This document shows, piece after piece, positions 1 through 64,000 of a stretch of DNA of 64,000 nucleotides. The notes beneath the pieces are model-generated. The model was not told the DNA's origin. It ran no database searches and saw nothing but the letters and a program-made list of their open reading frames with translations. The stretch comes from Thalassospira lucentensis. GTDB taxonomy: Bacteria; Pseudomonadota; Alphaproteobacteria; Rhodospirillales; Thalassospiraceae. The first letter of the stretch is position 1, and each line of letters starts with the position of its first letter. The stretch is taken from NCBI RefSeq assembly GCF_032921865.1, contig NZ_CP136684.1:2639001-2703000 (forward strand). Reading direction: 5' to 3'. A program made the translations under genes and the position numbers.

Positions 1-25
1 CAACAAGAAGGCAGGATAGCCCAAC

Positions 26-1012
26 GTGTTTGTCGACAGTCCCTTTTGGCTCGCCATTCTGGTGTCCGGTGTTATCGCAACGGTTTTGATGCTCGCCCTT
101 TGGTTGGGGCTTGAGCGGGCAATGGCCCGGCGCATGGTACTCGCCGCTGTCATCCCGGCGGTAGCGGTGGCTGTTCCGGCGGCCATCGGTTTGCCGGAAA
201 CCGCGCGTGGCGGTGTGGGTGCCGCACTTCTTATGCTGGTGCTGGGCGGGGTTTGTGGCGCAATCCTTGATTTTGCACATCTGCGTGCGCGGCCTTGCGC
301 GATTGTTGCGGCCATTCTGATGTTGCTGGGCGGTTGGCTGGTTCTGGCGGCTCCTGTTACCGGGCTTCTGTATCATCCAGGCGGGTTGGTGACGCTGGTA
401 TGGGGTGCCTATATCCTGATCGGGGCGTCCTTCCTGTGGGTCTCACGCCCGAATTTTGACGAGGACGAAGACCCGGGCACGACCAAGGGCAGGGGCAAAA
501 AGAACGGCAAATCTGCAAAAACCGCCAAAACATCGACAAAATCCAATGTCACAAGCGACGAGGATGTCGCAAGACCGGCACCAGTTGCGACCTTTGTGGC
601 ACTTGCGGTCGGGCAGGGGATTATCGCCGCCCAGTTCGACCTGCGCGATCAGGTGGTTTTTCAGGCCGGTCTTTCGGTCGCCCTTATGGTGGCGCTGGTT
701 TCCGAAAAGGCCGCCCCGCAATATCGTGCAGCGTTGTGGCTGGCGATCAGTACCGCGCTGATGGCAAGTGCATCGGGCGTGATGCTGGCAGCACCGGCGT
801 CAGCATTTGCCATGGCGGTCCTGGTTCTGGTGGTGTTTGCCGGATCGGGTGCAGCGCGGATTGCAGCACTTTTGCCAGCCGATATCGGTGCGAATGCCGG
901 GCCGGGCGGTGCGGTTCTGGCGATGCTGGTGCGGGTATCGGTTCTGGCATTGCCAGTGTTGGTGGCGGCACTTGTGGCCTATATCGGGGCGACAATGCAG
1001 TCAATTCCTTAA
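26..1012 (+). CDS. Polytopic inner-membrane protein, unknown function
   Basis: The product is 328 residues and I do not recognise its family. It is almost entirely hydrophobic, with about eight likely membrane segments, four before and three or four after a polar loop at about residues 145-175. That loop is very rich in Lys, Thr and Ser and is probably cytoplasmic. The GTG start follows a purine-rich AAGAAGGCAGGA stretch, which supports it. The 5' side lies at the window edge, so any operon partner upstream cannot be seen. The next gene on this strand begins 223 bases later. No catalytic motif is visible. Confidence 0.75.
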   Translation: MFVDSPFWLAILVSGVIATVLMLALWLGLERAMARRMVLAAVIPAVAVAVPAAIGLPETARGGVGAALLMLVLGGVCGAILDFAHLRARPCAIVAAILMLLGGWLVLAAPVTGLLYHPGGLVTLVWGAYILIGASFLWVSRPNFDEDEDPGTTKGRGKKNGKSAKTAKTSTKSNVTSDEDVARPAPVATFVALAVGQGIIAAQFDLRDQVVFQAGLSVALMVALVSEKAAPQYRAALWLAISTALMASASGVMLAAPASAFAMAVLVLVVFAGSGAARIAALLPADIGANAGPGGAVLAMLVRVSVLALPVLVAALVAYIGATMQSIP

Positions 1013-1235
1013 GGAATGCGGGACAAGGCTTGACCAAAAGCGCTGATTCTATTCATCTTTGCCTAACTGTTGCACTGTAATCTCGGTTTGTTACGTTATG
1101 GAAACTGTGTGCCGAAAGTAGTACAAGTTTCGAATTAACGCGTCGGGTGGGGCGTTTGGGGGACTTAATGACTGCCAGTTACAAGGTTTCGACGCCACCC
1201 GTAATAATCATAACCACCGTTCAAGGATATTACCG

Positions 1236-2396
1236 GTGAAAAGACCTTATATCCTCGTCATCATTGGCGTTTTGCTGATTGTTGCCGCGATCTCGTTGAA
1301 TTACATGCTGACACAGTCGGTAGACGAAACCGATACGCCGGCACGAACAACAGCTCCGCCCGCCGTGACACCGGATGCCGGAAACACGCAGCAGGCCGCG
1401 CCGGAACAAACCGACGCAGCACCCGAAGTTCGTACGCCGAGCTTTGACGTCGTGCGCATCGGCCCGGATGGCAATGCCGTGATTGCTGGCCGCGCTGCCC
1501 CGAACAGTACCGTGCGTATCCGCGAGGGTGACGAAGTTATCGGACAGGCAACCGCCGATGAACGCGGTGAATGGGTGGTTTTGCCTGAGAAACCGCTGGC
1601 AAGCGGTGATCGGGAACTGTCACTTGAATCCGAAGACAGCACCGGTGAAATTCACAAGGGCGATGATAATGTCGTGGTTCTGATCCCGGAAAAACCGGCT
1701 GCCGGTGACACCGCAACTGCCGATCAGACATCGGGTGATGATGCCGCCAAAAACGATGATGCGGCAGAACAGCCGATCATTGCCATGCGCGTGCCCAAGG
1801 AAGGCGGCGCTGCCACCGTCCTGCAGGGACCGGCTCCCGAAGATATGAGCAAGGAAACCGCCCGCGAACTGGCCGAAGCCATGCCGCAGGGATCGGAAAT
1901 GCCTGCCGCGACCGCCGAACAACCTGCAGCCGCCATGCCACGCCTGTCGATTGATGTTGTCGATTATGACGAAGAAGGTCGTGTTGCCATGTCTGGCAAG
2001 GCCGATGATGACACCAGCGTCCGTGTTTATCTTGATAATAAATTTGTCGGCAGTGCAACGACCGGGGAAGATGGCAACTGGGCTCTGACCATTGGTGAGC
2101 CGATCGAGCCGGGCCAGTATCAGTTACGCGCTGATCAGCTTGATCCGTCTGACAAGGTGACCGCACGCGTCGAATTGCCGTTTGAACGCGCCCGTCCAGA
2201 TCAGATTCTGGAACCGGGTTCGCGTTATGTTGTGCAGCCGGGTAACAGCCTTTGGCGGATTGCGCGTCGGACCTATGGCGACGGCCTGCAATACTGGGTG
2301 ATTTACAACCAGAATCGCAAACAGATCCGTGATCCGGACCTGATTTATCCGGGGCAGATTTTTGCGCTTCCGGAAAATGGGATCGCACAGCAGTAA
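1236..2396 (+). CDS. Membrane-anchored LysM peptidoglycan-binding protein with Ig-like repeats
   Basis: The product has 386 residues and starts with GTG behind an AAGGA ribosome site. Residues 6-24 form one membrane segment with little cytoplasmic part, so the rest should be periplasmic. Two similar Ig-like/bacterial adhesion-type segments are visible, at about 70-140 and 240-315. Both carry the pattern of a hydrophobic strand, 'G-A-P/DD-T/S-V-R' and 'G-E-W/N-W'. An acidic and Ala/Pro-rich linker joins them. The C-terminus (about 330-380) is a LysM module: YVVQPGNSLWRIARRTYGDG, then DPDLIYPGQIFALP. Proteins of this design bind peptidoglycan. A strong terminator follows at 2413-2450, so the gene is probably monocistronic. 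Confidence 0.88.
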   Translation: MKRPYILVIIGVLLIVAAISLNYMLTQSVDETDTPARTTAPPAVTPDAGNTQQAAPEQTDAAPEVRTPSFDVVRIGPDGNAVIAGRAAPNSTVRIREGDEVIGQATADERGEWVVLPEKPLASGDRELSLESEDSTGEIHKGDDNVVVLIPEKPAAGDTATADQTSGDDAAKNDDAAEQPIIAMRVPKEGGAATVLQGPAPEDMSKETARELAEAMPQGSEMPAATAEQPAAAMPRLSIDVVDYDEEGRVAMSGKADDDTSVRVYLDNKFVGSATTGEDGNWALTIGEPIEPGQYQLRADQLDPSDKVTARVELPFERARPDQILEPGSRYVVQPGNSLWRIARRTYGDGLQYWVIYNQNRKQIRDPDLIYPGQIFALPENGIAQQ

Positions 2397-2412
2397 CTGC
2401 ATTTCTTTTCCG

Positions 2413-2450
2413 GGGGCAAAACACGTGATAATGGTGTTTTGCCCCTTTTT
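2413..2450 (+). terminator. Rho-independent terminator after LysM gene
   Basis: A perfect 12-bp stem (GGGGCAAAACAC at 2413-2424 with GTGTTTTGCCCC at 2434-2445) with a 9-base loop runs straight into TTTTTA. It lies 17 bases after the LysM gene stop. Confidence 0.92.
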
Positions 2451-2562
2451 ATTTGCAGGTTGCGTTGCCCTTTGTCATCACTAGATGGTAGTAACGCGGC
2501 CGACCGGTAATCATTGCCGGAATTGTTATGCCCGTACCCATGGCAACCAGGGAATAAAGACT

Positions 2563-3252
2563 TTGAAATCCGTTCTTGTGCCGATCAATCCCGAAGGCTG
2601 GAAATTCGTGGCGATTTTCGCGGCGATCACCGTGGTTCTGTTTCTGATTGCCGAACCGCTGGGCTGGATCGGTGTGATCCTGACACTCTGGTGTGCCTAT
2701 TTCTTCCGCGATCCGGACCGTATCACCCCGGTTGACGAGAACCTCGTCATTTCGCCGGCGGATGGCCGCGTCTGCATGATTTCCAAGGCACCGCTGCCCA
2801 AGGAACTCGAACTGGACGATAAAACGCCGCGCACGCGTGTTTCGATCTTCATGAATGTGTTCAACGTTCATGTGAACCGTTGTCCGGTCAATGGCGAAGT
2901 CGTTGGCGAGGCCTATGTGCCTGGTAAATTCGTCAATGCCGAGCTCGATAAGGCATCGGAAAACAACGAACGCCAGATTCTTCTGGTGCGTGACAAGGAA
3001 GGCCGCGAATTTGGCGTTGTCCAGATTGCGGGTCTTGTGGCGCGTCGTATTCTTTGTGATGTTGGCCGTGGTTCGCAGCTGAAAGCTGGCGAACGTTTCG
3101 GCTTGATCCGTTTCGGATCGCGTGTTGACGTGTACCTTCCCGAAGGTGTCGAACCCAAAGTCATCGTTGGTCAGACCACGATTGCCGGTGAAACCATCCT
3201 TGCCGATATTGCGGCCAAGGGGGCAGAAGCCGCAGTCGGGGAGATCCGCTAA
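2563..3252 (+). CDS. psd: Phosphatidylserine decarboxylase proenzyme (short form)
   Basis: This enzyme converts phosphatidylserine to phosphatidylethanolamine at the inner membrane. The TTG at 2563 is preferred over an ATG-like start 78 bases upstream. The extra 26 residues from that start look non-native, the TTG has a CAGGGA ribosome site, and it gives 229 residues, close to the usual length of the alphaproteobacterial short form. A hydrophobic hairpin lies at about residues 18-50, followed by FFRDPDR and the SPADGRV motif. Further on come [12 protein letters not shown] and the self-cleavage site [15 protein letters not shown]. Cleavage between Gly and Ser there generates the pyruvoyl cofactor and the alpha and beta chains. 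The stop overlaps the pssA start (TAATG). Confidence 0.96.
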
Positions 3253-4109
3253 TGGCAGGCGGCATCCGACAGAGCCGCCCCCGGCGGTTCAAGGCATTGT
3301 CACTAAGCCGTCTGGCGCCGAATGTGGCGACCCTGATGGGGATGTGTGCTGGTTTGACATCGATCCGCTTTGCGATGCAGGATCGATGGGAAGCTGCGGT
3401 TGCCGCCATCCTGATCGCCGGGATCATCGATGGCCTTGATGGCCGTCTTGCGCGGATGCTGAACGCATCCAGCCGCTTTGGTGCCGAGCTTGACAGCCTT
3501 TCGGATTTTGTCTGCTTTGGTGTCGCACCGGCGATGATGCTTTATTTCTGGTCGCTGCATGAATTCGGCCCGATCGGCTGGGCCTTGTCGCTGCTGTTTG
3601 CGGTGTGCATGGCGCTGCGTCTGGCGCGGTTCAATACCCAGATGCTGGGCGAACCGGAATTGCCGACTTGGGCCTATCGTTTCTTTACCGGGGTTCCTGC
3701 CCCGGCGGCAGCGGCGCTTGCGATGTGGCCGATTGTGCTGACTTTCCAGTTCGGGCGTGGCGTGTTTGACAGCCCCTACATCGTTGCACCTTACGGTGTG
3801 TTGATTGCCGGTCTGATGGTGTCGCGGATGCCGACCTATTCATTCAAGAAGGTCAAGGTTCCGCGCGCATGGGTTCTGCCGCTGATGCTGGCATTCGGGG
3901 CTTCCGTCGCGTTTCTGGTGTCCTCGCCGTGGCTGACGCTTTCGGTGATTGCCGCGGTCTATTTTGCGACCTTCCCGCTGTCATATCGTTCGTATCGCCG
4001 CATGGGGGTCGAACATCAGCAGGACGAAGTTCGTGCCGAGGAAGAAGACGATGACGGCGAACCCGATGACGATCCCGAAGAAGGGCTGAACCGGGTTCAT
4101 CAGAATTGA
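3252..4109 (+). CDS. pssA: CDP-diacylglycerol--serine O-phosphatidyltransferase
   Basis: This membrane enzyme makes phosphatidylserine from CDP-diacylglycerol and serine, the step before Psd. The 285-residue product carries the complete CDP-alcohol phosphatidyltransferase signature DG-x2-AR-x8-G-x3-D-x3-D (from DGRLAR to DSLSD, residues about 64-86). Several membrane segments follow. The C-terminus (about 255-285) is a highly acidic tail of Asp and Glu. The start overlaps the psd stop by one base, so the two consecutive steps are translationally coupled. The order is reversed relative to the pathway. A hairpin at 4134-4157 probably ends the transcript. Confidence 0.96.
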   Translation: MAGGIRQSRPRRFKALSLSRLAPNVATLMGMCAGLTSIRFAMQDRWEAAVAAILIAGIIDGLDGRLARMLNASSRFGAELDSLSDFVCFGVAPAMMLYFWSLHEFGPIGWALSLLFAVCMALRLARFNTQMLGEPELPTWAYRFFTGVPAPAAAALAMWPIVLTFQFGRGVFDSPYIVAPYGVLIAGLMVSRMPTYSFKKVKVPRAWVLPLMLAFGASVAFLVSSPWLTLSVIAAVYFATFPLSYRSYRRMGVEHQQDEVRAEEEDDDGEPDDDPEEGLNRVHQN

Positions 4110-4133
4110 TCCTATCCGGCCGAAATTCTTTGG

Positions 4134-4160
4134 CAGGCACCGTTTTGGCGGTGCCTGTTT
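4134..4160 (+). terminator. Terminator after psd-pssA
   Basis: A 9-bp stem, CAGGCACCG (4134-4142) with CGGTGCCTG (4149-4157), is followed by TTTCATTT. It sits between the convergent pssA gene and the leftward solute-binding-like gene. Confidence 0.75.
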
Positions 4161-4177
4161 CATTTGGGGGAGCGATG

Positions 4178-5125
4178 TTATTGTCCGACGGGAAGATCTC
4201 GTGACTGTTTGAATTCTTTCAGGGCATCAAGGAAACGGGCACGGTCCTCGTGGCCAAGATAATCGATATAATATTCAAGCCACGGCATAGCGGGATGGCT
4301 GGCAAGGATGGCGTTGATCTCGCTGACAGCCCCGATACCATTTTCCGACCGACTGCAGGCCACGCTGATATTCATCAGACGGGGTAGCCCCTGAATGGGC
4401 AACGACAATGTGTCGGATGCATCCTTTGCCTGACGGCGATGGAACTCGATTTCAACCGGATAGGCCAGCATCCAGTCAATGCGACCTATTTCCAGCATCA
4501 TCGGAAAGCTTGACTGGTTATCAGTGCGCAAAACATTTGGCGCATTAATCGCAGTTGCCAGAATGCTGTCAACTTCCGGTCCATAAGACCGGGCCTTTGC
4601 CAGTGCTGTATAGCGCGATGTATCGCCAAGCAGCGCGGCCAGATCGATCGTTCCGTTTGCCAGCATGTATGGCCGAAAGTAGTGGCGGGCGCTGCTTAGA
4701 ACGACAACCGAAAGCGGCAGCAATGGTGCGACGGTGCCACTTATGGCGAAATCTTTTGCGCGTTCCGGGGTCTGTTGGGTTCCGGGGATACAGATGGTTT
4801 TACCGCTTTCTCCCGCCGCGCGCATGGCATCATAGGCACTGCGCCGCGGCAGGATTTGTACCAGATGGTTATATTCGGGCATACGCGCGATAAACCAGTC
4901 CAGCATTTGCGCACCATAGCCGTTCAACCGACCCTCGACCTTTATGAAGCCCGGTGTGATGGCGTCTACGGCCCAGACAATATCCGTTCTGGTTTCCGAT
5001 GTTGATGGGGGCACGGGGGTAACAAGCAGCGGCAAAGTTTCCTGCGCCATTGCTGCAGGTATTTGCGAAACCAGCATTGCCGAAATTCCGGCAATTATGA
5101 GGGAACTGAAATAGCGACTGCACAT
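4178..5125 (-). CDS. Periplasmic solute-binding-like protein (family 3 type), copy A
   Basis: The protein is probably exported. From the Met at 5125 it starts with a typical signal peptide (hydrophobic core, then PAAMAQE). The longer reading frame back to 5203 adds a polar stretch in front of this and is less likely. The body resembles the TIGR02285-like branch of family-3 solute-binding proteins: 'DIVWAVDAITPGFI', then a 'GYGAQMLDWF' block, and a late 'LELGRIDWMLAYPVEIEF' block. It has the same plan as the neighbouring gene at 5376-6311, including the ending 'MPWLEYYIDYL' against 'MPWTNFYAAWL'. The two look like diverged duplicates. No ABC permease or ATPase lies nearby, so ligand and role are unknown. 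A sensory input function is possible. Confidence 0.8.
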   Translation of the reverse strand: MCSRYFSSLIIAGISAMLVSQIPAAMAQETLPLLVTPVPPSTSETRTDIVWAVDAITPGFIKVEGRLNGYGAQMLDWFIARMPEYNHLVQILPRRSAYDAMRAAGESGKTICIPGTQQTPERAKDFAISGTVAPLLPLSVVVLSSARHYFRPYMLANGTIDLAALLGDTSRYTALAKARSYGPEVDSILATAINAPNVLRTDNQSSFPMMLEIGRIDWMLAYPVEIEFHRRQAKDASDTLSLPIQGLPRLMNISVACSRSENGIGAVSEINAILASHPAMPWLEYYIDYLGHEDRARFLDALKEFKQSRDLPVGQ

Positions 5126-5375
5126 ACCAATATACCCGTTCGCCAAGATGCGCGGGTCCGTGTTTTCATCCATGCTTACCCAAAAGTGGTGGGGCATCAG
5201 CATAGATCAATAGTCATACAATGGAAAATCGTGTTGCAGTCCGGTTTAACCGAGGTAAAGGGGCTTGCATGTTGGATATCAGAAAGCGGATAGGTTTGGA
5301 AAACGGCCCGCAACACCCGGGCAGGTTTAGTCACTTTAGGATAGGGTGTTGTTTGGTGAGACATTGGGACGTGGT

Positions 5376-6311
5376 TTATTTTCTTGGCGTCAGAAGTGCT
5401 TCGAACTGTTTGGGGTCGATATAATGCGCCCGTGCCGCCACAAACCATTCGCGATCCTGAGGGGAAAGCCAAGCAGCATAAAAGTTGGTCCATGGCATGT
5501 CGGGATTGGTATCGACAATCTGGTTGATCCGGGAAATCGCCTGTTGGCCAGCCGGTGTTTTCGCACAGCCTATGGTCGCTTCAAGCAGGTTGGTATTGCC
5601 ACGGATCGGCAATGATTTGATCATCTGGTTGGGCGCGATTTCCCGCCGGTAAAATTCCGCTTCGGACGGGAAATAGAATGTCCAGTCGATCCGGCCCAGT
5701 TCAAGAAGTTTCAAAAGCTTGCTATCGTCGGCCACCGGCATGATTTGCGGGGCGTTGCGATATCTTTCGACATAATTGTCAATCAGTGTCCCGTAAGATC
5801 GCCCGATCCGAAGGGCGGTGGTCATATCCCCGTTCGCCATCAATTGGCCAAGCTGGATATGTCCTTCTTCGTCAAGGAAGGGTTGGAAATTTGCCTCGTC
5901 CTCCGCGCGGATGACGACGGAAATCGGCAGATGCAGCAGAATGGTCTTGGCAAAGCTGATATATTCGCGCCGTTCGTCGGTCGGGATCAGGGTCGTACTG
6001 CAACGGATATGACCGGGATGGTCATCGGCCGCCCCGTTGCGCATTTCCGCCAGAAGCCGCGCCAGAGGAACTTCCATGATTTCGTGCTGATAATCGTCAA
6101 GCCGCGCGGCAAACCAGTTCTGGGTATCGGAGGCATAACCGGTAAGTTTTCCATCTTCGGAAATGAAGGCTGGAGCGAAAGGCGGGACAGCCCAGGTCAG
6201 GATGCCCGGGGCATCAGCGTTAGCGACCGTTGCCATGAAGGGCAGCGCGACAAGTCCGATCAGACCGGATACGGCGCGATATTTGCGCCAACGCATCATC
6301 CGCAATCCCAT
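5376..6311 (-). CDS. Periplasmic solute-binding-like protein (family 3 type), copy B
   Basis: This 311-residue protein begins with a basic N-terminus, a hydrophobic signal segment and a likely ATVANADA cleavage region. It shares its architecture with copy A: ILTWAVPPFAPAFI near the N-terminus, a GYASDTQNWF block, LELGRIDWTFYFPSEAEFYR and a terminal DMPWTNFYAAWL block. Identity is clearly partial, so the duplication is old. A GGGAATAAAAC stretch precedes the ATG. The 250 bases between the two copies hold no gene, and no terminator is evident there, so co-transcription is possible. There are no transporter partners in the window. The 284 bases upstream (6312-6595) separate it from the divergent gene at 6596 and should hold both promoters. 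Confidence 0.82.
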   Translation of the reverse strand: MGLRMMRWRKYRAVSGLIGLVALPFMATVANADAPGILTWAVPPFAPAFISEDGKLTGYASDTQNWFAARLDDYQHEIMEVPLARLLAEMRNGAADDHPGHIRCSTTLIPTDERREYISFAKTILLHLPISVVIRAEDEANFQPFLDEEGHIQLGQLMANGDMTTALRIGRSYGTLIDNYVERYRNAPQIMPVADDSKLLKLLELGRIDWTFYFPSEAEFYRREIAPNQMIKSLPIRGNTNLLEATIGCAKTPAGQQAISRINQIVDTNPDMPWTNFYAAWLSPQDREWFVAARAHYIDPKQFEALLTPRK

Positions 6312-6595
6312 GTTTTATTCCCGAATATGCAAGGATCGTTATTGTTTTGTGATCATGATAGCGCCGAATTCATTAGCAAATTATGTAGGCCCTGCTATCC
6401 GAACGAAGGATTTCCCCTATCACTAGGTTTGGTCTTGAAACAGAAATTGCTCTACCTCATGTGCAATAAGACCATTAGACTTTCGATAAGGGAATCTGAG
6501 CGGAATTGCTGTTTGGTGATCCGTATGTTCTTCGCTACGATGCTGCTGACGGGAATAACGAAAAACAAGACGGCTTTCATCGCTATGAGGCGGTA

Positions 6596-7411
6596 ATGAC
6601 CTTTGACAGACGTCCGCCATGGCCCGTTGCCATTTTATCCGTTACGGCCGCTCGTCTTGTGGCGATAGTGTTTGTCTTGTGCGGGCTTTCGGAATGGAAG
6701 CAAAGCCCCGCTTATGCGCAAACTGTCGATATCGTGACAACGCCGTTCCCACCCTATGTTGTTGTCAGCGAAGACAGCAATTATGTCTCTGGCCCTGCAG
6801 TCGATGTTGTACGCCAGATCTGCAATGACGCGAATATAGAATGCCGGATTACTGCGCAACCTTGGGCACGCGCCTTTGCCGCAGCACAGGCCCAGCCCGA
6901 TACCCTGATTTTCAGTATCGCCCGTCGTCCGGATCGGGAAGGCCTGTTTCGATGGGTTGGCACGGTTTCTCCGTATCATGTAAGACTATTTTCACTGCGC
7001 GGTAGCGACGTGCCGGTGGGAACCAATTGGGACGCCTTGAAAACCTTCCGGATTACCGGTCAACTTAAGGACGTCAAGGCAGAGTTCCTGCAAAATCAGG
7101 GTTTTGACGTTGATTTCGTCCCTTCGGCCGAGGCGACCCTGCGGCTTCTTTATGCCGGTCGGGTTGATCTGGTGGCGGGGGATGCGCTTTCGCTGCCTTA
7201 CCGGGCTGGAAGCCTTCAATACAATGTCGATCTTTTACAGGTCTCAGCCGAAATACCCGAACTTTCCAGCGAGCTTTATCTTGCCGCCAGCCGGTCAACC
7301 GATCCGAACATCGTTACCCGATTGGAAAATGCTTTGGGTGAGTTGAAAAAAAGCGGTGTTTATCAAAAGATATGGGCGCAATCCCTGCCCGAAGGTGTTC
7401 CTTCGAACTGA
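6596..7411 (+). CDS. Periplasmic amino-acid-binding-like protein (SBP_bac_3)
   Basis: The ATG at 6596 has a GAGG ribosome site and leads into a signal-type N-terminus (basic start, hydrophobic core, ending PAYAQ), giving 271 residues. The mature part begins VDIVTTPFPPYVV, the classic start of family-3 solute-binding proteins. Two lobes follow, with ARRPDREGLFRWVG, a cleft-type GRVDLVAGDALSLPYR and the closing LKKSGVYQKIWAQ. It differs in detail from the two leftward genes, so this is a third, separate member of the fold. It also stands alone, with no permease or ATPase. Ligand unknown. Confidence 0.85.
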   Translation: MTFDRRPPWPVAILSVTAARLVAIVFVLCGLSEWKQSPAYAQTVDIVTTPFPPYVVVSEDSNYVSGPAVDVVRQICNDANIECRITAQPWARAFAAAQAQPDTLIFSIARRPDREGLFRWVGTVSPYHVRLFSLRGSDVPVGTNWDALKTFRITGQLKDVKAEFLQNQGFDVDFVPSAEATLRLLYAGRVDLVAGDALSLPYRAGSLQYNVDLLQVSAEIPELSSELYLAASRSTDPNIVTRLENALGELKKSGVYQKIWAQSLPEGVPSN

Positions 7412-7465
7412 TACATTCCGCCTTGTTGCGGCTTATGATTTTCCCTGTCTGTTCCCCCAAAAAGT

Positions 7466-7498
7466 GACCGGCCCCCAATGCGTAGCTGGGGGCCGGTC
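7466..7498 (-). terminator. Terminator of the RND efflux operon
   Basis: A perfect 12-bp stem (GACCGGCCCCCA with TGGGGGCCGGTC, 9-base loop). Read on the minus strand it is followed by ACTTTTT, which suits termination of the leftward efflux operon that ends at 7566. Confidence 0.8.
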
Positions 7499-7540
7499 AA
7501 ACCGCGCGGCGGGGTCGGGGGGGAATGTCGCGCGGTTTTT
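7499..7540 (+). terminator. Terminator of the rightward solute-binding gene
   Basis: A 10-bp stem, AAACCGCGCG (7499-7508) with CGCGCGGTTT (7529-7538), is followed by TTC-rich sequence on the plus strand. It lies directly beside the hairpin at 7466-7498, so the two convergent units each have their own terminator. Confidence 0.7.
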
Positions 7541-7565
7541 CTGTTCTGCCAGAGGTCGCTGGGTT

Positions 7566-10500
7566 TTACGCCCCGTGATCGGCCGATTGCGGTGTACTAT
7601 CCCGGCCAAATTTTTCTGCTATTCGTGCTTTCAGTTTCCGCCAGCCGATCCCCGCCTTGTGACGCATCATCAGCGCACAGGGGGTAAAGACCAGGGTCAG
7701 GACGGTGGCAAATGCCAGACCAAACGCAATGGATGTCGAAAGCTGGACCCACCATTGAGTAGAGGGCGCACCGATCGACATTGAACGTTCGGCAAAGTCG
7801 ATGTTGATCTGCAACACCATCGGTACCAGACCAAGGATCGTGGTAACAGTGGTCAGCATCACAGGACGCAAACGCTGTGCTCCGGTTTGCAGGATCGCGG
7901 TTTCGATACTGTCGGCACTGTGTTTGAGCCGATCAAACGTATCGATCAGAACGATGTTGTTGTTTACCACAATGCCGGCTAGTGCCACGACCCCGATCCC
8001 GTTCATGACAATTGAAAACGCCTGTCCGGTGATCATCAAGCCAAGGAACACACCGGCTGTTGACATCACAATCGCGATCATGATCAGAAGCGAACTGGAT
8101 ATGCTGTTGAACTGGGTTACCAGAATGACGAACATGATGAACAGAGCGACCGAAAAAGCGTTTTTCAGGAAGTCTGCAGATTTTTGCTGTTCTTCATCCT
8201 GCCCCTTGAATTCGACCGAAACCCGCGGATCGATATCAAGGGTTTTCATCCATTCCTTGACCTCCTGGACCTTGGTGTCGACCAGAATGCCTTCGGCAAC
8301 GTCGGCCTTCACCGTCAGGGCACGGCGGCTGTCAACGCGTGACAATGTCCCGGTTTTGGGCTTCGCCGTACGTTTGACGAAATTCGCCAGTGGTACCAGA
8401 CCCTTGTCGGTCACGATCTGAAGACTTTGCAGTTCTTCAAGCGATCTGTGTTCAGCCGGATAACGCCCGACAATGTCAATTTCCTCGGTTGAATCATCCG
8501 GACGATAGGTCGAAAAATTGATGCCGTTGGTGACCAGTTTGATCACATTGCCGATCTGGGTGATATCCGCCCCAAATTTCAAAGCCTGTGCACGGTCGAC
8601 AGTATATTCCCAGTCAATGCCCGGGGGCGATTTGCCGTCTTCGAAATTGTAAAGACCGCCCATTTCCTGCAATCCGGTCATCAGCATGGTTGCGGTTTCA
8701 TCCAGCGCGTCGGGATAAAGCGAGCGCAACTGGATCTGGACATCCTTGCCTTGTGGCGGGCCTGCTTCGGCGGCGCGAATTTCGATCTGTAATCCGGCGA
8801 GATCGGCCGTTTCTTCAAGGATGCGATGTTCAATCTCGGTCGCTTTCGGGCGCGATTGCCAGTCGGCATATTCAAGCTGGATGACACCGATCACGTCTTC
8901 GGGGGTATCATTGCCGCCGCTGCTTGCACTGCGGCCCGAGCGGGCATAGACCGTATCAAACCAGTGTTCGCCTTCGTGCTTGGCATCAAGGCCCAGAATG
9001 CGGTCCTCGACTTCTTTGAGCAACGTATCCTGTTCATAGTAGGACATATTGCCGCGTGCACGTACCTGAACGGCGGCGACCTCGGGCTCGACCGCGGGGA
9101 AAAACTCCACCCCGCGACCAAATACCCCAAATGCCGCCCACACACCGATCAGGATGACAAATGCCATCGGTACAACCAGCCAATGCAACCGCAATGAACC
9201 TTTAAGCAGCCGGACATAAAAACCTGTCCCACCCTTAAGGTCGCGCAAACGATCCATCCGGCCTGCGGCAACCGCGTCCAGTGCCTCGCTTGATGCTGAA
9301 CCGGGCTTGCCAAACCATGCGCCCACCGTCGGCACAAAGATCAGGGCCATAACCAGCGATGCCGACAGGGTAAACAGAACCGTGATCGGCAGGAATTTCA
9401 TGAACTCGCCGACGATATCGGGCCAGAATGCCAGTGGCAGGAAGGCCGCAAGCGTCGTTGCCGTGGATGCAATGATCGGCATCGCCATGCGTTTGGCCGC
9501 CAACGGATAGGCCTGCTTGCGCGGCAATCCGTCCAGCATCTTGCGATCAGCATATTCGGTTACAACAATTGCACCATCCACCAGCATCCCGACCGCAAGG
9601 ATCAGACTGAACAGAACGACGATATTAACCGTCATGCCCAGAGCCCAAAGGATCAGGATAGCCGTCAGGAACGACCCCGGAATGGCAAGCCCTACCAAAA
9701 GTCCCGACCGCCAGCCCAGCGACCAGATCACCACCACCATCACCAGCAGGATCGCAAGAATCACACTGTTCTGAAGGTCGGTCAGCATGGTGCGGATATC
9801 TGATGATTTATCCTGCGAATAGCTGACGGTGACGTTGGGCGGGAAGGATTGGGCGGCGTCGGCGGTAACAGATTTGATGTTGTCGATCACATCAATGATG
9901 TTTTCGCCGACACGTTTGGAAACCTCGATTGCGATGGCCGACTGGCCGTTCAGACGGGCAAAGCTTTCGGCATCCTTGAAAGTCCTGCGGACTTCGCCGA
10001 TATCGCGGAACCGGATGACGGAATCCCCGTCGACGACCAGCGGCATATCAAGGATATCATTGACCGTCTCAAACAGGCCGGGAACCTTGATGTTGAAACG
10101 GCCCGATCCCGTATCGATGGCACCGGCCGCCACCAGCGCATTTGAATTGCGGACCAGCGAAACGATATCGACACCGTTCAGGCGATAGGCCTCGACCTTC
10201 ATCGGGTCGATGACAAATTCGACCAGTTCCTCGCGGTCACCGGCAAGGTTGGCTTCAAGGACCGCTGGGATGCCTTCGATGTCATCTTTAAGGTCGCGCG
10301 CCAGACGCAACAGGGTACGTTCGGGCACTTCACCGGCAAGTGTCACGACCAGAACCGGGAACAGCGACAGGTTGACCTCGTGAACTTCGGGGTCGTCAGT
10401 TTCGTCGGGCAGTTCGGATTTGGCAATGTCGACCCGTTCACGCACATCGGCAAGCGCGTCGTCAATATCGACATCTGAATAGAATTCAAGCGTGACCGAT

Positions 10501-10766
10501 GCGCCATCCTGATAGGATTGCGACGTCATTTCCTTCACACCCTCGATGGTGCGAAGTTCCTGTTCCATTGGACGCAGCAAAAGCCGTTCGGCATCTTCGG
10601 GCGAAATACCGTCATGATGCATCGACACATAAAGGACCGGAATCTGCACATCCGGGTCGGCTTCTTTGGGGATCGCGTTGTACCCCACCCAACCGGTCAC
10701 CAAAAGCAGGATCAGGGTCAGGATAACGGTGCGCGAACGGTCAAGCGCAATATCAATGAGGGACAT
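7566..10766 (-). CDS. RND-family efflux pump, inner-membrane permease subunit
   Basis: At 1066 residues this is full length for the AcrB/MdtC-type pumps that export drugs or other compounds with proton-motive force. It has the standard plan of one N-terminal membrane helix (ending before the IPKEADPDVQIP segment), a large periplasmic loop, a bundle of helices, a second loop and a final bundle, 12 helices in all. The proton-relay helix reads LAVGMLVDGAIVVTEYADR. It has a single Asp followed by Gly where AcrB has two Asp, which is known in several RND subgroups. The gene lies 30 bases after the adaptor gene, so the two form one operon with padR. Substrate cannot be read from the sequence. Confidence 0.95.
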   Translation of the reverse strand: MSLIDIALDRSRTVILTLILLLVTGWVGYNAIPKEADPDVQIPVLYVSMHHDGISPEDAERLLLRPMEQELRTIEGVKEMTSQSYQDGASVTLEFYSDVDIDDALADVRERVDIAKSELPDETDDPEVHEVNLSLFPVLVVTLAGEVPERTLLRLARDLKDDIEGIPAVLEANLAGDREELVEFVIDPMKVEAYRLNGVDIVSLVRNSNALVAAGAIDTGSGRFNIKVPGLFETVNDILDMPLVVDGDSVIRFRDIGEVRRTFKDAESFARLNGQSAIAIEVSKRVGENIIDVIDNIKSVTADAAQSFPPNVTVSYSQDKSSDIRTMLTDLQNSVILAILLVMVVVIWSLGWRSGLLVGLAIPGSFLTAILILWALGMTVNIVVLFSLILAVGMLVDGAIVVTEYADRKMLDGLPRKQAYPLAAKRMAMPIIASTATTLAAFLPLAFWPDIVGEFMKFLPITVLFTLSASLVMALIFVPTVGAWFGKPGSASSEALDAVAAGRMDRLRDLKGGTGFYVRLLKGSLRLHWLVVPMAFVILIGVWAAFGVFGRGVEFFPAVEPEVAAVQVRARGNMSYYEQDTLLKEVEDRILGLDAKHEGEHWFDTVYARSGRSASSGGNDTPEDVIGVIQLEYADWQSRPKATEIEHRILEETADLAGLQIEIRAAEAGPPQGKDVQIQLRSLYPDALDETATMLMTGLQEMGGLYNFEDGKSPPGIDWEYTVDRAQALKFGADITQIGNVIKLVTNGINFSTYRPDDSTEEIDIVGRYPAEHRSLEELQSLQIVTDKGLVPLANFVKRTAKPKTGTLSRVDSRRALTVKADVAEGILVDTKVQEVKEWMKTLDIDPRVSVEFKGQDEEQQKSADFLKNAFSVALFIMFVILVTQFNSISSSLLIMIAIVMSTAGVFLGLMITGQAFSIVMNGIGVVALAGIVVNNNIVLIDTFDRLKHSADSIETAILQTGAQRLRPVMLTTVTTILGLVPMVLQINIDFAERSMSIGAPSTQWWVQLSTSIAFGLAFATVLTLVFTPCALMMRHKAGIGWRKLKARIAEKFGRDSTPQSADHGA

Positions 10767-10796
10767 TCTTCTGTCTCCGGTTCCTCAATGCCACGC

Positions 10797-11969
10797 TTAT
10801 CGCGCGACCGTTTCCTTGGGGGCTGCTGCCATGTCCTGCGTCCCTTCGGACCCATTGTCTGCCTCAAGGCGGCTGACATCGACAGTCGCACCCTCCTTGA
10901 CCCAGTCATGGCCGACAACGATCAGGTCGATCTTTTCTGGCAATCCGCCGATCCAGATACCGTCACGGTTCCCGCCCTGAAGCTGCACCGGATAAAACGC
11001 AACCTTGTCCTCATCGACAATTCCGCGCACGCCGACCTGGCCTTCGTCATTGAGTGTCAAAACCGACGGGACAACACGATGGGCCATCTTGGTGCCAATC
11101 GGGATTTGCAATTCCGAGGTCATGCCGTCAGGGATGCTCAGATCGGTGTTCTCGATTTCGACCTCGACCCGATAGGTCCGGGTTGAATTGTCTGAAACGC
11201 GGGAAACATACCGCACAACGCCATCGGCCTCGCGACCATCAAACAGCGTGATATGCGCGAGCTGTCCGTTCTGGATATCGCCAATCGAATGTTCGGGGAC
11301 ATGGGCAACTACCAGCATCGGGTCCGCCTGGATCAGGGTCGCGACCGGATCGCCAATCGACAGAAGATCACCGATTTCCGCCGGGCGGTCTTCAACGACA
11401 CCGTCGAACGGGGCATGGATTTCGGTATGGGTCAGTTCGATCTGTGCGAGTTTCAAATCCGCGCGTGCCTCTTCCAGAAGCGCCTTGGTTTCCGCAACGC
11501 CGGTTTTCGAACGGTAATTCTTTTCTGCAAGGCTTTTGGCGGCACTGTTTTCAAGTTCGCGCTGGGCCACAAGGGCGCGCGCCTTTTCAACACGGGCCAA
11601 ACGATCTTCAACCGCCAACTTGACCAGAAGGTCTCCTTTCTTCACCCGTTGTCCCTTGACCGCGCCGATCTGTTCGACGGTTGCATCGATCTGGGCACGG
11701 ATTTCAACCGACACAACGGCTTCGGTGCGTCCCGAAATACGCAGCATATCGACATGTTCGACGGCTTCGCTGGTTCTGACGCGGACGGCGGCACGTGGGG
11801 CGTGCCCGGCTGATGGTGATTCCGTCGGAATCGGGGCGGCATTTTCGTCCATGCCGGATGCGGAAGTTTCCGCCGTCTCGGCCGGTTCGTCCCCGGCCAG
11901 TAATCCCGATCCAACCCAAAGTACAGCCCCAAGGGCAAGTACGATGGCGACAAGGCGTGAAGCATTCAT
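10797..11969 (-). CDS. RND efflux periplasmic adaptor subunit (HlyD/AcrA type)
   Basis: The 390-residue protein starts behind a GAGGGA site with one membrane or signal segment (residues about 7-25). The order of domains fits a membrane-fusion protein: half barrel-sandwich at about 60-110 (VSVEIRAQIDATVEQIGAVKGQRVKKGDLLVKL), a helical hairpin at about 110-170, the returning lipoyl half (IHAPFDGVVEDRPAEIGDLL), then beta-barrel and membrane-proximal parts. There is no lipoprotein Cys, so it should be anchored by the N-terminal helix. It bridges the permease and an outer-membrane channel. No TolC-like gene is present here, so a channel encoded elsewhere must be used. Confidence 0.94.
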   Translation of the reverse strand: MNASRLVAIVLALGAVLWVGSGLLAGDEPAETAETSASGMDENAAPIPTESPSAGHAPRAAVRVRTSEAVEHVDMLRISGRTEAVVSVEIRAQIDATVEQIGAVKGQRVKKGDLLVKLAVEDRLARVEKARALVAQRELENSAAKSLAEKNYRSKTGVAETKALLEEARADLKLAQIELTHTEIHAPFDGVVEDRPAEIGDLLSIGDPVATLIQADPMLVVAHVPEHSIGDIQNGQLAHITLFDGREADGVVRYVSRVSDNSTRTYRVEVEIENTDLSIPDGMTSELQIPIGTKMAHRVVPSVLTLNDEGQVGVRGIVDEDKVAFYPVQLQGGNRDGIWIGGLPEKIDLIVVGHDWVKEGATVDVSRLEADNGSEGTQDMAAAPKETVAR

Positions 11970-12091
11970 GGTTCAATTCCCTCAGATATGCCCAAACGGA
12001 ATGCGTGTGGTACTTGATACGGTGGCGCGTTCAGGGTGACCTTGCGGTTCTTGTTGTTGTTTCTGGTATTGTTTTTATTCTTATCGACAGG

Positions 12092-12676
12092 TCAGGCTTT
12101 CTTGTCTTTGCGAGTTCGCAATTCCTCGATCAGACCTGCCTTGTTCTGGCGGATGAAGTTAAGGGTCGCTTCGCACATCGCCTGTCCAAGTCCGGCGACA
12201 AAGCGGCACCCGGGGGTTGGTTGGCCGTCTTCATCGCGACCATGGGCAAGCGGACATTCATCCTTTTGCGGATTGTCCGGATCGATATCGATTTTCATCA
12301 TTTCGTGACGGGCGGCGAATTCATCGATCAGGGCCTCGGTCAGCTCGATCGGCAATTCCTCGGCAAAGGTCAGCATGAACAGGATGTCGGACCGGTAACG
12401 ATCCTCGCCCGGACGGGTCTGCAAAAGTGTCCGCAGGAATGTCCGGCGGCCTTCACTGGTCAGCTGGTAAACCTTTTTGTCGGGGCGATTTTCCTGTTCG
12501 CGTTCGACAAAGGTTACCATGCCGTCCTGCGTCAGCTTGGTCAGGGCCGGATAGATCGAACCAAGAGACGCGATCTGAAAATGGCTGAAAGTACCATCTT
12601 CAAACATTTTGCGAATCTCGTATCCGGTTGCTTCACCACCCATCAGGGCGCCAAGGCACAAAGTGCGTACATCCAT
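12092..12676 (-). CDS. PadR-family transcriptional repressor of the efflux operon
   Basis: The product starts MDVRTLCLGALMGGEATGYE, the usual opening of the PadR winged helix. It continues with SLGSIYPALTKLTQDGMV, the recognition region, and the wing (QENRPDKKVYQLTSEG). From the Met at 12676 it is 194 residues. Two in-frame ATGs lie 18 and 30 bases upstream. The C-terminal half is helical and suits dimer formation. It lies 122 bases ahead of the adaptor gene on the same strand, and a perfect inverted repeat stands just upstream. PadR repressors are usually released by small molecules, so self-regulated efflux induced by substrate is the likely logic. Confidence 0.9.
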   Translation of the reverse strand: MDVRTLCLGALMGGEATGYEIRKMFEDGTFSHFQIASLGSIYPALTKLTQDGMVTFVEREQENRPDKKVYQLTSEGRRTFLRTLLQTRPGEDRYRSDILFMLTFAEELPIELTEALIDEFAARHEMMKIDIDPDNPQKDECPLAHGRDEDGQPTPGCRFVAGLGQAMCEATLNFIRQNKAGLIEELRTRKDKKA

Positions 12677-12748
12677 ATTCTGTCCGGTATCCATCCTGTT
12701 ATGCATCTCGATCCGATTGCCATTCCGGCGGGGGAAGATGCTGGAATA

Positions 12749-12799
12749 ACTATATCAGTTCGATATATATCGATTCTTAGTATATCGAACTGATATAGT
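12749..12799. promoter_or_regulatory. Perfect 19-bp inverted repeat, likely PadR operator
   Basis: The arm at 12749-12767 (ACTATATCAGTTCGATATA) is the exact reverse complement of 12781-12799, with a 13-base spacer. It stands about 70 bases upstream of the padR start and 260 bases from the divergent AraC-type gene. Arms of this ATAT...ATAT type suit a winged-helix dimer. The left arm also overlaps a 14-bp palindrome, TCGATATATATCGA (12760-12773). Operator identity is inferred from position and symmetry. Confidence 0.75.
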
Positions 12800-13010
12800 C
12801 AATTTAATACGCGTTGTAGTTTCATGACGATCGATGCAGGTGGTTTGTTACAAAACTGACGAATGTTTCATCATCCGTTTTGGGGTAGTCATACTGGTCC
12901 AAGAAGCAAACTGTCTGATTTCGCCTGTTCGGGCGTCCGGCTGTGCATTGTCGGACGCCGATTGTGTTTGTTTGTGCATATTGAAACGATATAGGACGAT
13001 AATTCTTCAT

Positions 13011-13033
13011 CCCGGCAAGGGGGCAATGCCGGG
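13011..13033 (+). promoter_or_regulatory. Hairpin in the leader of the AraC-type gene
   Basis: CCCGGCA (13011-13017) pairs perfectly with TGCCGGG (13027-13033). It ends 28 bases before the start codon at 13062. It has no T-tract, so it is not an intrinsic terminator. It may be a leader hairpin or a protein-binding site. The 12800-13010 stretch before it holds no gene. Confidence 0.35.
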
Positions 13034-13061
13034 CTCCGATCAAACGGGATAAGACAGGTTC

Positions 13062-14348
13062 ATGAACGACATATATGACTATCTTGATCTGATTGTGGCT
13101 GTAGCTGGCATCGCGCAGGCAGCATTCCTTTGCCTGCTGTTGCGTTCCGAGGGTGCGCGCGCGTTCCGCGCCAATCGCTGGATGATGCTTTTCCTGACGT
13201 CCGTGGCGTTCAACCTGTTCGAAGATGTCGCCGAGGTCTTCTTTTCCCCGCAGAGCTATCAGGTTGTCGAAATGATATTCATTCCGGCAAATTTCCTGAT
13301 TGCCCCGGCTGTTTATCTTTACTTCCGCGAAGTTTCGGGCGTCCCGTCACGTCAGCCTTGGGTACATTTTGTGTTGGCAGGTGTGGTTCTGAACCTCATG
13401 GCATGGTCGATCACCAATGGCATGCCCATTTCTGATAATTTCCAACATAGTTTTACTGTTCCTGCCGCCATCAGCAGTTTTTGCTGGTTTGCAATTTTCG
13501 CGCAGGCGGGGACTTATGTTTTGCTGATCTGGAAGGTGGCGCATCGGTATTTTCGTCAGGCACAGGAACAGCTCGGAGCGGATCGCAACGCGATGCGCCG
13601 CTGGATGGCGGTTATTCTCGGTGGTGTCAGCCTGATCTTCCTGACGGCCCTTATGGGTAAGATTGCGGCATTTTTCTATGTTGAAGACCTGGCGATGTCG
13701 GGAACCGGGGTGGCATTTTTGCTACTGCTGTTCGCGCTTAGCTATGAGATTGCGACCCAGCCAGTTTTGTTTGTCATGCCCGATTGGCCGGGCGACGGTG
13801 AGGTGGATGAAGAGGACCTGACCGAACCAGTACACGGCTCGGAAAGCAATGCTGTTTCTGCGGCGGTTCCTTCTGCGCCTTCTCTGCCGGGTTCCGAGGT
13901 GGAACCGATTACACGGCCGTTGCTTGACGATGACGGCGTGGCATTGGCGCGAAGGCGGCTTGATGAGATTCGCAAGCGCGGAGATCTGCTGTTGGACCCG
14001 CTGGTTTCGCTTCCGAAGCTTGCCCGTGCCATCGGGGTTTCACCCAATCAGTTATCCTATGTTTTGAATCATCATATCGGGCAGAATTTCTTTGATTATG
14101 TCAATGGTGCGAGGATCGAGGAAGCCCGTGCAGTACTGATTGCCGAGCCGGACCGCACCATCCTGGATGTGGCGCTAAGTGTCGGTTTCAATTCGAAATC
14201 GACCTTTAATCTGGCGTTTAAAAAGCTGACCGGGGATACGCCAAGTGCGGTGCGGGCGAACGCGCGGGCCGTCGCAGAATCGCAAGCGTCCGGAGTGACA
14301 CCGGACGGGGCGGATGGGCAGGGCCGGACGTCGGACGCAGCGCAATAG
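13062..14348 (+). CDS. AraC-family regulator with an N-terminal multi-helix membrane domain
   Basis: The product has 428 residues. Residues 1-230 contain about seven membrane segments (starting LDLIVAVAGIAQAAFLCLLL). A polar, acidic linker covers about 230-310. The C-terminus (about 310-410) is a two-helix-turn-helix AraC domain: LARAIGVSPNQLSYVLN, then the signature ILDVALSVGFNSKSTFNLAF and FKKLTGDTPSAVR. Such proteins sense a signal in or through the membrane while bound to DNA. A methyltransferase-like gene follows 39 bases later on the same strand and could be a target. The ligand is unknown. Confidence 0.9.
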   Translation: MNDIYDYLDLIVAVAGIAQAAFLCLLLRSEGARAFRANRWMMLFLTSVAFNLFEDVAEVFFSPQSYQVVEMIFIPANFLIAPAVYLYFREVSGVPSRQPWVHFVLAGVVLNLMAWSITNGMPISDNFQHSFTVPAAISSFCWFAIFAQAGTYVLLIWKVAHRYFRQAQEQLGADRNAMRRWMAVILGGVSLIFLTALMGKIAAFFYVEDLAMSGTGVAFLLLLFALSYEIATQPVLFVMPDWPGDGEVDEEDLTEPVHGSESNAVSAAVPSAPSLPGSEVEPITRPLLDDDGVALARRRLDEIRKRGDLLLDPLVSLPKLARAIGVSPNQLSYVLNHHIGQNFFDYVNGARIEEARAVLIAEPDRTILDVALSVGFNSKSTFNLAFKKLTGDTPSAVRANARAVAESQASGVTPDGADGQGRTSDAAQ

Positions 14349-14387
14349 GGCAGGGTTGGCAGGATTTCAAAACAGGAACCTGCCGAC

Positions 14388-15119
14388 ATGATCCAACCAA
14401 AAAACCATTTCAAGCCCAGCCATAATGCCAGTAGCAAACCCGGCGAAAACAATGACCGAAACACGGTCGTTCGAGACGGCAACGTCATAAACGCCGCTGA
14501 GCGCCATGATGATGGTCTTCGGAATGTGCAGCGTATCCGCAAGCGAACCTTGCGGATCGGCGGTCTGATGATGCTTCTTTTGGTGACGCTCGCACAGGCA
14601 AGCTGGCAACGCACGACAAACATCCATGATGTGATCGAGGCGACCGGGATTATCGCCATCATGATCTGCATCGTTGGGCGTGGCTGGTGCGCGCTTTATA
14701 TCGGCGGGCGCAAAAAGACCGAACTTGTGATGACGGGCCCTTATTCCCTGTGCCGCAATCCGCTTTATCTGTTTTCGATCACCGGTGCATTCGGCGCAGG
14801 GGCGCAAAGCGGTAGCCTTGTGATTGCCGGACTGTTTGCCATTGTCTGCTGGATTGTCCTGCGCGAGGTAACCCTGCGCGAGGAGGCGGTGTTAAAGCAG
14901 AGTTTCGGCCCGCGATATTACCGTTACCTGATTACGGTGCCACGATTTCGCCCGGCAACTTTCCGATGGCGCGATGAAAGTCCGCTGGTCTGTCAGCCAC
15001 CCGTTTTCCTGCGCACCATTCGCGATGGCTGCTGGTTCCTGATCGCCGGGCCGCTGCTGGAGGGGGTAAAAGTCATGCAGGAACAGGGCTGGATCACGCC
15101 GCTGGTGTATTTACCCTAA
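14388..15119 (+). CDS. Isoprenylcysteine carboxyl methyltransferase-like membrane protein
   Basis: This 243-residue protein has a polar N-terminal stretch (about 1-55) followed by four or five membrane segments. The diagnostic block is GPYSLCRNPLYLFSI, the SAM-binding GPY-x-RNPxY motif of the ICMT/PEMT superfamily. It continues with LREEAVLKQSFGPRYYRYL, which matches the usual E-x4-FGxxYxxY tail. Bacterial members methylate unknown small molecules or lipids. A Met at about residue 60 could be an alternative start, but that would remove nothing needed for catalysis. A GGCAGG/CCTGCC hairpin lies just before the start. The stop overlaps the stop of the opposing gene by three bases. Confidence 0.82.
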   Translation: MIQPKNHFKPSHNASSKPGENNDRNTVVRDGNVINAAERHDDGLRNVQRIRKRTLRIGGLMMLLLVTLAQASWQRTTNIHDVIEATGIIAIMICIVGRGWCALYIGGRKKTELVMTGPYSLCRNPLYLFSITGAFGAGAQSGSLVIAGLFAIVCWIVLREVTLREEAVLKQSFGPRYYRYLITVPRFRPATFRWRDESPLVCQPPVFLRTIRDGCWFLIAGPLLEGVKVMQEQGWITPLVYLP

Positions 15120-15466
15120 TGCTGGCTGGCGCCACCATTGGCAATTGGTGGTTTGGCGGGGGTGCCCGGCCTGCCAAGAAGGGCTTCGCGTTCTTCTTCG
15201 CGTAGCGGATCGGCATCAAGAACCAGTGCCGCATCAAGGGCGGCGGGATCGACAATCAGGATTTCCTCCTCCATGTCGCGGCTGCCTTCGACCAGAACCG
15301 GGATGCGGCATTCGATCTTTTTATAGGTCCGGGTGGCGGCCATTGCATCAAGTTCCTCAGTGGTTTCGACCTCGTAAATGCCGGGCGGAAACAGCCGGTC
15401 ATGCCCGGTCAGACGAAACGGGTGATAGAAGGTAACACTGCGATGCGTGGTGCGGGTGATCGTCAT
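15116..15466 (-). CDS. Small hypothetical protein, not recognised
   Basis: The start at 15466 gives 116 residues and sits eight bases after an AAGGAG ribosome site, much better placed than the frame's first possible start at 15508. The N-terminal half predicts beta strands (THRSVTFYHPFRLTG, then PPGIYEVETTEELD). The middle is 'ATRTYKKIECRIPVLVEG', and the C-terminus is Ala, Pro and Glu rich and probably disordered. No signal peptide or membrane helix is visible. It converges on the methyltransferase-like gene with a minimal overlap. A role cannot be given. Confidence 0.68.
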   Translation of the reverse strand: MTITRTTHRSVTFYHPFRLTGHDRLFPPGIYEVETTEELDAMAATRTYKKIECRIPVLVEGSRDMEEEILIVDPAALDAALVLDADPLREEEREALLGRPGTPAKPPIANGGASQH

Positions 15467-15800
15467 GATCATGGCTCCTTCGGGCTTCCGGAATGGACCA
15501 AAGGCCAAGCTTCCGGCAGTTTCGCGCGACCGTGTAACGAGCGGATCTAATCCGCTCCTGCTCGCCCCAAAACAGCATGATTGCCGGTCTTTGTGCGCGC
15601 ACTGCGCGAGAAGTCAAACCGGCTTTCTTCCTTAAATATGGTGAGTGCCCCGCAATTTCGCAAATGGGGTGGTTCTGTTTGGCGGGATATGGGGGACGAA
15701 ATAAGAAAAAATGCGGCAGGCATTCAGTTAGTGATCTGGCGGGTTCGCATCCATAGGAGAGCAATGTGCCCGCCCTATTGCATAAAGCGACAGCCGCAAA
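15467..15800. other. Intergenic stretch without recognised feature
   Basis: The 334 bases between the small hypothetical gene and the end of queE hold no convincing gene, tRNA or repeat. The promoter of the leftward small gene must lie here. Base composition is a little lower in GC than the neighbours. Confidence 0.5.
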
Positions 15801-16586
15801 TCACACCCCGCGCAGGTTGCCCCAGACATGGACGTGCCATTGCGGCAGGACACGAATGTTAAACCAGCCGCGTTCTGATACCTGATCCACCAGCCAGCGA
15901 TAGCGTTCCGTCAGTCCCGCAATATCAACGCCATTCGCCCCGTCCGGATGTGGCTCGGCAGGGGTGGTATTGACCGGTTGCAGGCAGACCGGGATATCGG
16001 GATGCAGTCTACGGACATGGTCGGCAAACATCAGATCGGCATCATCGCGGACCGGGAATTTAAGAGTGATCGCCGGACCGTCAAGCACGCCATTGGCGCG
16101 CGCAGCATTAATGCAGGCGGCAAGGGCGCGCGGGTCGAAATCAGTACTGCTGCTTGGTGGTTTGGGGCTTAGCGTCAGGTAATCAAGATCGGCAAACCAG
16201 TCACGCGCGATGCTGCCCTGGGTTTCGATGGCAAAGGTAAAGCCATTGCGTTTGCCAAGCGCAATCAACCCGCCCAACGGCTGGATCGCCGGGTTGCCAC
16301 CCGAAAGGGTCACAAGGATCGGCTTGCCACCCGAAAGGGTGCGGACGCGATCCATGACCTCAGCCGCCGTATTCGGTTTCCAGTCGGCGCGAAAGGCCGG
16401 ATCGACGGCATAAAGCGTATCGCACCATGAACAGCGAAAATCGCATCCCCCGGTGCGGACAAACACTGTCGGCATGCCGATCAGCGCCCCTTCGCCCTGC
16501 ACGGTCGGTCCGAAAATTTCCGATATGCGGATTTTATCGGATGCCAGCTCTGTTCCAAGCTCTGGCGCAAGTTCCGTCCCGCTCAT
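15801..16586 (-). CDS. queE: 7-carboxy-7-deazaguanine synthase (radical SAM)
   Basis: QueE converts 6-carboxytetrahydropterin to 7-carboxy-7-deazaguanine in the preQ0 pathway. The iron-sulfur cluster motif is CDFRCSWC, an expanded Cys-x3-Cys-x2-Cys, following [21 protein letters not shown] contacts are carried by [14 protein letters not shown]. The end, [15 protein letters not shown], is typical. The Met at 16586 is chosen because its ATG overlaps the queD stop (ATGA), giving 261 residues. An in-frame Met 18 bases earlier is possible. A short tandem repeat of TLSGG-encoding sequence is present (16294-16340). Confidence 0.95.
16294..16340. repeat. 17-bp direct repeat inside queE
   Basis: TTGCCACCCGAAAGGGT occurs at 16294-16310 and again at 16324-16340, exactly 30 bases apart and in frame. 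It encodes the doubled TLSGGK/TLSGGN in the SAM-binding region. This could be a small in-frame duplication or chance plus codon bias. Confidence 0.7.
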
Positions 16587-16942
16587 GGTCGGTATTCCGC
16601 CCATGTTTTCGGGGTTTCGGAAACCCGCACTGCACTGACTTCAGGCCAGCGGTCATGCGCCCATTCGTAAAAGAAAAGGGCAAGCCGTTCGGCGGTGGCA
16701 TGATCGTGGCCAAGGACCTCGTTGAGGTGGCGGTGATCAAATTCGTCATCAATCATTTTCTTGAGCGGGCCCAGTTCGCGGTAGTCGCGCACGAACCCCC
16801 GCGCATCAAGCTCCGCACCGCGAAGCTCGACTTCGACAATGTAATTATGCCCGTGCAGGCGCGAACAGGGATGATCGGCATCAAGCCCGGCCAGTTGATG
16901 GCTGGCGGAAAAGGCGAATTGTTTGGTGATGGTAAACATCAT
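16583..16942 (-). CDS. queD: 6-carboxy-5,6,7,8-tetrahydropterin synthase
   Basis: QueD makes 6-carboxytetrahydropterin from dihydroneopterin triphosphate. The 119-residue length is standard. Zinc ligands are visible in FAFSASHQL and [15 protein letters not shown] (one His followed by HGH). The catalytic region includes [23 protein letters not shown] and the C-terminal [15 protein letters not shown], with the expected Glu. It overlaps queE by four bases. The start faces a 197-base gap filled largely by REP-like hairpins before queC, so whether all three genes share one transcript is not certain. Confidence 0.96.
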
Positions 16943-17029
16943 AATGGCTTTCGATACGGCGCGCCCGTGCCCGCGATGCAGCGGAGGGCTTGCGGCCGGG
17001 TTGTGTCTGTGAGTCTGCGGTGCGAAAGA

Positions 17030-17112
17030 CTGGGCTCCCGCCTGCGCGGGAGTGACGGTTTTGGGGGGATTACCTTACCTTCGTCATGCCCGCGAAAGCG
17101 GGCATCCATCGT
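17030..17112. repeat. Inverted pair of REP-like palindromes
   Basis: Two GC-rich hairpins lie in the queC-queD gap. The first is CTCCCGC/GCGGGAG (17035-17052), followed by TGACGG. The second is ATGCCCGC/GCGGGCAT with a GAAA loop (17086-17105), preceded by CGTC. The second, read on the other strand, matches the plan of the first (CCCGC, short loop, GCGGG, TGACG), so they form a head-to-head pair. This type is widespread in alphaproteobacterial intergenic DNA. Confidence 0.78.
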
Positions 17113-17139
17113 GCCCCACCATGCTTGGTCCAGCGGCTT

Positions 17140-17883
17140 TTAGTCCCCGGAAGGTTGCACTTCCGCCTCTGCTCCAAGGCTGCGCGCCATATGCTCCGCC
17201 CTTGCCTGTTTCCAGTAATCGCGATCGACATAAACCGTCGGATCGGGCACACGGGCAAGCTCAAGCGCCTCGCGCCGCTCGACACAGGTGCCGCATCGCC
17301 CGCAATGGGTTTCACCACCCTTGTAACAGGACCATGTGCGATCAATCGGAACGCCAAGACGCCCGGCTTCGGCGGCGATATCGGCCTTTGATCCGTGGAG
17401 GAACGGGGTATAAAGCGACACGTCGCGCACACCCTCAAGGGCGTGGTTCTGCATCGTCTGGAACGATTTGATGAAATCGGGACGGCAATCGGGATAGATG
17501 AAATGATCCCCGCCATGAACGGCCGCTGCTACTGCATCCGCCCCGGCCGACGCCGCAGCCCCGAACGCAACCGCAAGCATGATGGCATTGCGGTTGGGCA
17601 CAACGGTGATGCGCATGGTTTCTTCGGCATAATGGCCATCGGGCACATCGATATCATCAGATGTCAATGACGACCCGGTCAGGAGTGCGCCAACCGGTGT
17701 CAGATCAACAATGTGATGTTTGACGCCAAGATCGCGTGCGGCACGCGCGGCGTAATCAAGTTCCTTTTTATGGCGCTGGCCATAATTGAACGAAATCAGG
17801 GAATGCAGTTTATGCTCGGCCGCAACCTTATGGGCCAGCGTGACGGAATCCAGCCCGCCAGAGCAGACGACAATCGTCTTCAT
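17140..17883 (-). CDS. queC: 7-cyano-7-deazaguanine (preQ0) synthase
   Basis: QueC uses ATP and ammonia to turn 7-carboxy-7-deazaguanine into preQ0. The 247-residue protein begins with the PP-loop SGGLDSVTLAHK (residues about 8-19). It carries NYGQRHKKELDYA and VPNRNAIMLAVA. Four zinc-binding Cys lie in SCYKGGETHCGRCGTCVERREA near residues 190-213. Together with queD and queE it makes the precursor of queuosine in tRNA. A possible preQ1-sensing pseudoknot sits directly upstream (17893-17924). Confidence 0.96.
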   Translation of the reverse strand: MKTIVVCSGGLDSVTLAHKVAAEHKLHSLISFNYGQRHKKELDYAARAARDLGVKHHIVDLTPVGALLTGSSLTSDDIDVPDGHYAEETMRITVVPNRNAIMLAVAFGAAASAGADAVAAAVHGGDHFIYPDCRPDFIKSFQTMQNHALEGVRDVSLYTPFLHGSKADIAAEAGRLGVPIDRTWSCYKGGETHCGRCGTCVERREALELARVPDPTVYVDRDYWKQARAEHMARSLGAEAEVQPSGD

Positions 17884-17892
17884 ATGTCATGT

Positions 17893-17926
17893 CTTTCGTG
17901 TTTTTAACCTGGTGCTACGACAGGGG
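17893..17926 (-). ncRNA. Candidate preQ1-I-like riboswitch in the queC leader
   Basis: Read on the minus strand, CCUG (17924-17921) pairs with CAGG (17911-17908). Between them lie UCGU (17920-17917) and AGCAC (17916-17912). After the stem comes the A-rich UUAAAAAC (17907-17900), then ACGA (17899-17896), which pairs with UCGU. This is the H-type pseudoknot order of preQ1-I aptamers: a loop ending in AC next to stem 1 and an A-rich loop. The second stem abuts the probable ribosome site GAAAG, 9 bases before the queC ATG, so translational control is plausible. Stem 1 is only 4 bp and the loop is shorter than in known examples, so this is tentative. Confidence 0.42.
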
Positions 17927-18009
17927 AAGGAAACATCCCTTCCAAGGCGCGCGGTTTGACACGAAGGATCACGGAAATCAAGGGAAAAACGCTGCTTTGA
18001 GGCGCGGTC

Positions 18010-18855
18010 TTACCCCTTCACCCCGGCAAGTACATGAAAACAAATCGGAACCTGAAAATGCCCGTCCGCTACATAAGGACGGAGTGCTTCGAACATCGCG
18101 GCATCAATCGCCCCGCGTTCCGCATCCGTGGCGGCACGTAGTTGCGGCCCAAACAGCATTTCCATCTGCGGCTTCCAGAATGTCGCGCGTTCCGGGATGC
18201 GCCCGGCGGGATTATGGGTGGTGATGGCAACATCGCCAAACCCGCCCCGCACCATGCGCGCAGTCGCCGACGCCGGATCGGCAAAGCCAAACAGGTCAAG
18301 CCCCGCATCGGCAAACCCGGTGCCCAGCATATTGCCCAGAACCCCATCCATGGCGGCAAATAACGGATTATCGACCAGCGGCGCCCACAGCATGAAGCTC
18401 GCCCGGCCACCAGCGCGCAAGACCCGGCTGGCCTCATGAAGGGCGGCATCGGGATCACGGCAAAACATCACACCAAACCGGCACGAAATCGCATCCATCG
18501 TGCCCGCCCCAAAGGGCAGCTTTTCCATGTCGGCCGCAACCACCGACAGATTGCCAATCCCCTCCGCCCCGGCGCGTTCCACCAACCCGGCACACATGCC
18601 CGGCACGATGTCGGATGCGATCACTTGGCCGTGCAGGCCTGAATCATCCTCACCAGCCAGCATCCGCGCAATTCCGAATGCCGGTTCCCCGACCCCGGAC
18701 GCGAGATCAAGCACGGCCAATCCTTGCCCATCGGCGGCCCGTGCCAAAGTCGGCAGATCGAGTGCTGCGATCAGATGCCGGTTGATCTTCTGTGCTGCGG
18801 GGGCGAGTTGATCAGCCCAGTTCAGCCAGTCTGAGGAAAGGTGGTGCCACGTCAT
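18010..18855 (-). CDS. Class I SAM-dependent methyltransferase
   Basis: The start at 18855 is chosen because its ATG overlaps the TGA of the upstream gene, giving 281 residues from MTWHHLSSDWLNWADQLAP. The SAM-binding motif I reads VLDLASGVGEPAFGIA, followed by IASDIVPGM and ADMEKLPFGAGTMDAISCRFGVMF, and RVLRAGGRASFMLWAP. This is the ubiquinone/menaquinone-methyltransferase-like (Methyltransf_11) group, whose members act on many small molecules. The substrate cannot be named. Base composition is that of the GC-rich backbone, unlike the upstream gene's looser codon use. Confidence 0.85.
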   Translation of the reverse strand: MTWHHLSSDWLNWADQLAPAAQKINRHLIAALDLPTLARAADGQGLAVLDLASGVGEPAFGIARMLAGEDDSGLHGQVIASDIVPGMCAGLVERAGAEGIGNLSVVAADMEKLPFGAGTMDAISCRFGVMFCRDPDAALHEASRVLRAGGRASFMLWAPLVDNPLFAAMDGVLGNMLGTGFADAGLDLFGFADPASATARMVRGGFGDVAITTHNPAGRIPERATFWKPQMEMLFGPQLRAATDAERGAIDAAMFEALRPYVADGHFQVPICFHVLAGVKG

Positions 18856-19283
18856 ATTTGTAAAAGATATATCGCAATTGCGCTTAGACAGACTACTATG
18901 TGCGGTAGGCTTATATGTGGCCAATGCATTATTTTAAAAGCAAACAGTGACCGCCCATTCTGATTCCAATGTTCACTCCATGAGGTGGCAATTCTGAATG
19001 GTTGTATTGGGGTGCCTGTTTGAAAAGCCGCTTCGATTTCTTTGATGCGCCCGTAAAATGCCTGCTGGTTCGCTTTCCATAGTGCTTCAATCAACCAAAA
19101 TACGACTGAAGATGCAGCTGCTACTAGTAACACTAGCGGTTTTTCTTCAATAATGCTTGTTACAATACCTGCTGCACTGAGGGTTACGCTCCAAGTTTTG
19201 ATCGTCAATGATTTCCCATCAAATTCTTCGACAATCCTTTGGAGATGCTCGTATTCTGAAATAAGTTCGGAGTGCTGGGTCAT
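18852..19283 (-). CDS. Small membrane protein, unknown function
   Basis: The 143-residue protein starts MTQHSELISEYEHLQRIVEE. Two close membrane segments lie at about 33-65 (GIVTSIIEEKPLVLLVAAASSVVFWLIEALW) and one more at the C-terminus (about 125-142). A conserved-looking region just before the first segment reads EEFDGKSLTIKTWSVTLSAAG. I have seen this pattern only in uncharacterised proteins. It overlaps the methyltransferase gene by four bases, so the two are translationally coupled. It also borders the AT-rich island on the right and is itself lower in GC than the backbone. It may belong to the incoming DNA. Confidence 0.72.
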   Translation of the reverse strand: MTQHSELISEYEHLQRIVEEFDGKSLTIKTWSVTLSAAGIVTSIIEEKPLVLLVAAASSVVFWLIEALWKANQQAFYGRIKEIEAAFQTGTPIQPFRIATSWSEHWNQNGRSLFAFKIMHWPHISLPHIVVCLSAIAIYLLQI

Positions 19284-19362
19284 TTGGATCCTGAAGATAG
19301 CTTTGAGAATGGAGGAAATATTGCTCGGTTGGTTAGTGACCTCTATCTAGGGTAAAGTGATT

Positions 19363-19496
19363 GTGTTTCATATCGCCTAAAGGTAACTTCGTTTTAGGCA
19401 TTTTTATATTGTTAAATGTCAGATTGTTGTAGGTAAGTGCGTTGTGTCAAGGAGATCAAATTTGTTGAGGGGGCTCCACAAAAACTCATGAAACAC
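19363..19496. other. Structured leader region before the AT-rich operon
   Basis: A 9-bp inverted repeat, GTGTTTCAT (19363-19371) and ATGAAACAC (19488-19496), encloses a second perfect 7-bp hairpin, GCCTAAA (19375-19381) with TTTAGGC (19393-19399), that runs into ATTTTTAT. The stretch ends about 48 bases before the methylase start. It could be a short leader RNA, a terminator shielding the operon, or the promoter region of the operon. The 19284-19544 gap contains no gene. Confidence 0.4.
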
Positions 19497-19544
19497 GTGA
19501 TAGTCCCGAAATCGAATTAACGATTATAGCTGGAAGCTAAAAGT

Positions 19545-20345
19545 ATGCAGTTGTTGAAGTGGGCGGGGAGCAAAATGGGGTCCGCTCGGGAAATTATGCC
19601 CTATCTTGATTTTGATCGTCCTTACTATGAACCATTCTGTGGTTCTGCATCATTTTTTTTAAAGTCGAATCCTCCTGCCGCAATACTAAATGATTACAAT
19701 CCCGCTCTTATTTCTTTTTATGCGAATATTAGGGTTAACCCTAAAAAAGTTTGGGATGTGTATAATGATATAAATATAGGTGAAGAAGATTATTATAAAG
19801 TAAGGGACGAGTTTAATATTTTATCATGCGGGATTGTGAAGGCTGGATTTTTTCTATATTTGAATCATTATTGTTTTAATGGCATATATAGAACTAACAA
19901 AAAAGGTAATTTCAATACTCCATTTGGGGCTAAGTTGAAAATTAAAAAGAAAATATCATTTGAAGATGTTTTGTTTTTTTCAAATAAGCTCAGAATGGCT
20001 AAATTGTTTAGTTTAGATTTCGAAGATTTTTTAAGGAATTCTTCCCCTTCTGGTTCTACGATTTATATGGACCCGCCATACTTTACAAAAGACGCAAGAG
20101 TTTTTAGTGAGTATGGAAATAAAGAATTCGGCGGGGAAGATTTGGAGAGGTTGCGTGATGTCGCCGTGTGGTGCTCGAAACGAGAAAATCGAGTTGTAAT
20201 TTCATATAGAGACTGTTCGGAATTTCGCGGCCTATTTTCCAATTGGATAGTTGGAAGTGTCAATGTTCGTAGAAATGTTGGCGGTTTTGTCGGGCGACGT
20301 AAAAAAGATAATGAGCTTATCGCTGTGTTAGGGGGGAGGGTATGA
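19545..20345 (+). CDS. Dam-family DNA N6-adenine methyltransferase
   Basis: The 266-residue protein has all main blocks of the D12 class of adenine methyltransferases. They are KWAGSK (residues 5-10), the SAM-site EPFCGS (29-34), NDYNPAL, the LNHYCFNGIYR block with GNFNTPFG (about 106-128) and the catalytic DPPYF (176-180). It should methylate adenine in DNA using SAM, and Dam relatives often target GATC. A GGAAG site precedes the ATG. It is the first gene of a four-gene AT-rich operon, overlapping the next gene by four bases. There is no recognisable restriction endonuclease beside it, so it could mark self DNA for the other three proteins. Confidence 0.93.
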   Translation: MQLLKWAGSKMGSAREIMPYLDFDRPYYEPFCGSASFFLKSNPPAAILNDYNPALISFYANIRVNPKKVWDVYNDINIGEEDYYKVRDEFNILSCGIVKAGFFLYLNHYCFNGIYRTNKKGNFNTPFGAKLKIKKKISFEDVLFFSNKLRMAKLFSLDFEDFLRNSSPSGSTIYMDPPYFTKDARVFSEYGNKEFGGEDLERLRDVAVWCSKRENRVVISYRDCSEFRGLFSNWIVGSVNVRRNVGGFVGRRKKDNELIAVLGGRV

Positions 20346-21535
20346 AGGCCCTAATTGTCAGCGATATTCATGCGCTATCTATGGATATACGAGAGTCGGC
20401 AGGTGGATATAGTGGGGGGCAAGGGAGCGATTTTTATATTGAGAATAGGCACCCCTCAAGAAACCCGATAATATCGATAGTGGATTGTTTGAAAGACAAG
20501 GACCTAAACATAGACGCTCTTGTTTGTTTGGGTGATTTGGCTCATCAAGCCAAGAAACTTCCCTTGATTACTGTTTGGAGTGATCTTCATTTCGTCGCAG
20601 AAGAGCTTGGAATACCTCATGTAATATCTGTTACGGGAAATCACGATATAGATTCACGCGCTGATAACATCAGAGCTGCAGAAAACAGGTTGGAATATTT
20701 ATCCCAAATTAAACCAGAGTTTCCGTCATCAAATCAAGAATTCAATGATCATTATTACAGGAACGGTGTCTCTGCTCTCGAGATTGGTGACTGTTTGTTG
20801 ATTGCATTGGATACATGTCGACTACATGGCCTCGGGACCGATCGGGCGGATGAGATATTCAGTGTTGGTCATCTGACTGATGGTATGATTTCAGCTGTAC
20901 TTGATATAATTGCGCAGACTAATTTGAATCATATTCTAATAGCTATGCATCATCATCCTCAGAAGATTGATGAGATTACTGATCCGACGTATGATCAGAT
21001 TCCAAGCGGGCCGGTATTTTTAGAGAGGTTGGCAAACTGTGGAAAGCAGTGTGTTGTTTTGCATGGCCATAAACATCTAGGCGCATTGAAGCGTTTTGTG
21101 ACCGGGCAAAATCCTCCCTACATTTTGTCAGCTTCAAGCTTGGCGGCGTTGCCATACAGGCGGCTTGAGCGTTTTCATACCAACCAGTTTCATATTTTAG
21201 ATTTTCATACTCACGAGCAAGGTTCGCCGTCTGGGGTGGTTTATTCATGGGAATGGGGGGAGGTCGCATGGCAGGTGAGTGGAAGGGATGCTATGCCGCA
21301 TACTCGACGATTTGGTGTGGAGCCAGATGTCGGGCAAGTGGCGCGAGATTTGCTTTCTCTAAATGCAGTTGGATTTAGGAGCTTGGAGGATCTGACCCAG
21401 ACGGCTGTGGGGGTTGAATACTTATCTGTTAAGCAAATGGATGAAGTTAACTGTTTGATGGTAGGCGGAAATCGTAAACTAGTTGGAGAAAGAGGGCAGG
21501 TGATCGGTATGCTGATTCAAGGAGACGGATCATGA
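20342..21535 (+). CDS. Calcineurin-like metallophosphoesterase
   Basis: The 397-residue protein has a complete two-metal phosphoesterase set: DIH (residues 8-10), GD (64-65), GNHD (99-102), MHHHP (202-206) and HGHKH (241-245). This fold includes nucleases (Mre11/SbcD), cyclic-nucleotide phosphodiesterases and protein phosphatases. The reading LIVSDIHALS and VISVTGNHDI is closest in style to the CpdA/Mre11 side, but substrate is not decided. About 100 residues after the catalytic domain (from about 295) form an unknown C-terminal part. The start overlaps the methylase stop (ATGA) behind GGGGGGAGGG. The stop overlaps the ATPase start in the same way. Confidence 0.9.
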   Translation: MKALIVSDIHALSMDIRESAGGYSGGQGSDFYIENRHPSRNPIISIVDCLKDKDLNIDALVCLGDLAHQAKKLPLITVWSDLHFVAEELGIPHVISVTGNHDIDSRADNIRAAENRLEYLSQIKPEFPSSNQEFNDHYYRNGVSALEIGDCLLIALDTCRLHGLGTDRADEIFSVGHLTDGMISAVLDIIAQTNLNHILIAMHHHPQKIDEITDPTYDQIPSGPVFLERLANCGKQCVVLHGHKHLGALKRFVTGQNPPYILSASSLAALPYRRLERFHTNQFHILDFHTHEQGSPSGVVYSWEWGEVAWQVSGRDAMPHTRRFGVEPDVGQVARDLLSLNAVGFRSLEDLTQTAVGVEYLSVKQMDEVNCLMVGGNRKLVGERGQVIGMLIQGDGS

Positions 21536-23385
21536 GTAACCATCCGACAGCGTTTAATGCGAGAAATAAAACTCCTCGGGAAATTGTTGAGCATCTAGTT
21601 ATGCCGAAGGAGTTCAGTAAAATTGCTGGATATCATAATCTTGTTTTGGTGGGGCCAAGAGGAATTGGGAAGACCACTATATTAAAATCCCTTACTCCAT
21701 CTGGTTTATATTTTATGAGCAAGAGGGGTGATTTTTGTAATATTTTAAAAGAAATAGATTTGAACTATATACCTATATATATCCCGGCGGAGACTCTTTG
21801 GAAGGGAAATGCAAATATTATTAAGATGAGTGATGGTGGGGAAGGTTTTAAGGAAATAATACTTAATGGTTTGTTTGTTGATCATTGTTTGCATGAACTT
21901 ATTTCCTCTTTTGAGGATAGCCGGAACATTGCAAAAAAATTTAGTGATAAGGATGCTCCATATTGGGCGGTTCGGGTCGATGAAGATCAAGAGGTCGAAA
22001 TATCTAGGAAATGCTCCAAATTTTGGAAGTTAAAACAGGTTGAAACATCTTTTCTAGGGGTAAAGCTGGCTCTTATAGATCGGGCAAACTCGTTTAGATC
22101 GAAAATTAATTCATTCGAGCAATTAAACGATCATTCCCGAATTGTTTCAGATCATCTAGATGTTCTTCTGATGTTTAGAGGTTTTTTTGATATAGTTGAT
22201 AATGTTCTTGGAGAGGTGAAGAAGTGGAGTATAAATTTCGACGAAATGGAAATTGCCCCTAAGAGAGTTCTTTATAAATTATATGAAAACTTGCGGTCAT
22301 TTGATCACAGAGTAGTTCTTAAATTTTCTCTTTTCCCCTTTGTTGATTTTTATGACATTGAGGCTAAGCTGTCATCTGGATCTTCTCCCGTTGAGGGGCA
22401 GGACTTTATTGCTGTAAACTTGACCAGTAAATTTGCAAATCCAGAATATGATTTTTCTCGGGAATTGGTGGCTTTGCAGTGCGCTAAGAGAAAAGTTGAT
22501 TTTGACGATTTTGTTCTATATCTGAATTCCTCTCAGGCAATTAACAAAAGAACAAGAGACTATAAAAAGACTAGGTTTGAGAAAAATTTTGAAAAAATAT
22601 TTGATAATGCAATAAAAGATAATGAAGATAAAAGTTTTATTGAGTATATGAGTGATCAGGGAGTGGATGATGTTGGAAGTATTAGAGAGTTAACTGGAGC
22701 AAAAAGAGCTCAACAGGTAAGGAAAATTGCGCCGATAGTAGAGATTAGAAGCTATTATTTATCTGAAAAGGTTAGGCAAGAAGGGGTGATACGGAGGAGA
22801 TCTGTTAAAGGTTACGGGTATTATCATGGATTTGATCAAATTATTAGTTTAGCCGAAAGTAATCCAAGGGCTATTAATTTCTACATTAATGAACTTTTGG
22901 ATAGTTTTCTTTCTGGTGAGAGCTCATCTACTGCGCAGAACCGCGTTATCAGTCGTAATGTCGATCGGTTCCGGGCTTTGGTTGCAACGCAGGCTGTTCC
23001 GACAAGTGGGCATAATCGAAAAGTACGGAATCCTCTCGATGTTGTTGACTGTTTGGGGGCCTCTATTTCTTTGGGTTTATTTGATAAGAAATTTCGTCCT
23101 GAACCTGCCCTTTCTTTTATTTTCAAGGATATTGATGTTGTGACCAAAGATATACTTGGCATTGCTATAAATGCTGGAGCTTTGGTTGTTGACCAACGAA
23201 GGGAAGGTAAGCATCTTCTTTTTGAAATTACAGATTGCCGCGCACGTGTTTCCCACAGAATTGCACCTTTCTATCCATTGCCCTTAATAACCGGGCAAAG
23301 TAAGGTTATAAATAATATCCCAGATGGCAATGAGACAAGAAAACGTCAGCCTGACTTATTGAATTGGGGGGCTCTTGATGATTGA
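21532..23385 (+). CDS. P-loop ATPase resembling ORC/CDC6-type AAA proteins
   Basis: The 617-residue protein opens with FNARNKTPREIVEHLVMP and then LVLVGPRGIGKTTILKSL, a Walker A box at residues 41-49. That layout matches a group of prokaryotic ATPases likened to ORC/CDC6 and found near other accessory genes. After the P-loop the sequence is long, helical and poorly conserved. A winged-helix-like section may lie near the C-terminus (about 505-570). The gene is strongly AT-rich: the 60 bases at 21721-21780 contain only 13 G or C. It overlaps both neighbours, so it should be made in step with them. Its likely role is a sensor or motor for the system. Confidence 0.72.
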   Translation: MSNHPTAFNARNKTPREIVEHLVMPKEFSKIAGYHNLVLVGPRGIGKTTILKSLTPSGLYFMSKRGDFCNILKEIDLNYIPIYIPAETLWKGNANIIKMSDGGEGFKEIILNGLFVDHCLHELISSFEDSRNIAKKFSDKDAPYWAVRVDEDQEVEISRKCSKFWKLKQVETSFLGVKLALIDRANSFRSKINSFEQLNDHSRIVSDHLDVLLMFRGFFDIVDNVLGEVKKWSINFDEMEIAPKRVLYKLYENLRSFDHRVVLKFSLFPFVDFYDIEAKLSSGSSPVEGQDFIAVNLTSKFANPEYDFSRELVALQCAKRKVDFDDFVLYLNSSQAINKRTRDYKKTRFEKNFEKIFDNAIKDNEDKSFIEYMSDQGVDDVGSIRELTGAKRAQQVRKIAPIVEIRSYYLSEKVRQEGVIRRRSVKGYGYYHGFDQIISLAESNPRAINFYINELLDSFLSGESSSTAQNRVISRNVDRFRALVATQAVPTSGHNRKVRNPLDVVDCLGASISLGLFDKKFRPEPALSFIFKDIDVVTKDILGIAINAGALVVDQRREGKHLLFEITDCRARVSHRIAPFYPLPLITGQSKVINNIPDGNETRKRQPDLLNWGALDD

Positions 23386-24298
23386 CATTATTGTTAATGA
23401 CATTGGTGATATGTCACCGGATATATTTATTGGTTGTATAGGTTATGAGGATAGATCAAAGTACTATTTTCAGAACTACATAGATCCAGACCTATGTAAT
23501 GTTATGTTTTATGATTATATGTCATCTGGAGTTTTATCTTATGATGCAAATAAATCATTTATGTCATCATTTGATAAGATGGGAATTTTCTCTGAAATAG
23601 ATGAGGTTTTTTTTTATTTTAAGGATTTGTTAAATAAAAATAATAATTCCAAAGTGGTGTTGGATGTAACTTCTTTTGATAGAGAGGTTATTGGTAGGTT
23701 GATGCATTTGATGTTTTTGGAGAGAGAAAGAATTTGTAGCGTATGTTTAATTTATTGCCCTAGGAAGTTTGTCGATATTGATCTTAAGTTTGATGTGGTT
23801 CAATCGTTTGGGCCAGTTTTACCTATTTTTCTGGGGGATGCATCTTCTAGTCGTCACGAGCTATGCCTCATACTTGGCGCTGGTTATGAGTATGGGAAGG
23901 CAGTTGGAGCAATCGATACTCTTGAACCGGATAACGTATACTGTTTTCGTCCAACCGGAACTAATCCAAAATTTGATGAGTTTATCGACAAAGCAAATGT
24001 AGACTTTAATTTCATTGATAATAAAGATCATATTATTTCATATGACCTTAATGACGTAGACTTGTTATACTATAGACTTAGAAGGCTTGTTGAGGCGGAA
24101 TCTTCTAGAAGAGATATTCTGATATTGCCTCTTGGGCCAAAATTATTTGCTGCTCTGTCAATGATAGTTGGTCTTATACTTCATCCATCAGTTATGATTT
24201 GGAGGCATTCTAGCTGTTCCACAAATCATCCGGATTCTATAACAGATGCAATCGCAACAGGAAATATTCTGAAGTTTAGCTTCTCCTTTGATAATTAG
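23378..24298 (+). CDS. Unrecognised protein with Rossmann/CARF-like motifs
   Basis: I do not recognise a named family. The ATG at 23378 overlaps the ATPase stop by eight bases (a TTG just before it is also possible), giving 306 residues. The N-terminus IDIIVND...PDIFIGCIGYEDRS has an alternating strand-helix look, and a second strand block reads SKVVLDVTSFDREVIGRL (about 92-108). A strand ending in 'D-V-T-S' followed by a basic or acidic helix start resembles the ligand loop of CARF-type folds seen in accessory defence proteins. That link is an inference. The 3' end LKFSFSFDN is followed by an AT-rich GCTTATA/TATAAGC hairpin at 24312-24333. It is the last gene of the operon. Confidence 0.75.
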   Translation: MIDIIVNDIGDMSPDIFIGCIGYEDRSKYYFQNYIDPDLCNVMFYDYMSSGVLSYDANKSFMSSFDKMGIFSEIDEVFFYFKDLLNKNNNSKVVLDVTSFDREVIGRLMHLMFLERERICSVCLIYCPRKFVDIDLKFDVVQSFGPVLPIFLGDASSSRHELCLILGAGYEYGKAVGAIDTLEPDNVYCFRPTGTNPKFDEFIDKANVDFNFIDNKDHIISYDLNDVDLLYYRLRRLVEAESSRRDILILPLGPKLFAALSMIVGLILHPSVMIWRHSSCSTNHPDSITDAIATGNILKFSFSFDN

Positions 24299-24387
24299 TT
24301 TGTATTTTTTTGCTTATATTTATGTTTATAAGCCGCATCATTAATTTTCAAATTTTCATTGTATCGAATCATTTCTGATGATTGTCC

Positions 24388-24999
24388 TCACTCAATCACC
24401 GCACAAGCAATCCGGTCCCCGGCATCGCCTGAGGGCTGGGATTTATAGTCGTCGGCACCGGCATGGATGATGACGGCCTTGCCGTGAATGTTGGTTTCGC
24501 CGGTGCCGTCAAAGCGAACGGCGTTATTGAGAATCTGGGCGTAAAGTTCGCCCTTGTCATTGACATACTGGTTCATCATGTCGCCTGCATGCGGGCCGTC
24601 GGCAAATTCATGGCCGTGGGATTTGTTCGTTGGGTTGAAATGGCCGCCGGCGGATTTGAAGCCTCCTTTCGCATCGCATTCGCCGTTTTCATGGATATGA
24701 AACGCCACCCACTGCCCGGGAGGAAGGTCGCGAAGCTCGATCTTCAGGATCGCGGCATCCGGCACGCCATTGACCGTCAGCGTTCCGATTTCCGCACCAC
24801 TTGCATTGATAAAGCTTGATTGGGCTTCCTCGCCCGCCCTGGCATGGCCGGGCACAAGCGCCATCGCCGCACCAAGGGCGAGAAGTGCCGCCGTGGCGGC
24901 GGTCGCCAGTGCCATGTGGCGGGCATCATTGGCTTTGGTGGCGGTGGGAATGGCGGCGGCATTTGATTTCGGGCGGCAGATGTTTTCGCGATGGAACAT
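24388..24999 (-). CDS. sodC: Periplasmic Cu/Zn superoxide dismutase
   Basis: This enzyme dismutates superoxide in the periplasm. From the Met at 24999, which has an AGAGGA ribosome site, it is 203 residues. An open frame continues 80 codons further upstream but looks non-coding. A signal segment lies at about residues 27-55 (LATAATAALLALGAAM, cleavage near HARAGEE). Metal ligands are visible: HIHENGEC, GHFNPTNKSHGHEFADGPHAGD and the late HAGADDY. Two Cys (GEC and IACAVIE) can form the usual disulfide. GC-rich codon use resumes here, so the gene marks the right edge of the AT-rich island. Confidence 0.93.
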   Translation of the reverse strand: MFHRENICRPKSNAAAIPTATKANDARHMALATAATAALLALGAAMALVPGHARAGEEAQSSFINASGAEIGTLTVNGVPDAAILKIELRDLPPGQWVAFHIHENGECDAKGGFKSAGGHFNPTNKSHGHEFADGPHAGDMMNQYVNDKGELYAQILNNAVRFDGTGETNIHGKAVIIHAGADDYKSQPSGDAGDRIACAVIE

Positions 25000-25343
25000 G
25001 GGAAATCCTCTGCTGTTGCGGGCGGGCCCGTGGGCGGCATGGTGCCGGTTTGGCCGTTCTTTGAAAAACTGTCTTTGTAAAACTGGTGAGGTCGGGTTTT
25101 GTTCCGTAAATCTTTGGTTTTTTGGTTGAATTGCGACCGGAGTATTGACGGGGTTTGAGGCTATTTTGTGGGGCGGGATGGGCTCCGGACTTTGCGGGCG
25201 TGCCGGGGCGGGATTGATGGGGGGCGACAGGAAGCGCATGACAAAGGGGCCGCTGTCACAAGGGCGGGTCTGGGAGCGTCAGGTTTGAGGCGGCGCGGGC
25301 CGCCGTGATCACGGCATAACCGGACGGGGTGCAGGCACTGACC
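25000..25343. other. Intergenic region between divergent sodC and membrane-protein genes
   Basis: About 340 bases separate two divergent starts, so both promoters should lie here. I see no strong repeat, terminator or RNA gene. Open frames that cross it lack ribosome sites and do not look coding. Confidence 0.5.
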
Positions 25344-26756
25344 ATGGCAGAGGAGAATGACCGGCAATCTTCGGGGGCTCCGACACGGCTACCGGCATCT
25401 GGTGCATCCGGCAGCGGCGTAGGCGCAAAAGGATTGGGCGATCTGATCCGGCGTGTTCTGTTTGGCCGGGTTTTATATGTTCGCGGGGCGGCGATTTTGG
25501 GCTCTGTCATGCTGACCGGGTTGGTGGTGGTTTTGTATGTCGGGTTTGTCGTGACCCTGTTTGCCGGATTTACCGCCGATATCCAGCGCGAGCTTTTAAG
25601 CCGTGAGCTTGAGCTAAGCTCGCCCGGCGATCTGGAGCGGCTGGTGTTTCAGGGTTATCACGAGGCACAGCTTAAGGGCGATATCCATGCCATGCGCACC
25701 GAAATCCGGATGCTGGACGCCGCGTCGCTGAACGCGGCCCGGCACGGATTGGCCCTGCGGCAGGATGCGATTGCCGCGTGGCGGGCCGCGTTTGATCTTT
25801 ATGCCGGGCTCGGCGCGGTGATGGCAGCGCAACCAGACCGGTTTGACCCGGAATTTCGCACCGATTACCTTGCCGCGCTTAATCAGGCCTTTACCTTTCT
25901 GGCGCAAAGCGATTTCAGTGCCGAGGCGGGGCGCCCCTCGCCCGACACGGCGCGCACCGATGAGGGCAAGGAAGTGATCGCCAATCTTGACACTGCCCTG
26001 TCGCACATGAAGCTTGCACCCGGTGTGAGCGAGGCCTTTGCAGCCGATATCCAAAGCCGGATCGATGCGATCCGCAATGCGGTAATGAGCTTTGGCGAGA
26101 AGGCGGCGCGCGCCCAGGTGGCCTGGGCCAATATCACCGCCGAACAGGCGCAGGCCGACCGGCTGCGCGCCAGCCTGAGTGCGGAGCTTTCCGACCTGCG
26201 CGAAGAACATGCCGCCCTTTGGGCCGACGAGGATGCGACGGATGATGGCGGGCGACGGTCGCTGGTCGCCCTGTTTCAGCAGCCGCTGGGCGGGGTGCTG
26301 TCGCTTCTGCTTCAGATGCCGGGGATTGTCCTGACACTGCTGGTGACGGTGGCGGCGGGTGGTCTTGGCTCCGTCGTCAGCTTTACCCGTCGTTATCGCC
26401 GGGTGGGAGAGGGCGGCGAGGCGGATATTGAGATGGCCGAAGGCGATATGGCGCCGGTTCCGGCAGAACAGGCGCCGGAAACCGGTTTTGCCGCGGCGGG
26501 CCGCCTGATGGTGATGACCGGCGAGGGGATTGCGGCCGCAATCGCGATTTTCCTGTTTACCGAGGCGGGGATGCTGATGGTGACCCAGGGTGGGCCGGAC
26601 GGATCGGGCAATATCGAAATCAGCGCATTCCTCGTGACCTTCATGGCATTCGTGTCGGGCTTCATGGCCGAGGACGCGTTTAACAAGATACAGGATGCCG
26701 GCAGAAAGCTTTTTCGTGTTGGTGGCGACGACGGGCCGGGACCGGCGGGGTTGTAA
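25344..26756 (+). CDS. Membrane protein with long helical soluble domain, unknown function
   Basis: About 470 residues from the ATG at 25344 (a GTG at 25329 is also in frame). Residues about 45-80 hold one strong membrane segment (GSVMLTGLVVVLYVGFVVTLFAGF). A mostly alpha-helical, charged region follows at about 85-310, with a likely coiled coil near 265-300. A second membrane segment lies at about 320-345 and two more at about 395-445. Between them is a short acidic loop rich in Glu and Pro. No enzymatic motif is visible. A terminator follows at once, so it is probably a single-gene unit. I do not recognise the family. Confidence 0.78.
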   Translation: MAEENDRQSSGAPTRLPASGASGSGVGAKGLGDLIRRVLFGRVLYVRGAAILGSVMLTGLVVVLYVGFVVTLFAGFTADIQRELLSRELELSSPGDLERLVFQGYHEAQLKGDIHAMRTEIRMLDAASLNAARHGLALRQDAIAAWRAAFDLYAGLGAVMAAQPDRFDPEFRTDYLAALNQAFTFLAQSDFSAEAGRPSPDTARTDEGKEVIANLDTALSHMKLAPGVSEAFAADIQSRIDAIRNAVMSFGEKAARAQVAWANITAEQAQADRLRASLSAELSDLREEHAALWADEDATDDGGRRSLVALFQQPLGGVLSLLLQMPGIVLTLLVTVAAGGLGSVVSFTRRYRRVGEGGEADIEMAEGDMAPVPAEQAPETGFAAAGRLMVMTGEGIAAAIAIFLFTEAGMLMVTQGGPDGSGNIEISAFLVTFMAFVSGFMAEDAFNKIQDAGRKLFRVGGDDGPGPAGL

Positions 26757-26768
26757 GGGCGCAAAACA

Positions 26769-26795
26769 AAACCGGCAGGGGATGCCTGCCGGTTT
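26769..26795. terminator. Hairpin terminator between convergent genes
   Basis: An 11-bp perfect stem, AAACCGGCAGG (26769-26779) with CCTGCCGGTTT (26785-26795), with a 5-base loop. The flanking A and T bases would serve both converging genes. Confidence 0.78.
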
Positions 26796-26822
26796 GGATG
26801 GATGAGATTATGATCGCGAGGA

Positions 26823-27497
26823 TCAGATGGCGGACGTGCCGTAACGCGGGGCGTTACGCTGTGCATTGCTGCCGGCCTCGGCATAGGCCTGACTTGCCTG
26901 CGCGGTCTGGGTGACCTGCGACTGAAGGACCTGTTCATCACGTTCTGGCGTTGTATCGGCTGCTTCCTTGGCCGTGCTGTTTTCAAACAGTTCGGTCAGG
27001 CGGGCTTCGATGGATTTCAGCCCCTCGTTCAGACGATCTTCGGTTTCGTTGATATTGCCATTGATCGTGTCATTAAGCGCGCCAAGCCCTTCAAGGAATT
27101 CGCGGGCCTGTTCAAGTCCCTTGGCAATGCCTTCGCTGGCCTGATCAAAAATCTCGCGGGCTTCTTCCTCGCTTCCGGCATTGGCGGCGATCAGATCGCC
27201 GACACGGGCAAGGATACGATCAGCCACCGCTTCGGGCGTGTAATCGGACGGATCGACACCCTGGATCGAAAGGCCGGTCGAAGACAGGCTTTCATTGATT
27301 GCCGAAACGATCTGATCGGCCGACAGAAGATTGGCTGACTGTGAAGAAAGCGAAACCGAGGTCGCACTGGCAAAAGAGGAGGCAATAGAATTGTTCGACC
27401 CGGATTTCGAGTCGTCATTACCGGGCAGGTAAGACTGCGCGCTGCGGCTGGAGCCGTTTGCTGCCTGCGATGTCAGTCCGCCGATGGTGATATCCAT
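26823..27497 (-). CDS. Hypothetical protein, DUF5610-like
   Basis: The product has 224 residues behind a good GGGAGG site. The N-terminus is Ser/Asn-rich and low complexity (SRSAQSYLPGNDDSKSGSNN). Residues about 60-150 are helical, with TPEAVADRILARVGDLIAAN and AREIFDQASEGIAKGLEQA. That pattern resembles the DUF5610 domain found in flagella-related and surface-related genomic contexts. Residues about 150-224 are polar and probably disordered. There is no signal peptide and no flagellar gene nearby, so function is open. DUF5610 is assigned from memory of the pattern only. Confidence 0.72.
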   Translation of the reverse strand: MDITIGGLTSQAANGSSRSAQSYLPGNDDSKSGSNNSIASSFASATSVSLSSQSANLLSADQIVSAINESLSSTGLSIQGVDPSDYTPEAVADRILARVGDLIAANAGSEEEAREIFDQASEGIAKGLEQAREFLEGLGALNDTINGNINETEDRLNEGLKSIEARLTELFENSTAKEAADTTPERDEQVLQSQVTQTAQASQAYAEAGSNAQRNAPRYGTSAI

Positions 27498-27892
27498 GCC
27501 GTCCTCCCTGGACGCGGGTTATATGTGTACAAATCCTTGATCGGGCTTGATACACGGTGATTTCCTGATGGCCTGCGCGGGCACCTGCTTGGTACGGATC
27601 GCGCGCCGGAAGTCTTTACGTACGGTTAATATCGCACAATCGGGGCGAAAAGGCCATAGACAGTTATATAGGTTCGGTCGGGCGATGTGCAAACCCGTCA
27701 TGCGCGATACGCGGCTTTTCGGACTTGCATCGGGGCCGGTTGTGGCGGTTATCCTGCACTCTGATATTGCAACAGGGGCCAAGCCCGATTATTGAACAGG
27801 GTTTATGCGAGTTATGTTGCAAGAATTTCTTGCCCGGAACGCGTCGAGGTCTTCTCCGCATCCGGTATTTTGAGCTTAGGAGCTGTTTGACG
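27498..27892. other. Leader region upstream of leuS
   Basis: About 395 bases between the divergent hypothetical gene and leuS. The only symmetry I note is a 15-base near-palindrome GCAAGAATTTCTTGC at 27819-27833, 59 bases before the leuS start. No tRNA, T-box or leader peptide with Leu codons was found. Confidence 0.5.
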
Positions 27893-30800
27893 GTGGCGAA
27901 CTATCAGGAAAGTGCGCGCGAATTTGAAAAGCGCTGGCAGGATTACTGGCGGGAAAACGATACCTATCGTACCCCCAATCCGGGCGATGCCGATTTCGAC
28001 GCCGCCAAAAAGAAAAAAGTCATCCTTGATATGTTCCCCTATCCAAGCGGGGTTGGTCTTCATATCGGTCATCCGCTGGGTTATATCGCGACCGACGTCA
28101 AGGCACGGTTCGAACGCATGCGTGGTTTCAACGTGCTGCATTCCATGGGCTTTGATGCCTTTGGCCTGCCGGCCGAGCAGTTCGCCATCCAGACCGGACA
28201 GCATCCGCGCATCACCACCGAAGCCAATATCGAAAACATGCTGCGCCAGTTGCAGGTGATCGGCCTTGGCCATGATCCGCATCGTCGCTTTGCCTCGACC
28301 GATGTCGATTATTACAAATGGACGCAGTGGATTTTCCTTCAGCTTTTCAACAGCTTCTATGACCCGACCGTCGAATGGAAAGGCCCGCAGGGGCAGACCA
28401 TCACGGGCCGTGCCCGCCCGATTGCCGAGCTTCGCGGGCTGCTTGAAAGCGGGGAATGGCTTCTGGATGAAGACGGCGTGCCGCAGCCAAAATCCGTCAT
28501 TGGCGAAGGTACGAAGGCAGAAGGCAAGGAAATCGACCGCGCGATTGACCGCGGGCGTCTGGCCTATGTCGATGAGGTTCCGGTCAACTGGTGCCCGATG
28601 CTGGGTACGGTCCTGTCGAACGAGGAAGTTACCAACGAAGGCAAGTCCGAACGCGGTGATTACCCGGTTTACAAGCGCCCGCTGAAACAGTGGATGTTGC
28701 GCATTACCGATTATGCCGATCGTCTGGTTGCGGACCTTGAAGGACTGGACTGGCCCAACGGCGTTGTCGAGATGCAGAAAGGCTGGATCGGTCGTTCGGT
28801 CGGTGCGCGGGTTAATTTCCAGGTTGCCCTTGCCGATGGCGGCAAAGACAAGATCGCGGTCTATACCACGCGTCCCGATACGATTTTCGGTGCCACCTAT
28901 ATGGTGCTGGCTCCTGAACATCCGCTGGTTGATGCGCTCACGACGGCCGATCAGAAGGACGCGGTTGCGGCCTATCGTGCCGAGGTCAAACTGGCTGGTC
29001 CGGTATCGTCCAAGGATGAAGCCAACCGTGAAAAGACCGGCGTGTTTATCGGGGCCTATGCCACCAATCCGGCCAATGGACAGCAGATCCCGGTGTGGAT
29101 TGCCGATTATGTCCTGATGGGCTATGGCACCGGAGCAATCATGGCGGTCCCAGCCGGCGATCAGCGCGATTTCGAATTTGCCCATAAATTCGGCCTGCCG
29201 ATTGTCGCCACCACCAAACCGTCGGAAAGCTGGCTTCGGGCCAATGCACCGGCTGATGCGGTCGATCTTGACGATGCGGCCTTGTTGGCGCTTTACAAAA
29301 CCGCCCCTGGTGATTTCAAAGTCGCACAGACCGATATCGGCGATACAATCAATTCGGCCAATGACGAGATCAGCCTGAACGGGCTCTCGACCCCGGATGC
29401 CAAGGAGAAAATCATCGAATGGCTGGAAGCCAAGAACATTGGCCGGGGCCGGGTTCAGTACAAACTGCGCGACTGGCTGTTTTCGCGTCAGCGTTATTGG
29501 GGCGAGCCGTTCCCGGTGCTGTTTGATCAGGAAACCGGACAGGTGCATGGCGTGGCCGAGGCTGCCCTGCCCGTAGTTCTGCCGGAAATGACCGATTTCA
29601 AACCGCAATCAAACGAAGACCCGAATTCGGAACCCGAACCGCCGCTGGCGCGCGCCAAGGAATGGATGGAGGTCACCGGGATCGTGCTTGCCGATGGTTC
29701 GGTCCTGCCGGTGGATGCGGTAGTGGGGTCGACACACTCCCATGCCGGTGCGGATTACGAAGTGCGTTCGTTCCGTCGTGATGCCAACTCGATGCCGAAC
29801 TGGGCCGGATCGTGCTGGTATTATCTGCGCTATTTCGATGCAAAGAACGATCAGGCCTTTGCATCGGATGCGGCGGCGGCCTATTGGGCCAATACCACCG
29901 ATGACAATGGCAATGCCAAGCCGGGTGCTGTCGACCTTTATGTTGGCGGCGCGGAGCATGCGGTGCTGCATCTCCTGTATTCACGCTTCTGGCACAAGGT
30001 CCTATTTGACCTTGGTTATGTTGCAACGCCTGAACCGTTCCAGAAGCTGTTCAATCAGGGCATGATCACGGCCGATGCCTATACTGACGCGCGCGGCGTT
30101 TATGTCGACATCCATGATGTTGAAATGCGCGATGTGGATGGCAAAAAGCAGCCATTCAATGCCAAGACGGATGAAAAACTGATCACCGTTCCCGGCAAAA
30201 TGGGCAAGCGGTACAAAAATGGCATCCCGCCGGAAGAAATTTGCGATCAATATACGATTGATACCTTCCGGACGTACGAGATGTATATGGGGCCTCTCGA
30301 CAGCTCCAAACCTTGGCAGTCCGACGCGATTGTCGGCATGATGCGTTTCCTCTCCAACGTCTGGAAGGTCGCAACCCAGATGGAACGCACAAGCGATGTT
30401 GATGGCAAAATCGAAACGCTTTTGCATAAAACCATCGCCAAGGTGACCAACGACATCGCCGAACTGCGGCTTAATACCGCAATTGCGGCATTGATCGAAC
30501 TGACCAACGCCATGACCCGTCAGAATGCGGTGCATGACGATCATGTTCGTGCGCTTGCCCTGATGGTCGCGCCTTTTGCGCCGCATCTGGGCGAAGAGCT
30601 TATGAGCCGTATGGCAGAGGCCGAATTTGGCACGCGAAAATCGGTGATCAAGTTTGACTGGCCGGTATTTGATGCTGAAAAAGCCAAGGACGACGAATTT
30701 GAAGTCCCGGTTCAGGTTAATGGGAAAAAACGTGGTTCGATCATGGTGGCGGCCGATGCCGATCAGGCAACGGTCGAAGCAATGGCAAAAGCCGACGAAA

Positions 30801-30895
30801 ATGTCGCCCGCCATCTTGAAGGCATGCAGATCGTCAAGGTGATCTATATCGCCAAACCGACCCCGAAATTGATCAATATTGTGGTCAAGGGTTAA
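27893..30895 (+). CDS. leuS: Leucyl-tRNA synthetase, long form
   Basis: This class I enzyme charges tRNA-Leu. The GTG at 27893 is chosen because AGGAG lies 10 bases upstream (27878-27882) and the product then begins ANYQESAREFEKRWQDYW. The ORF could be read further back, but that would add unrelated residues. At 1000 residues it is longer than the usual 850-880 of proteobacterial LeuRS. The HIGH site reads HIGH (57-60). The KMSKS site is KMGKR (769-773), like the KMGK variant of actinobacterial-type LeuRS. The editing domain and C-terminal extension are present. The hairpin at 30919-30952 probably ends the transcript. Confidence 0.96.
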   Translation: MANYQESAREFEKRWQDYWRENDTYRTPNPGDADFDAAKKKKVILDMFPYPSGVGLHIGHPLGYIATDVKARFERMRGFNVLHSMGFDAFGLPAEQFAIQTGQHPRITTEANIENMLRQLQVIGLGHDPHRRFASTDVDYYKWTQWIFLQLFNSFYDPTVEWKGPQGQTITGRARPIAELRGLLESGEWLLDEDGVPQPKSVIGEGTKAEGKEIDRAIDRGRLAYVDEVPVNWCPMLGTVLSNEEVTNEGKSERGDYPVYKRPLKQWMLRITDYADRLVADLEGLDWPNGVVEMQKGWIGRSVGARVNFQVALADGGKDKIAVYTTRPDTIFGATYMVLAPEHPLVDALTTADQKDAVAAYRAEVKLAGPVSSKDEANREKTGVFIGAYATNPANGQQIPVWIADYVLMGYGTGAIMAVPAGDQRDFEFAHKFGLPIVATTKPSESWLRANAPADAVDLDDAALLALYKTAPGDFKVAQTDIGDTINSANDEISLNGLSTPDAKEKIIEWLEAKNIGRGRVQYKLRDWLFSRQRYWGEPFPVLFDQETGQVHGVAEAALPVVLPEMTDFKPQSNEDPNSEPEPPLARAKEWMEVTGIVLADGSVLPVDAVVGSTHSHAGADYEVRSFRRDANSMPNWAGSCWYYLRYFDAKNDQAFASDAAAAYWANTTDDNGNAKPGAVDLYVGGAEHAVLHLLYSRFWHKVLFDLGYVATPEPFQKLFNQGMITADAYTDARGVYVDIHDVEMRDVDGKKQPFNAKTDEKLITVPGKMGKRYKNGIPPEEICDQYTIDTFRTYEMYMGPLDSSKPWQSDAIVGMMRFLSNVWKVATQMERTSDVDGKIETLLHKTIAKVTNDIAELRLNTAIAALIELTNAMTRQNAVHDDHVRALALMVAPFAPHLGEELMSRMAEAEFGTRKSVIKFDWPVFDAEKAKDDEFEVPVQVNGKKRGSIMVAADADQATVEAMAKADENVARHLEGMQIVKVIYIAKPTPKLINIVVKG

Positions 30896-30918
30896 GGTGG
30901 ATCGCGACAGGTTTCACA

Positions 30919-30957
30919 CAAACAGGGTGTTCTTAAGCGAATGCCCTGTTTGTCTTT
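30919..30957 (+). terminator. Terminator after leuS
   Basis: The 9-bp stem CAAACAGGG (30919-30927) with CCCTGTTTG (30944-30952) is followed by TCTTTG. The T-tract is short, so it is a moderate terminator. Confidence 0.6.
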
Positions 30958-31028
30958 GACTGGGATTGTTGACGGTTGTGCATGTGCTGGCTAGAAGTCA
31001 GACAGAATTAAAATCCAAGGGTTGAGCA

Positions 31029-32318
31029 ATGAGCCACGGGCGCAAGATTTCAGTGATCGGTTTGGGATATGTCGGTTTGCCGGTGGCGGTAGCCTTCGGG
31101 ACCGAGATTGGCCGGACGGTTGCATTTGATATCAACAAGTCTCGCATTGCGCAGCTTAAGGCAGGGCATGACGCAACAGGCGAGGTTGATGATCATGAAC
31201 TGGCAGCTGCCGATTTGTTGCTGAGTGATAATCCCGAAGATTTGCGTCAGGCTGATTTTCATATCGTGACCGTACCGACCCCGATTGACAGATCGAACCG
31301 CCCTGACCTGTCGCCGTTGCGATCTGCATCGAAAACCGTTGGTTCGATCCTGAAAAAGGGCGACATCGTTGTTTATGAAAGTACGGTTTATCCTGGGGCG
31401 ACCGAGGAAGAATGCGTGCCGATCCTGGAGAAGCTTTCGGGGTTGAAGGCGGGGATCGATTTCACGGTGGGCTATTCGCCCGAACGTATCAATCCGGGTG
31501 ACCGCGAACACCGCTTTACCACCATCACCAAGGTTGTATCCGGACAGACGCCAGAAACGCTTGAGATCGTTGCTGCCGTTTATGGCTCTGTCGTCAAGGC
31601 CGGTATTCACAGGGCACCGACCATCAAGGCCGCCGAAGCCGCCAAGGTGATTGAAAATACCCAGCGCGATCTGAATATCGCGTTGATGAACGAACTTTCG
31701 CTGATCTTTGATCGGGCGGGGATTGATACCCGTGACGTGCTGGATGCTGCCGGGACCAAATGGAATTTTCTGCGCTTTACGCCGGGTCTTGTCGGCGGGC
31801 ATTGCATTGGGGTTGATCCCTATTACCTGACCCATAAGTCCGAGGAACTTGGCTATTATCCGCAGGTGGTTCTGGCTGGCCGCCGGGTGAATGACGGCAT
31901 GGGCGAGGTTGTTGCCAACAAGGTGATCCGCGCGTTACTTCGCGAAGGTGCGACCAAGAACCCAACCGTTACGGTTCTTGGCCTGACCTTCAAGGAAGAT
32001 GTGCCCGATATCCGCAATACGCGTGTGATCGATATCATCCGTTCGCTTGAAGAAGCAGGGATTAATGTTCAGGTCCATGATCATCATGCCGATGCCGAGG
32101 AAGTCGAGCATGAATTCGATGGTCTGAAACTGTGTGGTGATGGCGACTTGAAACCCGCTGATGCCGTCGTGCTAGCGGTGTCGCATCGTGAATATGTTGC
32201 CAAGGGTTGGCCGCTGGTGCAGGCGCTTTTGAAGGATGGCAAGGGCTTTGTTGCTGATGTGCGCGCCATCCTGCCGCGTGACGAGGTGCCCACGGGCATC
32301 GACCTTTGGCGTTTGTAA
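31029..32318 (+). CDS. UDP-N-acetylhexosamine 6-dehydrogenase (TviB/WbpA type)
   Basis: The enzyme oxidises C6 of a UDP-sugar to a uronic acid using two NAD+. The 429-residue product has the NAD fold ISVIGLGYVGLPVAVAFG (residues 7-24) and the ESTVYPGATEEECVPIL block. GYSPERINPGD marks the TviB/WbpA subgroup that uses UDP-GlcNAc. The catalytic Cys is in GGHCIGVDPYYL (Cys about 259). The final domain contains LGLTFKEDVPDIRNTR, as in family members. It stands next to the polysaccharide operon but on the other strand, and no epimerase gene follows. It likely supplies an aminohexuronic acid precursor. The exact sugar is not certain. Confidence 0.9.
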   Translation: MSHGRKISVIGLGYVGLPVAVAFGTEIGRTVAFDINKSRIAQLKAGHDATGEVDDHELAAADLLLSDNPEDLRQADFHIVTVPTPIDRSNRPDLSPLRSASKTVGSILKKGDIVVYESTVYPGATEEECVPILEKLSGLKAGIDFTVGYSPERINPGDREHRFTTITKVVSGQTPETLEIVAAVYGSVVKAGIHRAPTIKAAEAAKVIENTQRDLNIALMNELSLIFDRAGIDTRDVLDAAGTKWNFLRFTPGLVGGHCIGVDPYYLTHKSEELGYYPQVVLAGRRVNDGMGEVVANKVIRALLREGATKNPTVTVLGLTFKEDVPDIRNTRVIDIIRSLEEAGINVQVHDHHADAEEVEHEFDGLKLCGDGDLKPADAVVLAVSHREYVAKGWPLVQALLKDGKGFVADVRAILPRDEVPTGIDLWRL

Positions 32319-32330
32319 AAGCCGGATTGA

Positions 32331-32696
32331 TTAATCCTGATAAAGGTCAAGCTCGTGCTGCTTCTTTTTGGTGAGGCCGAGGGCGACGATTTTGTGGGAT
32401 GCCTGCAAATGATCGCGCAGAGCTGCGTCATCAAGTCCCGGCACGTCATAATGCTGAATCCATTTCATGCCGCGCGAGGCAAGGTAAGGGGCAGGTCGCA
32501 AGCCAGGCTGTTCCTTTAAAACCTCGTAGGCGATATCGGAAACCTTGAAGGTAATGCCAAGCGTATTGCCCTTGGTCCAGCCGCCAATCGCAAAGACCTT
32601 GCCGCCGACCTTCCAGACATCCGCACCGCCCCATTGCACAACATGGGTTGTGACCGGCAGAGATTTGCAAAATGTGTTAAATTCATCGCGGGTCAT
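32331..32696 (-). CDS. MmcQ/YjbR-family protein
   Basis: A 121-residue protein of the small MmcQ/YjbR group, which has a double-wing DNA-binding-like fold but no firmly known role. Family features are the opening MTRDEFNTFCKSLPVTTHVV, then VWKVGGKVFAIGGW, and the end region YDVPGLDDAALRDHLQASHKIV. It converges on the UDP-sugar dehydrogenase with only 12 bases between stops. It does not appear to belong to the sugar locus. Confidence 0.88.
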   Translation of the reverse strand: MTRDEFNTFCKSLPVTTHVVQWGGADVWKVGGKVFAIGGWTKGNTLGITFKVSDIAYEVLKEQPGLRPAPYLASRGMKWIQHYDVPGLDDAALRDHLQASHKIVALGLTKKKQHELDLYQD

Positions 32697-32755
32697 TGAG
32701 GCTTTTTCCTGATCAAGAATTGTCAGAATATTCTGATGCCACCGTCACATAGAGA

Positions 32756-33847
32756 TCAAGAAACGACTTGACCGATGAGTTGCTGCAAATCGTGGTCAAA
32801 GCGGGTTTTGCTAAAATGCGCGCGGCAAAAGGCCTGTGCGGCATTTGCCATATCCTGTGTTTCTTTTGTTTGAGTAAAAGCGTCGGATATCCTGTTCGCC
32901 AGTATTTCGGGATTACCCGGTTGGCAGATACGCCCGGTTTCACCATCTCGAACGATATCGCCCAATGTACCGATGCTGCTGGTGATGACTGGAACCCCTG
33001 CGGCCATGGCTTCCAGCACGACAAGGGGCTGGGCCTCGTTTGAATAGCGGGTGGGAAACACGAAAAGGTTGGCTTTGGACAGAAGTTTTGCGAGGCAACC
33101 GGCATCGACCAGGCCGTGATAAAGGCAATGATTTTCAAGGCCGAAAGTGTCGATTAATCGTTCAAGGTCGCCGACTGAAATGTCACCCTCTGCCCCGGCG
33201 ATATCAAGTGCGAAATCGATATTGCGCTGTCGGAGGATTGCGCAGGCCGCCAGCACATCGTCAATGCCTTTGCTGCGAAACAGGTTCGACAGATAAAGTA
33301 GGCGTGGCGTGATATCGCCGGATAGTGACCGTGTGATTTGGAAGGCCTCGTCAGGCAGGCAGTTGGCGATGATTTTTGATTGGCAATCAAGGCCTGCAAG
33401 TTGGTGGCGCAAGGCATCGCCAAGAATAATGGCGGTTTGCCCGGCAAAGGCCCGATGTTGCAGCCAGCTCGCGAATCTGCTTTCGTGGCGAGCTTGCAGG
33501 CCCTGACCATGCAGATGCAGGATCGCCGGAACGCCAAACAGTTTCGACATAAGGACGTAAATGCCATCGCGATAAAACGCGCCGCCGGTGGGAGCAAAAT
33601 TTATGTAAAGCGCATCGGGTTTTCGCCAAAGTTCGAAGAGCAGTCTGAGCGACAGGTAAAATGCCGTGAGCAGTTTGCCAATTGTCGGTCTGGCAATGTC
33701 GCGCGGGCGCTTGGCAAAACGCATTTCAAGTAGAGTCACATCACAGGTTTTCCGCAATGCGGTCAGCGCCCTTTCATTCATGACAGCAGCCCCGTGCATC
33801 GGCGGGGGCAGTTGTAGCATGGCAATAATTCGCGGGCTTTTTATCAT
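32756..33847 (-). CDS. Glycosyltransferase family 4 (GT-B)
   Basis: The 363-residue protein adds a sugar during polysaccharide repeat assembly on the cytoplasmic side. The N-terminal half has IAMLQLPPPMHGAAVMNER, typical of this group. The C-terminal GT-B half holds the nucleotide-sugar site: RLLYLSNLFRSKGIDDVL, and FVFPTRYSNEAQPLVVLEAMAAGVPVI, with the conserved E-x7-E pair. It is the last gene of a leftward seven-gene operon, its start overlapping the stop of the preceding gene by four bases. Donor and acceptor sugars cannot be inferred. Confidence 0.92.
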   Translation of the reverse strand: MIKSPRIIAMLQLPPPMHGAAVMNERALTALRKTCDVTLLEMRFAKRPRDIARPTIGKLLTAFYLSLRLLFELWRKPDALYINFAPTGGAFYRDGIYVLMSKLFGVPAILHLHGQGLQARHESRFASWLQHRAFAGQTAIILGDALRHQLAGLDCQSKIIANCLPDEAFQITRSLSGDITPRLLYLSNLFRSKGIDDVLAACAILRQRNIDFALDIAGAEGDISVGDLERLIDTFGLENHCLYHGLVDAGCLAKLLSKANLFVFPTRYSNEAQPLVVLEAMAAGVPVITSSIGTLGDIVRDGETGRICQPGNPEILANRISDAFTQTKETQDMANAAQAFCRAHFSKTRFDHDLQQLIGQVVS

Positions 33848-34587
33848 ATGCCGATCCCCAATGCGCGTTTGAGATCAAAGAGGCGCATCCAGATCGGTGG
33901 GGCTATGCCTTTGCGATGGCGGGCCAGAACATGACGCAATGTATCGCGATGGATTGTAGTTTGGATGGATGCAAAGTGGCGGGTTGCGGGATCGGTATTT
34001 CGCGTGATCAATGGAAGATCCAACCGCCAGATTGTAGTCTCGCCATGCTGGGCAGCCCGCAGGTAAAAATCAAGATCAATGCAACATGGCAAGTCCGGAT
34101 CGTATCCGCCCGCCTGTTGCCAGATATCGCGATGGAAAGCCAGAGATGAATGGTGCAGCGGATTGCTGCGATAAAGCCGTGCTGCGGGTATTTCGCGCCA
34201 TTGATTGCGGCAAGTTTTTGCCTGTGCCTGTATTTTCTGTCCGGCTGTGAAGGCGAGTACGTGCGGATGGGCACGTAAAATGCCGGTTTGTATCGACAGT
34301 CGGTCGGGATGGGAAAAATCGTCGATATCCTGAATGGCGATCAGGTTGGTCGTGGCATGTGAAATGGCGAGATTGAGCGCAGCGCCCCTGCCAATCGGGT
34401 TGGTTCGGATAAGTTGGGCCTGCTTTAATCCATCGGGAAGTATGACGCGATTGGTCGATCCGTCGTCAACGATTACCGCACAGTCCTGCGGGCGCAGAAT
34501 ATCCGATAGATTGGCAAAATAGCGATCCAGAAAGGCATCGCCATTTCGAACCGTGGTGATCACGGTGATCGCATCATCCTGGGTCAT
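33844..34587 (-). CDS. Glycosyltransferase family 2 (GT-A)
   Basis: A 247-residue GT-A transferase. The nucleotide-binding start is ITVITTVRNGDAFLDRYFANL, followed by AVIVDDGSTN with the first Asp pair. The DxD-type metal site reads AIQDIDDFSHPDRLS. A later acceptor-loop region contains DPDLPCCIDLDFYLRAAQHGE, usual in family 2. It overlaps both neighbours by four bases (ATGA), so it is translated in step with them in the exopolysaccharide operon. Confidence 0.92.
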   Translation of the reverse strand: MTQDDAITVITTVRNGDAFLDRYFANLSDILRPQDCAVIVDDGSTNRVILPDGLKQAQLIRTNPIGRGAALNLAISHATTNLIAIQDIDDFSHPDRLSIQTGILRAHPHVLAFTAGQKIQAQAKTCRNQWREIPAARLYRSNPLHHSSLAFHRDIWQQAGGYDPDLPCCIDLDFYLRAAQHGETTIWRLDLPLITRNTDPATRHFASIQTTIHRDTLRHVLARHRKGIAPPIWMRLFDLKRALGIGI

Positions 34588-36068
34588 GACGGGTTCCAGA
34601 CAATGCGAAGTGTTGCGGTGCTTTGGTTTGGCACAAAGATCGTTTTGACCAGGCCGGTCACAGCAAACAGGCCATCATCGGCAATCTGGAGCGGATGATC
34701 GGCGATCAGGTGCAGGTTCAAATCGGGGAAATCAATCCGGTTTCCTGCGGGTTTTTCAAAGGCCAAACCGGAGGGGACCAGCAGGCGGAACAGGTGTAGG
34801 CCCGATGAGTCGTCTGCCCGGACCTGATCATGGATGACAATTTCGTCCTCATGGAATGTGATGCTCCGCCGCCCCCGGAACCCTGCCAGCCTGAAAGCGA
34901 TGTTTACTGTGGTATCGTTGACGGTGCCCGATGTGAATGCCCCGAAAGCCTCGTGACCGGCAAAAGCGGGAAGAGGCTGGGATGCCGGGCTATAAAGGCT
35001 TGGAAAATCTTCTTCGCCACCGGTGGGTGGGACAAAGACATGGCCGTTCGTGATCAGGACCGGTGCGGGGGTGACATCATAAGATGCCTTTCCGCGCAGG
35101 CACATGCGGGCGTTATAATGGCGGGTATCCTTGATCAGAAGGAGATCGGCCTTGGCGGTGGAGTGATTGGTTGGCACAGATTTGGGGATGGTATCCATTG
35201 TCGCGCGCAGCAGCCAGAAAGCAGAAAAGGCCAGATAATCGTAATGCCGGTTATAGCTGTACCAGCCCGGTGTTTGCGGATTATTCGGGCCGGGATCATG
35301 CGGCAAAGGATTGGGGGCAAGAAGTTTCAGCGGCAATGTCTCGGTTAGCAATAGTGTCTGTTCAAGGCGAAACAGGATGGCTTCGGCCTCAACGCGATAG
35401 CCATGTTTGAGGAGGGTATAAAGGGCGGTGACGGTGCCAAAGCTTTGCCCGGCACCGCGCCCGACAAGGTTTGGGATACCTGTTGTTCCGCAAATTCGGG
35501 CGATCAGATCGGTGGCCTTTGCCGCGATTTCGCGTTGGGCTGGAATGGGGCTATCGGTCAGCAAGGCTGCACAGAAGGCGTGATACTGGGCTGAAAAGCA
35601 GCCGGGGCGATCCATGAAAACCGGCGCACGCCAGAAGCGGGTGCGGATGTAAAGCCAGTCGAGTTCGGCGCGCAGTTTATCGTGCCATGAACCGGATTGT
35701 CGGATGCGCATGCCAAGGATGCGCCAGTTTGCGACACGCGGTGATTGGTAGAGGGCGTTTCGCAAGATGGCATTGCGGGTTTCGAAGTTTATGTCCGGGC
35801 ACCTTTCCAGTGCGTATTCGATGAATTCACGGTGATAGAGGTGGTCCTGTTTTTCGTTTTTCAGGGCGTTTATTGCCGAGATGCTTTTCGGATGATGGCG
35901 GGCATCACCCAGATTTTGCCAAAGGGCAAGGGCATAGGCCTTGGCGTAAAAGCTGTGCTGCACGAAGTTGCCGTCCTCTCCTTGATGATCGGCCATTTGA
36001 TCGGCGAGCAGCCGGGCGAGGCGAAGGCAGCGTTCCTGCAGATCGGAGTGGGTTACCGGAAGTGACAT
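34584..36068 (-). CDS. Heparinase II/III-like or alginate-lyase-like protein, putative
   Basis: A 494-residue protein without a signal peptide. The N-terminal two-thirds are helical and toroid-like (GDARHHPKSISAINAL, RGAGQSFGTVTALYTLLKHG, NRHYDYLAFSAFWLLRAT). The C-terminal third predicts beta strands, with ITFHEDEIVIHDQVRADD, which resembles the heparinase II/III C-terminal sandwich. The arrangement matches the lyase-like proteins often placed in exopolysaccharide operons. Catalytic His/Tyr residues cannot be assigned with confidence. The start overlaps the previous gene by 16 bases, and the stop overlaps the GT2 start. Confidence 0.65.
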   Translation of the reverse strand: MSLPVTHSDLQERCLRLARLLADQMADHQGEDGNFVQHSFYAKAYALALWQNLGDARHHPKSISAINALKNEKQDHLYHREFIEYALERCPDINFETRNAILRNALYQSPRVANWRILGMRIRQSGSWHDKLRAELDWLYIRTRFWRAPVFMDRPGCFSAQYHAFCAALLTDSPIPAQREIAAKATDLIARICGTTGIPNLVGRGAGQSFGTVTALYTLLKHGYRVEAEAILFRLEQTLLLTETLPLKLLAPNPLPHDPGPNNPQTPGWYSYNRHYDYLAFSAFWLLRATMDTIPKSVPTNHSTAKADLLLIKDTRHYNARMCLRGKASYDVTPAPVLITNGHVFVPPTGGEEDFPSLYSPASQPLPAFAGHEAFGAFTSGTVNDTTVNIAFRLAGFRGRRSITFHEDEIVIHDQVRADDSSGLHLFRLLVPSGLAFEKPAGNRIDFPDLNLHLIADHPLQIADDGLFAVTGLVKTIFVPNQSTATLRIVWNPS

Positions 36069-36796
36069 GTGACCTCCAGCAACAGGGACTGACCGGATTT
36101 CAGGTTATTGAGCGGCACGGCCTGTATTTCGGGGCAGTGCCGGCCAAGTCGTTCGCGCAATCGCCAGAAGAGGGCCTTGCCGCCCGGACATTTCCAGACC
36201 AGATGCGCAAACCAATGCGGGGCGGACAGGGTGAAAAATCGGTTGGCCCAACGCAGCCAGACGTAATCAACCGGATCAATGGGCAGCAGGCGGGCGTGAA
36301 TGATCCAGTGATCGCCCTGATCGCGCAGGTACATATTAGGCGCAAAGCGGCCTGCCCCGTCGTGACGATCAAGGGTGACGGATAAGACCGTGCCATCGGT
36401 CCCGGTCAGTTGGGCGGTGTGGACGGGGTAAAGGCGGTATCTGTCACTGTTGGTGTGGCGAAATTTGCGACCGGCAATTTCGCCGGTTTGAATGGCGGAT
36501 TTGTCACAGACCAGTCGGATGACGGCATCCTGCAGTAGCCCATCGCGAAGGGCGGTGAGTGTCGCCCGGATGTGCAGCGTGTTCGGATCTGTTTGGCGGG
36601 CGTGGTAATCAAGTGCCCAGTCGCCTTCGGCAAGCTGCCAATAATCGCCATTTTGGTGCGCATTGCGGCACTGATCGGTCAGGGTCAGAAAGGACCGCCG
36701 ATCAGAGCATTCAAAGCCCCATGGTCCGAAGCGGATATCGCCATACTGACCTGTGACAAGGCGGTCATTGATGATTTTGGCCTGCAATTTCTTCAT
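36053..36796 (-). CDS. Hypothetical protein of the polysaccharide operon
   Basis: The Met at 36796 is chosen because its ATG overlaps the flippase stop, giving 247 residues. A longer frame to 36952 would run inside the flippase gene. The sequence starts MKKLQAKIINDRLVTGQYG and is rich in predicted beta strands (FECSDRRSFLTLTDQC, YWQLAEGDWALDYHARQT). Further on comes GDHWIIHARLLPIDPVDYVW. It could be the beta-sandwich partner of the adjacent lyase-like protein, since the two genes overlap by 16 bases. No family is recognised and no membrane or export signal is seen. Confidence 0.7.
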   Translation of the reverse strand: MKKLQAKIINDRLVTGQYGDIRFGPWGFECSDRRSFLTLTDQCRNAHQNGDYWQLAEGDWALDYHARQTDPNTLHIRATLTALRDGLLQDAVIRLVCDKSAIQTGEIAGRKFRHTNSDRYRLYPVHTAQLTGTDGTVLSVTLDRHDGAGRFAPNMYLRDQGDHWIIHARLLPIDPVDYVWLRWANRFFTLSAPHWFAHLVWKCPGGKALFWRLRERLGRHCPEIQAVPLNNLKSGQSLLLEVTCHFR

Positions 36797-37920
36797 GCCG
36801 GTTTGCTGCGCAAAAGGGGATTGCGGTAACAGACCAAGATCAGAATCAGGCAGAAGGTCAGGCGAAGCTGCATGACGATCATGGCGTCGGCTTCTTGGGT
36901 AAAAGCCGGAAGAACCGCGCCAGAGAAGACCAATAGAGCAAGGCAAAGCCATCCGGGGAACAGCCGGTTTTCCGTTTCCTGCGAGATCAGGGTTTGACGC
37001 GAGATCATGGCGAGAAGTACGGGCCAGAAGGCACCTGTGTGCAGCAAGGTAACGAGGTCGGCATTGGTCGTGCCGTAAAATAGCAGGACAAGCGTTTCGG
37101 GGATGAACAGTAGTATCGCAGTCATGGCAAGCGGCGGTGTGACAAGCCAGATATCACGGAGCAACCCGGCCTGTCGTTTGGCAAATAATGCTGCTGAAAT
37201 GCTGGCGATGATGGCCGCTGTGATCAGGAAAATGCGTTGGGCCAACATCAGATTGTCGTGCGCTGCATCGGGCAGGTTTTGACCGAGCAATACGAAATCA
37301 AGATTGGGCAGTGCCCCGGCAAGCAGGGTGAAACCGATCATATTGATCACATGGTTACGGGTGAGTTTGCTGACAGCGGTTTGCTGGGGGGCTTGTTCGC
37401 GCAGCGCAAAGAGGGAGCCTGCGATCAGGCTTGCCAGTGATACTGCGGGGGCGATGGCAAAGAGGGCAAGATTGCTGTCGGTTGCAATGGCAATGATGGC
37501 GATGACAACCCCGGCGATCTGGCCGAAAACCGCAATCAGGGCGATTTTGGAAAGCTGACCTCGTCCGGTGATAATCCAGTCCGGGGCAAGGGCTGCGGTA
37601 AGTGGCATCAGCAGGATCGGCGACAGGGGGATATCGGTGGTGGTGATTACGAACGCGGTTGCCACAAATGCCAAAGCCACACGCAGAGTGCAGATGCCGA
37701 CTATCATCTTGATCTGGCTCGTTTGATAGAGCCTGATCAGAAGCGGGCCGCATCCGGCCTGCGCGATGGTTACGGCAAGCCCGATGGTGGCAAGGGCGGT
37801 GAAATAACCGGCAAGCTGATCTGGCGCAAAATGATGGCCGATCAAAAGCAGAATGACCATGCCACCAAGGCGCGCAACCAGATTGGCGATCAAAAGCCAC
37901 AGGGGATACAGCCTATGCAT
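36793..37920 (-). CDS. Oligosaccharide flippase-like membrane protein (Wzx/MATE fold)
   Basis: From the Met at 37920 the product is 375 residues. An ORF to 38064 would overlap the upstream transferase far too much. About ten to twelve membrane segments are visible, beginning LIANLVARLGGMVILLLIGH and including LRVALAFVATAFVITTTD. Polysaccharide flippases of this fold move lipid-linked repeat units to the periplasm. It sits in the glycosyltransferase operon, as Wzx genes usually do. It is a little short for a full 12- or 14-helix Wzx, so either an unusual member or a shortened one is possible. Confidence 0.8.
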   Translation of the reverse strand: MHRLYPLWLLIANLVARLGGMVILLLIGHHFAPDQLAGYFTALATIGLAVTIAQAGCGPLLIRLYQTSQIKMIVGICTLRVALAFVATAFVITTTDIPLSPILLMPLTAALAPDWIITGRGQLSKIALIAVFGQIAGVVIAIIAIATDSNLALFAIAPAVSLASLIAGSLFALREQAPQQTAVSKLTRNHVINMIGFTLLAGALPNLDFVLLGQNLPDAAHDNLMLAQRIFLITAAIIASISAALFAKRQAGLLRDIWLVTPPLAMTAILLFIPETLVLLFYGTTNADLVTLLHTGAFWPVLLAMISRQTLISQETENRLFPGWLCLALLVFSGAVLPAFTQEADAMIVMQLRLTFCLILILVCYRNPLLRSKPA

Positions 37921-39109
37921 GGCGAACAAGCACCCTGTCATAGGCGGCCTCAACCCGGTTGCCATAGCCTTGCATGATGTCGGCAGATATCTGATGACGG
38001 GCGGCTTTGCCAAGGGATTTGCGTTTGATGGGATTTGCTTGAAGGTCATGGATGGCGTCGGCAAGCGCCTCGCTATTGCGTGGCGAGATCAGGATGCCGG
38101 TTTGGTCATGTTTGATCGGGCTTCCGGCATCCGGGGTTGCGATCACGGCACATCCGGCGGCCATGGCTTCGAGCACGGCAAGGCTGCTGCCTTCCGACAG
38201 GCTGGGGAACACAAAGATATCAGCGGCGGCCAAATGACGGGGTAGCTCTGTTTGCGGGAGTGGACCGTGCCAGACGCAGCCCTGTGGCAGTTTGGCAGGA
38301 TAGGCAAGGGCACAAGGCTGGGCTGGGCCGATCAGGTCCAGCGTGATGGTCGGACCAAGTCGGGTGCGCAGGGTTCGAAAGGCTTCGATCAATATCCGGA
38401 TGCCCTTGGCAATCGAGATATTGCCGACATAAAGCAGGTGGATGAAGCTGCGCCTTTGCATTGGGCGTTTGCAGTTTAAAAGCTGTGTGCACAGACCGGA
38501 GGAAAAGGGCACCAGATGAATGCGGGCGGGATTGATGCCGCATTCCTCAAGCCCAGCAGCGACCGCATCGGAGGGCGCAAAGACCCCATCGGCAAAGCGG
38601 GCTTCGGCGATCCGGCGGTGGGCAAGGAAGTTCGATATCTCGCGATAACGCAAACCGTGATGGCGATATTCATCAGCAAGCTGGCGTTGGCGGACAGGGG
38701 CAAGCTGGCCGGTGACATCGGAAATGATTGCCATGCCATGGGTGCGGGCGGCGCGCATGGCAGGCAGGCTGTAATTCCCCTGTCCATGCAGGATGCGGGC
38801 ATCAGGCATATGGATACGCGCCAGCAACGACAGCGGCAGATCGGAATAAAGGTTGCGCGCGGGCAGCCCCAGTTTTTTGGCGGCCTTGCCCAGCAGATCG
38901 GGCAGAAGATGGCGACCGGGAATAGAGGCAAGTATCGGGTCGACATACCGTGTCGGAGGCGTGATCAGGCCATTGCCGTCGTGGCGCCAGAAACTGTCCC
39001 AGCGGACCAGCCGGTTATGGTGTGCCAGATGGGTAGCGAGAATGCGGAACTGGTCATTGCGGCCGATCATCCAGACGGGGGCGTCGGTCTTGGGAAGGTG
39101 TTGATGCAT
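37913..39109 (-). CDS. Glycosyltransferase family 4 (GT-B)
   Basis: The Met at 39109 shares a base with the stop of the preceding gene (TGATG), giving 398 residues. An N-terminal extension in the same frame is not needed. The GT-B nucleotide-sugar half contains IHLLYVGNISIAKGIRILIE and ADIFVFPSLSEGSSLAVLEA, then MAAGCAVIATPDAGSPI, with the E-x7-E motif. It overlaps the flippase gene by eight bases. It is the second gene of the leftward operon. Confidence 0.92.
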   Translation of the reverse strand: MHQHLPKTDAPVWMIGRNDQFRILATHLAHHNRLVRWDSFWRHDGNGLITPPTRYVDPILASIPGRHLLPDLLGKAAKKLGLPARNLYSDLPLSLLARIHMPDARILHGQGNYSLPAMRAARTHGMAIISDVTGQLAPVRQRQLADEYRHHGLRYREISNFLAHRRIAEARFADGVFAPSDAVAAGLEECGINPARIHLVPFSSGLCTQLLNCKRPMQRRSFIHLLYVGNISIAKGIRILIEAFRTLRTRLGPTITLDLIGPAQPCALAYPAKLPQGCVWHGPLPQTELPRHLAAADIFVFPSLSEGSSLAVLEAMAAGCAVIATPDAGSPIKHDQTGILISPRNSEALADAIHDLQANPIKRKSLGKAARHQISADIMQGYGNRVEAAYDRVLVRHA

Positions 39110-40221
39110 CAGGCGGCCTCCGTCCGTCTCGTCGCCATCAGGCTGGCCTGCCAGAGTGTTTCGGCGTGATGGGCGGGATTGTTGCGGGTGATGCGCGAAT
39201 GCTGCGCGGTTTGCGTTTTCTGCCATGCTGCCTGATCGCGAAGCAGTCTGGTGGCCACATCAATCCACGCGGGCAGGATCTTGCAAGGCAGGATTTCAGG
39301 CGATCCTAGAACATCACGGGCGCAGCCGACCCGATTGCTCGCCAGTGCGACCGAACCACACGCAATCGCCTCGATCACGGTGACGCCATAGGCGTCATTG
39401 AGGCTGGGCAAAAGGCAAAGCTTGGCTTGTTGGTAAAAAGTCGGAAGTTTCGAGGGTGTGACATTTTCCACAAGGTTGGTAACCGCGCTTAACCCCATGC
39501 GGGTCAATCGGCCAGTAATATCATTGTGATGGTTCGCTCCGACGATCAGGATGTTTTTGGCAGTCCCATTGCGATGAAGCTGGCTTGCGATTTCAAGGAA
39601 GGTATCAAAGCCTTTGAGTCGTGTAGGTCGCCCGCACCACAGAAGATCGACTGGACGATGATCAAGGCCCAACCGATGATCGGGGGGCGTGAAGGATGGC
39701 GGGATCGGCGCGATCAAGATGTCGGTGCCGGTCTTGCCGAAACGGGCAAACCAGTCATGGCCGTTTTTCCCTGCTGCGATGCAGATTTTGGCGCGCGCGA
39801 TCATCGTACGCCGGATGCTTTCCCTCAGCGGATTTTGATATGCCGCATCTGACACTGCCCAGCCATCAAACTGCACGATGGTCGGGATATTGTGCCGATC
39901 GGCGTAACGATGCGCCTGCCATTGTGCAGGGCCAAATCCGGCAAGGATCAGGATATTGGGTCGGGCGTGGTCAAGGGCACGCGTTAGTCCGAAATTAATC
40001 GCGATGACGCGGTTTTCACCAAGTGGCACCTTTACGCTGGCCAGGATCGACTGGGGAAAATCACCGGTCAGGATGGGCCATCCACGTTGCGGTTCGTGAT
40101 GCTGGGTGCAGATGATACCAAGTTCACCATCCGGATCGCCGGCGCGAGCAAGGCGGGCCAGCATGCCATAAGCACGTTGCCGGTAAGGCGGAACGATATT
40201 CGTTACCAGAATGATCTTCAC
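39109..40221 (-). CDS. Glycosyltransferase family 4 (GT-B)
   Basis: A 370-residue GT-B enzyme, first gene of the leftward operon. It starts MKIILVTNIVPPYRQRAYGM, a pattern usual for family 4 N-domains. The donor-binding half contains VDLLWCGRPTRLKGFDTFLE and LCLLPSLNDAYGVTVIEAI, then ACGSVALASNRVG. The divergent WecB-type gene starts about 140 bases away, so the region 40222-40361 must hold both promoters. Sugar specificity is not readable. Confidence 0.92.
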   Translation of the reverse strand: MKIILVTNIVPPYRQRAYGMLARLARAGDPDGELGIICTQHHEPQRGWPILTGDFPQSILASVKVPLGENRVIAINFGLTRALDHARPNILILAGFGPAQWQAHRYADRHNIPTIVQFDGWAVSDAAYQNPLRESIRRTMIARAKICIAAGKNGHDWFARFGKTGTDILIAPIPPSFTPPDHRLGLDHRPVDLLWCGRPTRLKGFDTFLEIASQLHRNGTAKNILIVGANHHNDITGRLTRMGLSAVTNLVENVTPSKLPTFYQQAKLCLLPSLNDAYGVTVIEAIACGSVALASNRVGCARDVLGSPEILPCKILPAWIDVATRLLRDQAAWQKTQTAQHSRITRNNPAHHAETLWQASLMATRRTEAA

Positions 40222-40361
40222 GCACTATCACCTTATGGTGTTTATCTTGATGACAAAACAATCATAAGTTACTTTCAATTTCAATGCTTTGTCAGATGGT
40301 TGTCGGGGCGGAAACAATTACAGCCATCGTATCGGGAGACATTGGGGAGAGATCGGCGGGG

Positions 40362-41825
40362 ATGAACAGCGACCGACGGGCATTTTTCGGCCTTTCGCTT
40401 GATTCGAGCAGGCAGATAGAAATGGCTGATCATATCTGTGAACGCATCCATCATGAGGTCTGTTTCCGTCACCTGTCGCTAAATGCTGTCAAATTTGCGC
40501 AGGCCTGCCGGAACCGAGATCTTTGGAGGATTCTGACGCAGGCCGACTGCCTGTCTGCAGATGGCATGGGGATTGTTTGGGCAGCACGTTTGCTCGGGAT
40601 TGCGGTACCCGAACGGGTGACGGGTATCGATTTGATGCAAAGCCTTTTGCCACGGTTTGAAGCGGTCGGGCATTCGGTGTTTTTACTTGGCGCACGCGCC
40701 GAAGTTCTGGATCGGCTTCAGAAAAGACTTCGTCTCGATTTTCCTCACCTCATCATCGCTGGTGCCCACCAAGGCTATGAGGCGAATGATGCCAAACTGG
40801 CCGAAATGGTGCGCAGAAGCGGGGCGGATACGGTTTTTGTCGCCCTTCCAAGCCCACGCAAAGATTCATTTGTGATCAATTACGGTGCCCAAACCGGATG
40901 CAAGTTTGTAATGGGTGTTGGTGGGGCGTTTGATGTGCTTTCTGGTGATATCAAACGGGCACCGAAAATCTGGCAACGATACGGGTTGGAATTCGCATGG
41001 CGGATGGTCTGTGCGCCGAGAGTTATGGTGCCGCGCTATGTTTGTGGTCTTGCGTGGTTTGCGAGAATTGTGATTCCTGCTGTTTTGATGCGGTTGAAGT
41101 GGCGGGTTCTCTTTGCCTGTGTATTCGCAGGTGGGGTGTTTGTTCTTGCGTCCCAAGCTGTTGCGCAATCTATTGAACCGCTCGCCGTACCATCAAGTCG
41201 CATTGACCACAAAATTCCGGAGCTAGCTGCAGAATTGGCAGACTTCCTGGTTTTCAGGACTGCCGGGGTAACTGGTGAAATTGCGTTGGCCGACATCACT
41301 CAGGAACTGATCGTTTGGTTGTTTAACGCCCTGAGAGATCAAAATGTAGGCGACGCTGGGACACCTGAAGAATGGTTTGGAAATCTCTCCGCAACAGATC
41401 TGGTTTCTGTCCTGTCGCTGCTTGAAAACGTTCTTTTCGTCGTGAAAGCGGGAATATCGGTGAGTGGTGTCGGGTTTCTGATCGAAGCCGTTTTAATAAA
41501 GTTTGTGTTTCATCTGGTTTCTGCGGACTTCAGTGCTGGGGGAGGTCGTGTGATCGAAGAGTTAAAGCGGCAATCGCCCAATATTTATTCAAGTATGGTC
41601 CAAATAAGTTTTGTGGAACAAACCTATCAGCGTTCCAAGCTTCAGGAGCGTGGAGAAGATAAAGGAGAGACCGCTGACGCCGACCACCTTTTTCTCGAAT
41701 TAAAGTATTCAAAATATTACAGCAACCAGTTGCCGATCGAAAGCCAGCAGACCCCTGTATTTTATGACAATGAGTTGACCGGGGACGGGCTATACGAAAT
41801 CCCGCAGTCAGTGAGCCCGCGATGA
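40362..41825 (+). CDS. WecB/TagA/CpsF glycosyltransferase fused to an exported-type domain
   Basis: From the Met at 40362 the product is 487 residues, about twice the family's usual length. Residues about 8-245 form a GT26 domain: LSADGMGIVWAARLLG, VTGIDLMQSLLPRF, SVFLLGA and GVGGAFDVLSGDIKRAPKIW, then GLEFAWRM. Around residue 243 a second N-terminus-like piece begins, MRLKWRVLFACVFAGGVFVL, followed by ASQAVAQS, which looks like a signal peptide. About 220 residues of unknown fold follow, predicted to be periplasmic. It overlaps the next gene (ATGA). Start alternatives at 40284 lack a ribosome site. Confidence 0.85.
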   Translation: MNSDRRAFFGLSLDSSRQIEMADHICERIHHEVCFRHLSLNAVKFAQACRNRDLWRILTQADCLSADGMGIVWAARLLGIAVPERVTGIDLMQSLLPRFEAVGHSVFLLGARAEVLDRLQKRLRLDFPHLIIAGAHQGYEANDAKLAEMVRRSGADTVFVALPSPRKDSFVINYGAQTGCKFVMGVGGAFDVLSGDIKRAPKIWQRYGLEFAWRMVCAPRVMVPRYVCGLAWFARIVIPAVLMRLKWRVLFACVFAGGVFVLASQAVAQSIEPLAVPSSRIDHKIPELAAELADFLVFRTAGVTGEIALADITQELIVWLFNALRDQNVGDAGTPEEWFGNLSATDLVSVLSLLENVLFVVKAGISVSGVGFLIEAVLIKFVFHLVSADFSAGGGRVIEELKRQSPNIYSSMVQISFVEQTYQRSKLQERGEDKGETADADHLFLELKYSKYYSNQLPIESQQTPVFYDNELTGDGLYEIPQSVSPR

Positions 41826-43975
41826 GAGATGAACGAGAGTCAGTATCCCGTATCGCATCGAAGCGTTATCTGGAAATGACCATTTCCGATCTTGTGGGGA
41901 TTTTGTACCAGCGTTGCGGTGTTTTTGCGGTTTCATTCGTCGCCTTGTTGATGATGGCATCCGTTGCGATTTCATTTTTTTCGCCCGTATACAAATCGTT
42001 TGCGTCGGTCGGATTTGTTCGGGAAGAACCGGCAACAACACAAACAGATTTCCCAAAAGCGGTTTGGCCAAACGCAGCCGAATTCGTTGAAACCCGAATG
42101 GAGATGATTGTTGGCAACGAAACGTTGTCGACGGTTATGTCGATTTTGCGCGGACAAGGTATCATTTTTTCGCAGGAAGCAAACGTGCAAGGAAACTTCC
42201 TGCGCAGAATATTCGGCAATGATCAGGGTTTTATCGCACCAGATGCCAAAGTTTCTGACGAGATTGATAAAGATGTCGAAGCTTTGAGAAGACGGATCGA
42301 TGTAGAGAGGATAGGAAATTCGACCGTCATTCAAATCGGAGTTACGGATGATGATCCTGAACGAGCCTACCAGATCGTGTCGGCGGTGGCGGAGAGCTTT
42401 GTTTGGTTGCGAAATAATGAAATTCGCCGGGGCATGGACAACCAGTTAACTGTGATTCAAAGGCAATTGGATGAAGCTAGAGAGAGGTTGGAAACTGTTG
42501 AGCAGCGTCATGCCGACTGGGAAAAGTCTTCCGGTAACATTGCTGATAGAGAAAGAGAACTGATCCTTGAGCGGATTTATGATCTCAATGCCGAACTTGA
42601 CACTGCCTTTCAGGAAAAAGAAGCGGCAAGGATGCTTTTCGAAAAGCGTCAGGCTATAAAATCCAGTGAGGAATTGCTGGCTCTTCCCGATATTGCCAAG
42701 GACGATCAGGTTCGTGATCTTCAGATGAAATACGAGGTTTTGCAGCAGAACTACGCCGAATTGGAACAGAGATATCAACCTGCTCACCCTTCGATGGTTC
42801 GTATCACCGGGGAAATCTGGAGTGTTCAGCAAACCCTTGCAAAGGCACTAGAACGTTCAGCGCGTCAGATTGACTTCGGTAATGCCAATGCTCAGGCTCG
42901 CTATGAACTTGTTCTGAAACAGCTTGTGCGATGGAAGAAAGAACTCGTTAAAAAACACGAGGCTTTGGCCGGACAGGGAGTGCTTGAAAGAGATGTCGAG
43001 GAAGCAAAGCGGACCGTCGAGCTTTTAGGGGCTCGCGAACAGGAAATTCTATCATCAATCGCCGAGCTGAAGCCCGATACGCTTCTGCTGCAGCTTCCTT
43101 CAGTGCCGCTTTATCCCGAGTTCCCCGGGAAGAACGATCTTTGGATCGCGGGTGTTCTTGCTGCTTTGCTTGTTTCCGTCTTGATCGTGATTTTGCGTGA
43201 TTATTTTGATCAGGCAATAAGGAGTGATGAAGATCTGAAACGTGTTTTTCTTTTGCCGGTGTTAGGGAGAGTGCCGTTAAGTCGCGATAATTCGCAATAT
43301 CTCGAAATCGGCGAAACGACAGAAGAAGCGTTGGGGCATCTTATTGTACTGACCGAAATGATGCGAACCGACCCCGATCCTCGACAGCCGGATGCAGGTA
43401 AGGCGCAGGTGATTTGCGTCGGTTCGGCAAGTCCAAATGAGGGTAAAAGCCGTCTTTCAGCTCAACTGGCACTATCATATGCCCGGCGCGGATTTAAGAC
43501 CCTTTTGCTTGACGGTGATTTGCGACGCCCGGGACATCTTTCGTCTATTGTCGGAATTCCCGACTTTTCAGACGTTTTTATCGGCGAAGAGGATATTTCA
43601 GTTCTTGTATCCAAGGTGACCAAGGTTGATCGAAATCTGGATTATCTTGGTGCCAGAGATGGATTGCCTGGTGTGCTGGCAACGCAGTTGATCGAAAGTC
43701 GGTTTGGAGCTTTGACTGCAATCATGCGCTCAAGCTATGACAGGATCGTCATTGATACACCGCCCGTTCTTATGGTGGCAGATTCTGTAACCCTGATGCG
43801 GTTGGCTGACGTACGGTTGATGGTTGTGCGCAACAATTTCAGTCGACGGCCAGATGTTATGAGAGCACTGGATCAGTTCGGAATCGCTGAATGCTCCCCT
43901 GATGGTCTGGTGTTAATGGCCGCTGATACCCCGAAAACGTATGGCTATAGGACTGACACGGTTTGGGGAACATAA
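41822..43975 (+). CDS. Wzc-like chain-length protein with tyrosine autokinase domain
   Basis: This inner-membrane protein should control polymer length and export. The 717-residue product has a membrane segment at about residues 35-58, a long coiled-coil periplasmic part (about 190-400), a second segment near 437-460 and a cytoplasmic BY-kinase. The kinase motifs are the Walker A SPNEGKS (537-543), Walker A' DGDLRR (564-569) and Walker B IDTPP (644-648). The C-terminus carries only two Tyr (TYGYRTD) instead of the usual cluster, so phosphorylation control may be reduced. No outer-membrane Wza gene is beside it. Confidence 0.92.
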   Translation: MRDERESVSRIASKRYLEMTISDLVGILYQRCGVFAVSFVALLMMASVAISFFSPVYKSFASVGFVREEPATTQTDFPKAVWPNAAEFVETRMEMIVGNETLSTVMSILRGQGIIFSQEANVQGNFLRRIFGNDQGFIAPDAKVSDEIDKDVEALRRRIDVERIGNSTVIQIGVTDDDPERAYQIVSAVAESFVWLRNNEIRRGMDNQLTVIQRQLDEARERLETVEQRHADWEKSSGNIADRERELILERIYDLNAELDTAFQEKEAARMLFEKRQAIKSSEELLALPDIAKDDQVRDLQMKYEVLQQNYAELEQRYQPAHPSMVRITGEIWSVQQTLAKALERSARQIDFGNANAQARYELVLKQLVRWKKELVKKHEALAGQGVLERDVEEAKRTVELLGAREQEILSSIAELKPDTLLLQLPSVPLYPEFPGKNDLWIAGVLAALLVSVLIVILRDYFDQAIRSDEDLKRVFLLPVLGRVPLSRDNSQYLEIGETTEEALGHLIVLTEMMRTDPDPRQPDAGKAQVICVGSASPNEGKSRLSAQLALSYARRGFKTLLLDGDLRRPGHLSSIVGIPDFSDVFIGEEDISVLVSKVTKVDRNLDYLGARDGLPGVLATQLIESRFGALTAIMRSSYDRIVIDTPPVLMVADSVTLMRLADVRLMVVRNNFSRRPDVMRALDQFGIAECSPDGLVLMAADTPKTYGYRTDTVWGT

Positions 43976-43978
43976 AGG

Positions 43979-44413
43979 ATGGGGCGTTCTCTGCTTCTTT
44001 TGGTCTCTGGCATAATATTGGTGTTGGTCGGAACGGTTGGTTTGGTTCGCGAATTCGATGTGCTGACCGGAGTAAAGCCAAATGACGTCCAGCTGGCATT
44101 TCGGGATGGGGAAGGTTTGCTTCGCTATGCTGATCGTCAGCAACGATTTGATCTTTTCCGTTCAGGGAACTGGGCGGAGCTACTGGAAATCCTAAAGAAG
44201 CATCAAAAAGATGAACCATTTGATCCCAACCGAATGGCCCTGCATGCAGTTGCAAGTGCACAAATCGGGGGAGCTAATCCCTTGGCGATAGCGCAGGAGC
44301 TGGAAGACGCGGTTCTGATCTCGGGTAACCGTCCAGATATTGTGAGACTTCGCAACCTTGCGCTTTCGGCGCTGCTTCAAGACCGGACAGAACCGATAGG
44401 AACGGCAGAATGA
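43979..44413 (+). CDS. Small membrane-anchored protein of the polysaccharide locus
   Basis: The ATG follows the kinase stop by three bases, so the gene is coupled to it. The 144-residue product has one membrane segment (SLLLLVSGIILVLVGTVGLV) near the N-terminus. It is followed by a helical, possibly TPR-like region (FRSGNWAELLEILKKHQKDE and PNRMALHAVASAQIGGANPL). This suits a small partner of the polymer export apparatus. Its last 140 bases overlap the end of the convergent ligase-like gene, which is unusual. Confidence 0.72.
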   Translation: MGRSLLLLVSGIILVLVGTVGLVREFDVLTGVKPNDVQLAFRDGEGLLRYADRQQRFDLFRSGNWAELLEILKKHQKDEPFDPNRMALHAVASAQIGGANPLAIAQELEDAVLISGNRPDIVRLRNLALSALLQDRTEPIGTAE

Positions 44414-45626
44414 GCGCCGGGAGAGAGGCAACCCAGCCAAGACTGGCCATGATGCCGCTCAGAATGGCGAGGGTGATCAGCAGGGTCCGGTCGGCTCTGT
44501 TTCCCGTGTTTCGGATCGCCCGGATTAATCGGTGCAGGATGAACCCGACAATCAGGATCGTGGCGGGGATGCCGAAAGCAAGGGCAGCGTCAAGCCACAG
44601 GTTATGGCTGCTGAACCATGCGGCGTTGCGGTTCAGGCCGGTGGTGGCGAAATGATCCATTACCAGTGTGATAGCATCGGGGCCAAAACCGACAAGCGGG
44701 CGATGGGATATTGCGATGAATGCGGTTTGCCATGCTTCGTCGCGCTGGATCAGATCAAGTCGTGCCAGTTCGGCGAAACGATTGCCGAGGTCGGGTACCA
44801 TCGCGGCAACAAGTGTCAGGATCGCCAGCATGCTGATGATAGTCAGGATTGGGTAAGCAGCGCGCCAAATTCCGGTCTGGAAATGGGCTGGACGATAAAG
44901 GATTGCGAAACTCGCGACTGCGATGGCAAGGGCCACAACGGCACTGCGCGAATGACTTTCGATCAGGGCGACGGTGAAAATCAGGGCAAGGGCGATCCAG
45001 CCGCCTGCATGGTCGATCCGCTGTCCGGTCGTGGTGGCACTTTTGCGGCAAAACAGGTACAGGCAGCACAAAATGGCAATTGCCATCAACCCGCCAAAGG
45101 CATTGCGATTGGCAAAGGTGCCTGTCCAGTCGCCAAGATGAGCCTGCTTGGAAAACCAGTAGGTGGTTTCAATCGCCATCACATCGGCAAAGGCCGCAAG
45201 GACGGCCTGAATGGATGCGGAAACCACCACGGCAATGGCGATATGGCGGATAAAAGCCCGGCTCTGGCTTCGGGCATTCTGAGCGGCCAGAATGCAGGTG
45301 CCGACCAACCAGACGATATTGCCGACCATGGATTGCAACGCATGCGGATAGAGGGCGATACGGGGCGCATCAAAGGGCAGGGGCTGGATCGGCCAGATTG
45401 GTATTGCCTGCAATACCAGCCACAGGGAAACAAGTGCCCCGGCGATGATAATATGCCGAATGCCGGGCGTGAGTTCCGCCCTGCTGCGCCATCCGGTGAT
45501 GATCAGGCCGATGCCGGTCAGAATGGTCAGCACCGCCATCGCCCATGGTCGTCCCCCGCCCAGCAGAAGCGGCGCCAGAACGATTTGCGATGTCAGACAG
45601 AATTGTCCCAGTCGTGGCATCGGCAT
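44274..45626 (-). CDS. O-antigen ligase/polymerase-like membrane protein
   Basis: A 450-residue protein with about twelve membrane segments and the Wzy_C periplasmic loop. The loop region includes GDWTGTFANRNAFGGLMAI and WFSSHNLWLDAALAFGIPA, close to the H-N-x-W/Y-L motif of this group. It would polymerise or ligate polysaccharide units outside the inner membrane. The final 46 residues or so (after about 404) are soluble and run antisense to the opposite gene's 3' end. It faces the second ligase-like gene across an 83 to 95-base divergent promoter region. Confidence 0.84.
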   Translation of the reverse strand: MPMPRLGQFCLTSQIVLAPLLLGGGRPWAMAVLTILTGIGLIITGWRSRAELTPGIRHIIIAGALVSLWLVLQAIPIWPIQPLPFDAPRIALYPHALQSMVGNIVWLVGTCILAAQNARSQSRAFIRHIAIAVVVSASIQAVLAAFADVMAIETTYWFSKQAHLGDWTGTFANRNAFGGLMAIAILCCLYLFCRKSATTTGQRIDHAGGWIALALIFTVALIESHSRSAVVALAIAVASFAILYRPAHFQTGIWRAAYPILTIISMLAILTLVAAMVPDLGNRFAELARLDLIQRDEAWQTAFIAISHRPLVGFGPDAITLVMDHFATTGLNRNAAWFSSHNLWLDAALAFGIPATILIVGFILHRLIRAIRNTGNRADRTLLITLAILSGIMASLGWVASLPALILPFLSVLSGLEAAPKAQGCEVSQYLDGYPRSEPRLPAPALSPRD

Positions 45627-45721
45627 CCCGAAAACATCCGTGATTACAATGCGATCACGATAACGGAGTTTGGTGGGTTTGTCCTGTGGTGTGACGGGGC
45701 CAGTTTCGGGTGGGGATGTTT

Positions 45722-46786
45722 ATGGCCGAACTGAACCTGCGATCGGGTCGGAACGCGCCCCTAACAGGTGTTTCTATATCCGTCATCTTGCCGGGTACCT
45801 TCGCAATGCTGGTATCCCTTTGGCTGACCGGGTTCGGCGGGATGGCGTCGAAGCTTGTTTTGATCGGATTCTGGGGTATTTGGGTATTTCCTTTGGTTTT
45901 CCGGGCTCGATTGACGGGCGATGGATTGGTCGCCTGCCTTTTGCTGTGTGGGTTGATCGCAATTGTCGGGGCTGGCAATGGTGATAGTGACGAGAAGCTG
46001 CGGCTGATCGGCAATATTTTGATCCTGCCGCTGGGGTTGGTTTGCGGGATTTGTCTCGGGCGGGAGTGTTTGCGCGTCATGGTACCCGCACTTGCGGTTT
46101 ATCTGCCGGTTGCCAGTGTTTTTCAGGCAACGCACGAGGGATGGCGGCTTAATCACCCGTTTTTGTTTCTGGGGTTGTTTGTGCTGGCTTGTGTGATGGC
46201 GCGGCCTGCACGTGGTGTCATCGGCGCGATCAGCGGCATCGCCGTCTTATTGAGTCAGACGCGGATTGCGGTTCTGGCACTTGTGATTGCTCTGCTTGGG
46301 CGTGTGCGGTTTTCGCATGCGATGACCTGGTTTTTGGGGATACCGGTTTTGCTCGGCGTAATGGTGATGGCAGCTATCTGGCTGCCGCGTCTCCTGATGA
46401 CCCATGGCAGCGGGAGATTGGCGTTCTGGCAGATGTTTTGGGATGATTGGTTACAGGCTGACACCGTTCGGCAGTGGCTTGGTTTTGGCGCGGGAAGTGT
46501 AGAGGCAGTTTTGCAGCGGTTGCCATCTGCAGCGGCTTTTGGCGCGCTGCATAACGACCATTTCCGCATCCTTTTCGAGACGGGATTGATCGGTATAATT
46601 CTTTGGGTGATGGGCTGGGGGATGCTGATATGGCTTGCGCGGGGTTCGCGGGTGGCTGTCTGTATTCTGGCATCGGTAGCTGTAACCATGGTGACGGATA
46701 ATACGCTTTCATACGGGCATTACCTGATCTGTTGCGGGATGGCCGCCGGGATCGCGATGCGGGAGGCCGTAGTTGAAAATCGATGA
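45722..46786 (+). CDS. Second O-antigen ligase/polymerase-like membrane protein
   Basis: About 354 residues from the ATG at 45722, chosen because GGTGGGG lies six bases ahead. A GTG and an ATG 12 and 6 bases earlier are possible. Ten or so membrane segments are visible. The Wzy_C-type loop is GALHNDHFRILFETGLIGII, preceded by WLGFGAGSVEAVLQRLP. It differs from the neighbour at 44274 and looks like a different subfamily. Two such proteins in one locus could share polymerisation and ligation. The next gene starts 14 bases before this one stops. Confidence 0.82.
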   Translation: MAELNLRSGRNAPLTGVSISVILPGTFAMLVSLWLTGFGGMASKLVLIGFWGIWVFPLVFRARLTGDGLVACLLLCGLIAIVGAGNGDSDEKLRLIGNILILPLGLVCGICLGRECLRVMVPALAVYLPVASVFQATHEGWRLNHPFLFLGLFVLACVMARPARGVIGAISGIAVLLSQTRIAVLALVIALLGRVRFSHAMTWFLGIPVLLGVMVMAAIWLPRLLMTHGSGRLAFWQMFWDDWLQADTVRQWLGFGAGSVEAVLQRLPSAAAFGALHNDHFRILFETGLIGIILWVMGWGMLIWLARGSRVAVCILASVAVTMVTDNTLSYGHYLICCGMAAGIAMREAVVENR

Positions 46787-48104
46787 TCTGATCGCCGTGC
46801 GCGACCGGGTGATGGTTGCGATTGTTGCCGCCGATTTTACCGGGGCCGATCCGTTTGACGGGCTTGAAAGCCGATTGTTCCGGGTAAGTGGTTTGGGGCG
46901 GTTTCGTAAGGCGCGGCTGGTGTGGTTGCAGGCGATAAAGCGTGGGCCACGGGCACTGCGCCACATCGCGATGATTCCGGCATTGCAAAACCCGAAAACA
47001 TTGGCGTTGCTTTCGGGGGCGGGCGACGGTGTTCGGCTTTGCGATGTGGCGGGCAGGCTTTGCCAGATGCAAAACGAGGATGGTGGTTGGGGATATCCGT
47101 TTGCGTGGCAGGCGCGCGCCTTTTATGTGGCGCGCGGTGCGTCCAATGCGATTGTCGCGAGCTTTGCGGTTGATGCGCTAATGGCGTGGGGTATGTCCTC
47201 AACCGATCCGGTGATGCAACGTGTGGCGGGGTTTATGCGTGGGCTTTGGCGGGAGGGATATTTTGCCTATGTCGACCAAGGGAATGCCGAAATCCACAAT
47301 GCCAGCCTTTGGACAGCGTGGGCATTGCATCGGATTGATCCTGATAATGAGATGAGCCAGAAGTCGGTTGCGCGGGTTTTGACTACACAGCGGCCCGATG
47401 GGGCCTGGGAATATGGCACGCGGGTGCATCATCGCTTTATTGATGGCTTTCATACCGGATACATCCTTGATCTTCTTGATCGGTTCCGCGCATCCGGGAT
47501 GGTCGGGTTGGATGACGCGATCATGCGCGGATATGCGTTTTATCGCGCGGAATGCTTTGATGCGAATGGCCATCCGCGCAGCTTTGCCGGGCGGGATGGT
47601 TATGTGGATTGTCATGCGGTGGCACAAGCCATAGCGACACTTTGCCGGTTTGGTGAACTGACCGCGGCACAGAAGATTGCAGATTGGGTCTGTGATGCAT
47701 TGTTTGATGCCAAGCGCGGAGTTTTTTATGCCGGGCGCTGGCGGTTTGGTGTGGATCGGCGTAATTACATGCGCTGGACGCAGGCATGGATGGTCTGGGC
47801 ATTATCGATTGTGATAGAAAAGACCACGATGACAGAAGCACTCAACCCTGGCCAACCCTTGGTTTTCGAACATCCGGATCCGGCCCGGCTGGAGAAGGAG
47901 GAAGCCCTTCGTGCGCTTTCCGAGGATGCATTTCGCGACCTGTTTAAAGTGACCCGGATTGAAGCGCAGAAAATGCGGGTAAGCGGGGATATGGAAGCGC
48001 TTTATCGCCTGACGCGGGGGCTTAAAACCCTGCAACGGATTGGCGGGGAGCGGGGAATTATCCTGAATGCGCGGCGGATTAAGGCGATTACCAGCGACAC
48101 GTAA
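46773..48104 (+). CDS. Alpha/alpha-toroid protein, prenyltransferase/squalene-cyclase-like
   Basis: The TTG start has GGGAGG seven bases upstream and overlaps the preceding gene. The 443-residue product has toroid-type repeats: CQMQNEDGGWGYPFAWQA, WTAWALHRIDPDN, VLTTQRPDGAWEYG, FIDGFHTGYILDLLDRF and DCHAVAQAIATLCRFGE. The GGW and GAW turns are like QW motifs. Such cyclase or lyase-like toroids without a known reaction are common in exopolysaccharide clusters. It probably modifies or cleaves the polymer or its lipid carrier. The last 90 residues are charged and helical. Confidence 0.74.
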   Translation: MKIDDLIAVRDRVMVAIVAADFTGADPFDGLESRLFRVSGLGRFRKARLVWLQAIKRGPRALRHIAMIPALQNPKTLALLSGAGDGVRLCDVAGRLCQMQNEDGGWGYPFAWQARAFYVARGASNAIVASFAVDALMAWGMSSTDPVMQRVAGFMRGLWREGYFAYVDQGNAEIHNASLWTAWALHRIDPDNEMSQKSVARVLTTQRPDGAWEYGTRVHHRFIDGFHTGYILDLLDRFRASGMVGLDDAIMRGYAFYRAECFDANGHPRSFAGRDGYVDCHAVAQAIATLCRFGELTAAQKIADWVCDALFDAKRGVFYAGRWRFGVDRRNYMRWTQAWMVWALSIVIEKTTMTEALNPGQPLVFEHPDPARLEKEEALRALSEDAFRDLFKVTRIEAQKMRVSGDMEALYRLTRGLKTLQRIGGERGIILNARRIKAITSDT

Positions 48105-48178
48105 CCTTGCCCGTTTGCGCGTTTTGGGAAATAACCGGGGCAGATACCGGCTCCAAACCAGAAATCAGAAAGCCGTTC

Positions 48179-50683
48179 ATGCCCAAAGCCTTTCCCGTCC
48201 TTCCGATTGATGCCGTTCTGCCTGACCTTTGTGTCCTGCTGGAAACCGGTACCAATGCGGTTTTGCAGGCCCCGCCGGGGGCTGGGAAAACGACCAAGGT
48301 TCCCTTGGCGTTGCTGGAAAGTGCATGGCGGAATGATCAGAAGATCGTGATGCTCGAACCCCGGCGGCTTGCCGCGCGGGCGGCCGCTCGCCGGATGGCC
48401 CAGTTGATGGGCGAGGGCGTCGGCGAGACAGTCGGCTATCGCGTGCGGTTTGACAGCAAGGTTTCCGCCAGAACTCGGATCGAGGTCGTGACCGAAGGTA
48501 TTCTGGTGCGCATGATCCAGGACGACCCGGAACTGTCAGGCATTGGCTGCGTGATTTTTGATGAATTTCACGAACGGTCGCTTGATGCCGATCTGGGATT
48601 GGCATTGGCGATGGAAACGCAGGCCGCCCTTCGCGATGATTTGCGCATTGTCGTAATGTCGGCAACCCTTGATGGCGATCCGATTGCGGCCCTGATGGGC
48701 GGTTGCCCGGTGATCACCAGCGAAGGCCGCGCTTTTCCGGTTGAAACAAAATATATCCCGATCCGCCCCGATGCGTGGATTGATCGGGAAATGACGGCGG
48801 CGATCCGGTTGGCACTTCGCGACGAAAGCGGGTCGATCCTGGCCTTCCTGCCGGGGCAGGGGGAAATCACGCGGGTTGAGGCGGCGTTGAAAGACGGGCT
48901 TGATCCATCGGTGATCATTGCGCCGCTTTATGGCGCGATGGAAACGAGGGCACAGGATATTGCGATTGAGCCGGCCCCCGATGGCATGCGCAAGGTGGTG
49001 CTGGCGACTGCGATTGCCGAAACGTCATTAACGATTGATGGCATTCGGGTGGTGGTCGATTGCGGATTGCAGCGTTTGCCAAGATTTGACCCGGCATCGG
49101 GCATGACGCGGCTGGTGACAGTCAAATCATCGCAGGCCAGTGCCGAACAACGTCGCGGTCGTGCCGGACGATTGGAGCCGGGCGTATGTTATCGCCTGTG
49201 GGCAGAAGCCGAACATCGCGCCCGTCCGCCTTTTACCACGCCGGAAATTGCCGATGCCGATCTGGCGCCGCTGACGCTGGAGCTCGCCCGCTGGGGCGTG
49301 TCTGATCCGGCAAGCCTGCCGTGGCTGGATCAGCCCGACAGAGCAAAGATCGAACAGGCACGTGATGTGTTACGGCGGCTTGAGGCGATTGACGATGCTA
49401 ACCGGATCACGCCAATGGGAACTGCGATGGCCGGATTGCCAGTGCATCCGCGGTTGGCACATATGATGTTGCGTGGCGCGCGCCTTGGACTGGACGAGGT
49501 TGCCTGTGCGCTGGCAGCACTTTTGTCGGATCGGGATTTCATGCGCGGGCGTGGGGCGGATTTAAGGCTTCGGGTCGAGGCGATTCTGGCCCGCAAGGCC
49601 CCAAAAATGATCACGGAAGCCGCAATACAGCTTGCACGGCGACTGGGCGAGGTCGCAAAGAAAGAAGTGGCGTCCGACGCAGGCAACATTGAGGTCGGCC
49701 CTGTGGATCATGCGGATCAGGTCGGGTTGCTTCTGGCATTTGCCTATCCCGACCGGATTGGCGAAAGACGCAAGGGTGCGGATGCGCGGTATCGCCTGTC
49801 GGGCGGGCGTGGCGGGATACTGGCCAATGACGATGCATTGGCGAACGAACCCTATATCGCGGTGGCGGAACTTGACGGGCAGGCGCGCGAAGCACGGATT
49901 TACCTTGCCGCACCTTTGTCGCGCGCAAATCTTGAAACCCATTTTGCCGATCAGATTTCCGAAGGAACAGAGGTCTTCTGGGAAGTGCAAAGCGATGCAG
50001 TGCAGGCACGATGGCAACGGCGGATCGGGGCGCTGGTGCTTGATGAAAAGACCACCCGTGACGAGGCCGGATCGGATGCGATTGCGACCGCGATGATCGA
50101 AGGCATTCGTCGTCTTGGCCTGCATTGTTTGCCTTGGGACAAGGCGGCCGAGGGACTGCGCGAACGGATCGCGTTCCTGCATGGGGTCGATCCGGAAAAC
50201 TGGCCCGACATGAGCGACGATGCGCTTTTGGCATCGCTTGAGGATTGGCTCATGCCATATCTTGGCGGGATCAATAAACGCAGCCAGCTTAAACAGGTCA
50301 ATCTGGTCGAGGCACTGTTATCGGGCATTGACTGGAACCGGCGCCAAGAGCTTGATCGTCTGGCACCGACCCACTGGACCGTGCCGACCGGATCACACAT
50401 CCGCATTGATTATAGTGCTGAAACACCGGCACTTCCGGTCCGGTTGCAGGAAATGTTTGGCGCGACCGAAACTCCCAAAATCGCCGGGGGCAAGGTGGCG
50501 GTAACGTTGCATCTGCTGTCGCCAGCACAAAGGCCGCTTCAGGTAACGTCTGATCTGGTGGGGTTCTGGAAAGGCTCCTATGCGCAGGTCAAGGCCGAGA
50601 TGAGGGGACGTTATCCCAAACATCACTGGCCCGACGACCCGTTGCAGGCCGAACCGACCAGACGGGTCAAAAGCCGGATGTGA
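48179..50683 (+). CDS. hrpB: ATP-dependent helicase HrpB
   Basis: This 834-residue protein belongs to the DEAH/DExH superfamily-2 RNA-type helicases. Motif I is APPGAGKTTKVP (about 31-42). The DEAH-box variant is DEFH (128-131, IFDEFHERS), and SATLDGDP is motif III. Motif VI is in AEQRRGRAGRLEPGVCYRLW, with ATAIAETSLTIDGIRVV before it. The C-terminal HrpB domain extends beyond that, ending PKHHWPDDPLQAEPTRRVKSRM, a typical close. The upstream ATG in the same frame at 48107 lacks family support. It follows the polysaccharide locus but is a housekeeping-type gene. Confidence 0.95.
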   Translation: MPKAFPVLPIDAVLPDLCVLLETGTNAVLQAPPGAGKTTKVPLALLESAWRNDQKIVMLEPRRLAARAAARRMAQLMGEGVGETVGYRVRFDSKVSARTRIEVVTEGILVRMIQDDPELSGIGCVIFDEFHERSLDADLGLALAMETQAALRDDLRIVVMSATLDGDPIAALMGGCPVITSEGRAFPVETKYIPIRPDAWIDREMTAAIRLALRDESGSILAFLPGQGEITRVEAALKDGLDPSVIIAPLYGAMETRAQDIAIEPAPDGMRKVVLATAIAETSLTIDGIRVVVDCGLQRLPRFDPASGMTRLVTVKSSQASAEQRRGRAGRLEPGVCYRLWAEAEHRARPPFTTPEIADADLAPLTLELARWGVSDPASLPWLDQPDRAKIEQARDVLRRLEAIDDANRITPMGTAMAGLPVHPRLAHMMLRGARLGLDEVACALAALLSDRDFMRGRGADLRLRVEAILARKAPKMITEAAIQLARRLGEVAKKEVASDAGNIEVGPVDHADQVGLLLAFAYPDRIGERRKGADARYRLSGGRGGILANDDALANEPYIAVAELDGQAREARIYLAAPLSRANLETHFADQISEGTEVFWEVQSDAVQARWQRRIGALVLDEKTTRDEAGSDAIATAMIEGIRRLGLHCLPWDKAAEGLRERIAFLHGVDPENWPDMSDDALLASLEDWLMPYLGGINKRSQLKQVNLVEALLSGIDWNRRQELDRLAPTHWTVPTGSHIRIDYSAETPALPVRLQEMFGATETPKIAGGKVAVTLHLLSPAQRPLQVTSDLVGFWKGSYAQVKAEMRGRYPKHHWPDDPLQAEPTRRVKSRM

Positions 50684-50771
50684 GAAGACGGCCTTATCGG
50701 GCGCGGCAGGGGCTATACGCGTGTGGTGCAGGCGGGCATAATCGTGCCTCGATTTTGCGTTTAACAGGATC

Positions 50772-51182
50772 ATGATGATCACAGCCGCCACACCGCTTTT
50801 AAACGTTGCCGAGATTCACCGCAGCATCGATTTTTACCGTTTGCTGGGGTTTGAGGTGGTGGCGCGTACCTTGTCCGATCTGGATGAGCAACCGGTCTGG
50901 GCGATGCTGGAGGCAGGTGACGGGGATACCAGAATCCGTTTGATGCTGGCCGCGCATGGCGGTGTTTCGCATGAAGAGCGCCGGATGCGACCATCCTTTG
51001 CCGGGCTGGTCTGGTATCTGGAATGCAATGATATTGAGGGCATGTTTGTCGCGCTAAACGATGCCGGGTTCAAGCCAGAGCCGGTGACGGAGCTTGAGGA
51101 CGGCACGTATCAGTTCTTTGTCCGTGATCCGGACGGATATGAAATTGCGTTGACAGAACCCAATGGTTACACGGTCGGGTAG
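50772..51182 (+). CDS. VOC-family (glyoxalase/bleomycin-resistance-type) protein
   Basis: A 136-residue vicinal-oxygen-chelate protein. Two beta-alpha-beta-beta units are visible: TPLLNVAEIHRSIDFYRLLG, then GLVWYLECNDIEGMFVALND, and the end FFVRDPDGYEIALTEP, where the Glu is a metal-type residue. The substrate is unknown. The stop codon lies 16 bases inside the end of the convergent greB gene. Confidence 0.87.
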   Translation: MMITAATPLLNVAEIHRSIDFYRLLGFEVVARTLSDLDEQPVWAMLEAGDGDTRIRLMLAAHGGVSHEERRMRPSFAGLVWYLECNDIEGMFVALNDAGFKPEPVTELEDGTYQFFVRDPDGYEIALTEPNGYTVG

Positions 51183-51649
51183 CTGATTTTCAGGACTTCA
51201 AGTTCGTCCTCGCCGGCTGGCGTGCGCAGCGTCACCACATCACCGACACCGGCTTTCATCAGGGCGCGCGCGACGGGGGAAATCCAGCTTATTTTGCCTT
51301 TGAGGCTTTCGGCCTCGTCCTCGCCAACGATGCGGATGGTGACTTCTTCGTCCCGCGCATTCACATAGGTGACCGTGGCACCAAAGAAGACCCGGCTGTG
51401 ATCGGGTTGTTCGCGCGGATCGACAACCACCGCATCCTCAATCCGTTTACGCAGATACCGCACCCGGCGATCAATTTCGCGCAGGCGTTTCTTGCCATAG
51501 ATGTAATCACCATTTTCCGACCGGTCACCATTGCCTGCCGCCCATGAAACCACGGCAACGGTTTCGGGGCGTTCCTTCTTCCACAGGTGATCAAGTTCGG
51601 TGCGAAGGGCTGAGAGCCCTTCGGGGGTCATGTAAATCGGTCTGTCCAT
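51167..51649 (-). CDS. greB: Transcription elongation factor GreB
   Basis: GreB binds paused RNA polymerase and triggers transcript cleavage. The 160-residue length is standard. The N-terminal coiled coil includes MTPEGLSALRTELDHLWKKE, and the tip acidic pair lies in WAAGNGDRSENGDYIYGKKR. The C-terminal FKBP-like domain has GATVTYVNARDEEVTIRIVG and ISWISPVARALMKAGVGDVV. It overlaps the VOC gene by 16 bases at their 3' ends. Confidence 0.95.
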   Translation of the reverse strand: MDRPIYMTPEGLSALRTELDHLWKKERPETVAVVSWAAGNGDRSENGDYIYGKKRLREIDRRVRYLRKRIEDAVVVDPREQPDHSRVFFGATVTYVNARDEEVTIRIVGEDEAESLKGKISWISPVARALMKAGVGDVVTLRTPAGEDELEVLKISYPTV

Positions 51650-51727
51650 TAGCGGGTTTTAGCTTAACGCCGTGTCGCGGGAAAGAGGCGATTTGGGTCG
51701 GCAGTATAGCAGATACCGGGCATCTTG

Positions 51728-52636
51728 TTATTCATCAAGCGGCAGGCCCGCGACAAAATCGCGCAGCCAGCGTTGTGCGGGATGGACTTCATTGCGGCGA
51801 TGCCAAGACATGGTGAAGCCGATCGGATCAAGATCGAAGGGAAGCGATCGAATGGCAAGAGCATCGTCCTGGCCAGACGCTGGAATGACGCCAGCCATCA
51901 GGGTCGCGATCAGATCGGAGCGAGCAATCACAAGCGGGGCGGCGTACATCGTTGGCAGGGTCACGGCAAGGCGGCGTTTATGGCCCATTTTTGCCAGTGC
52001 CGCATCCACCAGACCAAAGCAGTCATTTTCCGGTGATACCAGCAAATGCGATAGCGAAAGGAAAGCCGGAAGATCCAGCGGTGCCTTGGCTGCCGGATGG
52101 TCGCGACGCATCACGCAGACAAAGTTTTCGGAAAAAAGCGGGCGGGTCAATATGCGCCCACTTGCCGTGGGGGGCACCCCAATCGTCAGATCGGCTTCGC
52201 CCGCATCAAGCAGGTTAATGGCATCATCCCTGGCGGTGAAATTGCTGATCCGTAGCGTGATGCCCGGCGCCTTTTGACGCAGGGCATCAAGCAGCACGGG
52301 TAGGACCTTGAAGGTCGGGTGATCCGAAAGTGCGACGGAAAAGGTCGCGGTTGAGGTCGTCGGATCGAATGTCTGGGTGAAATCAAGCGTGCGCTGAATT
52401 TCGGCGAGCGCATGACCGAGTGGTTCGGCAAGATCAAGGGCGCGTGGGGTTGGTTGTAACCCGCCCGGGCTTCGGATGAAAAGTTCATCATTAAGCAATC
52501 CGCGCAGCCGCGATAGTGCGGCACTCATGGCTGGCTGAGTACGGCCAATACGTATGCCCGCACGCGTGACGCTGCGTTCTTTCATCAGCGCGTCGAAGGC
52601 CACCAGAAGATTGAGGTCGATGCCATGTAAATCCAT
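51728..52636 (-). CDS. LysR-family transcriptional regulator
   Basis: A 302-residue LysR protein. The winged helix-turn-helix is at residues about 7-65 (LNLLVAFDALMKERSVTRAG, then TQPAMSAALSRLRGLLNDELF). A substrate-binding-type effector domain follows at about 90-295. The divergent gene pair at 52734-54118 (ester cyclase, oxidoreductase) starts about 100 bases away, the usual place for its target. The region 52637-52727 has an imperfect AT-rich symmetry near 52654-52679 that may be the binding site, but it is weak. Confidence 0.92.
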   Translation of the reverse strand: MDLHGIDLNLLVAFDALMKERSVTRAGIRIGRTQPAMSAALSRLRGLLNDELFIRSPGGLQPTPRALDLAEPLGHALAEIQRTLDFTQTFDPTTSTATFSVALSDHPTFKVLPVLLDALRQKAPGITLRISNFTARDDAINLLDAGEADLTIGVPPTASGRILTRPLFSENFVCVMRRDHPAAKAPLDLPAFLSLSHLLVSPENDCFGLVDAALAKMGHKRRLAVTLPTMYAAPLVIARSDLIATLMAGVIPASGQDDALAIRSLPFDLDPIGFTMSWHRRNEVHPAQRWLRDFVAGLPLDE

Positions 52637-52733
52637 TGGATGGATGTTGTCACATATTTTATATTGATTTCAAGTATGTCGAGAGGGTCGGTAGCATTTC
52701 CCCATATCCAACAATCCTGAATGGGAAATGAAA

Positions 52734-53198
52734 ATGACGGATCAAATTAATACGTCCGCGATTACCGGGGTATCAGACCCGGATCGCAACGCCATCGAAG
52801 CACTGTACCGGGCTTTCAGCGAAGGTGCCGACCTTTTGGATGAGGCGGTTTGCAGCGACTGGCAGGATATCCCGCTGGCCCCCGGGCAGGAACCGGGACG
52901 CGACGGCATGAAGCCGCTGATCAGGGCGTTTCGGGCTGCCTTTCCAGACGTGAAAATCATCGTCCACGAAATGATTGGCGGACCGGGCCGAGTTGCCGTG
53001 CGGGCCGAAATCACCGGCACGCATTCAGGCGAATGGTTCGGGATTGCGCCGACAGGCAAGGCATTTCGCATGCCGATCCACGAATTCCATTATGTCGAAA
53101 ACGGCAAAGTGACCCATACGTGGCATCTGGAAGACTGGCTTGGCTGGTTGTATCAGGTGGGCGCATGGCCAATCACTGATCAGGAGGCCTCGCAATGA
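52734..53198 (+). CDS. SnoaL-like ester cyclase/polyketide-cyclase family protein
   Basis: The ATG at 52734 has GGGAA six bases upstream. The product is about 154 residues with the NTF2-like fold of SnoaL proteins: RNAIEALYRAFSEGADLLDE, FRAAFPDVKIIVHEMIGG, GRVAVRAEITGTHSGEWFGI and FRMPIHEFHYVENGKVTHTW, then HLEDWLGWLYQVG. These bind or cyclise small hydrophobic compounds. The next gene overlaps it by four bases (ATGA), so the pair is one operon under the divergent LysR. Confidence 0.87.
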   Translation: MTDQINTSAITGVSDPDRNAIEALYRAFSEGADLLDEAVCSDWQDIPLAPGQEPGRDGMKPLIRAFRAAFPDVKIIVHEMIGGPGRVAVRAEITGTHSGEWFGIAPTGKAFRMPIHEFHYVENGKVTHTWHLEDWLGWLYQVGAWPITDQEASQ

Positions 53199-54118
53199 AA
53201 GCCGTCAGAATTGATGATTACAATACGGCACCTGTCATCCGCGATATTGCCACACCGGAAATCGGCCCGGAGGACGTGCTGGTCCGGGTGGGAGCAGCAG
53301 CTCTTAATCCGCTGGATGTCAAATTGCAAAGCGGCGTGTTGCAGGGCTATTTCCCGCTGGAATTCCGATACACGATGGGATCAGATATTTCCGGGATGAT
53401 CGAGGACGTCGGCGCAAATGTGATCGGCTGGCAGAAAGGTGACAAGGTTATTGCCCGGCTTGATCCGGTCGCAGGTGGTGCCTTTGCCGGGTTCGCCTGT
53501 GTTCCGGCAAATTACCTTGTGAAGCTAACTGAAGACATGCCGCTTGAAGTGGCCGCAGGCATTCCGACGGCGGCGGGAACAGCGTGGCAGGTGCTGTTCG
53601 AGATGGGCGATCTTGGTGTCGGGCAGACCGTTCTGATCCATGCCGGGGCAGGCGGGGTGGGCAGCTTTGCCATCCAGTTTGCCCGTGCGGCCGGCGCGCG
53701 CGTGATTGCAACCGCATCCGGGGACGGGATCGACATTGCGCGGACATTGGGCGCAGATCAGGTGATTGATTATCGTCATGCTGATTTTGCTGAAATGCTT
53801 TCGGACATCGATCTGGTGATCGACAGCATTGGCGGTGAAACACAGCAAAAATCGTTTGGAGTTCTGCGAAGCGGCGGCAGGTTGCTATCGCTTGTTGCCC
53901 CGCCGGACGAGGCATTGGCACATGCGCACAATGTCAATGCGCAGTTTGTGTTTCATATGTCTGACGGGGAACGGTTGGCGCGGGTTGTTTCAGCGATACA
54001 CGAGAATAAAGTGAAGGTCCTGATCGACCGGACCGTGCCAATCGATCAGTTCGGCGATGCCTTTACCCGGCAAGCATCGGGCCGGGCGCGCGGCAAGATC
54101 ATTGTGACAATGGTTTAA
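53195..54118 (+). CDS. NADP-dependent quinone oxidoreductase-type reductase (MDR family)
   Basis: A 307-residue zinc-independent medium-chain reductase. The N-terminal part has EDVLVRVGAAALNPLDVKLQ and the GSDISGMIEDVGAN loop. The Rossmann motif is VLIHAGAGGVGSFAIQFARA, followed by IATASGDGIDIARTLGADQV. The end GRARGKIIVTMV is typical. It overlaps the cyclase gene, so the two likely act together on one small molecule. A terminator follows at 54125. Confidence 0.92.
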   Translation: MKAVRIDDYNTAPVIRDIATPEIGPEDVLVRVGAAALNPLDVKLQSGVLQGYFPLEFRYTMGSDISGMIEDVGANVIGWQKGDKVIARLDPVAGGAFAGFACVPANYLVKLTEDMPLEVAAGIPTAAGTAWQVLFEMGDLGVGQTVLIHAGAGGVGSFAIQFARAAGARVIATASGDGIDIARTLGADQVIDYRHADFAEMLSDIDLVIDSIGGETQQKSFGVLRSGGRLLSLVAPPDEALAHAHNVNAQFVFHMSDGERLARVVSAIHENKVKVLIDRTVPIDQFGDAFTRQASGRARGKIIVTMV

Positions 54119-54124
54119 TATGAG

Positions 54125-54160
54125 AAAACCGTGATGCAGACTGTCTGTGTCACGGTTTTT
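54125..54160 (+). terminator. Terminator after the oxidoreductase gene
   Basis: The 10-bp stem AAAACCGTGA (54125-54134) with TCACGGTTTT (54150-54159) runs into a T-tract and is 6 bases after the stop. Confidence 0.82.
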
Positions 54161-54182
54161 GTTTTCTAAGGATCGTCACTGG

Positions 54183-55412
54183 TCAGGCGTTGGCTTCGAC
54201 CCGAAGGGCTTTGTCGTCAATCGGCATATGCACGAGGGCGGCAAAGATGCCAAGCGCGATGGAAGCGATCCAGACGCCATCGAAACTGCCGGTCAGATCA
54301 AAGATGAGCCCACCCATCCACGCGCCAAAGAACGCACCGATCTGGTGGGACAGCATGACAATGCCAAACAGCGTTGCCATATAGCGTGGGCCGAAAACCT
54401 GCACGATGATGCCGCTAGTGAGCGGCACGGTTGACAGCCACAAGGCCCCCATCACCGCCGAGAACAGCCAGATGGTCTCAGCCGTTTTGGGTGCAATCAT
54501 AAAGATCAGAATGACCAATGCGCGCATGCCGTAAATAAACGATAGGCCCCATTTTTTACGCCATTTGCCGCCTGCCCAACCGGCGGTCAGCGTGCCGACA
54601 ATGTTAAACAGGCCGACAATCGCAAGTCCCTGTGCCGCAACTGAACCGGGTAACCCGCAAAGCTGGGTAAAGGTCGGAAGGTGGGTTGCGATCACAGCGA
54701 TATGGAAGCCGCAGACAAAGAAGCCGGCATTCAAAAGCAGGAAGCCACGATGTTTGCGCGCCTCGTGAAAGGCCGCGACCAACCCGGTCGGGCCAAGATC
54801 AACGCCCCCCGAATTGGGGCCGTGGGCCTCGGCCTTGCCCGTAAGTGCAAAGGCAAACGGCACGATGATCATTGACATGACGGCAAGGATTGCAAGGGCA
54901 GACACATAGCCGACACTGTCATTCAGAAACTGAGTTGTCGGGGCCATGATAAACTGGCCGACCGAGCCCCCGGCAGATGCCAGGCCAAGGGCGAAGCTGC
55001 GTTTGTTGGGTGGGAAGGCACGGCTGATGGCGGCCAGAATGACCGGGAAGCTGGTCGCACCGACACCCGCCCCGATCAGGAAGCCTGATGTCAGATGCAG
55101 TTCAAGTGGGGAGGTCGAAGTCCCCATCAGATACAGACCCAGCGCATAAAACAGTGCCCCGCCGATCAGGGTGCGGATTGTGCCATAGCGATCGGCAAGG
55201 GCTCCGGCAATCGGGGCGGCAACACCCCACATCAGGTTCTGAATGGCAAAGGCCAGACCAAAGGTGGAAGCACTCCAACCGGTGGCCGTCAGCATATCGG
55301 GGATAAACAGGCCAAGCGACGGTCGGATCCCAAGATTGACTGCCAAGACAAGACAGCCAGCGACAAGAACAAGCCAGGGAAACCATCTGGCGGAGCGAAG
55401 AGTGGGGCTCAT
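54183..55412 (-). CDS. MFS transporter
   Basis: A 409-residue major-facilitator protein with twelve membrane segments. It opens SARWFPWLVLVAGCLVLAVN and has the loop 2-3 motif-A type piece ALADRYGTIRTLIGGALFYA. Layout and length resemble the oxalate/formate-antiporter-like group, but the substrate cannot be told. It follows a LysR gene (55492-56445) on the same strand with 79 bases between, so that regulator may control it. Confidence 0.9.
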   Translation of the reverse strand: MSPTLRSARWFPWLVLVAGCLVLAVNLGIRPSLGLFIPDMLTATGWSASTFGLAFAIQNLMWGVAAPIAGALADRYGTIRTLIGGALFYALGLYLMGTSTSPLELHLTSGFLIGAGVGATSFPVILAAISRAFPPNKRSFALGLASAGGSVGQFIMAPTTQFLNDSVGYVSALAILAVMSMIIVPFAFALTGKAEAHGPNSGGVDLGPTGLVAAFHEARKHRGFLLLNAGFFVCGFHIAVIATHLPTFTQLCGLPGSVAAQGLAIVGLFNIVGTLTAGWAGGKWRKKWGLSFIYGMRALVILIFMIAPKTAETIWLFSAVMGALWLSTVPLTSGIIVQVFGPRYMATLFGIVMLSHQIGAFFGAWMGGLIFDLTGSFDGVWIASIALGIFAALVHMPIDDKALRVEANA

Positions 55413-55491
55413 CGGGCTACTCCGGAGCGGATTTCAATAATTGTTCCGATTTTGAACGCGATGGTGTAATGCGTCCAATTCATTCGGATTA

Positions 55492-56445
55492 TTATGCTGA
55501 TAACATTTGCGCATTATTATCTGGCAGCGGATCGGATATCGCACCGGCTTCGACGACAATTTTGCCAACGGTATCAATGATATCATCAAGATCGGTATTG
55601 GCCTGACGGCGGATCAGCATGATCCCCATATCCCAGTTCATGCCGGGAATATCAAGGATGCGAATGCGGTTTGCCGCCGGACTGTGCATGCAGAACCGCC
55701 GTGCCATGATGCCGTATCCCGCACCGGCGGCAACCATTTCGATCTGCAATTCAAGGGCGGAAACTTCGAGCACGGATTTGATCTGCACCCCGTTCTGACG
55801 CGCCCACGCATTGCCAAGTGCCCGGAAAGTACAGCCATCCGGCATCAGAACCATTGGATGTTCGGCCAGTTCGGCAATGTTTTTCGGGTGGTGTTTGGCC
55901 GATCGTGGTCCGATGGCAACGATTTGGTCATCAAGAAGCTTTTGCGCGCGCAGACTTACCGGAATATCTCGGACATCGGTCCCACCGATTGTGCCATGTG
56001 GACCATCCAGCGACAGCATGGCATCAATTTCACCCCGCCGCATCAGCGGCAACAGCTCGCTTGACCAGCCGCTTTTGATCGTAAGCGACATGTCAGGAAA
56101 ACGTGTGTGCAGGTCGCGCAGTTCACGTGCCGCCAGCAGAGGTGCCGCCCCGTGGCTGACGCCAAGGCGGAAGGGGCCCGTCACGGCATTGTTGCCGGTG
56201 ATGCTTTCGGTGAAACCGTTAAGGCGGCGCAAAAGATCACGGGCTTCGGCCAATGCACGATGCCCGGCAGGGGTCGGTTGCAATGGTTTCAATGACCGGT
56301 CAAAAAGCTGTGTGCCAATGCGTTCTTCAAGGCGCTGGATGCGGCGCGTGATGGCGGGCTGCGTCAGGCCAAGGTGGGCCGCCGCCCCATGAAAGGATTT
56401 TTCATCGGCCACGGCAATCAATGCCTGAAGTTCGCGGGTATCCAT
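55492..56445 (-). CDS. LysR-family transcriptional regulator
   Basis: From the Met at 56445, preceded by AAGGA eight bases away, the protein is 317 residues. The frame also reads 14 codons further, but without a ribosome site. The N-terminal DNA-binding part is MDTRELQALIAVADEKSFHG, followed by AAHLGLTQPAITRRIQRLEE. The effector domain covers about 90-300. It lies directly ahead of the MFS gene, pointing the same way, and could regulate it. The effector is unknown. Confidence 0.92.
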   Translation of the reverse strand: MDTRELQALIAVADEKSFHGAAAHLGLTQPAITRRIQRLEERIGTQLFDRSLKPLQPTPAGHRALAEARDLLRRLNGFTESITGNNAVTGPFRLGVSHGAAPLLAARELRDLHTRFPDMSLTIKSGWSSELLPLMRRGEIDAMLSLDGPHGTIGGTDVRDIPVSLRAQKLLDDQIVAIGPRSAKHHPKNIAELAEHPMVLMPDGCTFRALGNAWARQNGVQIKSVLEVSALELQIEMVAAGAGYGIMARRFCMHSPAANRIRILDIPGMNWDMGIMLIRRQANTDLDDIIDTVGKIVVEAGAISDPLPDNNAQMLSA

Positions 56446-56512
56446 AACAATCCATCCTTGATGCTGGAAGCGACAAGGATCGCGCAAATATACTTGTGAT
56501 GCAAGAAAAGCA

Positions 56513-57718
56513 TCATGCTGGATCTAGCGATATATTTGATGCATGTCTGGCCTGTTTCAGGGCATCGGCCATTTTCTGCATTTTGGTTTTGCATGCTGTT
56601 GCTGCCGCGGTATAGCCGCCTTCGCCGCCATCAAGAAAATGAAAATGCGCATCGTTGGTGACGGATGGTACGATGCAGGTCATCAGGGCGGTTTTCTGGT
56701 GATGCACGCCGAAGTGAATGTCGCCGTGCTGTTCGGCTTCGAGCAGAAGGTCTTCAATATCGCGTGACTGATCGGGTGTGCAATTGACCGTCATCCACAG
56801 TCCATCACCGAATTTGCGAAAATCGGTATTCAGTGCCGTATAGTCGCGATAGCGCACCGGATCAAAGCCGCCGACGGATTTCCCGGTTTTAAACAGGATC
56901 AGCGCGATCAGGGAAATATACAGCGCCTGTACCCATGCCTTGAAAAGCGATCCGCCTGGTGCGCGCGTTGCCAGCGCTTCAAGCCGCAGACCCGATGGCG
57001 GGAATTTGAATGCGGGTCCGGCAGCGGGGATCGGGCTGCTTTTACGCGGGCTGCTATCAAGGATGTCAAACAGCTTGGCAGCACAGACATCAAATAGAGG
57101 TCGGTCTTCGCCGGGCAGAACGATGATCGACAGGATTTCGCTATCCTCGGCAGCCTTGATCGGTGACCAGCGACATGACAGGCCGCTAAGGTTCGGCTGG
57201 GTCCCTGCGGGGGCCGGGGCAACGAGATTGTCCCCCTGTTTCATCTGGTCTTCGGCCCATTTCATGCCGCGCCCGGAAAACATCGCATAGGAAACCGGCG
57301 GTGAAACCGCGTAACGTGCCACCCTTACATTGCGCCCGGTTGCCCGAATTTCGGCAATCCGTATCAAGGCAACCCTCAGATCAAAACCAAGGGCTTCGTT
57401 CGCCCATGTCGCGGTGGCTGCAAGGGCATCGCGCACGGCGTCAATATGATCGGGCGGGCAGGCAAAACCGGCACCATCGCCGCCAAAAATAAAGGGATAA
57501 TCGGAATGGCCAAGCGCATTGCTTACCGCGCAAATTACCGAGGCCCCGACCATGTTGACATCCTTGAACCGGCCGGCTGCGACGGCTTTGGTCGATCCGG
57601 CAATATCGGATGTGCCGACCCACCAGTCATCTGGCAGTTCGTGATAGATTGACGGATCAAGAACCTTGGCGAAATCGTTAAAAACCGGGATGTCGAGATA
57701 GGGATTGTTCACAGGCAT
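56513..57718 (-). CDS. DUF3095 protein, class III nucleotide-cyclase-like
   Basis: A 401-residue member of DUF3095, a family related to class III adenylate and guanylate cyclases but with no known product. Cyclase-type signatures are TSDIAGSTKAVAAGRFKDVN and PFIFGGDGAGFACP, where Asp and GD would hold the metals. A membrane-like helix lies at about residues 255-280 (AWVQALYISLIALILFKTGK). It stands alone between the LysR gene and slyX. Cyclase activity is inferred only. Confidence 0.85.
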   Translation of the reverse strand: MPVNNPYLDIPVFNDFAKVLDPSIYHELPDDWWVGTSDIAGSTKAVAAGRFKDVNMVGASVICAVSNALGHSDYPFIFGGDGAGFACPPDHIDAVRDALAATATWANEALGFDLRVALIRIAEIRATGRNVRVARYAVSPPVSYAMFSGRGMKWAEDQMKQGDNLVAPAPAGTQPNLSGLSCRWSPIKAAEDSEILSIIVLPGEDRPLFDVCAAKLFDILDSSPRKSSPIPAAGPAFKFPPSGLRLEALATRAPGGSLFKAWVQALYISLIALILFKTGKSVGGFDPVRYRDYTALNTDFRKFGDGLWMTVNCTPDQSRDIEDLLLEAEQHGDIHFGVHHQKTALMTCIVPSVTNDAHFHFLDGGEGGYTAAATACKTKMQKMADALKQARHASNISLDPA

Positions 57719-57750
57719 CTCGCAGTTTCGCAGGGCCGGACTATGCCGCC

Positions 57751-57969
57751 TTAGTAATGAGGCGGCGGTGCATCATCTTCTGGTGATGTACGCAGGAAAT
57801 CAACAAGCCGTTTAATATCTTCGGCCATCAATTTGTTGCGCCGTTCCAGCAGATCAATCCGGTCCCACTGCGATTTGATCATGTCGGACATGTCATGCAT
57901 CGCGCTTTCGAGATGGGCAATATGGATTTCGAGTTCGTTGATGCGGGTATCGGGGGCTTGCTGGCTCAT
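57751..57969 (-). CDS. slyX: SlyX-family protein
   Basis: The Met at 57969 gives 72 residues, the usual SlyX size. The frame can be read upstream another 31 codons, but those do not resemble the family. The protein is one long coiled coil: RINELEIHIAHLESAMHDMS, then QWDRIDLLERRNKLMAEDIK, and ends with the characteristic PPPHY. The function is not known. It stands divergent to a methyltransferase gene. Confidence 0.9.
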   Translation of the reverse strand: MSQQAPDTRINELEIHIAHLESAMHDMSDMIKSQWDRIDLLERRNKLMAEDIKRLVDFLRTSPEDDAPPPHY

Positions 57970-58079
57970 GTTGGCGTATTTGCTCTGACTGCGGGTGGAA
58001 AACTTGCCGGGCTTCAATCCCTGTGGCAGGAGTAGGGAATGGACCGTAACACACATTGCCAAGATTGGTTAGCCGACCT

Positions 58080-58616
58080 GTGAGCGAATTATCCATCCTT
58101 GTCATTCTGGGCGTCGTTATTGCCTTGATCCTGATTTATGCGATCCGGCTGCGTGCGGTGCCGATGCCAAGTGGTCGCAAGGCACGAACGGAAATCATAT
58201 CCTATCTGCCCAAGGAACCCTGCCGGGTGACGGATTTCGGATCGGGTTGGGGAGACTTGGCAATCAGCATTGCGCGAGCCCGGCCTGACATTACCGTGAC
58301 AGGGATCGAACTATCGCCTTTGCCCTATGCGGTCAGCCGCATTCGTGCACGGCTCGCCCAGCTTGAAAACCTCTCTTTGGTGCATGCGGATTTCAGAAAG
58401 CGAGATCAGGACCCGGGGGATGTTGTTGTGTGCTTCCTTGACCCGCGCGTGATGGCAGATATCGGCGATGTACTAAATCAGCGTATGGTGCTCGGCGGGA
58501 TCGTAATATCGCGCGCCTTTGCCATTCCCGGCTGGCAGGCATTTGGCGAGGTCCCGATGCAGTCGGGGAGCGATATGCTTTATCTTTATCGGGTGGGATC
58601 GCATCTGTCAGGATAA
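58080..58616 (+). CDS. Membrane-anchored class I methyltransferase-like protein
   Basis: The GTG at 58080 is chosen; a TTG at 58056 is also in frame, and neither has a strong ribosome site. The product is about 178 residues. One membrane segment is near the N-terminus (SILVILGVVIALILIYAI). The SAM site reads CRVTDFGSGWGDLAISIARA, followed by VTGIELSPLPYAVSRI and later VVVCFLDPRVM. The enzyme would face the cytoplasm. Its substrate is unknown. Confidence 0.82.
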   Translation: MSELSILVILGVVIALILIYAIRLRAVPMPSGRKARTEIISYLPKEPCRVTDFGSGWGDLAISIARARPDITVTGIELSPLPYAVSRIRARLAQLENLSLVHADFRKRDQDPGDVVVCFLDPRVMADIGDVLNQRMVLGGIVISRAFAIPGWQAFGEVPMQSGSDMLYLYRVGSHLSG

Positions 58617-58633
58617 GGTGAAGCGCGGTTTGC

Positions 58634-58663
58634 AAAAAGCAGGGGCGCTTTATGCGACCCTGC
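58634..58663 (-). terminator. Terminator of the beta-hydroxyacid dehydrogenase gene
   Basis: On the minus strand GCAGGG (from 58663) pairs with CCCTGC (ending 58639) and runs into TTTTTG. It lies just beyond the dehydrogenase stop at 58673. The 6-bp stem and long loop make it moderate. Confidence 0.55.
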
Positions 58664-58672
58664 GTTTCGGCG

Positions 58673-59557
58673 TTATTCTTCTTCGTAAATCTTGATCAGG
58701 GCGGAATGGTCAAGATCGCCGCCGCCCATTTCGATCAGTTCTTCGTAAAGTTCGAGTGCGAGGCGCGAGAAGGGCAATTCAAGGCCAAGCTCGCCTTCGG
58801 AAAATTCAAGCGCTTGATACAGATCCTTGCGCTGGGTGACGACCTTGCCGCCGGGTTCGAAATTACGTTCGATCATGCGTTCGCCGTGCTTTTGCAGGAT
58901 GGCAGAATCCGCAAAGCCGCCGGTCAGGGCGGATCGCAATTTGTGCAGATCGACCCCGGCTTCGTCGGCCATGGAAAAGGCTTCGGCAATGGCGCCGATG
59001 GTGATGCCGACAATCATCTGGTTGGCGGCTTTTGCGATCTGGCCTGATCCGATTTCCCCGACATGGGTAACGCGTGATCCAAGAACGCCAAAGACACGCT
59101 GGACACGTTGGAAGTCTTCTTCCTCGGCACCGACCATGATGGTGAGTGTACCGTTTTCCGCGCCGTGTGTACCGCCCGATACCGGGGCATCGATCCAGTG
59201 ACCGCCTGCTTCTTCGACGGCATCGGCAAAGCGCCGCGTCGCATCGATGGCGGTTGTGCCCATATCGACAACGATGGTGCCTTCTTCCATACCATCAATA
59301 ACGCCGTCTTCGCCAAGCAGGACATTCTCAAGCGCCTCGGTATTTGCGACACATATGATGACGATATCGGCATCGGCGGCGGCATCGGCGGGGGTCGGGG
59401 CGGTTGCAACGCCCAGATCGTCAAAGGCATTGAGCGTTTCGGGATTTCGCGTATTGACGGTCAGGATCGCGCCGGCCTTTTCAAGATTGAGCGCCATTGG
59501 GCGGCCCATCAGTCCCAAACCGATGAATGCGATATTTTCCCCGGCAAGTGCGGTCAT
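58673..59557 (-). CDS. NAD(P)-dependent beta-hydroxyacid dehydrogenase
   Basis: A 294-residue member of the 3-hydroxyisobutyrate/tartronate-semialdehyde reductase family. The NAD-binding start is ENIAFIGLGLMGRPMALNLE, followed by the substrate-site motif DAPVSGGTHGAENGTLTIMV. The catalytic Lys lies in GSGQIAKAANQMIVG. The final part is DLYQALEFSEGELGLELPFS. The exact substrate cannot be told from the sequence, and no pathway partner stands beside it. Confidence 0.92.
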   Translation of the reverse strand: MTALAGENIAFIGLGLMGRPMALNLEKAGAILTVNTRNPETLNAFDDLGVATAPTPADAAADADIVIICVANTEALENVLLGEDGVIDGMEEGTIVVDMGTTAIDATRRFADAVEEAGGHWIDAPVSGGTHGAENGTLTIMVGAEEEDFQRVQRVFGVLGSRVTHVGEIGSGQIAKAANQMIVGITIGAIAEAFSMADEAGVDLHKLRSALTGGFADSAILQKHGERMIERNFEPGGKVVTQRKDLYQALEFSEGELGLELPFSRLALELYEELIEMGGGDLDHSALIKIYEEE

Positions 59558-59624
59558 AACGGTGTTCCTTCGTTTTGGCCAACGGGTGGGCCTTCAATGT
59601 GACGGTCAAAGCGATCAGGCGATC

Positions 59625-59651
59625 AAAAACATCCCGGTTCTTGGAACCGGG
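59625..59651 (-). terminator. Terminator of the TerB-like gene
   Basis: On the minus strand the 8-bp stem CCCGGTTC/GAACCGGG (59633-59651) with a 3-base loop is followed by ATGTTTTTG (T-run at 59625-59629). It lies between the TerB-like gene and the dehydrogenase gene. Confidence 0.68.
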
Positions 59652-59837
59652 CGGGCGGCAGTAAAAATGCAGGTGCGGCCATAACATGGCGGTCTGACAA
59701 AGAAAGCAGCAATTCAAGGCACTTGCCTGATGTTATGCGCGTTTCATTCGGGTTCCGTCACTATCGGCCGACGCTATGTCGTCGGAATGGAAATTATGTG
59801 GTCGTTCTGTGCTGTCTTCGCTTTTATCTTCACGGGC

Positions 59838-60251
59838 CTAGAATTCGCCAGGGCGGACATAACGCGCGGCCATCGCGCGTTCAATGGCTGCACCTACAAG
59901 GCGGTCGATATCAAGGCGGTGACGTATCAATTCGAGAATGCGAAGTTCTTCCTGGCTGATTTCGCTGTCAGACAGGACAATTTCACAGGCAAAGACATAG
60001 GCTGTTTCGCGCAATTTGCGCGGCAGGGCTTCGCGGATCATATCCAGCGTGCTGTCGAGCCCGTCTTCTTCGGCAAGTAACTTGGCACAGTCACGTGCAA
60101 CTGCGGTGACACCGTCATTGTCAAAGCCGGCAAAAATCGGAAGGTAACGAACCCGACGCCCCATTGCGGACAATTCTGCGTCGGTAATATCGTTATCCGA
60201 GGCCGAAACCATAACCATTGTGTAAATCAAGGCGTCCTGATGCGAGATCAC
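59838..60251 (-). CDS. TerB-like tellurite-resistance-family protein
   Basis: The GTG at 60251 is chosen because AAGGAG stands eight bases upstream, giving 137 residues. The open frame continues 32 codons back but looks non-native. The sequence is all-helical and TerB-like: ISHQDALIYTMVMVSASDND, then ITDAELSAMGRRVRYLPIF, and SDSEISQEELRILELIRHRL. The repeated D-x-I/E-x-E-L pattern matches TerB's acidic metal sites. The wider family is spread well beyond tellurite resistance, so a role in that is not implied. Confidence 0.86.
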   Translation of the reverse strand: MISHQDALIYTMVMVSASDNDITDAELSAMGRRVRYLPIFAGFDNDGVTAVARDCAKLLAEEDGLDSTLDMIREALPRKLRETAYVFACEIVLSDSEISQEELRILELIRHRLDIDRLVGAAIERAMAARYVRPGEF

Positions 60252-60465
60252 GATGATTACTCCTTTTCCGGGTGACTGACCGTTAACGGATATTCCCGCC
60301 GAACGTCGACGCACCGGCTGATGGCGTGTGACAACTCCGATGGACATAGAACCTAAGACGGTATTTGATCCCCGGCAACAGTTAACCGTTTAAATCCTCA
60401 CGATTTTAATGATTGCGTAGTGAAGTATGAGGCATCCTTTGGTCGTCGGGACACAGGGGGGCTTG

Positions 60466-60483
60466 CTACGCATTCATGCGTAG
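60466..60483. promoter_or_regulatory. Perfect inverted repeat upstream of the GGDEF-EAL gene
   Basis: CTACGCAT (60466-60473) and ATGCGTAG (60476-60483) form a perfect 8-bp palindrome with a 2-base centre, about 136 bases before the GGDEF-EAL start. A protein-binding site is likelier than a hairpin because the loop is so short. The rest of 60348-60618 holds no gene. Confidence 0.5.
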
Positions 60484-60618
60484 AGGCTGTGAACCGAAGG
60501 GGATGCTTAAAAAATTACAACATGTTAGCGTCAGGAACGCATCGCATTCTCTCTTGGGAATAAAATAGGCCTTTGCAGCGCATGGGGTAATAGTTATGGT
60601 CTCGCAGCGATAACAAAA

Positions 60619-63600
60619 ATGACGAATAAGCCGGGTATGGGAGTTATCATTTCAAGCAATGCTGCGGGAACTCTTGCGGCGTTGATTGGGCATCTTCGTG
60701 TACCGTCGGGGGTTTATGATCCCATCGGCGAGAGCCTTCTTGTCAATGCGCCGTGGGTGCAGACGATCTCGCCCGACCTTGCCGATGATACCTGGCAAAA
60801 AATCGATACCCATCCCGAAATTGCCCGAAATATTCGTGAAATCAGTGCCGAAGCCCTTAATGCCGTCGGCTATTTTTCGCGCGTTGATCATATCGACGGT
60901 CGCGATGTTCAGTTTTTTGCCTGGCAGCTTTCATTTTCCGAACAGGTTTATGTCCGCATCATCGCCCTGCAGGATGCCGATGCAACGACAGGCACCGGGG
61001 TTCTGATTTCCCCGCAACCGGTTCTTGTGGTCGAACGCGATGGCGGTTTGCGATTCTCGAACAAGGCAGCAGAACAGGCTGCCCTCGAAATGGGGCTGCC
61101 CGGTGCATTGTCGCTGACCAAGCCAACCGGACAACGTGCCCTGTTCGAAGAAGGGGAGGATAACGGCGACTGGGATGAGGTTCGAACGGTCCATTACGGG
61201 CAGCGGATTTACCAGTGGCAGCGCATGCCTTTGCCGACGCAGGATGCGATTGCGCTGTTCGGGCAGGAACGCACGCGCGAGGAAAGCTATCGCCGGGCAC
61301 TTGAACATGCCGTACATGGTATTATTGATCTGGCGGCTGATGGCACCCTGACCAGTGTGAACGAAGAAGCCGCAACATTGTTTGGCTATGACAATGTCCG
61401 TGAACTGCGTCAGGCCTATCTGACCAATCCCGAAAAGTTCTATGCCCGATCCGAGGATTTGCGCGATTTGCGCCGCGATCTTGTATCGGGCAACGGCATT
61501 CAGGCGCGCGATGTGGAAATGCGCCGTCAGGATGGCAGTCAGCTTTGGGTGCGGATCAACGCGACAGAAATCCGGGGCGAGGGCGGATCGCTTCTGGGGT
61601 ATAGCGTTACCGTTACCGACATCACCAAAAGCCGTCAGGCGGAATATGATCTGCGCCGTCGCCAGGAACGTTATCGTGCGTTGGTGCAAACCGCGGGCAG
61701 CGTGATCCTGTTTCTTGATAGCGAAGGACGCATTCTGGAATATAACCGCGAATGCGAATGGACATTCGGCTATTCCTGGATGGAAGCAGCGGGGCAGAAT
61801 TTCTTTGATTTCCTGTTGCTTCCGGGGGAACGCGATCAGGTGCGGCAGGCGATCAAGCGCCTGATTTCCGGTGAGATCATCAAGGACGAAGTCATTTCAT
61901 TCCGTCGTCGCGACGGCGAGATGCGCCTGTTGCAATGGAATGCGCGTGCGCATTTTGGTGAAGATGGGGACGTATCGGGGGTGATCTGCATCGGGCAGGA
62001 TGTGACCGAAAAACTGTCGGTCGAACGTGCTCTTCGCCGGGCCGAGGAAAAATATCGCGGTATTTTCGAAAATTCCGCCGAAGGGCTTTATCAAAGCCGC
62101 CCGCTTGGCGATATCCTGTCGGCCAATCCGGCCTTTGTGTCGATCCTTGGCTATGACAGTGCCGATGAATTGCTGGTGTCACAAAGCGGGTTTTCGCAAT
62201 GTTACCTGAACCCGACCAATCGGTTACGTTTGACGGGTAAACTGTTGCGTGACGGCGCGGTTCAGGGTTTTGAAGCCGAAATGCGCCGCCGGGACGGCAA
62301 GATCATCTGGGTTGAGGAAAATGCCCGGCTGGTCCGCGATGACAAGGGTGTTCCGGTTCTGATCGAAGGATCGATCACGGATATCACGGATCGAAAACGC
62401 AGCGAAGCCCGCATCCAGTTCCTGGCTCATCATGACGGATTGACCGGACTTCCCAACCGAACCCTGTTTCAGGAACGTCTTGCTGCCGCGGTCAAGCGCG
62501 GCAAGCATGAAAAGCGCAGTTTTGTGCTGATGCTGTTTGATCTGGATAACTTCAAGGACATCAATGATACGCTAGGGCATCCCATCGGCGACCTACTCTT
62601 GCAGGGGGTAGGGGAGCGCATGCGGGTGTGCCTGCGTAATGAAGATGTTGTCGCACGCCTTGGCGGGGATGAATTTGCCGTTCTGATCCATGATCCGGGC
62701 ACGGTCGAGGAAGTGACCCTTGTTGCGCAGCGACTGATTGAACGGGTGTCTGAACGCTTCATGCTGGACGGGAACGAGGTGCAGGCATCGACATCGGTCG
62801 GGATTTGCATGTTCCCGCAGGACGGGCGCGATGAAAAGGACCTTTTCCGCAATGTCGATCTGGCGCTGTATTGCTCCAAGGCCGAAGGGCGCAACCGGTA
62901 TCATTTCTTCGAGCCGCGTTTGCAGGTCGAAGTGCAGGAACGCAAGGCGCTGGAACGTGACCTTAGCCACGCGATTGAAAATGACGAGCTGGAGCTGTTC
63001 TATCAGCCGATCATTGATATCGCGAACCACAAGATCATCGGGATGGAGGCGTTGGTGCGCTGGTTCCATCCATCACGCGGGCAGGTGAGCCCGGTCGATT
63101 TCATTCCCGTGGCCGAACGCATGGGAATCATTGCCGATGTCGGGCGCTGGGTGCTCAATCAGGCCTGCAAACAGACCCGGCAATGGGTCGATGCCGGTTA
63201 TGGCGAACTGACGATTTCGGTCAATCTTTCGCCGCTGGAGCTGGCACGGCACGAGGATCTGATTGAAAGTGTCGGCGATGTTCTGGAACGGTCACGTCTG
63301 AACCCGACCCAGTTGCAGTTTGAAGTCACCGAAAGTGCGGTGATGGATAACCCGCGCGAAGCGGCGATCACACTTGGCATTCTGCGCAATCAGGGGATCC
63401 GGATTGCGATTGATGATTTCGGGACCGGTTATTCATCGCTGGCCTATCTGAAACGGTTCCCGGTCGACAAGATCAAGATCGACCGGTCGTTTATCATTGA
63501 TCTGGACAGTCGCGATGGCAATGCGGCAATCGTGCGCGCGGTGGTCTTCCTGGCGCGGTCATTTGGCATGGCGGTCAATGTCGAGGGGATCGAGACGGAA

Positions 63601-63756
63601 ATGCAACTTGAACGCATCGTTTCCGAAGGGGTCGACGAGGTGCAGGGCTTCTATTTCAGCAAGCCAATCCCGGCCAGCGATTTTGAAGTGCTGTTGAAAT
63701 CGAACGTGACCACGCCGTTCGATGTGTCCTTTGGCGGGAACTCGCGGCCGCACTGA
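60619..63756 (+). CDS. PAS-GGDEF-EAL cyclic-di-GMP regulatory protein
   Basis: A 1045-residue cytoplasmic-type protein that could make and break cyclic di-GMP. After an unknown N-terminal section (about 1-220) come three PAS domains, at about 225-350, 355-475 and 480-600. The GGDEF domain is at about 600-760 with an intact GGDEF (682-686), so it should be able to make c-di-GMP. The EAL domain is at about 780-1035, with EAL (810-812), the DDFGTGYSSL block and the NVEGIET site. No signal peptide or membrane segment is seen. PAS ligands are unknown. Confidence 0.94.
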   Translation: MTNKPGMGVIISSNAAGTLAALIGHLRVPSGVYDPIGESLLVNAPWVQTISPDLADDTWQKIDTHPEIARNIREISAEALNAVGYFSRVDHIDGRDVQFFAWQLSFSEQVYVRIIALQDADATTGTGVLISPQPVLVVERDGGLRFSNKAAEQAALEMGLPGALSLTKPTGQRALFEEGEDNGDWDEVRTVHYGQRIYQWQRMPLPTQDAIALFGQERTREESYRRALEHAVHGIIDLAADGTLTSVNEEAATLFGYDNVRELRQAYLTNPEKFYARSEDLRDLRRDLVSGNGIQARDVEMRRQDGSQLWVRINATEIRGEGGSLLGYSVTVTDITKSRQAEYDLRRRQERYRALVQTAGSVILFLDSEGRILEYNRECEWTFGYSWMEAAGQNFFDFLLLPGERDQVRQAIKRLISGEIIKDEVISFRRRDGEMRLLQWNARAHFGEDGDVSGVICIGQDVTEKLSVERALRRAEEKYRGIFENSAEGLYQSRPLGDILSANPAFVSILGYDSADELLVSQSGFSQCYLNPTNRLRLTGKLLRDGAVQGFEAEMRRRDGKIIWVEENARLVRDDKGVPVLIEGSITDITDRKRSEARIQFLAHHDGLTGLPNRTLFQERLAAAVKRGKHEKRSFVLMLFDLDNFKDINDTLGHPIGDLLLQGVGERMRVCLRNEDVVARLGGDEFAVLIHDPGTVEEVTLVAQRLIERVSERFMLDGNEVQASTSVGICMFPQDGRDEKDLFRNVDLALYCSKAEGRNRYHFFEPRLQVEVQERKALERDLSHAIENDELELFYQPIIDIANHKIIGMEALVRWFHPSRGQVSPVDFIPVAERMGIIADVGRWVLNQACKQTRQWVDAGYGELTISVNLSPLELARHEDLIESVGDVLERSRLNPTQLQFEVTESAVMDNPREAAITLGILRNQGIRIAIDDFGTGYSSLAYLKRFPVDKIKIDRSFIIDLDSRDGNAAIVRAVVFLARSFGMAVNVEGIETEMQLERIVSEGVDEVQGFYFSKPIPASDFEVLLKSNVTTPFDVSFGGNSRPH

Positions 63757-63803
63757 TCATGCAGGCGACCGCATTCCCGGTTTTCAACAGGTTTCGTCCG
63801 TTA

Positions 63804-64000
63804 TCACGCGGCGCGGTGATCCCAGAAATCACCGGCCTTCTGGCGCACGCGATCCCGGTCGATCACGACCGTTAAAGGGCGTGACCGGCTTTTGCGCAGG
63901 ACACCCTGACGACGTAGATCGGCAATCATGCGGCTTGCGGTTTCGGTGGTTGTGGCGATGATGCTGCCCAGCTTGTCGCGTGTCGGTAGAGGGCAGTGAT
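63804..64000 (-). CDS. Crp/Fnr-family regulator, C-terminal part
   Basis: The gene runs off the right edge of the window, so only about the last 65 codons are visible. The reading on the minus strand gives LPTRDKLGSIIATTTETASR followed by MIADLRRQGVLRKSRS, the winged helix-turn-helix of Crp/Fnr proteins (T-x-E-x-x-S-R). It ends with VRQKAGDFWDHRAA and a TGA at 63806-63804. The cyclic-nucleotide-type sensor domain is outside the window. Confidence 0.82.
   Translation of the reverse strand, partial: HCPLPTRDKLGSIIATTTETASRMIADLRRQGVLRKSRSRPLTVVIDRDRVRQKAGDFWDHRAA

Follow-up and report, generated by a model that had tools for sequence, protein, structure and literature searches.

We identified an operon of four genes on the plus strand of the window (the whole 64,000-nucleotide stretch of Thalassospira lucentensis DNA that was analysed). 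It encodes a Dam-family N6-adenine DNA methyltransferase (266 aa, 19545..20345), a calcineurin-like metallophosphoesterase that is the probable effector (397 aa, 20342..21535), an ORC/CDC6-like P-loop ATPase (617 aa, 21532..23385) and a tandem CARF-domain protein of the CARF6 family, predicted to sense a nucleotide ligand (306 aa, 23378..24298). An earlier note on this DNA had placed all four open reading frames and their shared strand correctly, and had the right domains for the first three (MethyltransfD12/Dam, calcineurin-like Metallophos and ORC-CDC6-like); the fourth protein, which it left unrecognised, is recognisable as CARF6. The overlaps of 4, 4 and 8 bases that it reported are present at 20342-20345, 21532-21535 and 23378-23385, the last being of 8 bases if the ATG at 23378 is the start. 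We used this codon instead of the listed start, a TTG at 23375. The overlaps, as a feature of the sequence, suggest translational coupling; a fixed ratio of the proteins, as claimed previously, does not follow from them. The script used for spacing analysis picked start codons near the preceding stop, so its spacings are biased to tight overlap.

The operon lies within a variable island (18853..24387, no strand), with edges near 18853 and 24387 taken from comparison with sister genomes. The site was inspected in 4 of the 11 other genomes of the genus that have a sodC match. The island flanks show 95.9-96.1% alignment to a same-species genome (G452), in which the gap is occupied by other genes, and about 145 bases are left at the site in G462 and G471. 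The GC content of the operon is 38.5% vs 56.9% (9000-18852) and 56.6% (24388-34000) in the flanks. Counts of G+C given in the earlier note (13 in 21721-21780 and 45 in 26101-26160) are exact, and the operon DNA does have lower GC than both flanks, but the AT-rich island exceeds the operon and includes a divergent gene. This gene (18852..19283, minus strand) encodes a small membrane-type protein of 143 aa with a weak match to the PADLOC candidate PDC-M50A (E 1.6e-8). It was rejected as a component of the system, having no convincing homologue among the open reading frames of 92 other loci (best E 0.003), and is regarded as an island passenger.

The methylase matches PF02086 (E 2e-40), TIGR00571 dam (187.5 bits, above the curated cut-off of 114.85) and PADLOC MTase_II (E 4.7e-59), the last placing it in a type II methylase family. 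It is far under the cut-off for the E. coli-type equivalog (130.4 vs 441). Alignment to solved Dam and DpnII methylases is possible across nearly its whole length. The DPPY motif (residues 176-179, 20070..20081, plus strand) is conserved in 55/55 aligned methylases, which come from 54 of the 60 methylase-bearing loci (window included) and plasmid L031. In Dam, N120, R124, P134, R137 and Y138 are base-contact residues. Equivalents of N120, R124 and P134 are retained in all 55 sequences; those of R137 and Y138 are not conserved, and the methylase site may therefore differ from GATC.

The phosphoesterase (PF00149, E 1.7e-9) has eight invariant residues in 71/71 aligned sequences (D8, H10, D65, N100, H101, H203, H243 and H245), and its structure was predicted with a pLDDT of 92.5. 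The nearest solved folds to the model are Lmo2642, YydB, Rv0805, GpdQ and SMPDL3A/B. Rv0805, a cyclic-nucleotide phosphodiesterase, reached a target-normalised TM of up to 0.78, and Mre11 appeared at rank 31 at the earliest. No restriction-nuclease family was matched by the phosphoesterase, ATPase or CARF protein, the phosphoesterase having a generic Metallophos domain, and searches by sequence gave no convincing solved relative for any of the three.

The ATPase matches PF24389 (E 1.5e-104). Its Walker A motif, GPRGIGKT (residues 41-48, 21652..21675, plus strand), carries an arginine within the P-loop, and G41, R43, G44, G46, K47 and T48 are invariant in 48/48 aligned sequences, as are D237, E238 and E240 of the Walker B motif DEME (residues 237-240, 22240..22251, plus strand). 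Tested with simple patterns, G.RG.GK[ST] and DE.E were present in 74/74 relatives. PF24389-PF24391 are ORC-CDC6-like, PRTase-CE and HD-CE; the consecutive Pfam numbers suggest that one earlier paper covered these parts jointly.

The CARF protein has no Pfam or NCBIfam match, yet it is clearly of the CARF6 family by PADLOC (PDLC01918, E 8.1e-39; PDLC01915, E 2.7e-36) and its model (pLDDT 94.5) is CARF-like, with tandem Rossmann-like domains. Csm6, Can2, Cam1 and SAVED proteins were matched in the fold search at a probability of 0.84-1.00, with E-values of only 1e-3 to 2e-2; two unrelated proteins that superpose poorly have the lowest E-values of all. A GPK motif is present at residues 253-255 (24134..24142, plus strand); among 72 aligned sequences G253 and K255 are invariant and P254 is almost so. 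The CARF sensors known so far mostly read cyclic oligonucleotides from CRISPR or CBASS enzymes; the tandem CARF protein described here belongs to a widespread methylase-linked operon.

No nucleotidyltransferase or cyclase was recognised within the operon, and candidate sources of a ligand were sought in 50 host genomes (49 genomes of the 78 loci described below, and the window's own). Csm1-type Cas10 (TIGR02578) was above cut-off in 0/50, with weak matches in 6/50 and none in the window genome. PF22335 was over cut-off in 10/50 at only 27-35 bits, the window genome included (two weak palm matches, one barely above cut-off), and E. coli was also matched. We read these matches as probable GGDEF-type cross-talk, and with these models dependence of the CARF protein on Cas10 found no support. 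SMODS was above cut-off in 8/50 genomes and unmatched in the window genome; with this model a CD-NTase partner likewise found no support. These results bear on a second possible role for the phosphoesterase. It could be an off-switch, a cyclic-nucleotide phosphodiesterase that clears the ligand of the CARF protein and leaves the response to a host protein or the ATPase complex, as the closeness to Rv0805, the low rank of Mre11 and the encoding of a nucleotide sensor in the same operon would allow. We consider this unlikely, given the outcome of the cyclase searches. Also, the PRTase-CE or kinase found in the same slot of relatives is not an obvious ring-opening enzyme, and in the phosphoesterase superfamily a similar fold does not determine which substrate is used.

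Co-occurrence elsewhere, the absence of which was to refute the proposal of the earlier note, was found: the set recurs in distant genomes, with the phosphoesterase, ATPase and CARF genes in order in 73/78 loci and all four genes in 52/78. The exceptions are two loci that begin inside or just ahead of the ATPase gene (L107, L108), two that stop inside it (L119, L121) and L115, in which a methylase fragment is immediately ahead of the ATPase gene without a phosphoesterase between. The L121 methylase and L107 ATPase are each split into two open reading frames. The profiles used for counting were trained on the same loci that they count; the start profiles, of three or four sequences, already gave 80 phosphoesterases, 81 CARFs and 63 methylases in 93 loci. 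L074, L093, L095 and L109 were omitted from the ATPase tree as presumed near-duplicates and kept in the counts; L095 and L078 are near-identical, as are L074 and L046, and L093 is only 92% to L088.

Among the top 25 neighbour clusters, the most frequent are a recombinase (8 loci), which is a DNA invertase in the one copy scanned, and an alternative D12 methylase (5 loci), identified by domain scan in L058 and L078 and by similarity in the other three. No additional conserved partner gene was seen among these 25 clusters. Replacement of the methylase by a restriction nuclease was considered for L032 and L104, which have an upstream HNH gene, and is not general. L032 also encodes a 614-residue protein that is REase-like in appearance and has no Pfam or PADLOC match.

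Relatives of the operon are carried on plasmids and prophages. Elsewhere in the species the operon is missing from the syntenic site, and in a same-species genome the island site is occupied by an R-M-like module. Phage records gave no match, and IMG/VR gave two. Dam serves replication and repair in some bacteria, and this, with the ORC/CDC6 name of the ATPase, could point to chromosomal housekeeping or replication control rather than defence. Such a function is very improbable, considering the plasmid and prophage carriage, the absence from the syntenic site and the sporadic occurrence of the whole ATPase family (E <= 1e-15), which was found in 9/398, 6/369 and 6/395 genomes of three samples that include centres and known hosts.

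We searched for resident Dam in the genomes of all 78 loci and in the window's own. The relatives found in cells that own Dam appear to have lost the methylase gene of the operon: a resident E. coli-type Dam is encoded in the genome of 7/8 methylase-less loci, compared with 0/65 methylase-bearing loci. Six cut loci were excluded from the Fisher table, and L115 and L121, with a fragmentary or split methylase, were counted as methylase-bearing. Stated otherwise, 72/73 judged loci have a methylase in the locus or a Dam of >300 bits in the genome, a threshold chosen after a gap between 333 and 190 bits was seen; the genome of the methylase-less locus L066 has only a 190-bit Dam-like gene. The proposed Dam dependence of the operon, a testable claim, is what is new here, the parts having been catalogued individually before.

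All nine Dam-positive hosts are labelled gammaproteobacteria, and the pattern could reflect lineage: marine gammaproteobacterial branches may have lost the methylase otherwise, Dam being coincidental and the methylase differing in site and role. There are only three independent pairs (on average 2.9/3 switch as expected and none the other way; sign test p 0.25), the recognition loop of the methylase is partly unlike that of Dam, and the divergent subfamily of L036 and L037 shows no methylase motif over the stretch read, its hosts giving no Dam match. However, in the ATPase tree the methylase/Dam switch is seen on three branches that lie apart from one another. Loci from Methylomonas (L051), Steroidobacter (L076), Teredinibacter (L083) and Halomonas (L118), which are gammaproteobacteria, have kept the methylase in genomes lacking E. 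coli-type Dam. Three Dam-positive genomes yielded further loci at a later stage, and the methylase is missing in 3/3 of these (two belong to the divergent subfamily). We give lineage confounding some weight, as a possibility that is on the whole doubtful.

Our preferred interpretation, held with modest confidence, is that the operon is probably a mobile anti-invader module, methylation-guarded and with a CARF-gated ATPase, in which a Dam-type adenine mark denotes self and the phosphoesterase is the probable effector. The Dam-family methylase, or resident chromosomal Dam, would mark host adenine, most likely at GATC. The ATPase and the tandem CARF protein would form the core for sensing and control, the ATPase engaging DNA that lacks the mark and the CARF protein gating activity via a nucleotide-type ligand. 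Once triggered, the phosphoesterase may act on DNA or nucleotides and so stop the invader or the cell. Defence with the methylase as self mark had been suggested in the earlier note, and it is supported by context (distant recurrence, plasmid and prophage carriage, the R-M-like module at the site and Dam complementarity), from which we infer anti-phage activity. Some phages carry Dam genes. If the Dam dependence is true, housekeeping GATC methylation also serves as an immune self mark, and this would help to account for such phage genes.

In wider relatives the phosphoesterase slot is filled by HD-CE, PRTase-CE or kinase domains, often next to unrelated DNA methylases. The PF24389 ATPase is adjacent or fused to CARF6 in the window and in 15/15 wider relatives scanned. 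ATPase relatives in L041, L164, L166 and L168 are fused to a kinase, occur with or fused to CARF6, and are beside a DNA methylase; in 5/16 wider relatives the stretch read matched neither a methylase profile nor a methylase motif. The PRTase-CE of L034 matches PADLOC PRTase_III-A, and type III retrons usually have a PRTase as effector (PMC12548924, in the part available). This resemblance and the 72/73 count are also consistent with a monitor of methylation state, in which an abortive response would follow when Dam-type marks are lost, left on one strand only (hemimethylation) or made in excess, with no direct attack on unmarked invader DNA. Fast phage replication, or a phage bringing its own methylase, would be examples of a trigger. 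Such a monitor seems rather improbable to us; it predicts the same genomics as the anti-invader module. Extending the latter to the family as a whole is more tentative, with a chance a little short of even: an ATPase-CARF core may confer signalling-gated, methylation-guarded immunity with swappable effectors (phosphoesterase, HD, PRTase or kinase) and swappable methylases, one branch using the host Dam mark and having dropped its own methylase.

The earlier note could match the combination to nothing named. We likewise recognised no description of the four-gene set in the literature searched, a statement about that literature and not a claim of absence from print, but database models exist for each of the parts, and the ATPase-CARF linkage has been described. 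DpnII-type GATC restriction-modification is comparable in that the D12/Dam-family methylase of the operon is related to the DpnII and Dam methylases; unlike it, the operon has no recognised restriction nuclease domain, and has a phosphoesterase, ATPase and sensor instead. The CARF protein aligns with the SAVED effectors of CBASS (Cap5, 3TM-SAVED) over about 300 columns (TM 0.36-0.43, rmsd 10-12 A), whereas the operon has no recognised nucleotidyltransferase and the window genome no SMODS match. BREX includes BrxC, an ATPase of the ORC/Cdc6 clade, the adenine methylase PglX, and PglZ (PMC12839542, in the part available). The kinds of part are comparable (adenine methylase, phosphatase-type enzyme and ORC/Cdc6-type ATPase); none of the PADLOC BREX models was matched by the four proteins at E <= 1, and the operon has a CARF sensor instead. 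The fourth protein shares with the CARF6 family of PADLOC-DB matches down to E 8e-39 and differs in having no fused effector domain. The Zn ribbon-kinase-AAA+-CARF fusion proteins described in the available part of PMC4012209 (PADLOC CARF_STK_AAA) have an arginine in the P-loop, as does the window ATPase; here the parts are encoded by separate genes, and the phosphoesterase takes the place of the kinase.

The earlier note had described four genes on one strand with overlaps of 4, 4 and 8 bases, and the ORF coordinates bear this out. On the + strand, a Dam-type methylase gene (P0001, 19545-20345) is followed by genes for a phosphoesterase (P0002, 20342-21535), an ATPase (P0003, 21532-23385) and a CARF protein (P0004, 23378-24298). 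Both of the note's 60-base G+C counts proved exact on recount, and the operon is indeed AT-richer than its flanks (38.5% GC vs 56.9% and 56.6%). Divergent from the operon, in the same AT-rich island, a small membrane-type protein is encoded at 18852-19283 (-), with weak matches to the PADLOC candidate PDC-M50A (E 1.6e-8) and to a PHROG of unknown function.

A single scan of species genomes with the ATPase alignment recovered 78 loci from Pseudomonadota, Bacteroidota, Actinomycetota, Acidobacteriota, Verrucomicrobiota and Planctomycetota. Phosphoesterase, ATPase and CARF genes are consecutive and on the same strand in 73 of the 78; four of the remaining five are truncated at a contig edge, and the last (L115) is degenerate. 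The methylase lies directly upstream of this trio in 52/78. The phosphoesterase and ATPase genes have a median spacing of -4 bases (73 loci), and the ATPase and CARF genes one of -1 (74 loci), as measured by a script that picked start codons close to the preceding stop. With the window included (79 loci), a Dam-type methylase or fragment is present in 60 and a different D12 methylase in five; eight have none and six cannot be judged. Plasmids from Methylobacterium, from Cupriavidus (a record already counted as scan locus L077) and from Sinorhizobium meliloti share this four-gene order, and one from Pseudoalteromonas has just the last three genes.

Profile searches identify P0001 as a Dam-family adenine methylase, and Dam and DpnII methylases are its closest relatives among solved structures. 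Equivalents of Dam N120, R124 and P134 are kept in all 55 aligned operon methylases, whereas those of R137 and Y138 are not conserved; all five are base-contacting residues in Dam. The retained residues are consistent with GATC as the site, but given the variable R137/Y138 positions the site may be a different one.

E. coli-type Dam (NF008152) was searched for in the window genome and in that of each of the 78 hosts. Nine hosts, all gammaproteobacteria by their titles, score 333-447 bits (L052, L080, L085, L087, L088, L091, L099, L104 and L112). Seven of these are among the eight loci judged methylase-less, and the other two (L088 and L091) are truncated on the upstream side. L066, the remaining locus without a methylase, has a Dam-like gene of 190 bits at another place in its genome. 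None of the 65 methylase-bearing loci has a host Dam above 300 bits, a threshold set post hoc once the gap was visible (best 181; Fisher p 4.9e-9). On the ATPase tree the pattern reduces to three independent pairs, of which 2.9 on average run in the expected direction and never the opposite (p 0.25). By count the association is strong, but few independent events underlie it. On the branch of most Dam-positive hosts, no such Dam is present in Teredinibacter L083 or Halomonas L118, both of which retain the methylase. Three further loci, two of a divergent subfamily, were found among 394 genomes of a Vibrio's order; in all three the methylase is missing and the host Dam scores 383-415 bits. Counter to the rule, divergent L036 and L037 have neither methylase nor Dam, although their identical CARF proteins make them effectively one case. 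The simplest reading is that the operon's branch needs Dam-type methylation, supplied by its own or a host enzyme. A 294-bit Dam-like gene (G471:C1:240708-241508) was also seen elsewhere in the genome of a congener with an empty site.

Pfam ORC-CDC6-like covers most of P0003 (E 1.5e-104), and simple Walker A and Walker B patterns are present in 74/74 relatives tested. The fourth protein, which the earlier note had called unrecognised, matches PADLOC CARF6 models (E 8.1e-39 and 2.7e-36). Its predicted structure (mean pLDDT 94.5) may be read as two tandem Rossmann-like halves. Its similarity to solved folds is modest. SAVED proteins align over about 300 columns (TM 0.36-0.43, rmsd 10-12 A), and there are matches to single CARF domains such as those of Can2 (119 columns, 3.0 A), Csm6 and Cam1, all with E-values from 1e-3 to 2e-2. 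The two best hits by E-value are unrelated proteins that superpose poorly, and further unrelated folds are also listed. Searches of the window genome and 49 of the 78 host genomes, with Csm1-type Cas10 and SMODS models only, placed Cas10 above cut-off in 0/50 and SMODS in 8/50, with no match to either in the window genome.

The ATPase family PF24389 (E <= 1e-15) was found in 9/398 genomes sampled from the window's phylum, 6/369 from a Halomonas's class and 6/395 from a Mucilaginibacter's phylum, counts that include the centre genomes and three previously known hosts. Sixteen neighbourhoods beyond the main set were read (L034-L041 and L161-L168), and in all 15 that were scanned a CARF6 protein adjoins or is fused to the ATPase (that of L037 being the same as that of L036). 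The enzyme slot holds a phosphoesterase (L036, L037), HD-CE (L035, L038, L163), PRTase-CE (L034, L039, L040, L161, L167) or a kinase fused to the ATPase (L041, L164, L166, L168); the L041 and L166 kinases fall below the Pfam cut-off yet match PADLOC CARF_STK_AAA, and the L165 ATPase looks kinase-fused from its sequence. At L162:5579-8419 an N-terminal ParA/MinD-like P-loop domain is fused to the PF24389 ATPase, with CARF6 and an N6 methylase adjoining. By profile, an N6/N4 or C5-type DNA methylase is nearby in 10/16 (weakly in L161), and five others have none in the stretch read. About 3.5 kb from the HD-CE/ATPase/CARF6 genes of L038 is a candidate C5-type ORF with a PCQPFS motif (L038:7976-9001, -).

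P0002 is a calcineurin-like phosphoesterase by Pfam match. Its D8, H10, D65, N100, H101, H203, H243 and H245, presumably metal and active-site residues given what is known of the superfamily, are invariant in 71/71 aligned sequences. The folds nearest to its predicted structure (pLDDT 92.5) are Lmo2642, YydB, the cyclic-nucleotide phosphodiesterase Rv0805, GpdQ and SMPDL3A/B; Mre11 comes in at rank 31.

Two related IMG/VR contigs (L169 and L170, ATPases 96% identical) carry the intact four genes flanked by phage genes, as prophage cargo. In L170, genes for a repressor-like protein and a replication initiator flank the operon at one end, and those for the two terminase subunits, small and large, lie at the other; in both contigs the operon immediately precedes a minor tail protein, with terminase genes close by, and L169 additionally encodes a head-tail joining protein. 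An HNH protein lies upstream of the operon genes in Pseudoalteromonas (L032:2157-5520, L104:2910-4046), and L032 also encodes a 614-residue protein without a family match whose C-terminus appears REase-like by eye. On the Methylobacterium plasmid, the operon has as neighbours a protein with a CHAT domain and another metallophosphoesterase (L031:10512-13984), possibly a separate defence module. At the window operon's site in another congener, two neighbouring ORFs encode proteins of 272 and 491 residues (L135:9821-12111) with no Pfam or PADLOC match, possibly a further defence pair of unknown type.

The conserved core is the ATPase and CARF protein, around which effector-type enzymes and methylases swap. 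Because the core is constant and these other parts are exchangeable, we propose an arrangement of sensing core, self mark and effector: ATPase and CARF would sense, the methylase would supply the self mark, and in the window operon the phosphoesterase would be the effector. This analysis contributes the proposed Dam dependence, the comparison of effector slots and the exchange site. In other conflict systems, calcineurin-fold enzymes are predicted to act as effectors with nucleotidyl phosphodiesterase activity (PMC7159879), and PRTases serve as the effectors of retrons (PMC12548924). The kinase-ATPase fusions fit a Zn ribbon-kinase-AAA+ protein, fused to CARF and carrying an arginine in its P-loop, that was described in 2014 (PMC4012209). 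As every part is in a database and the ATPase-CARF link is in print, we regard the operon as a variant within an already known class of conflict systems.
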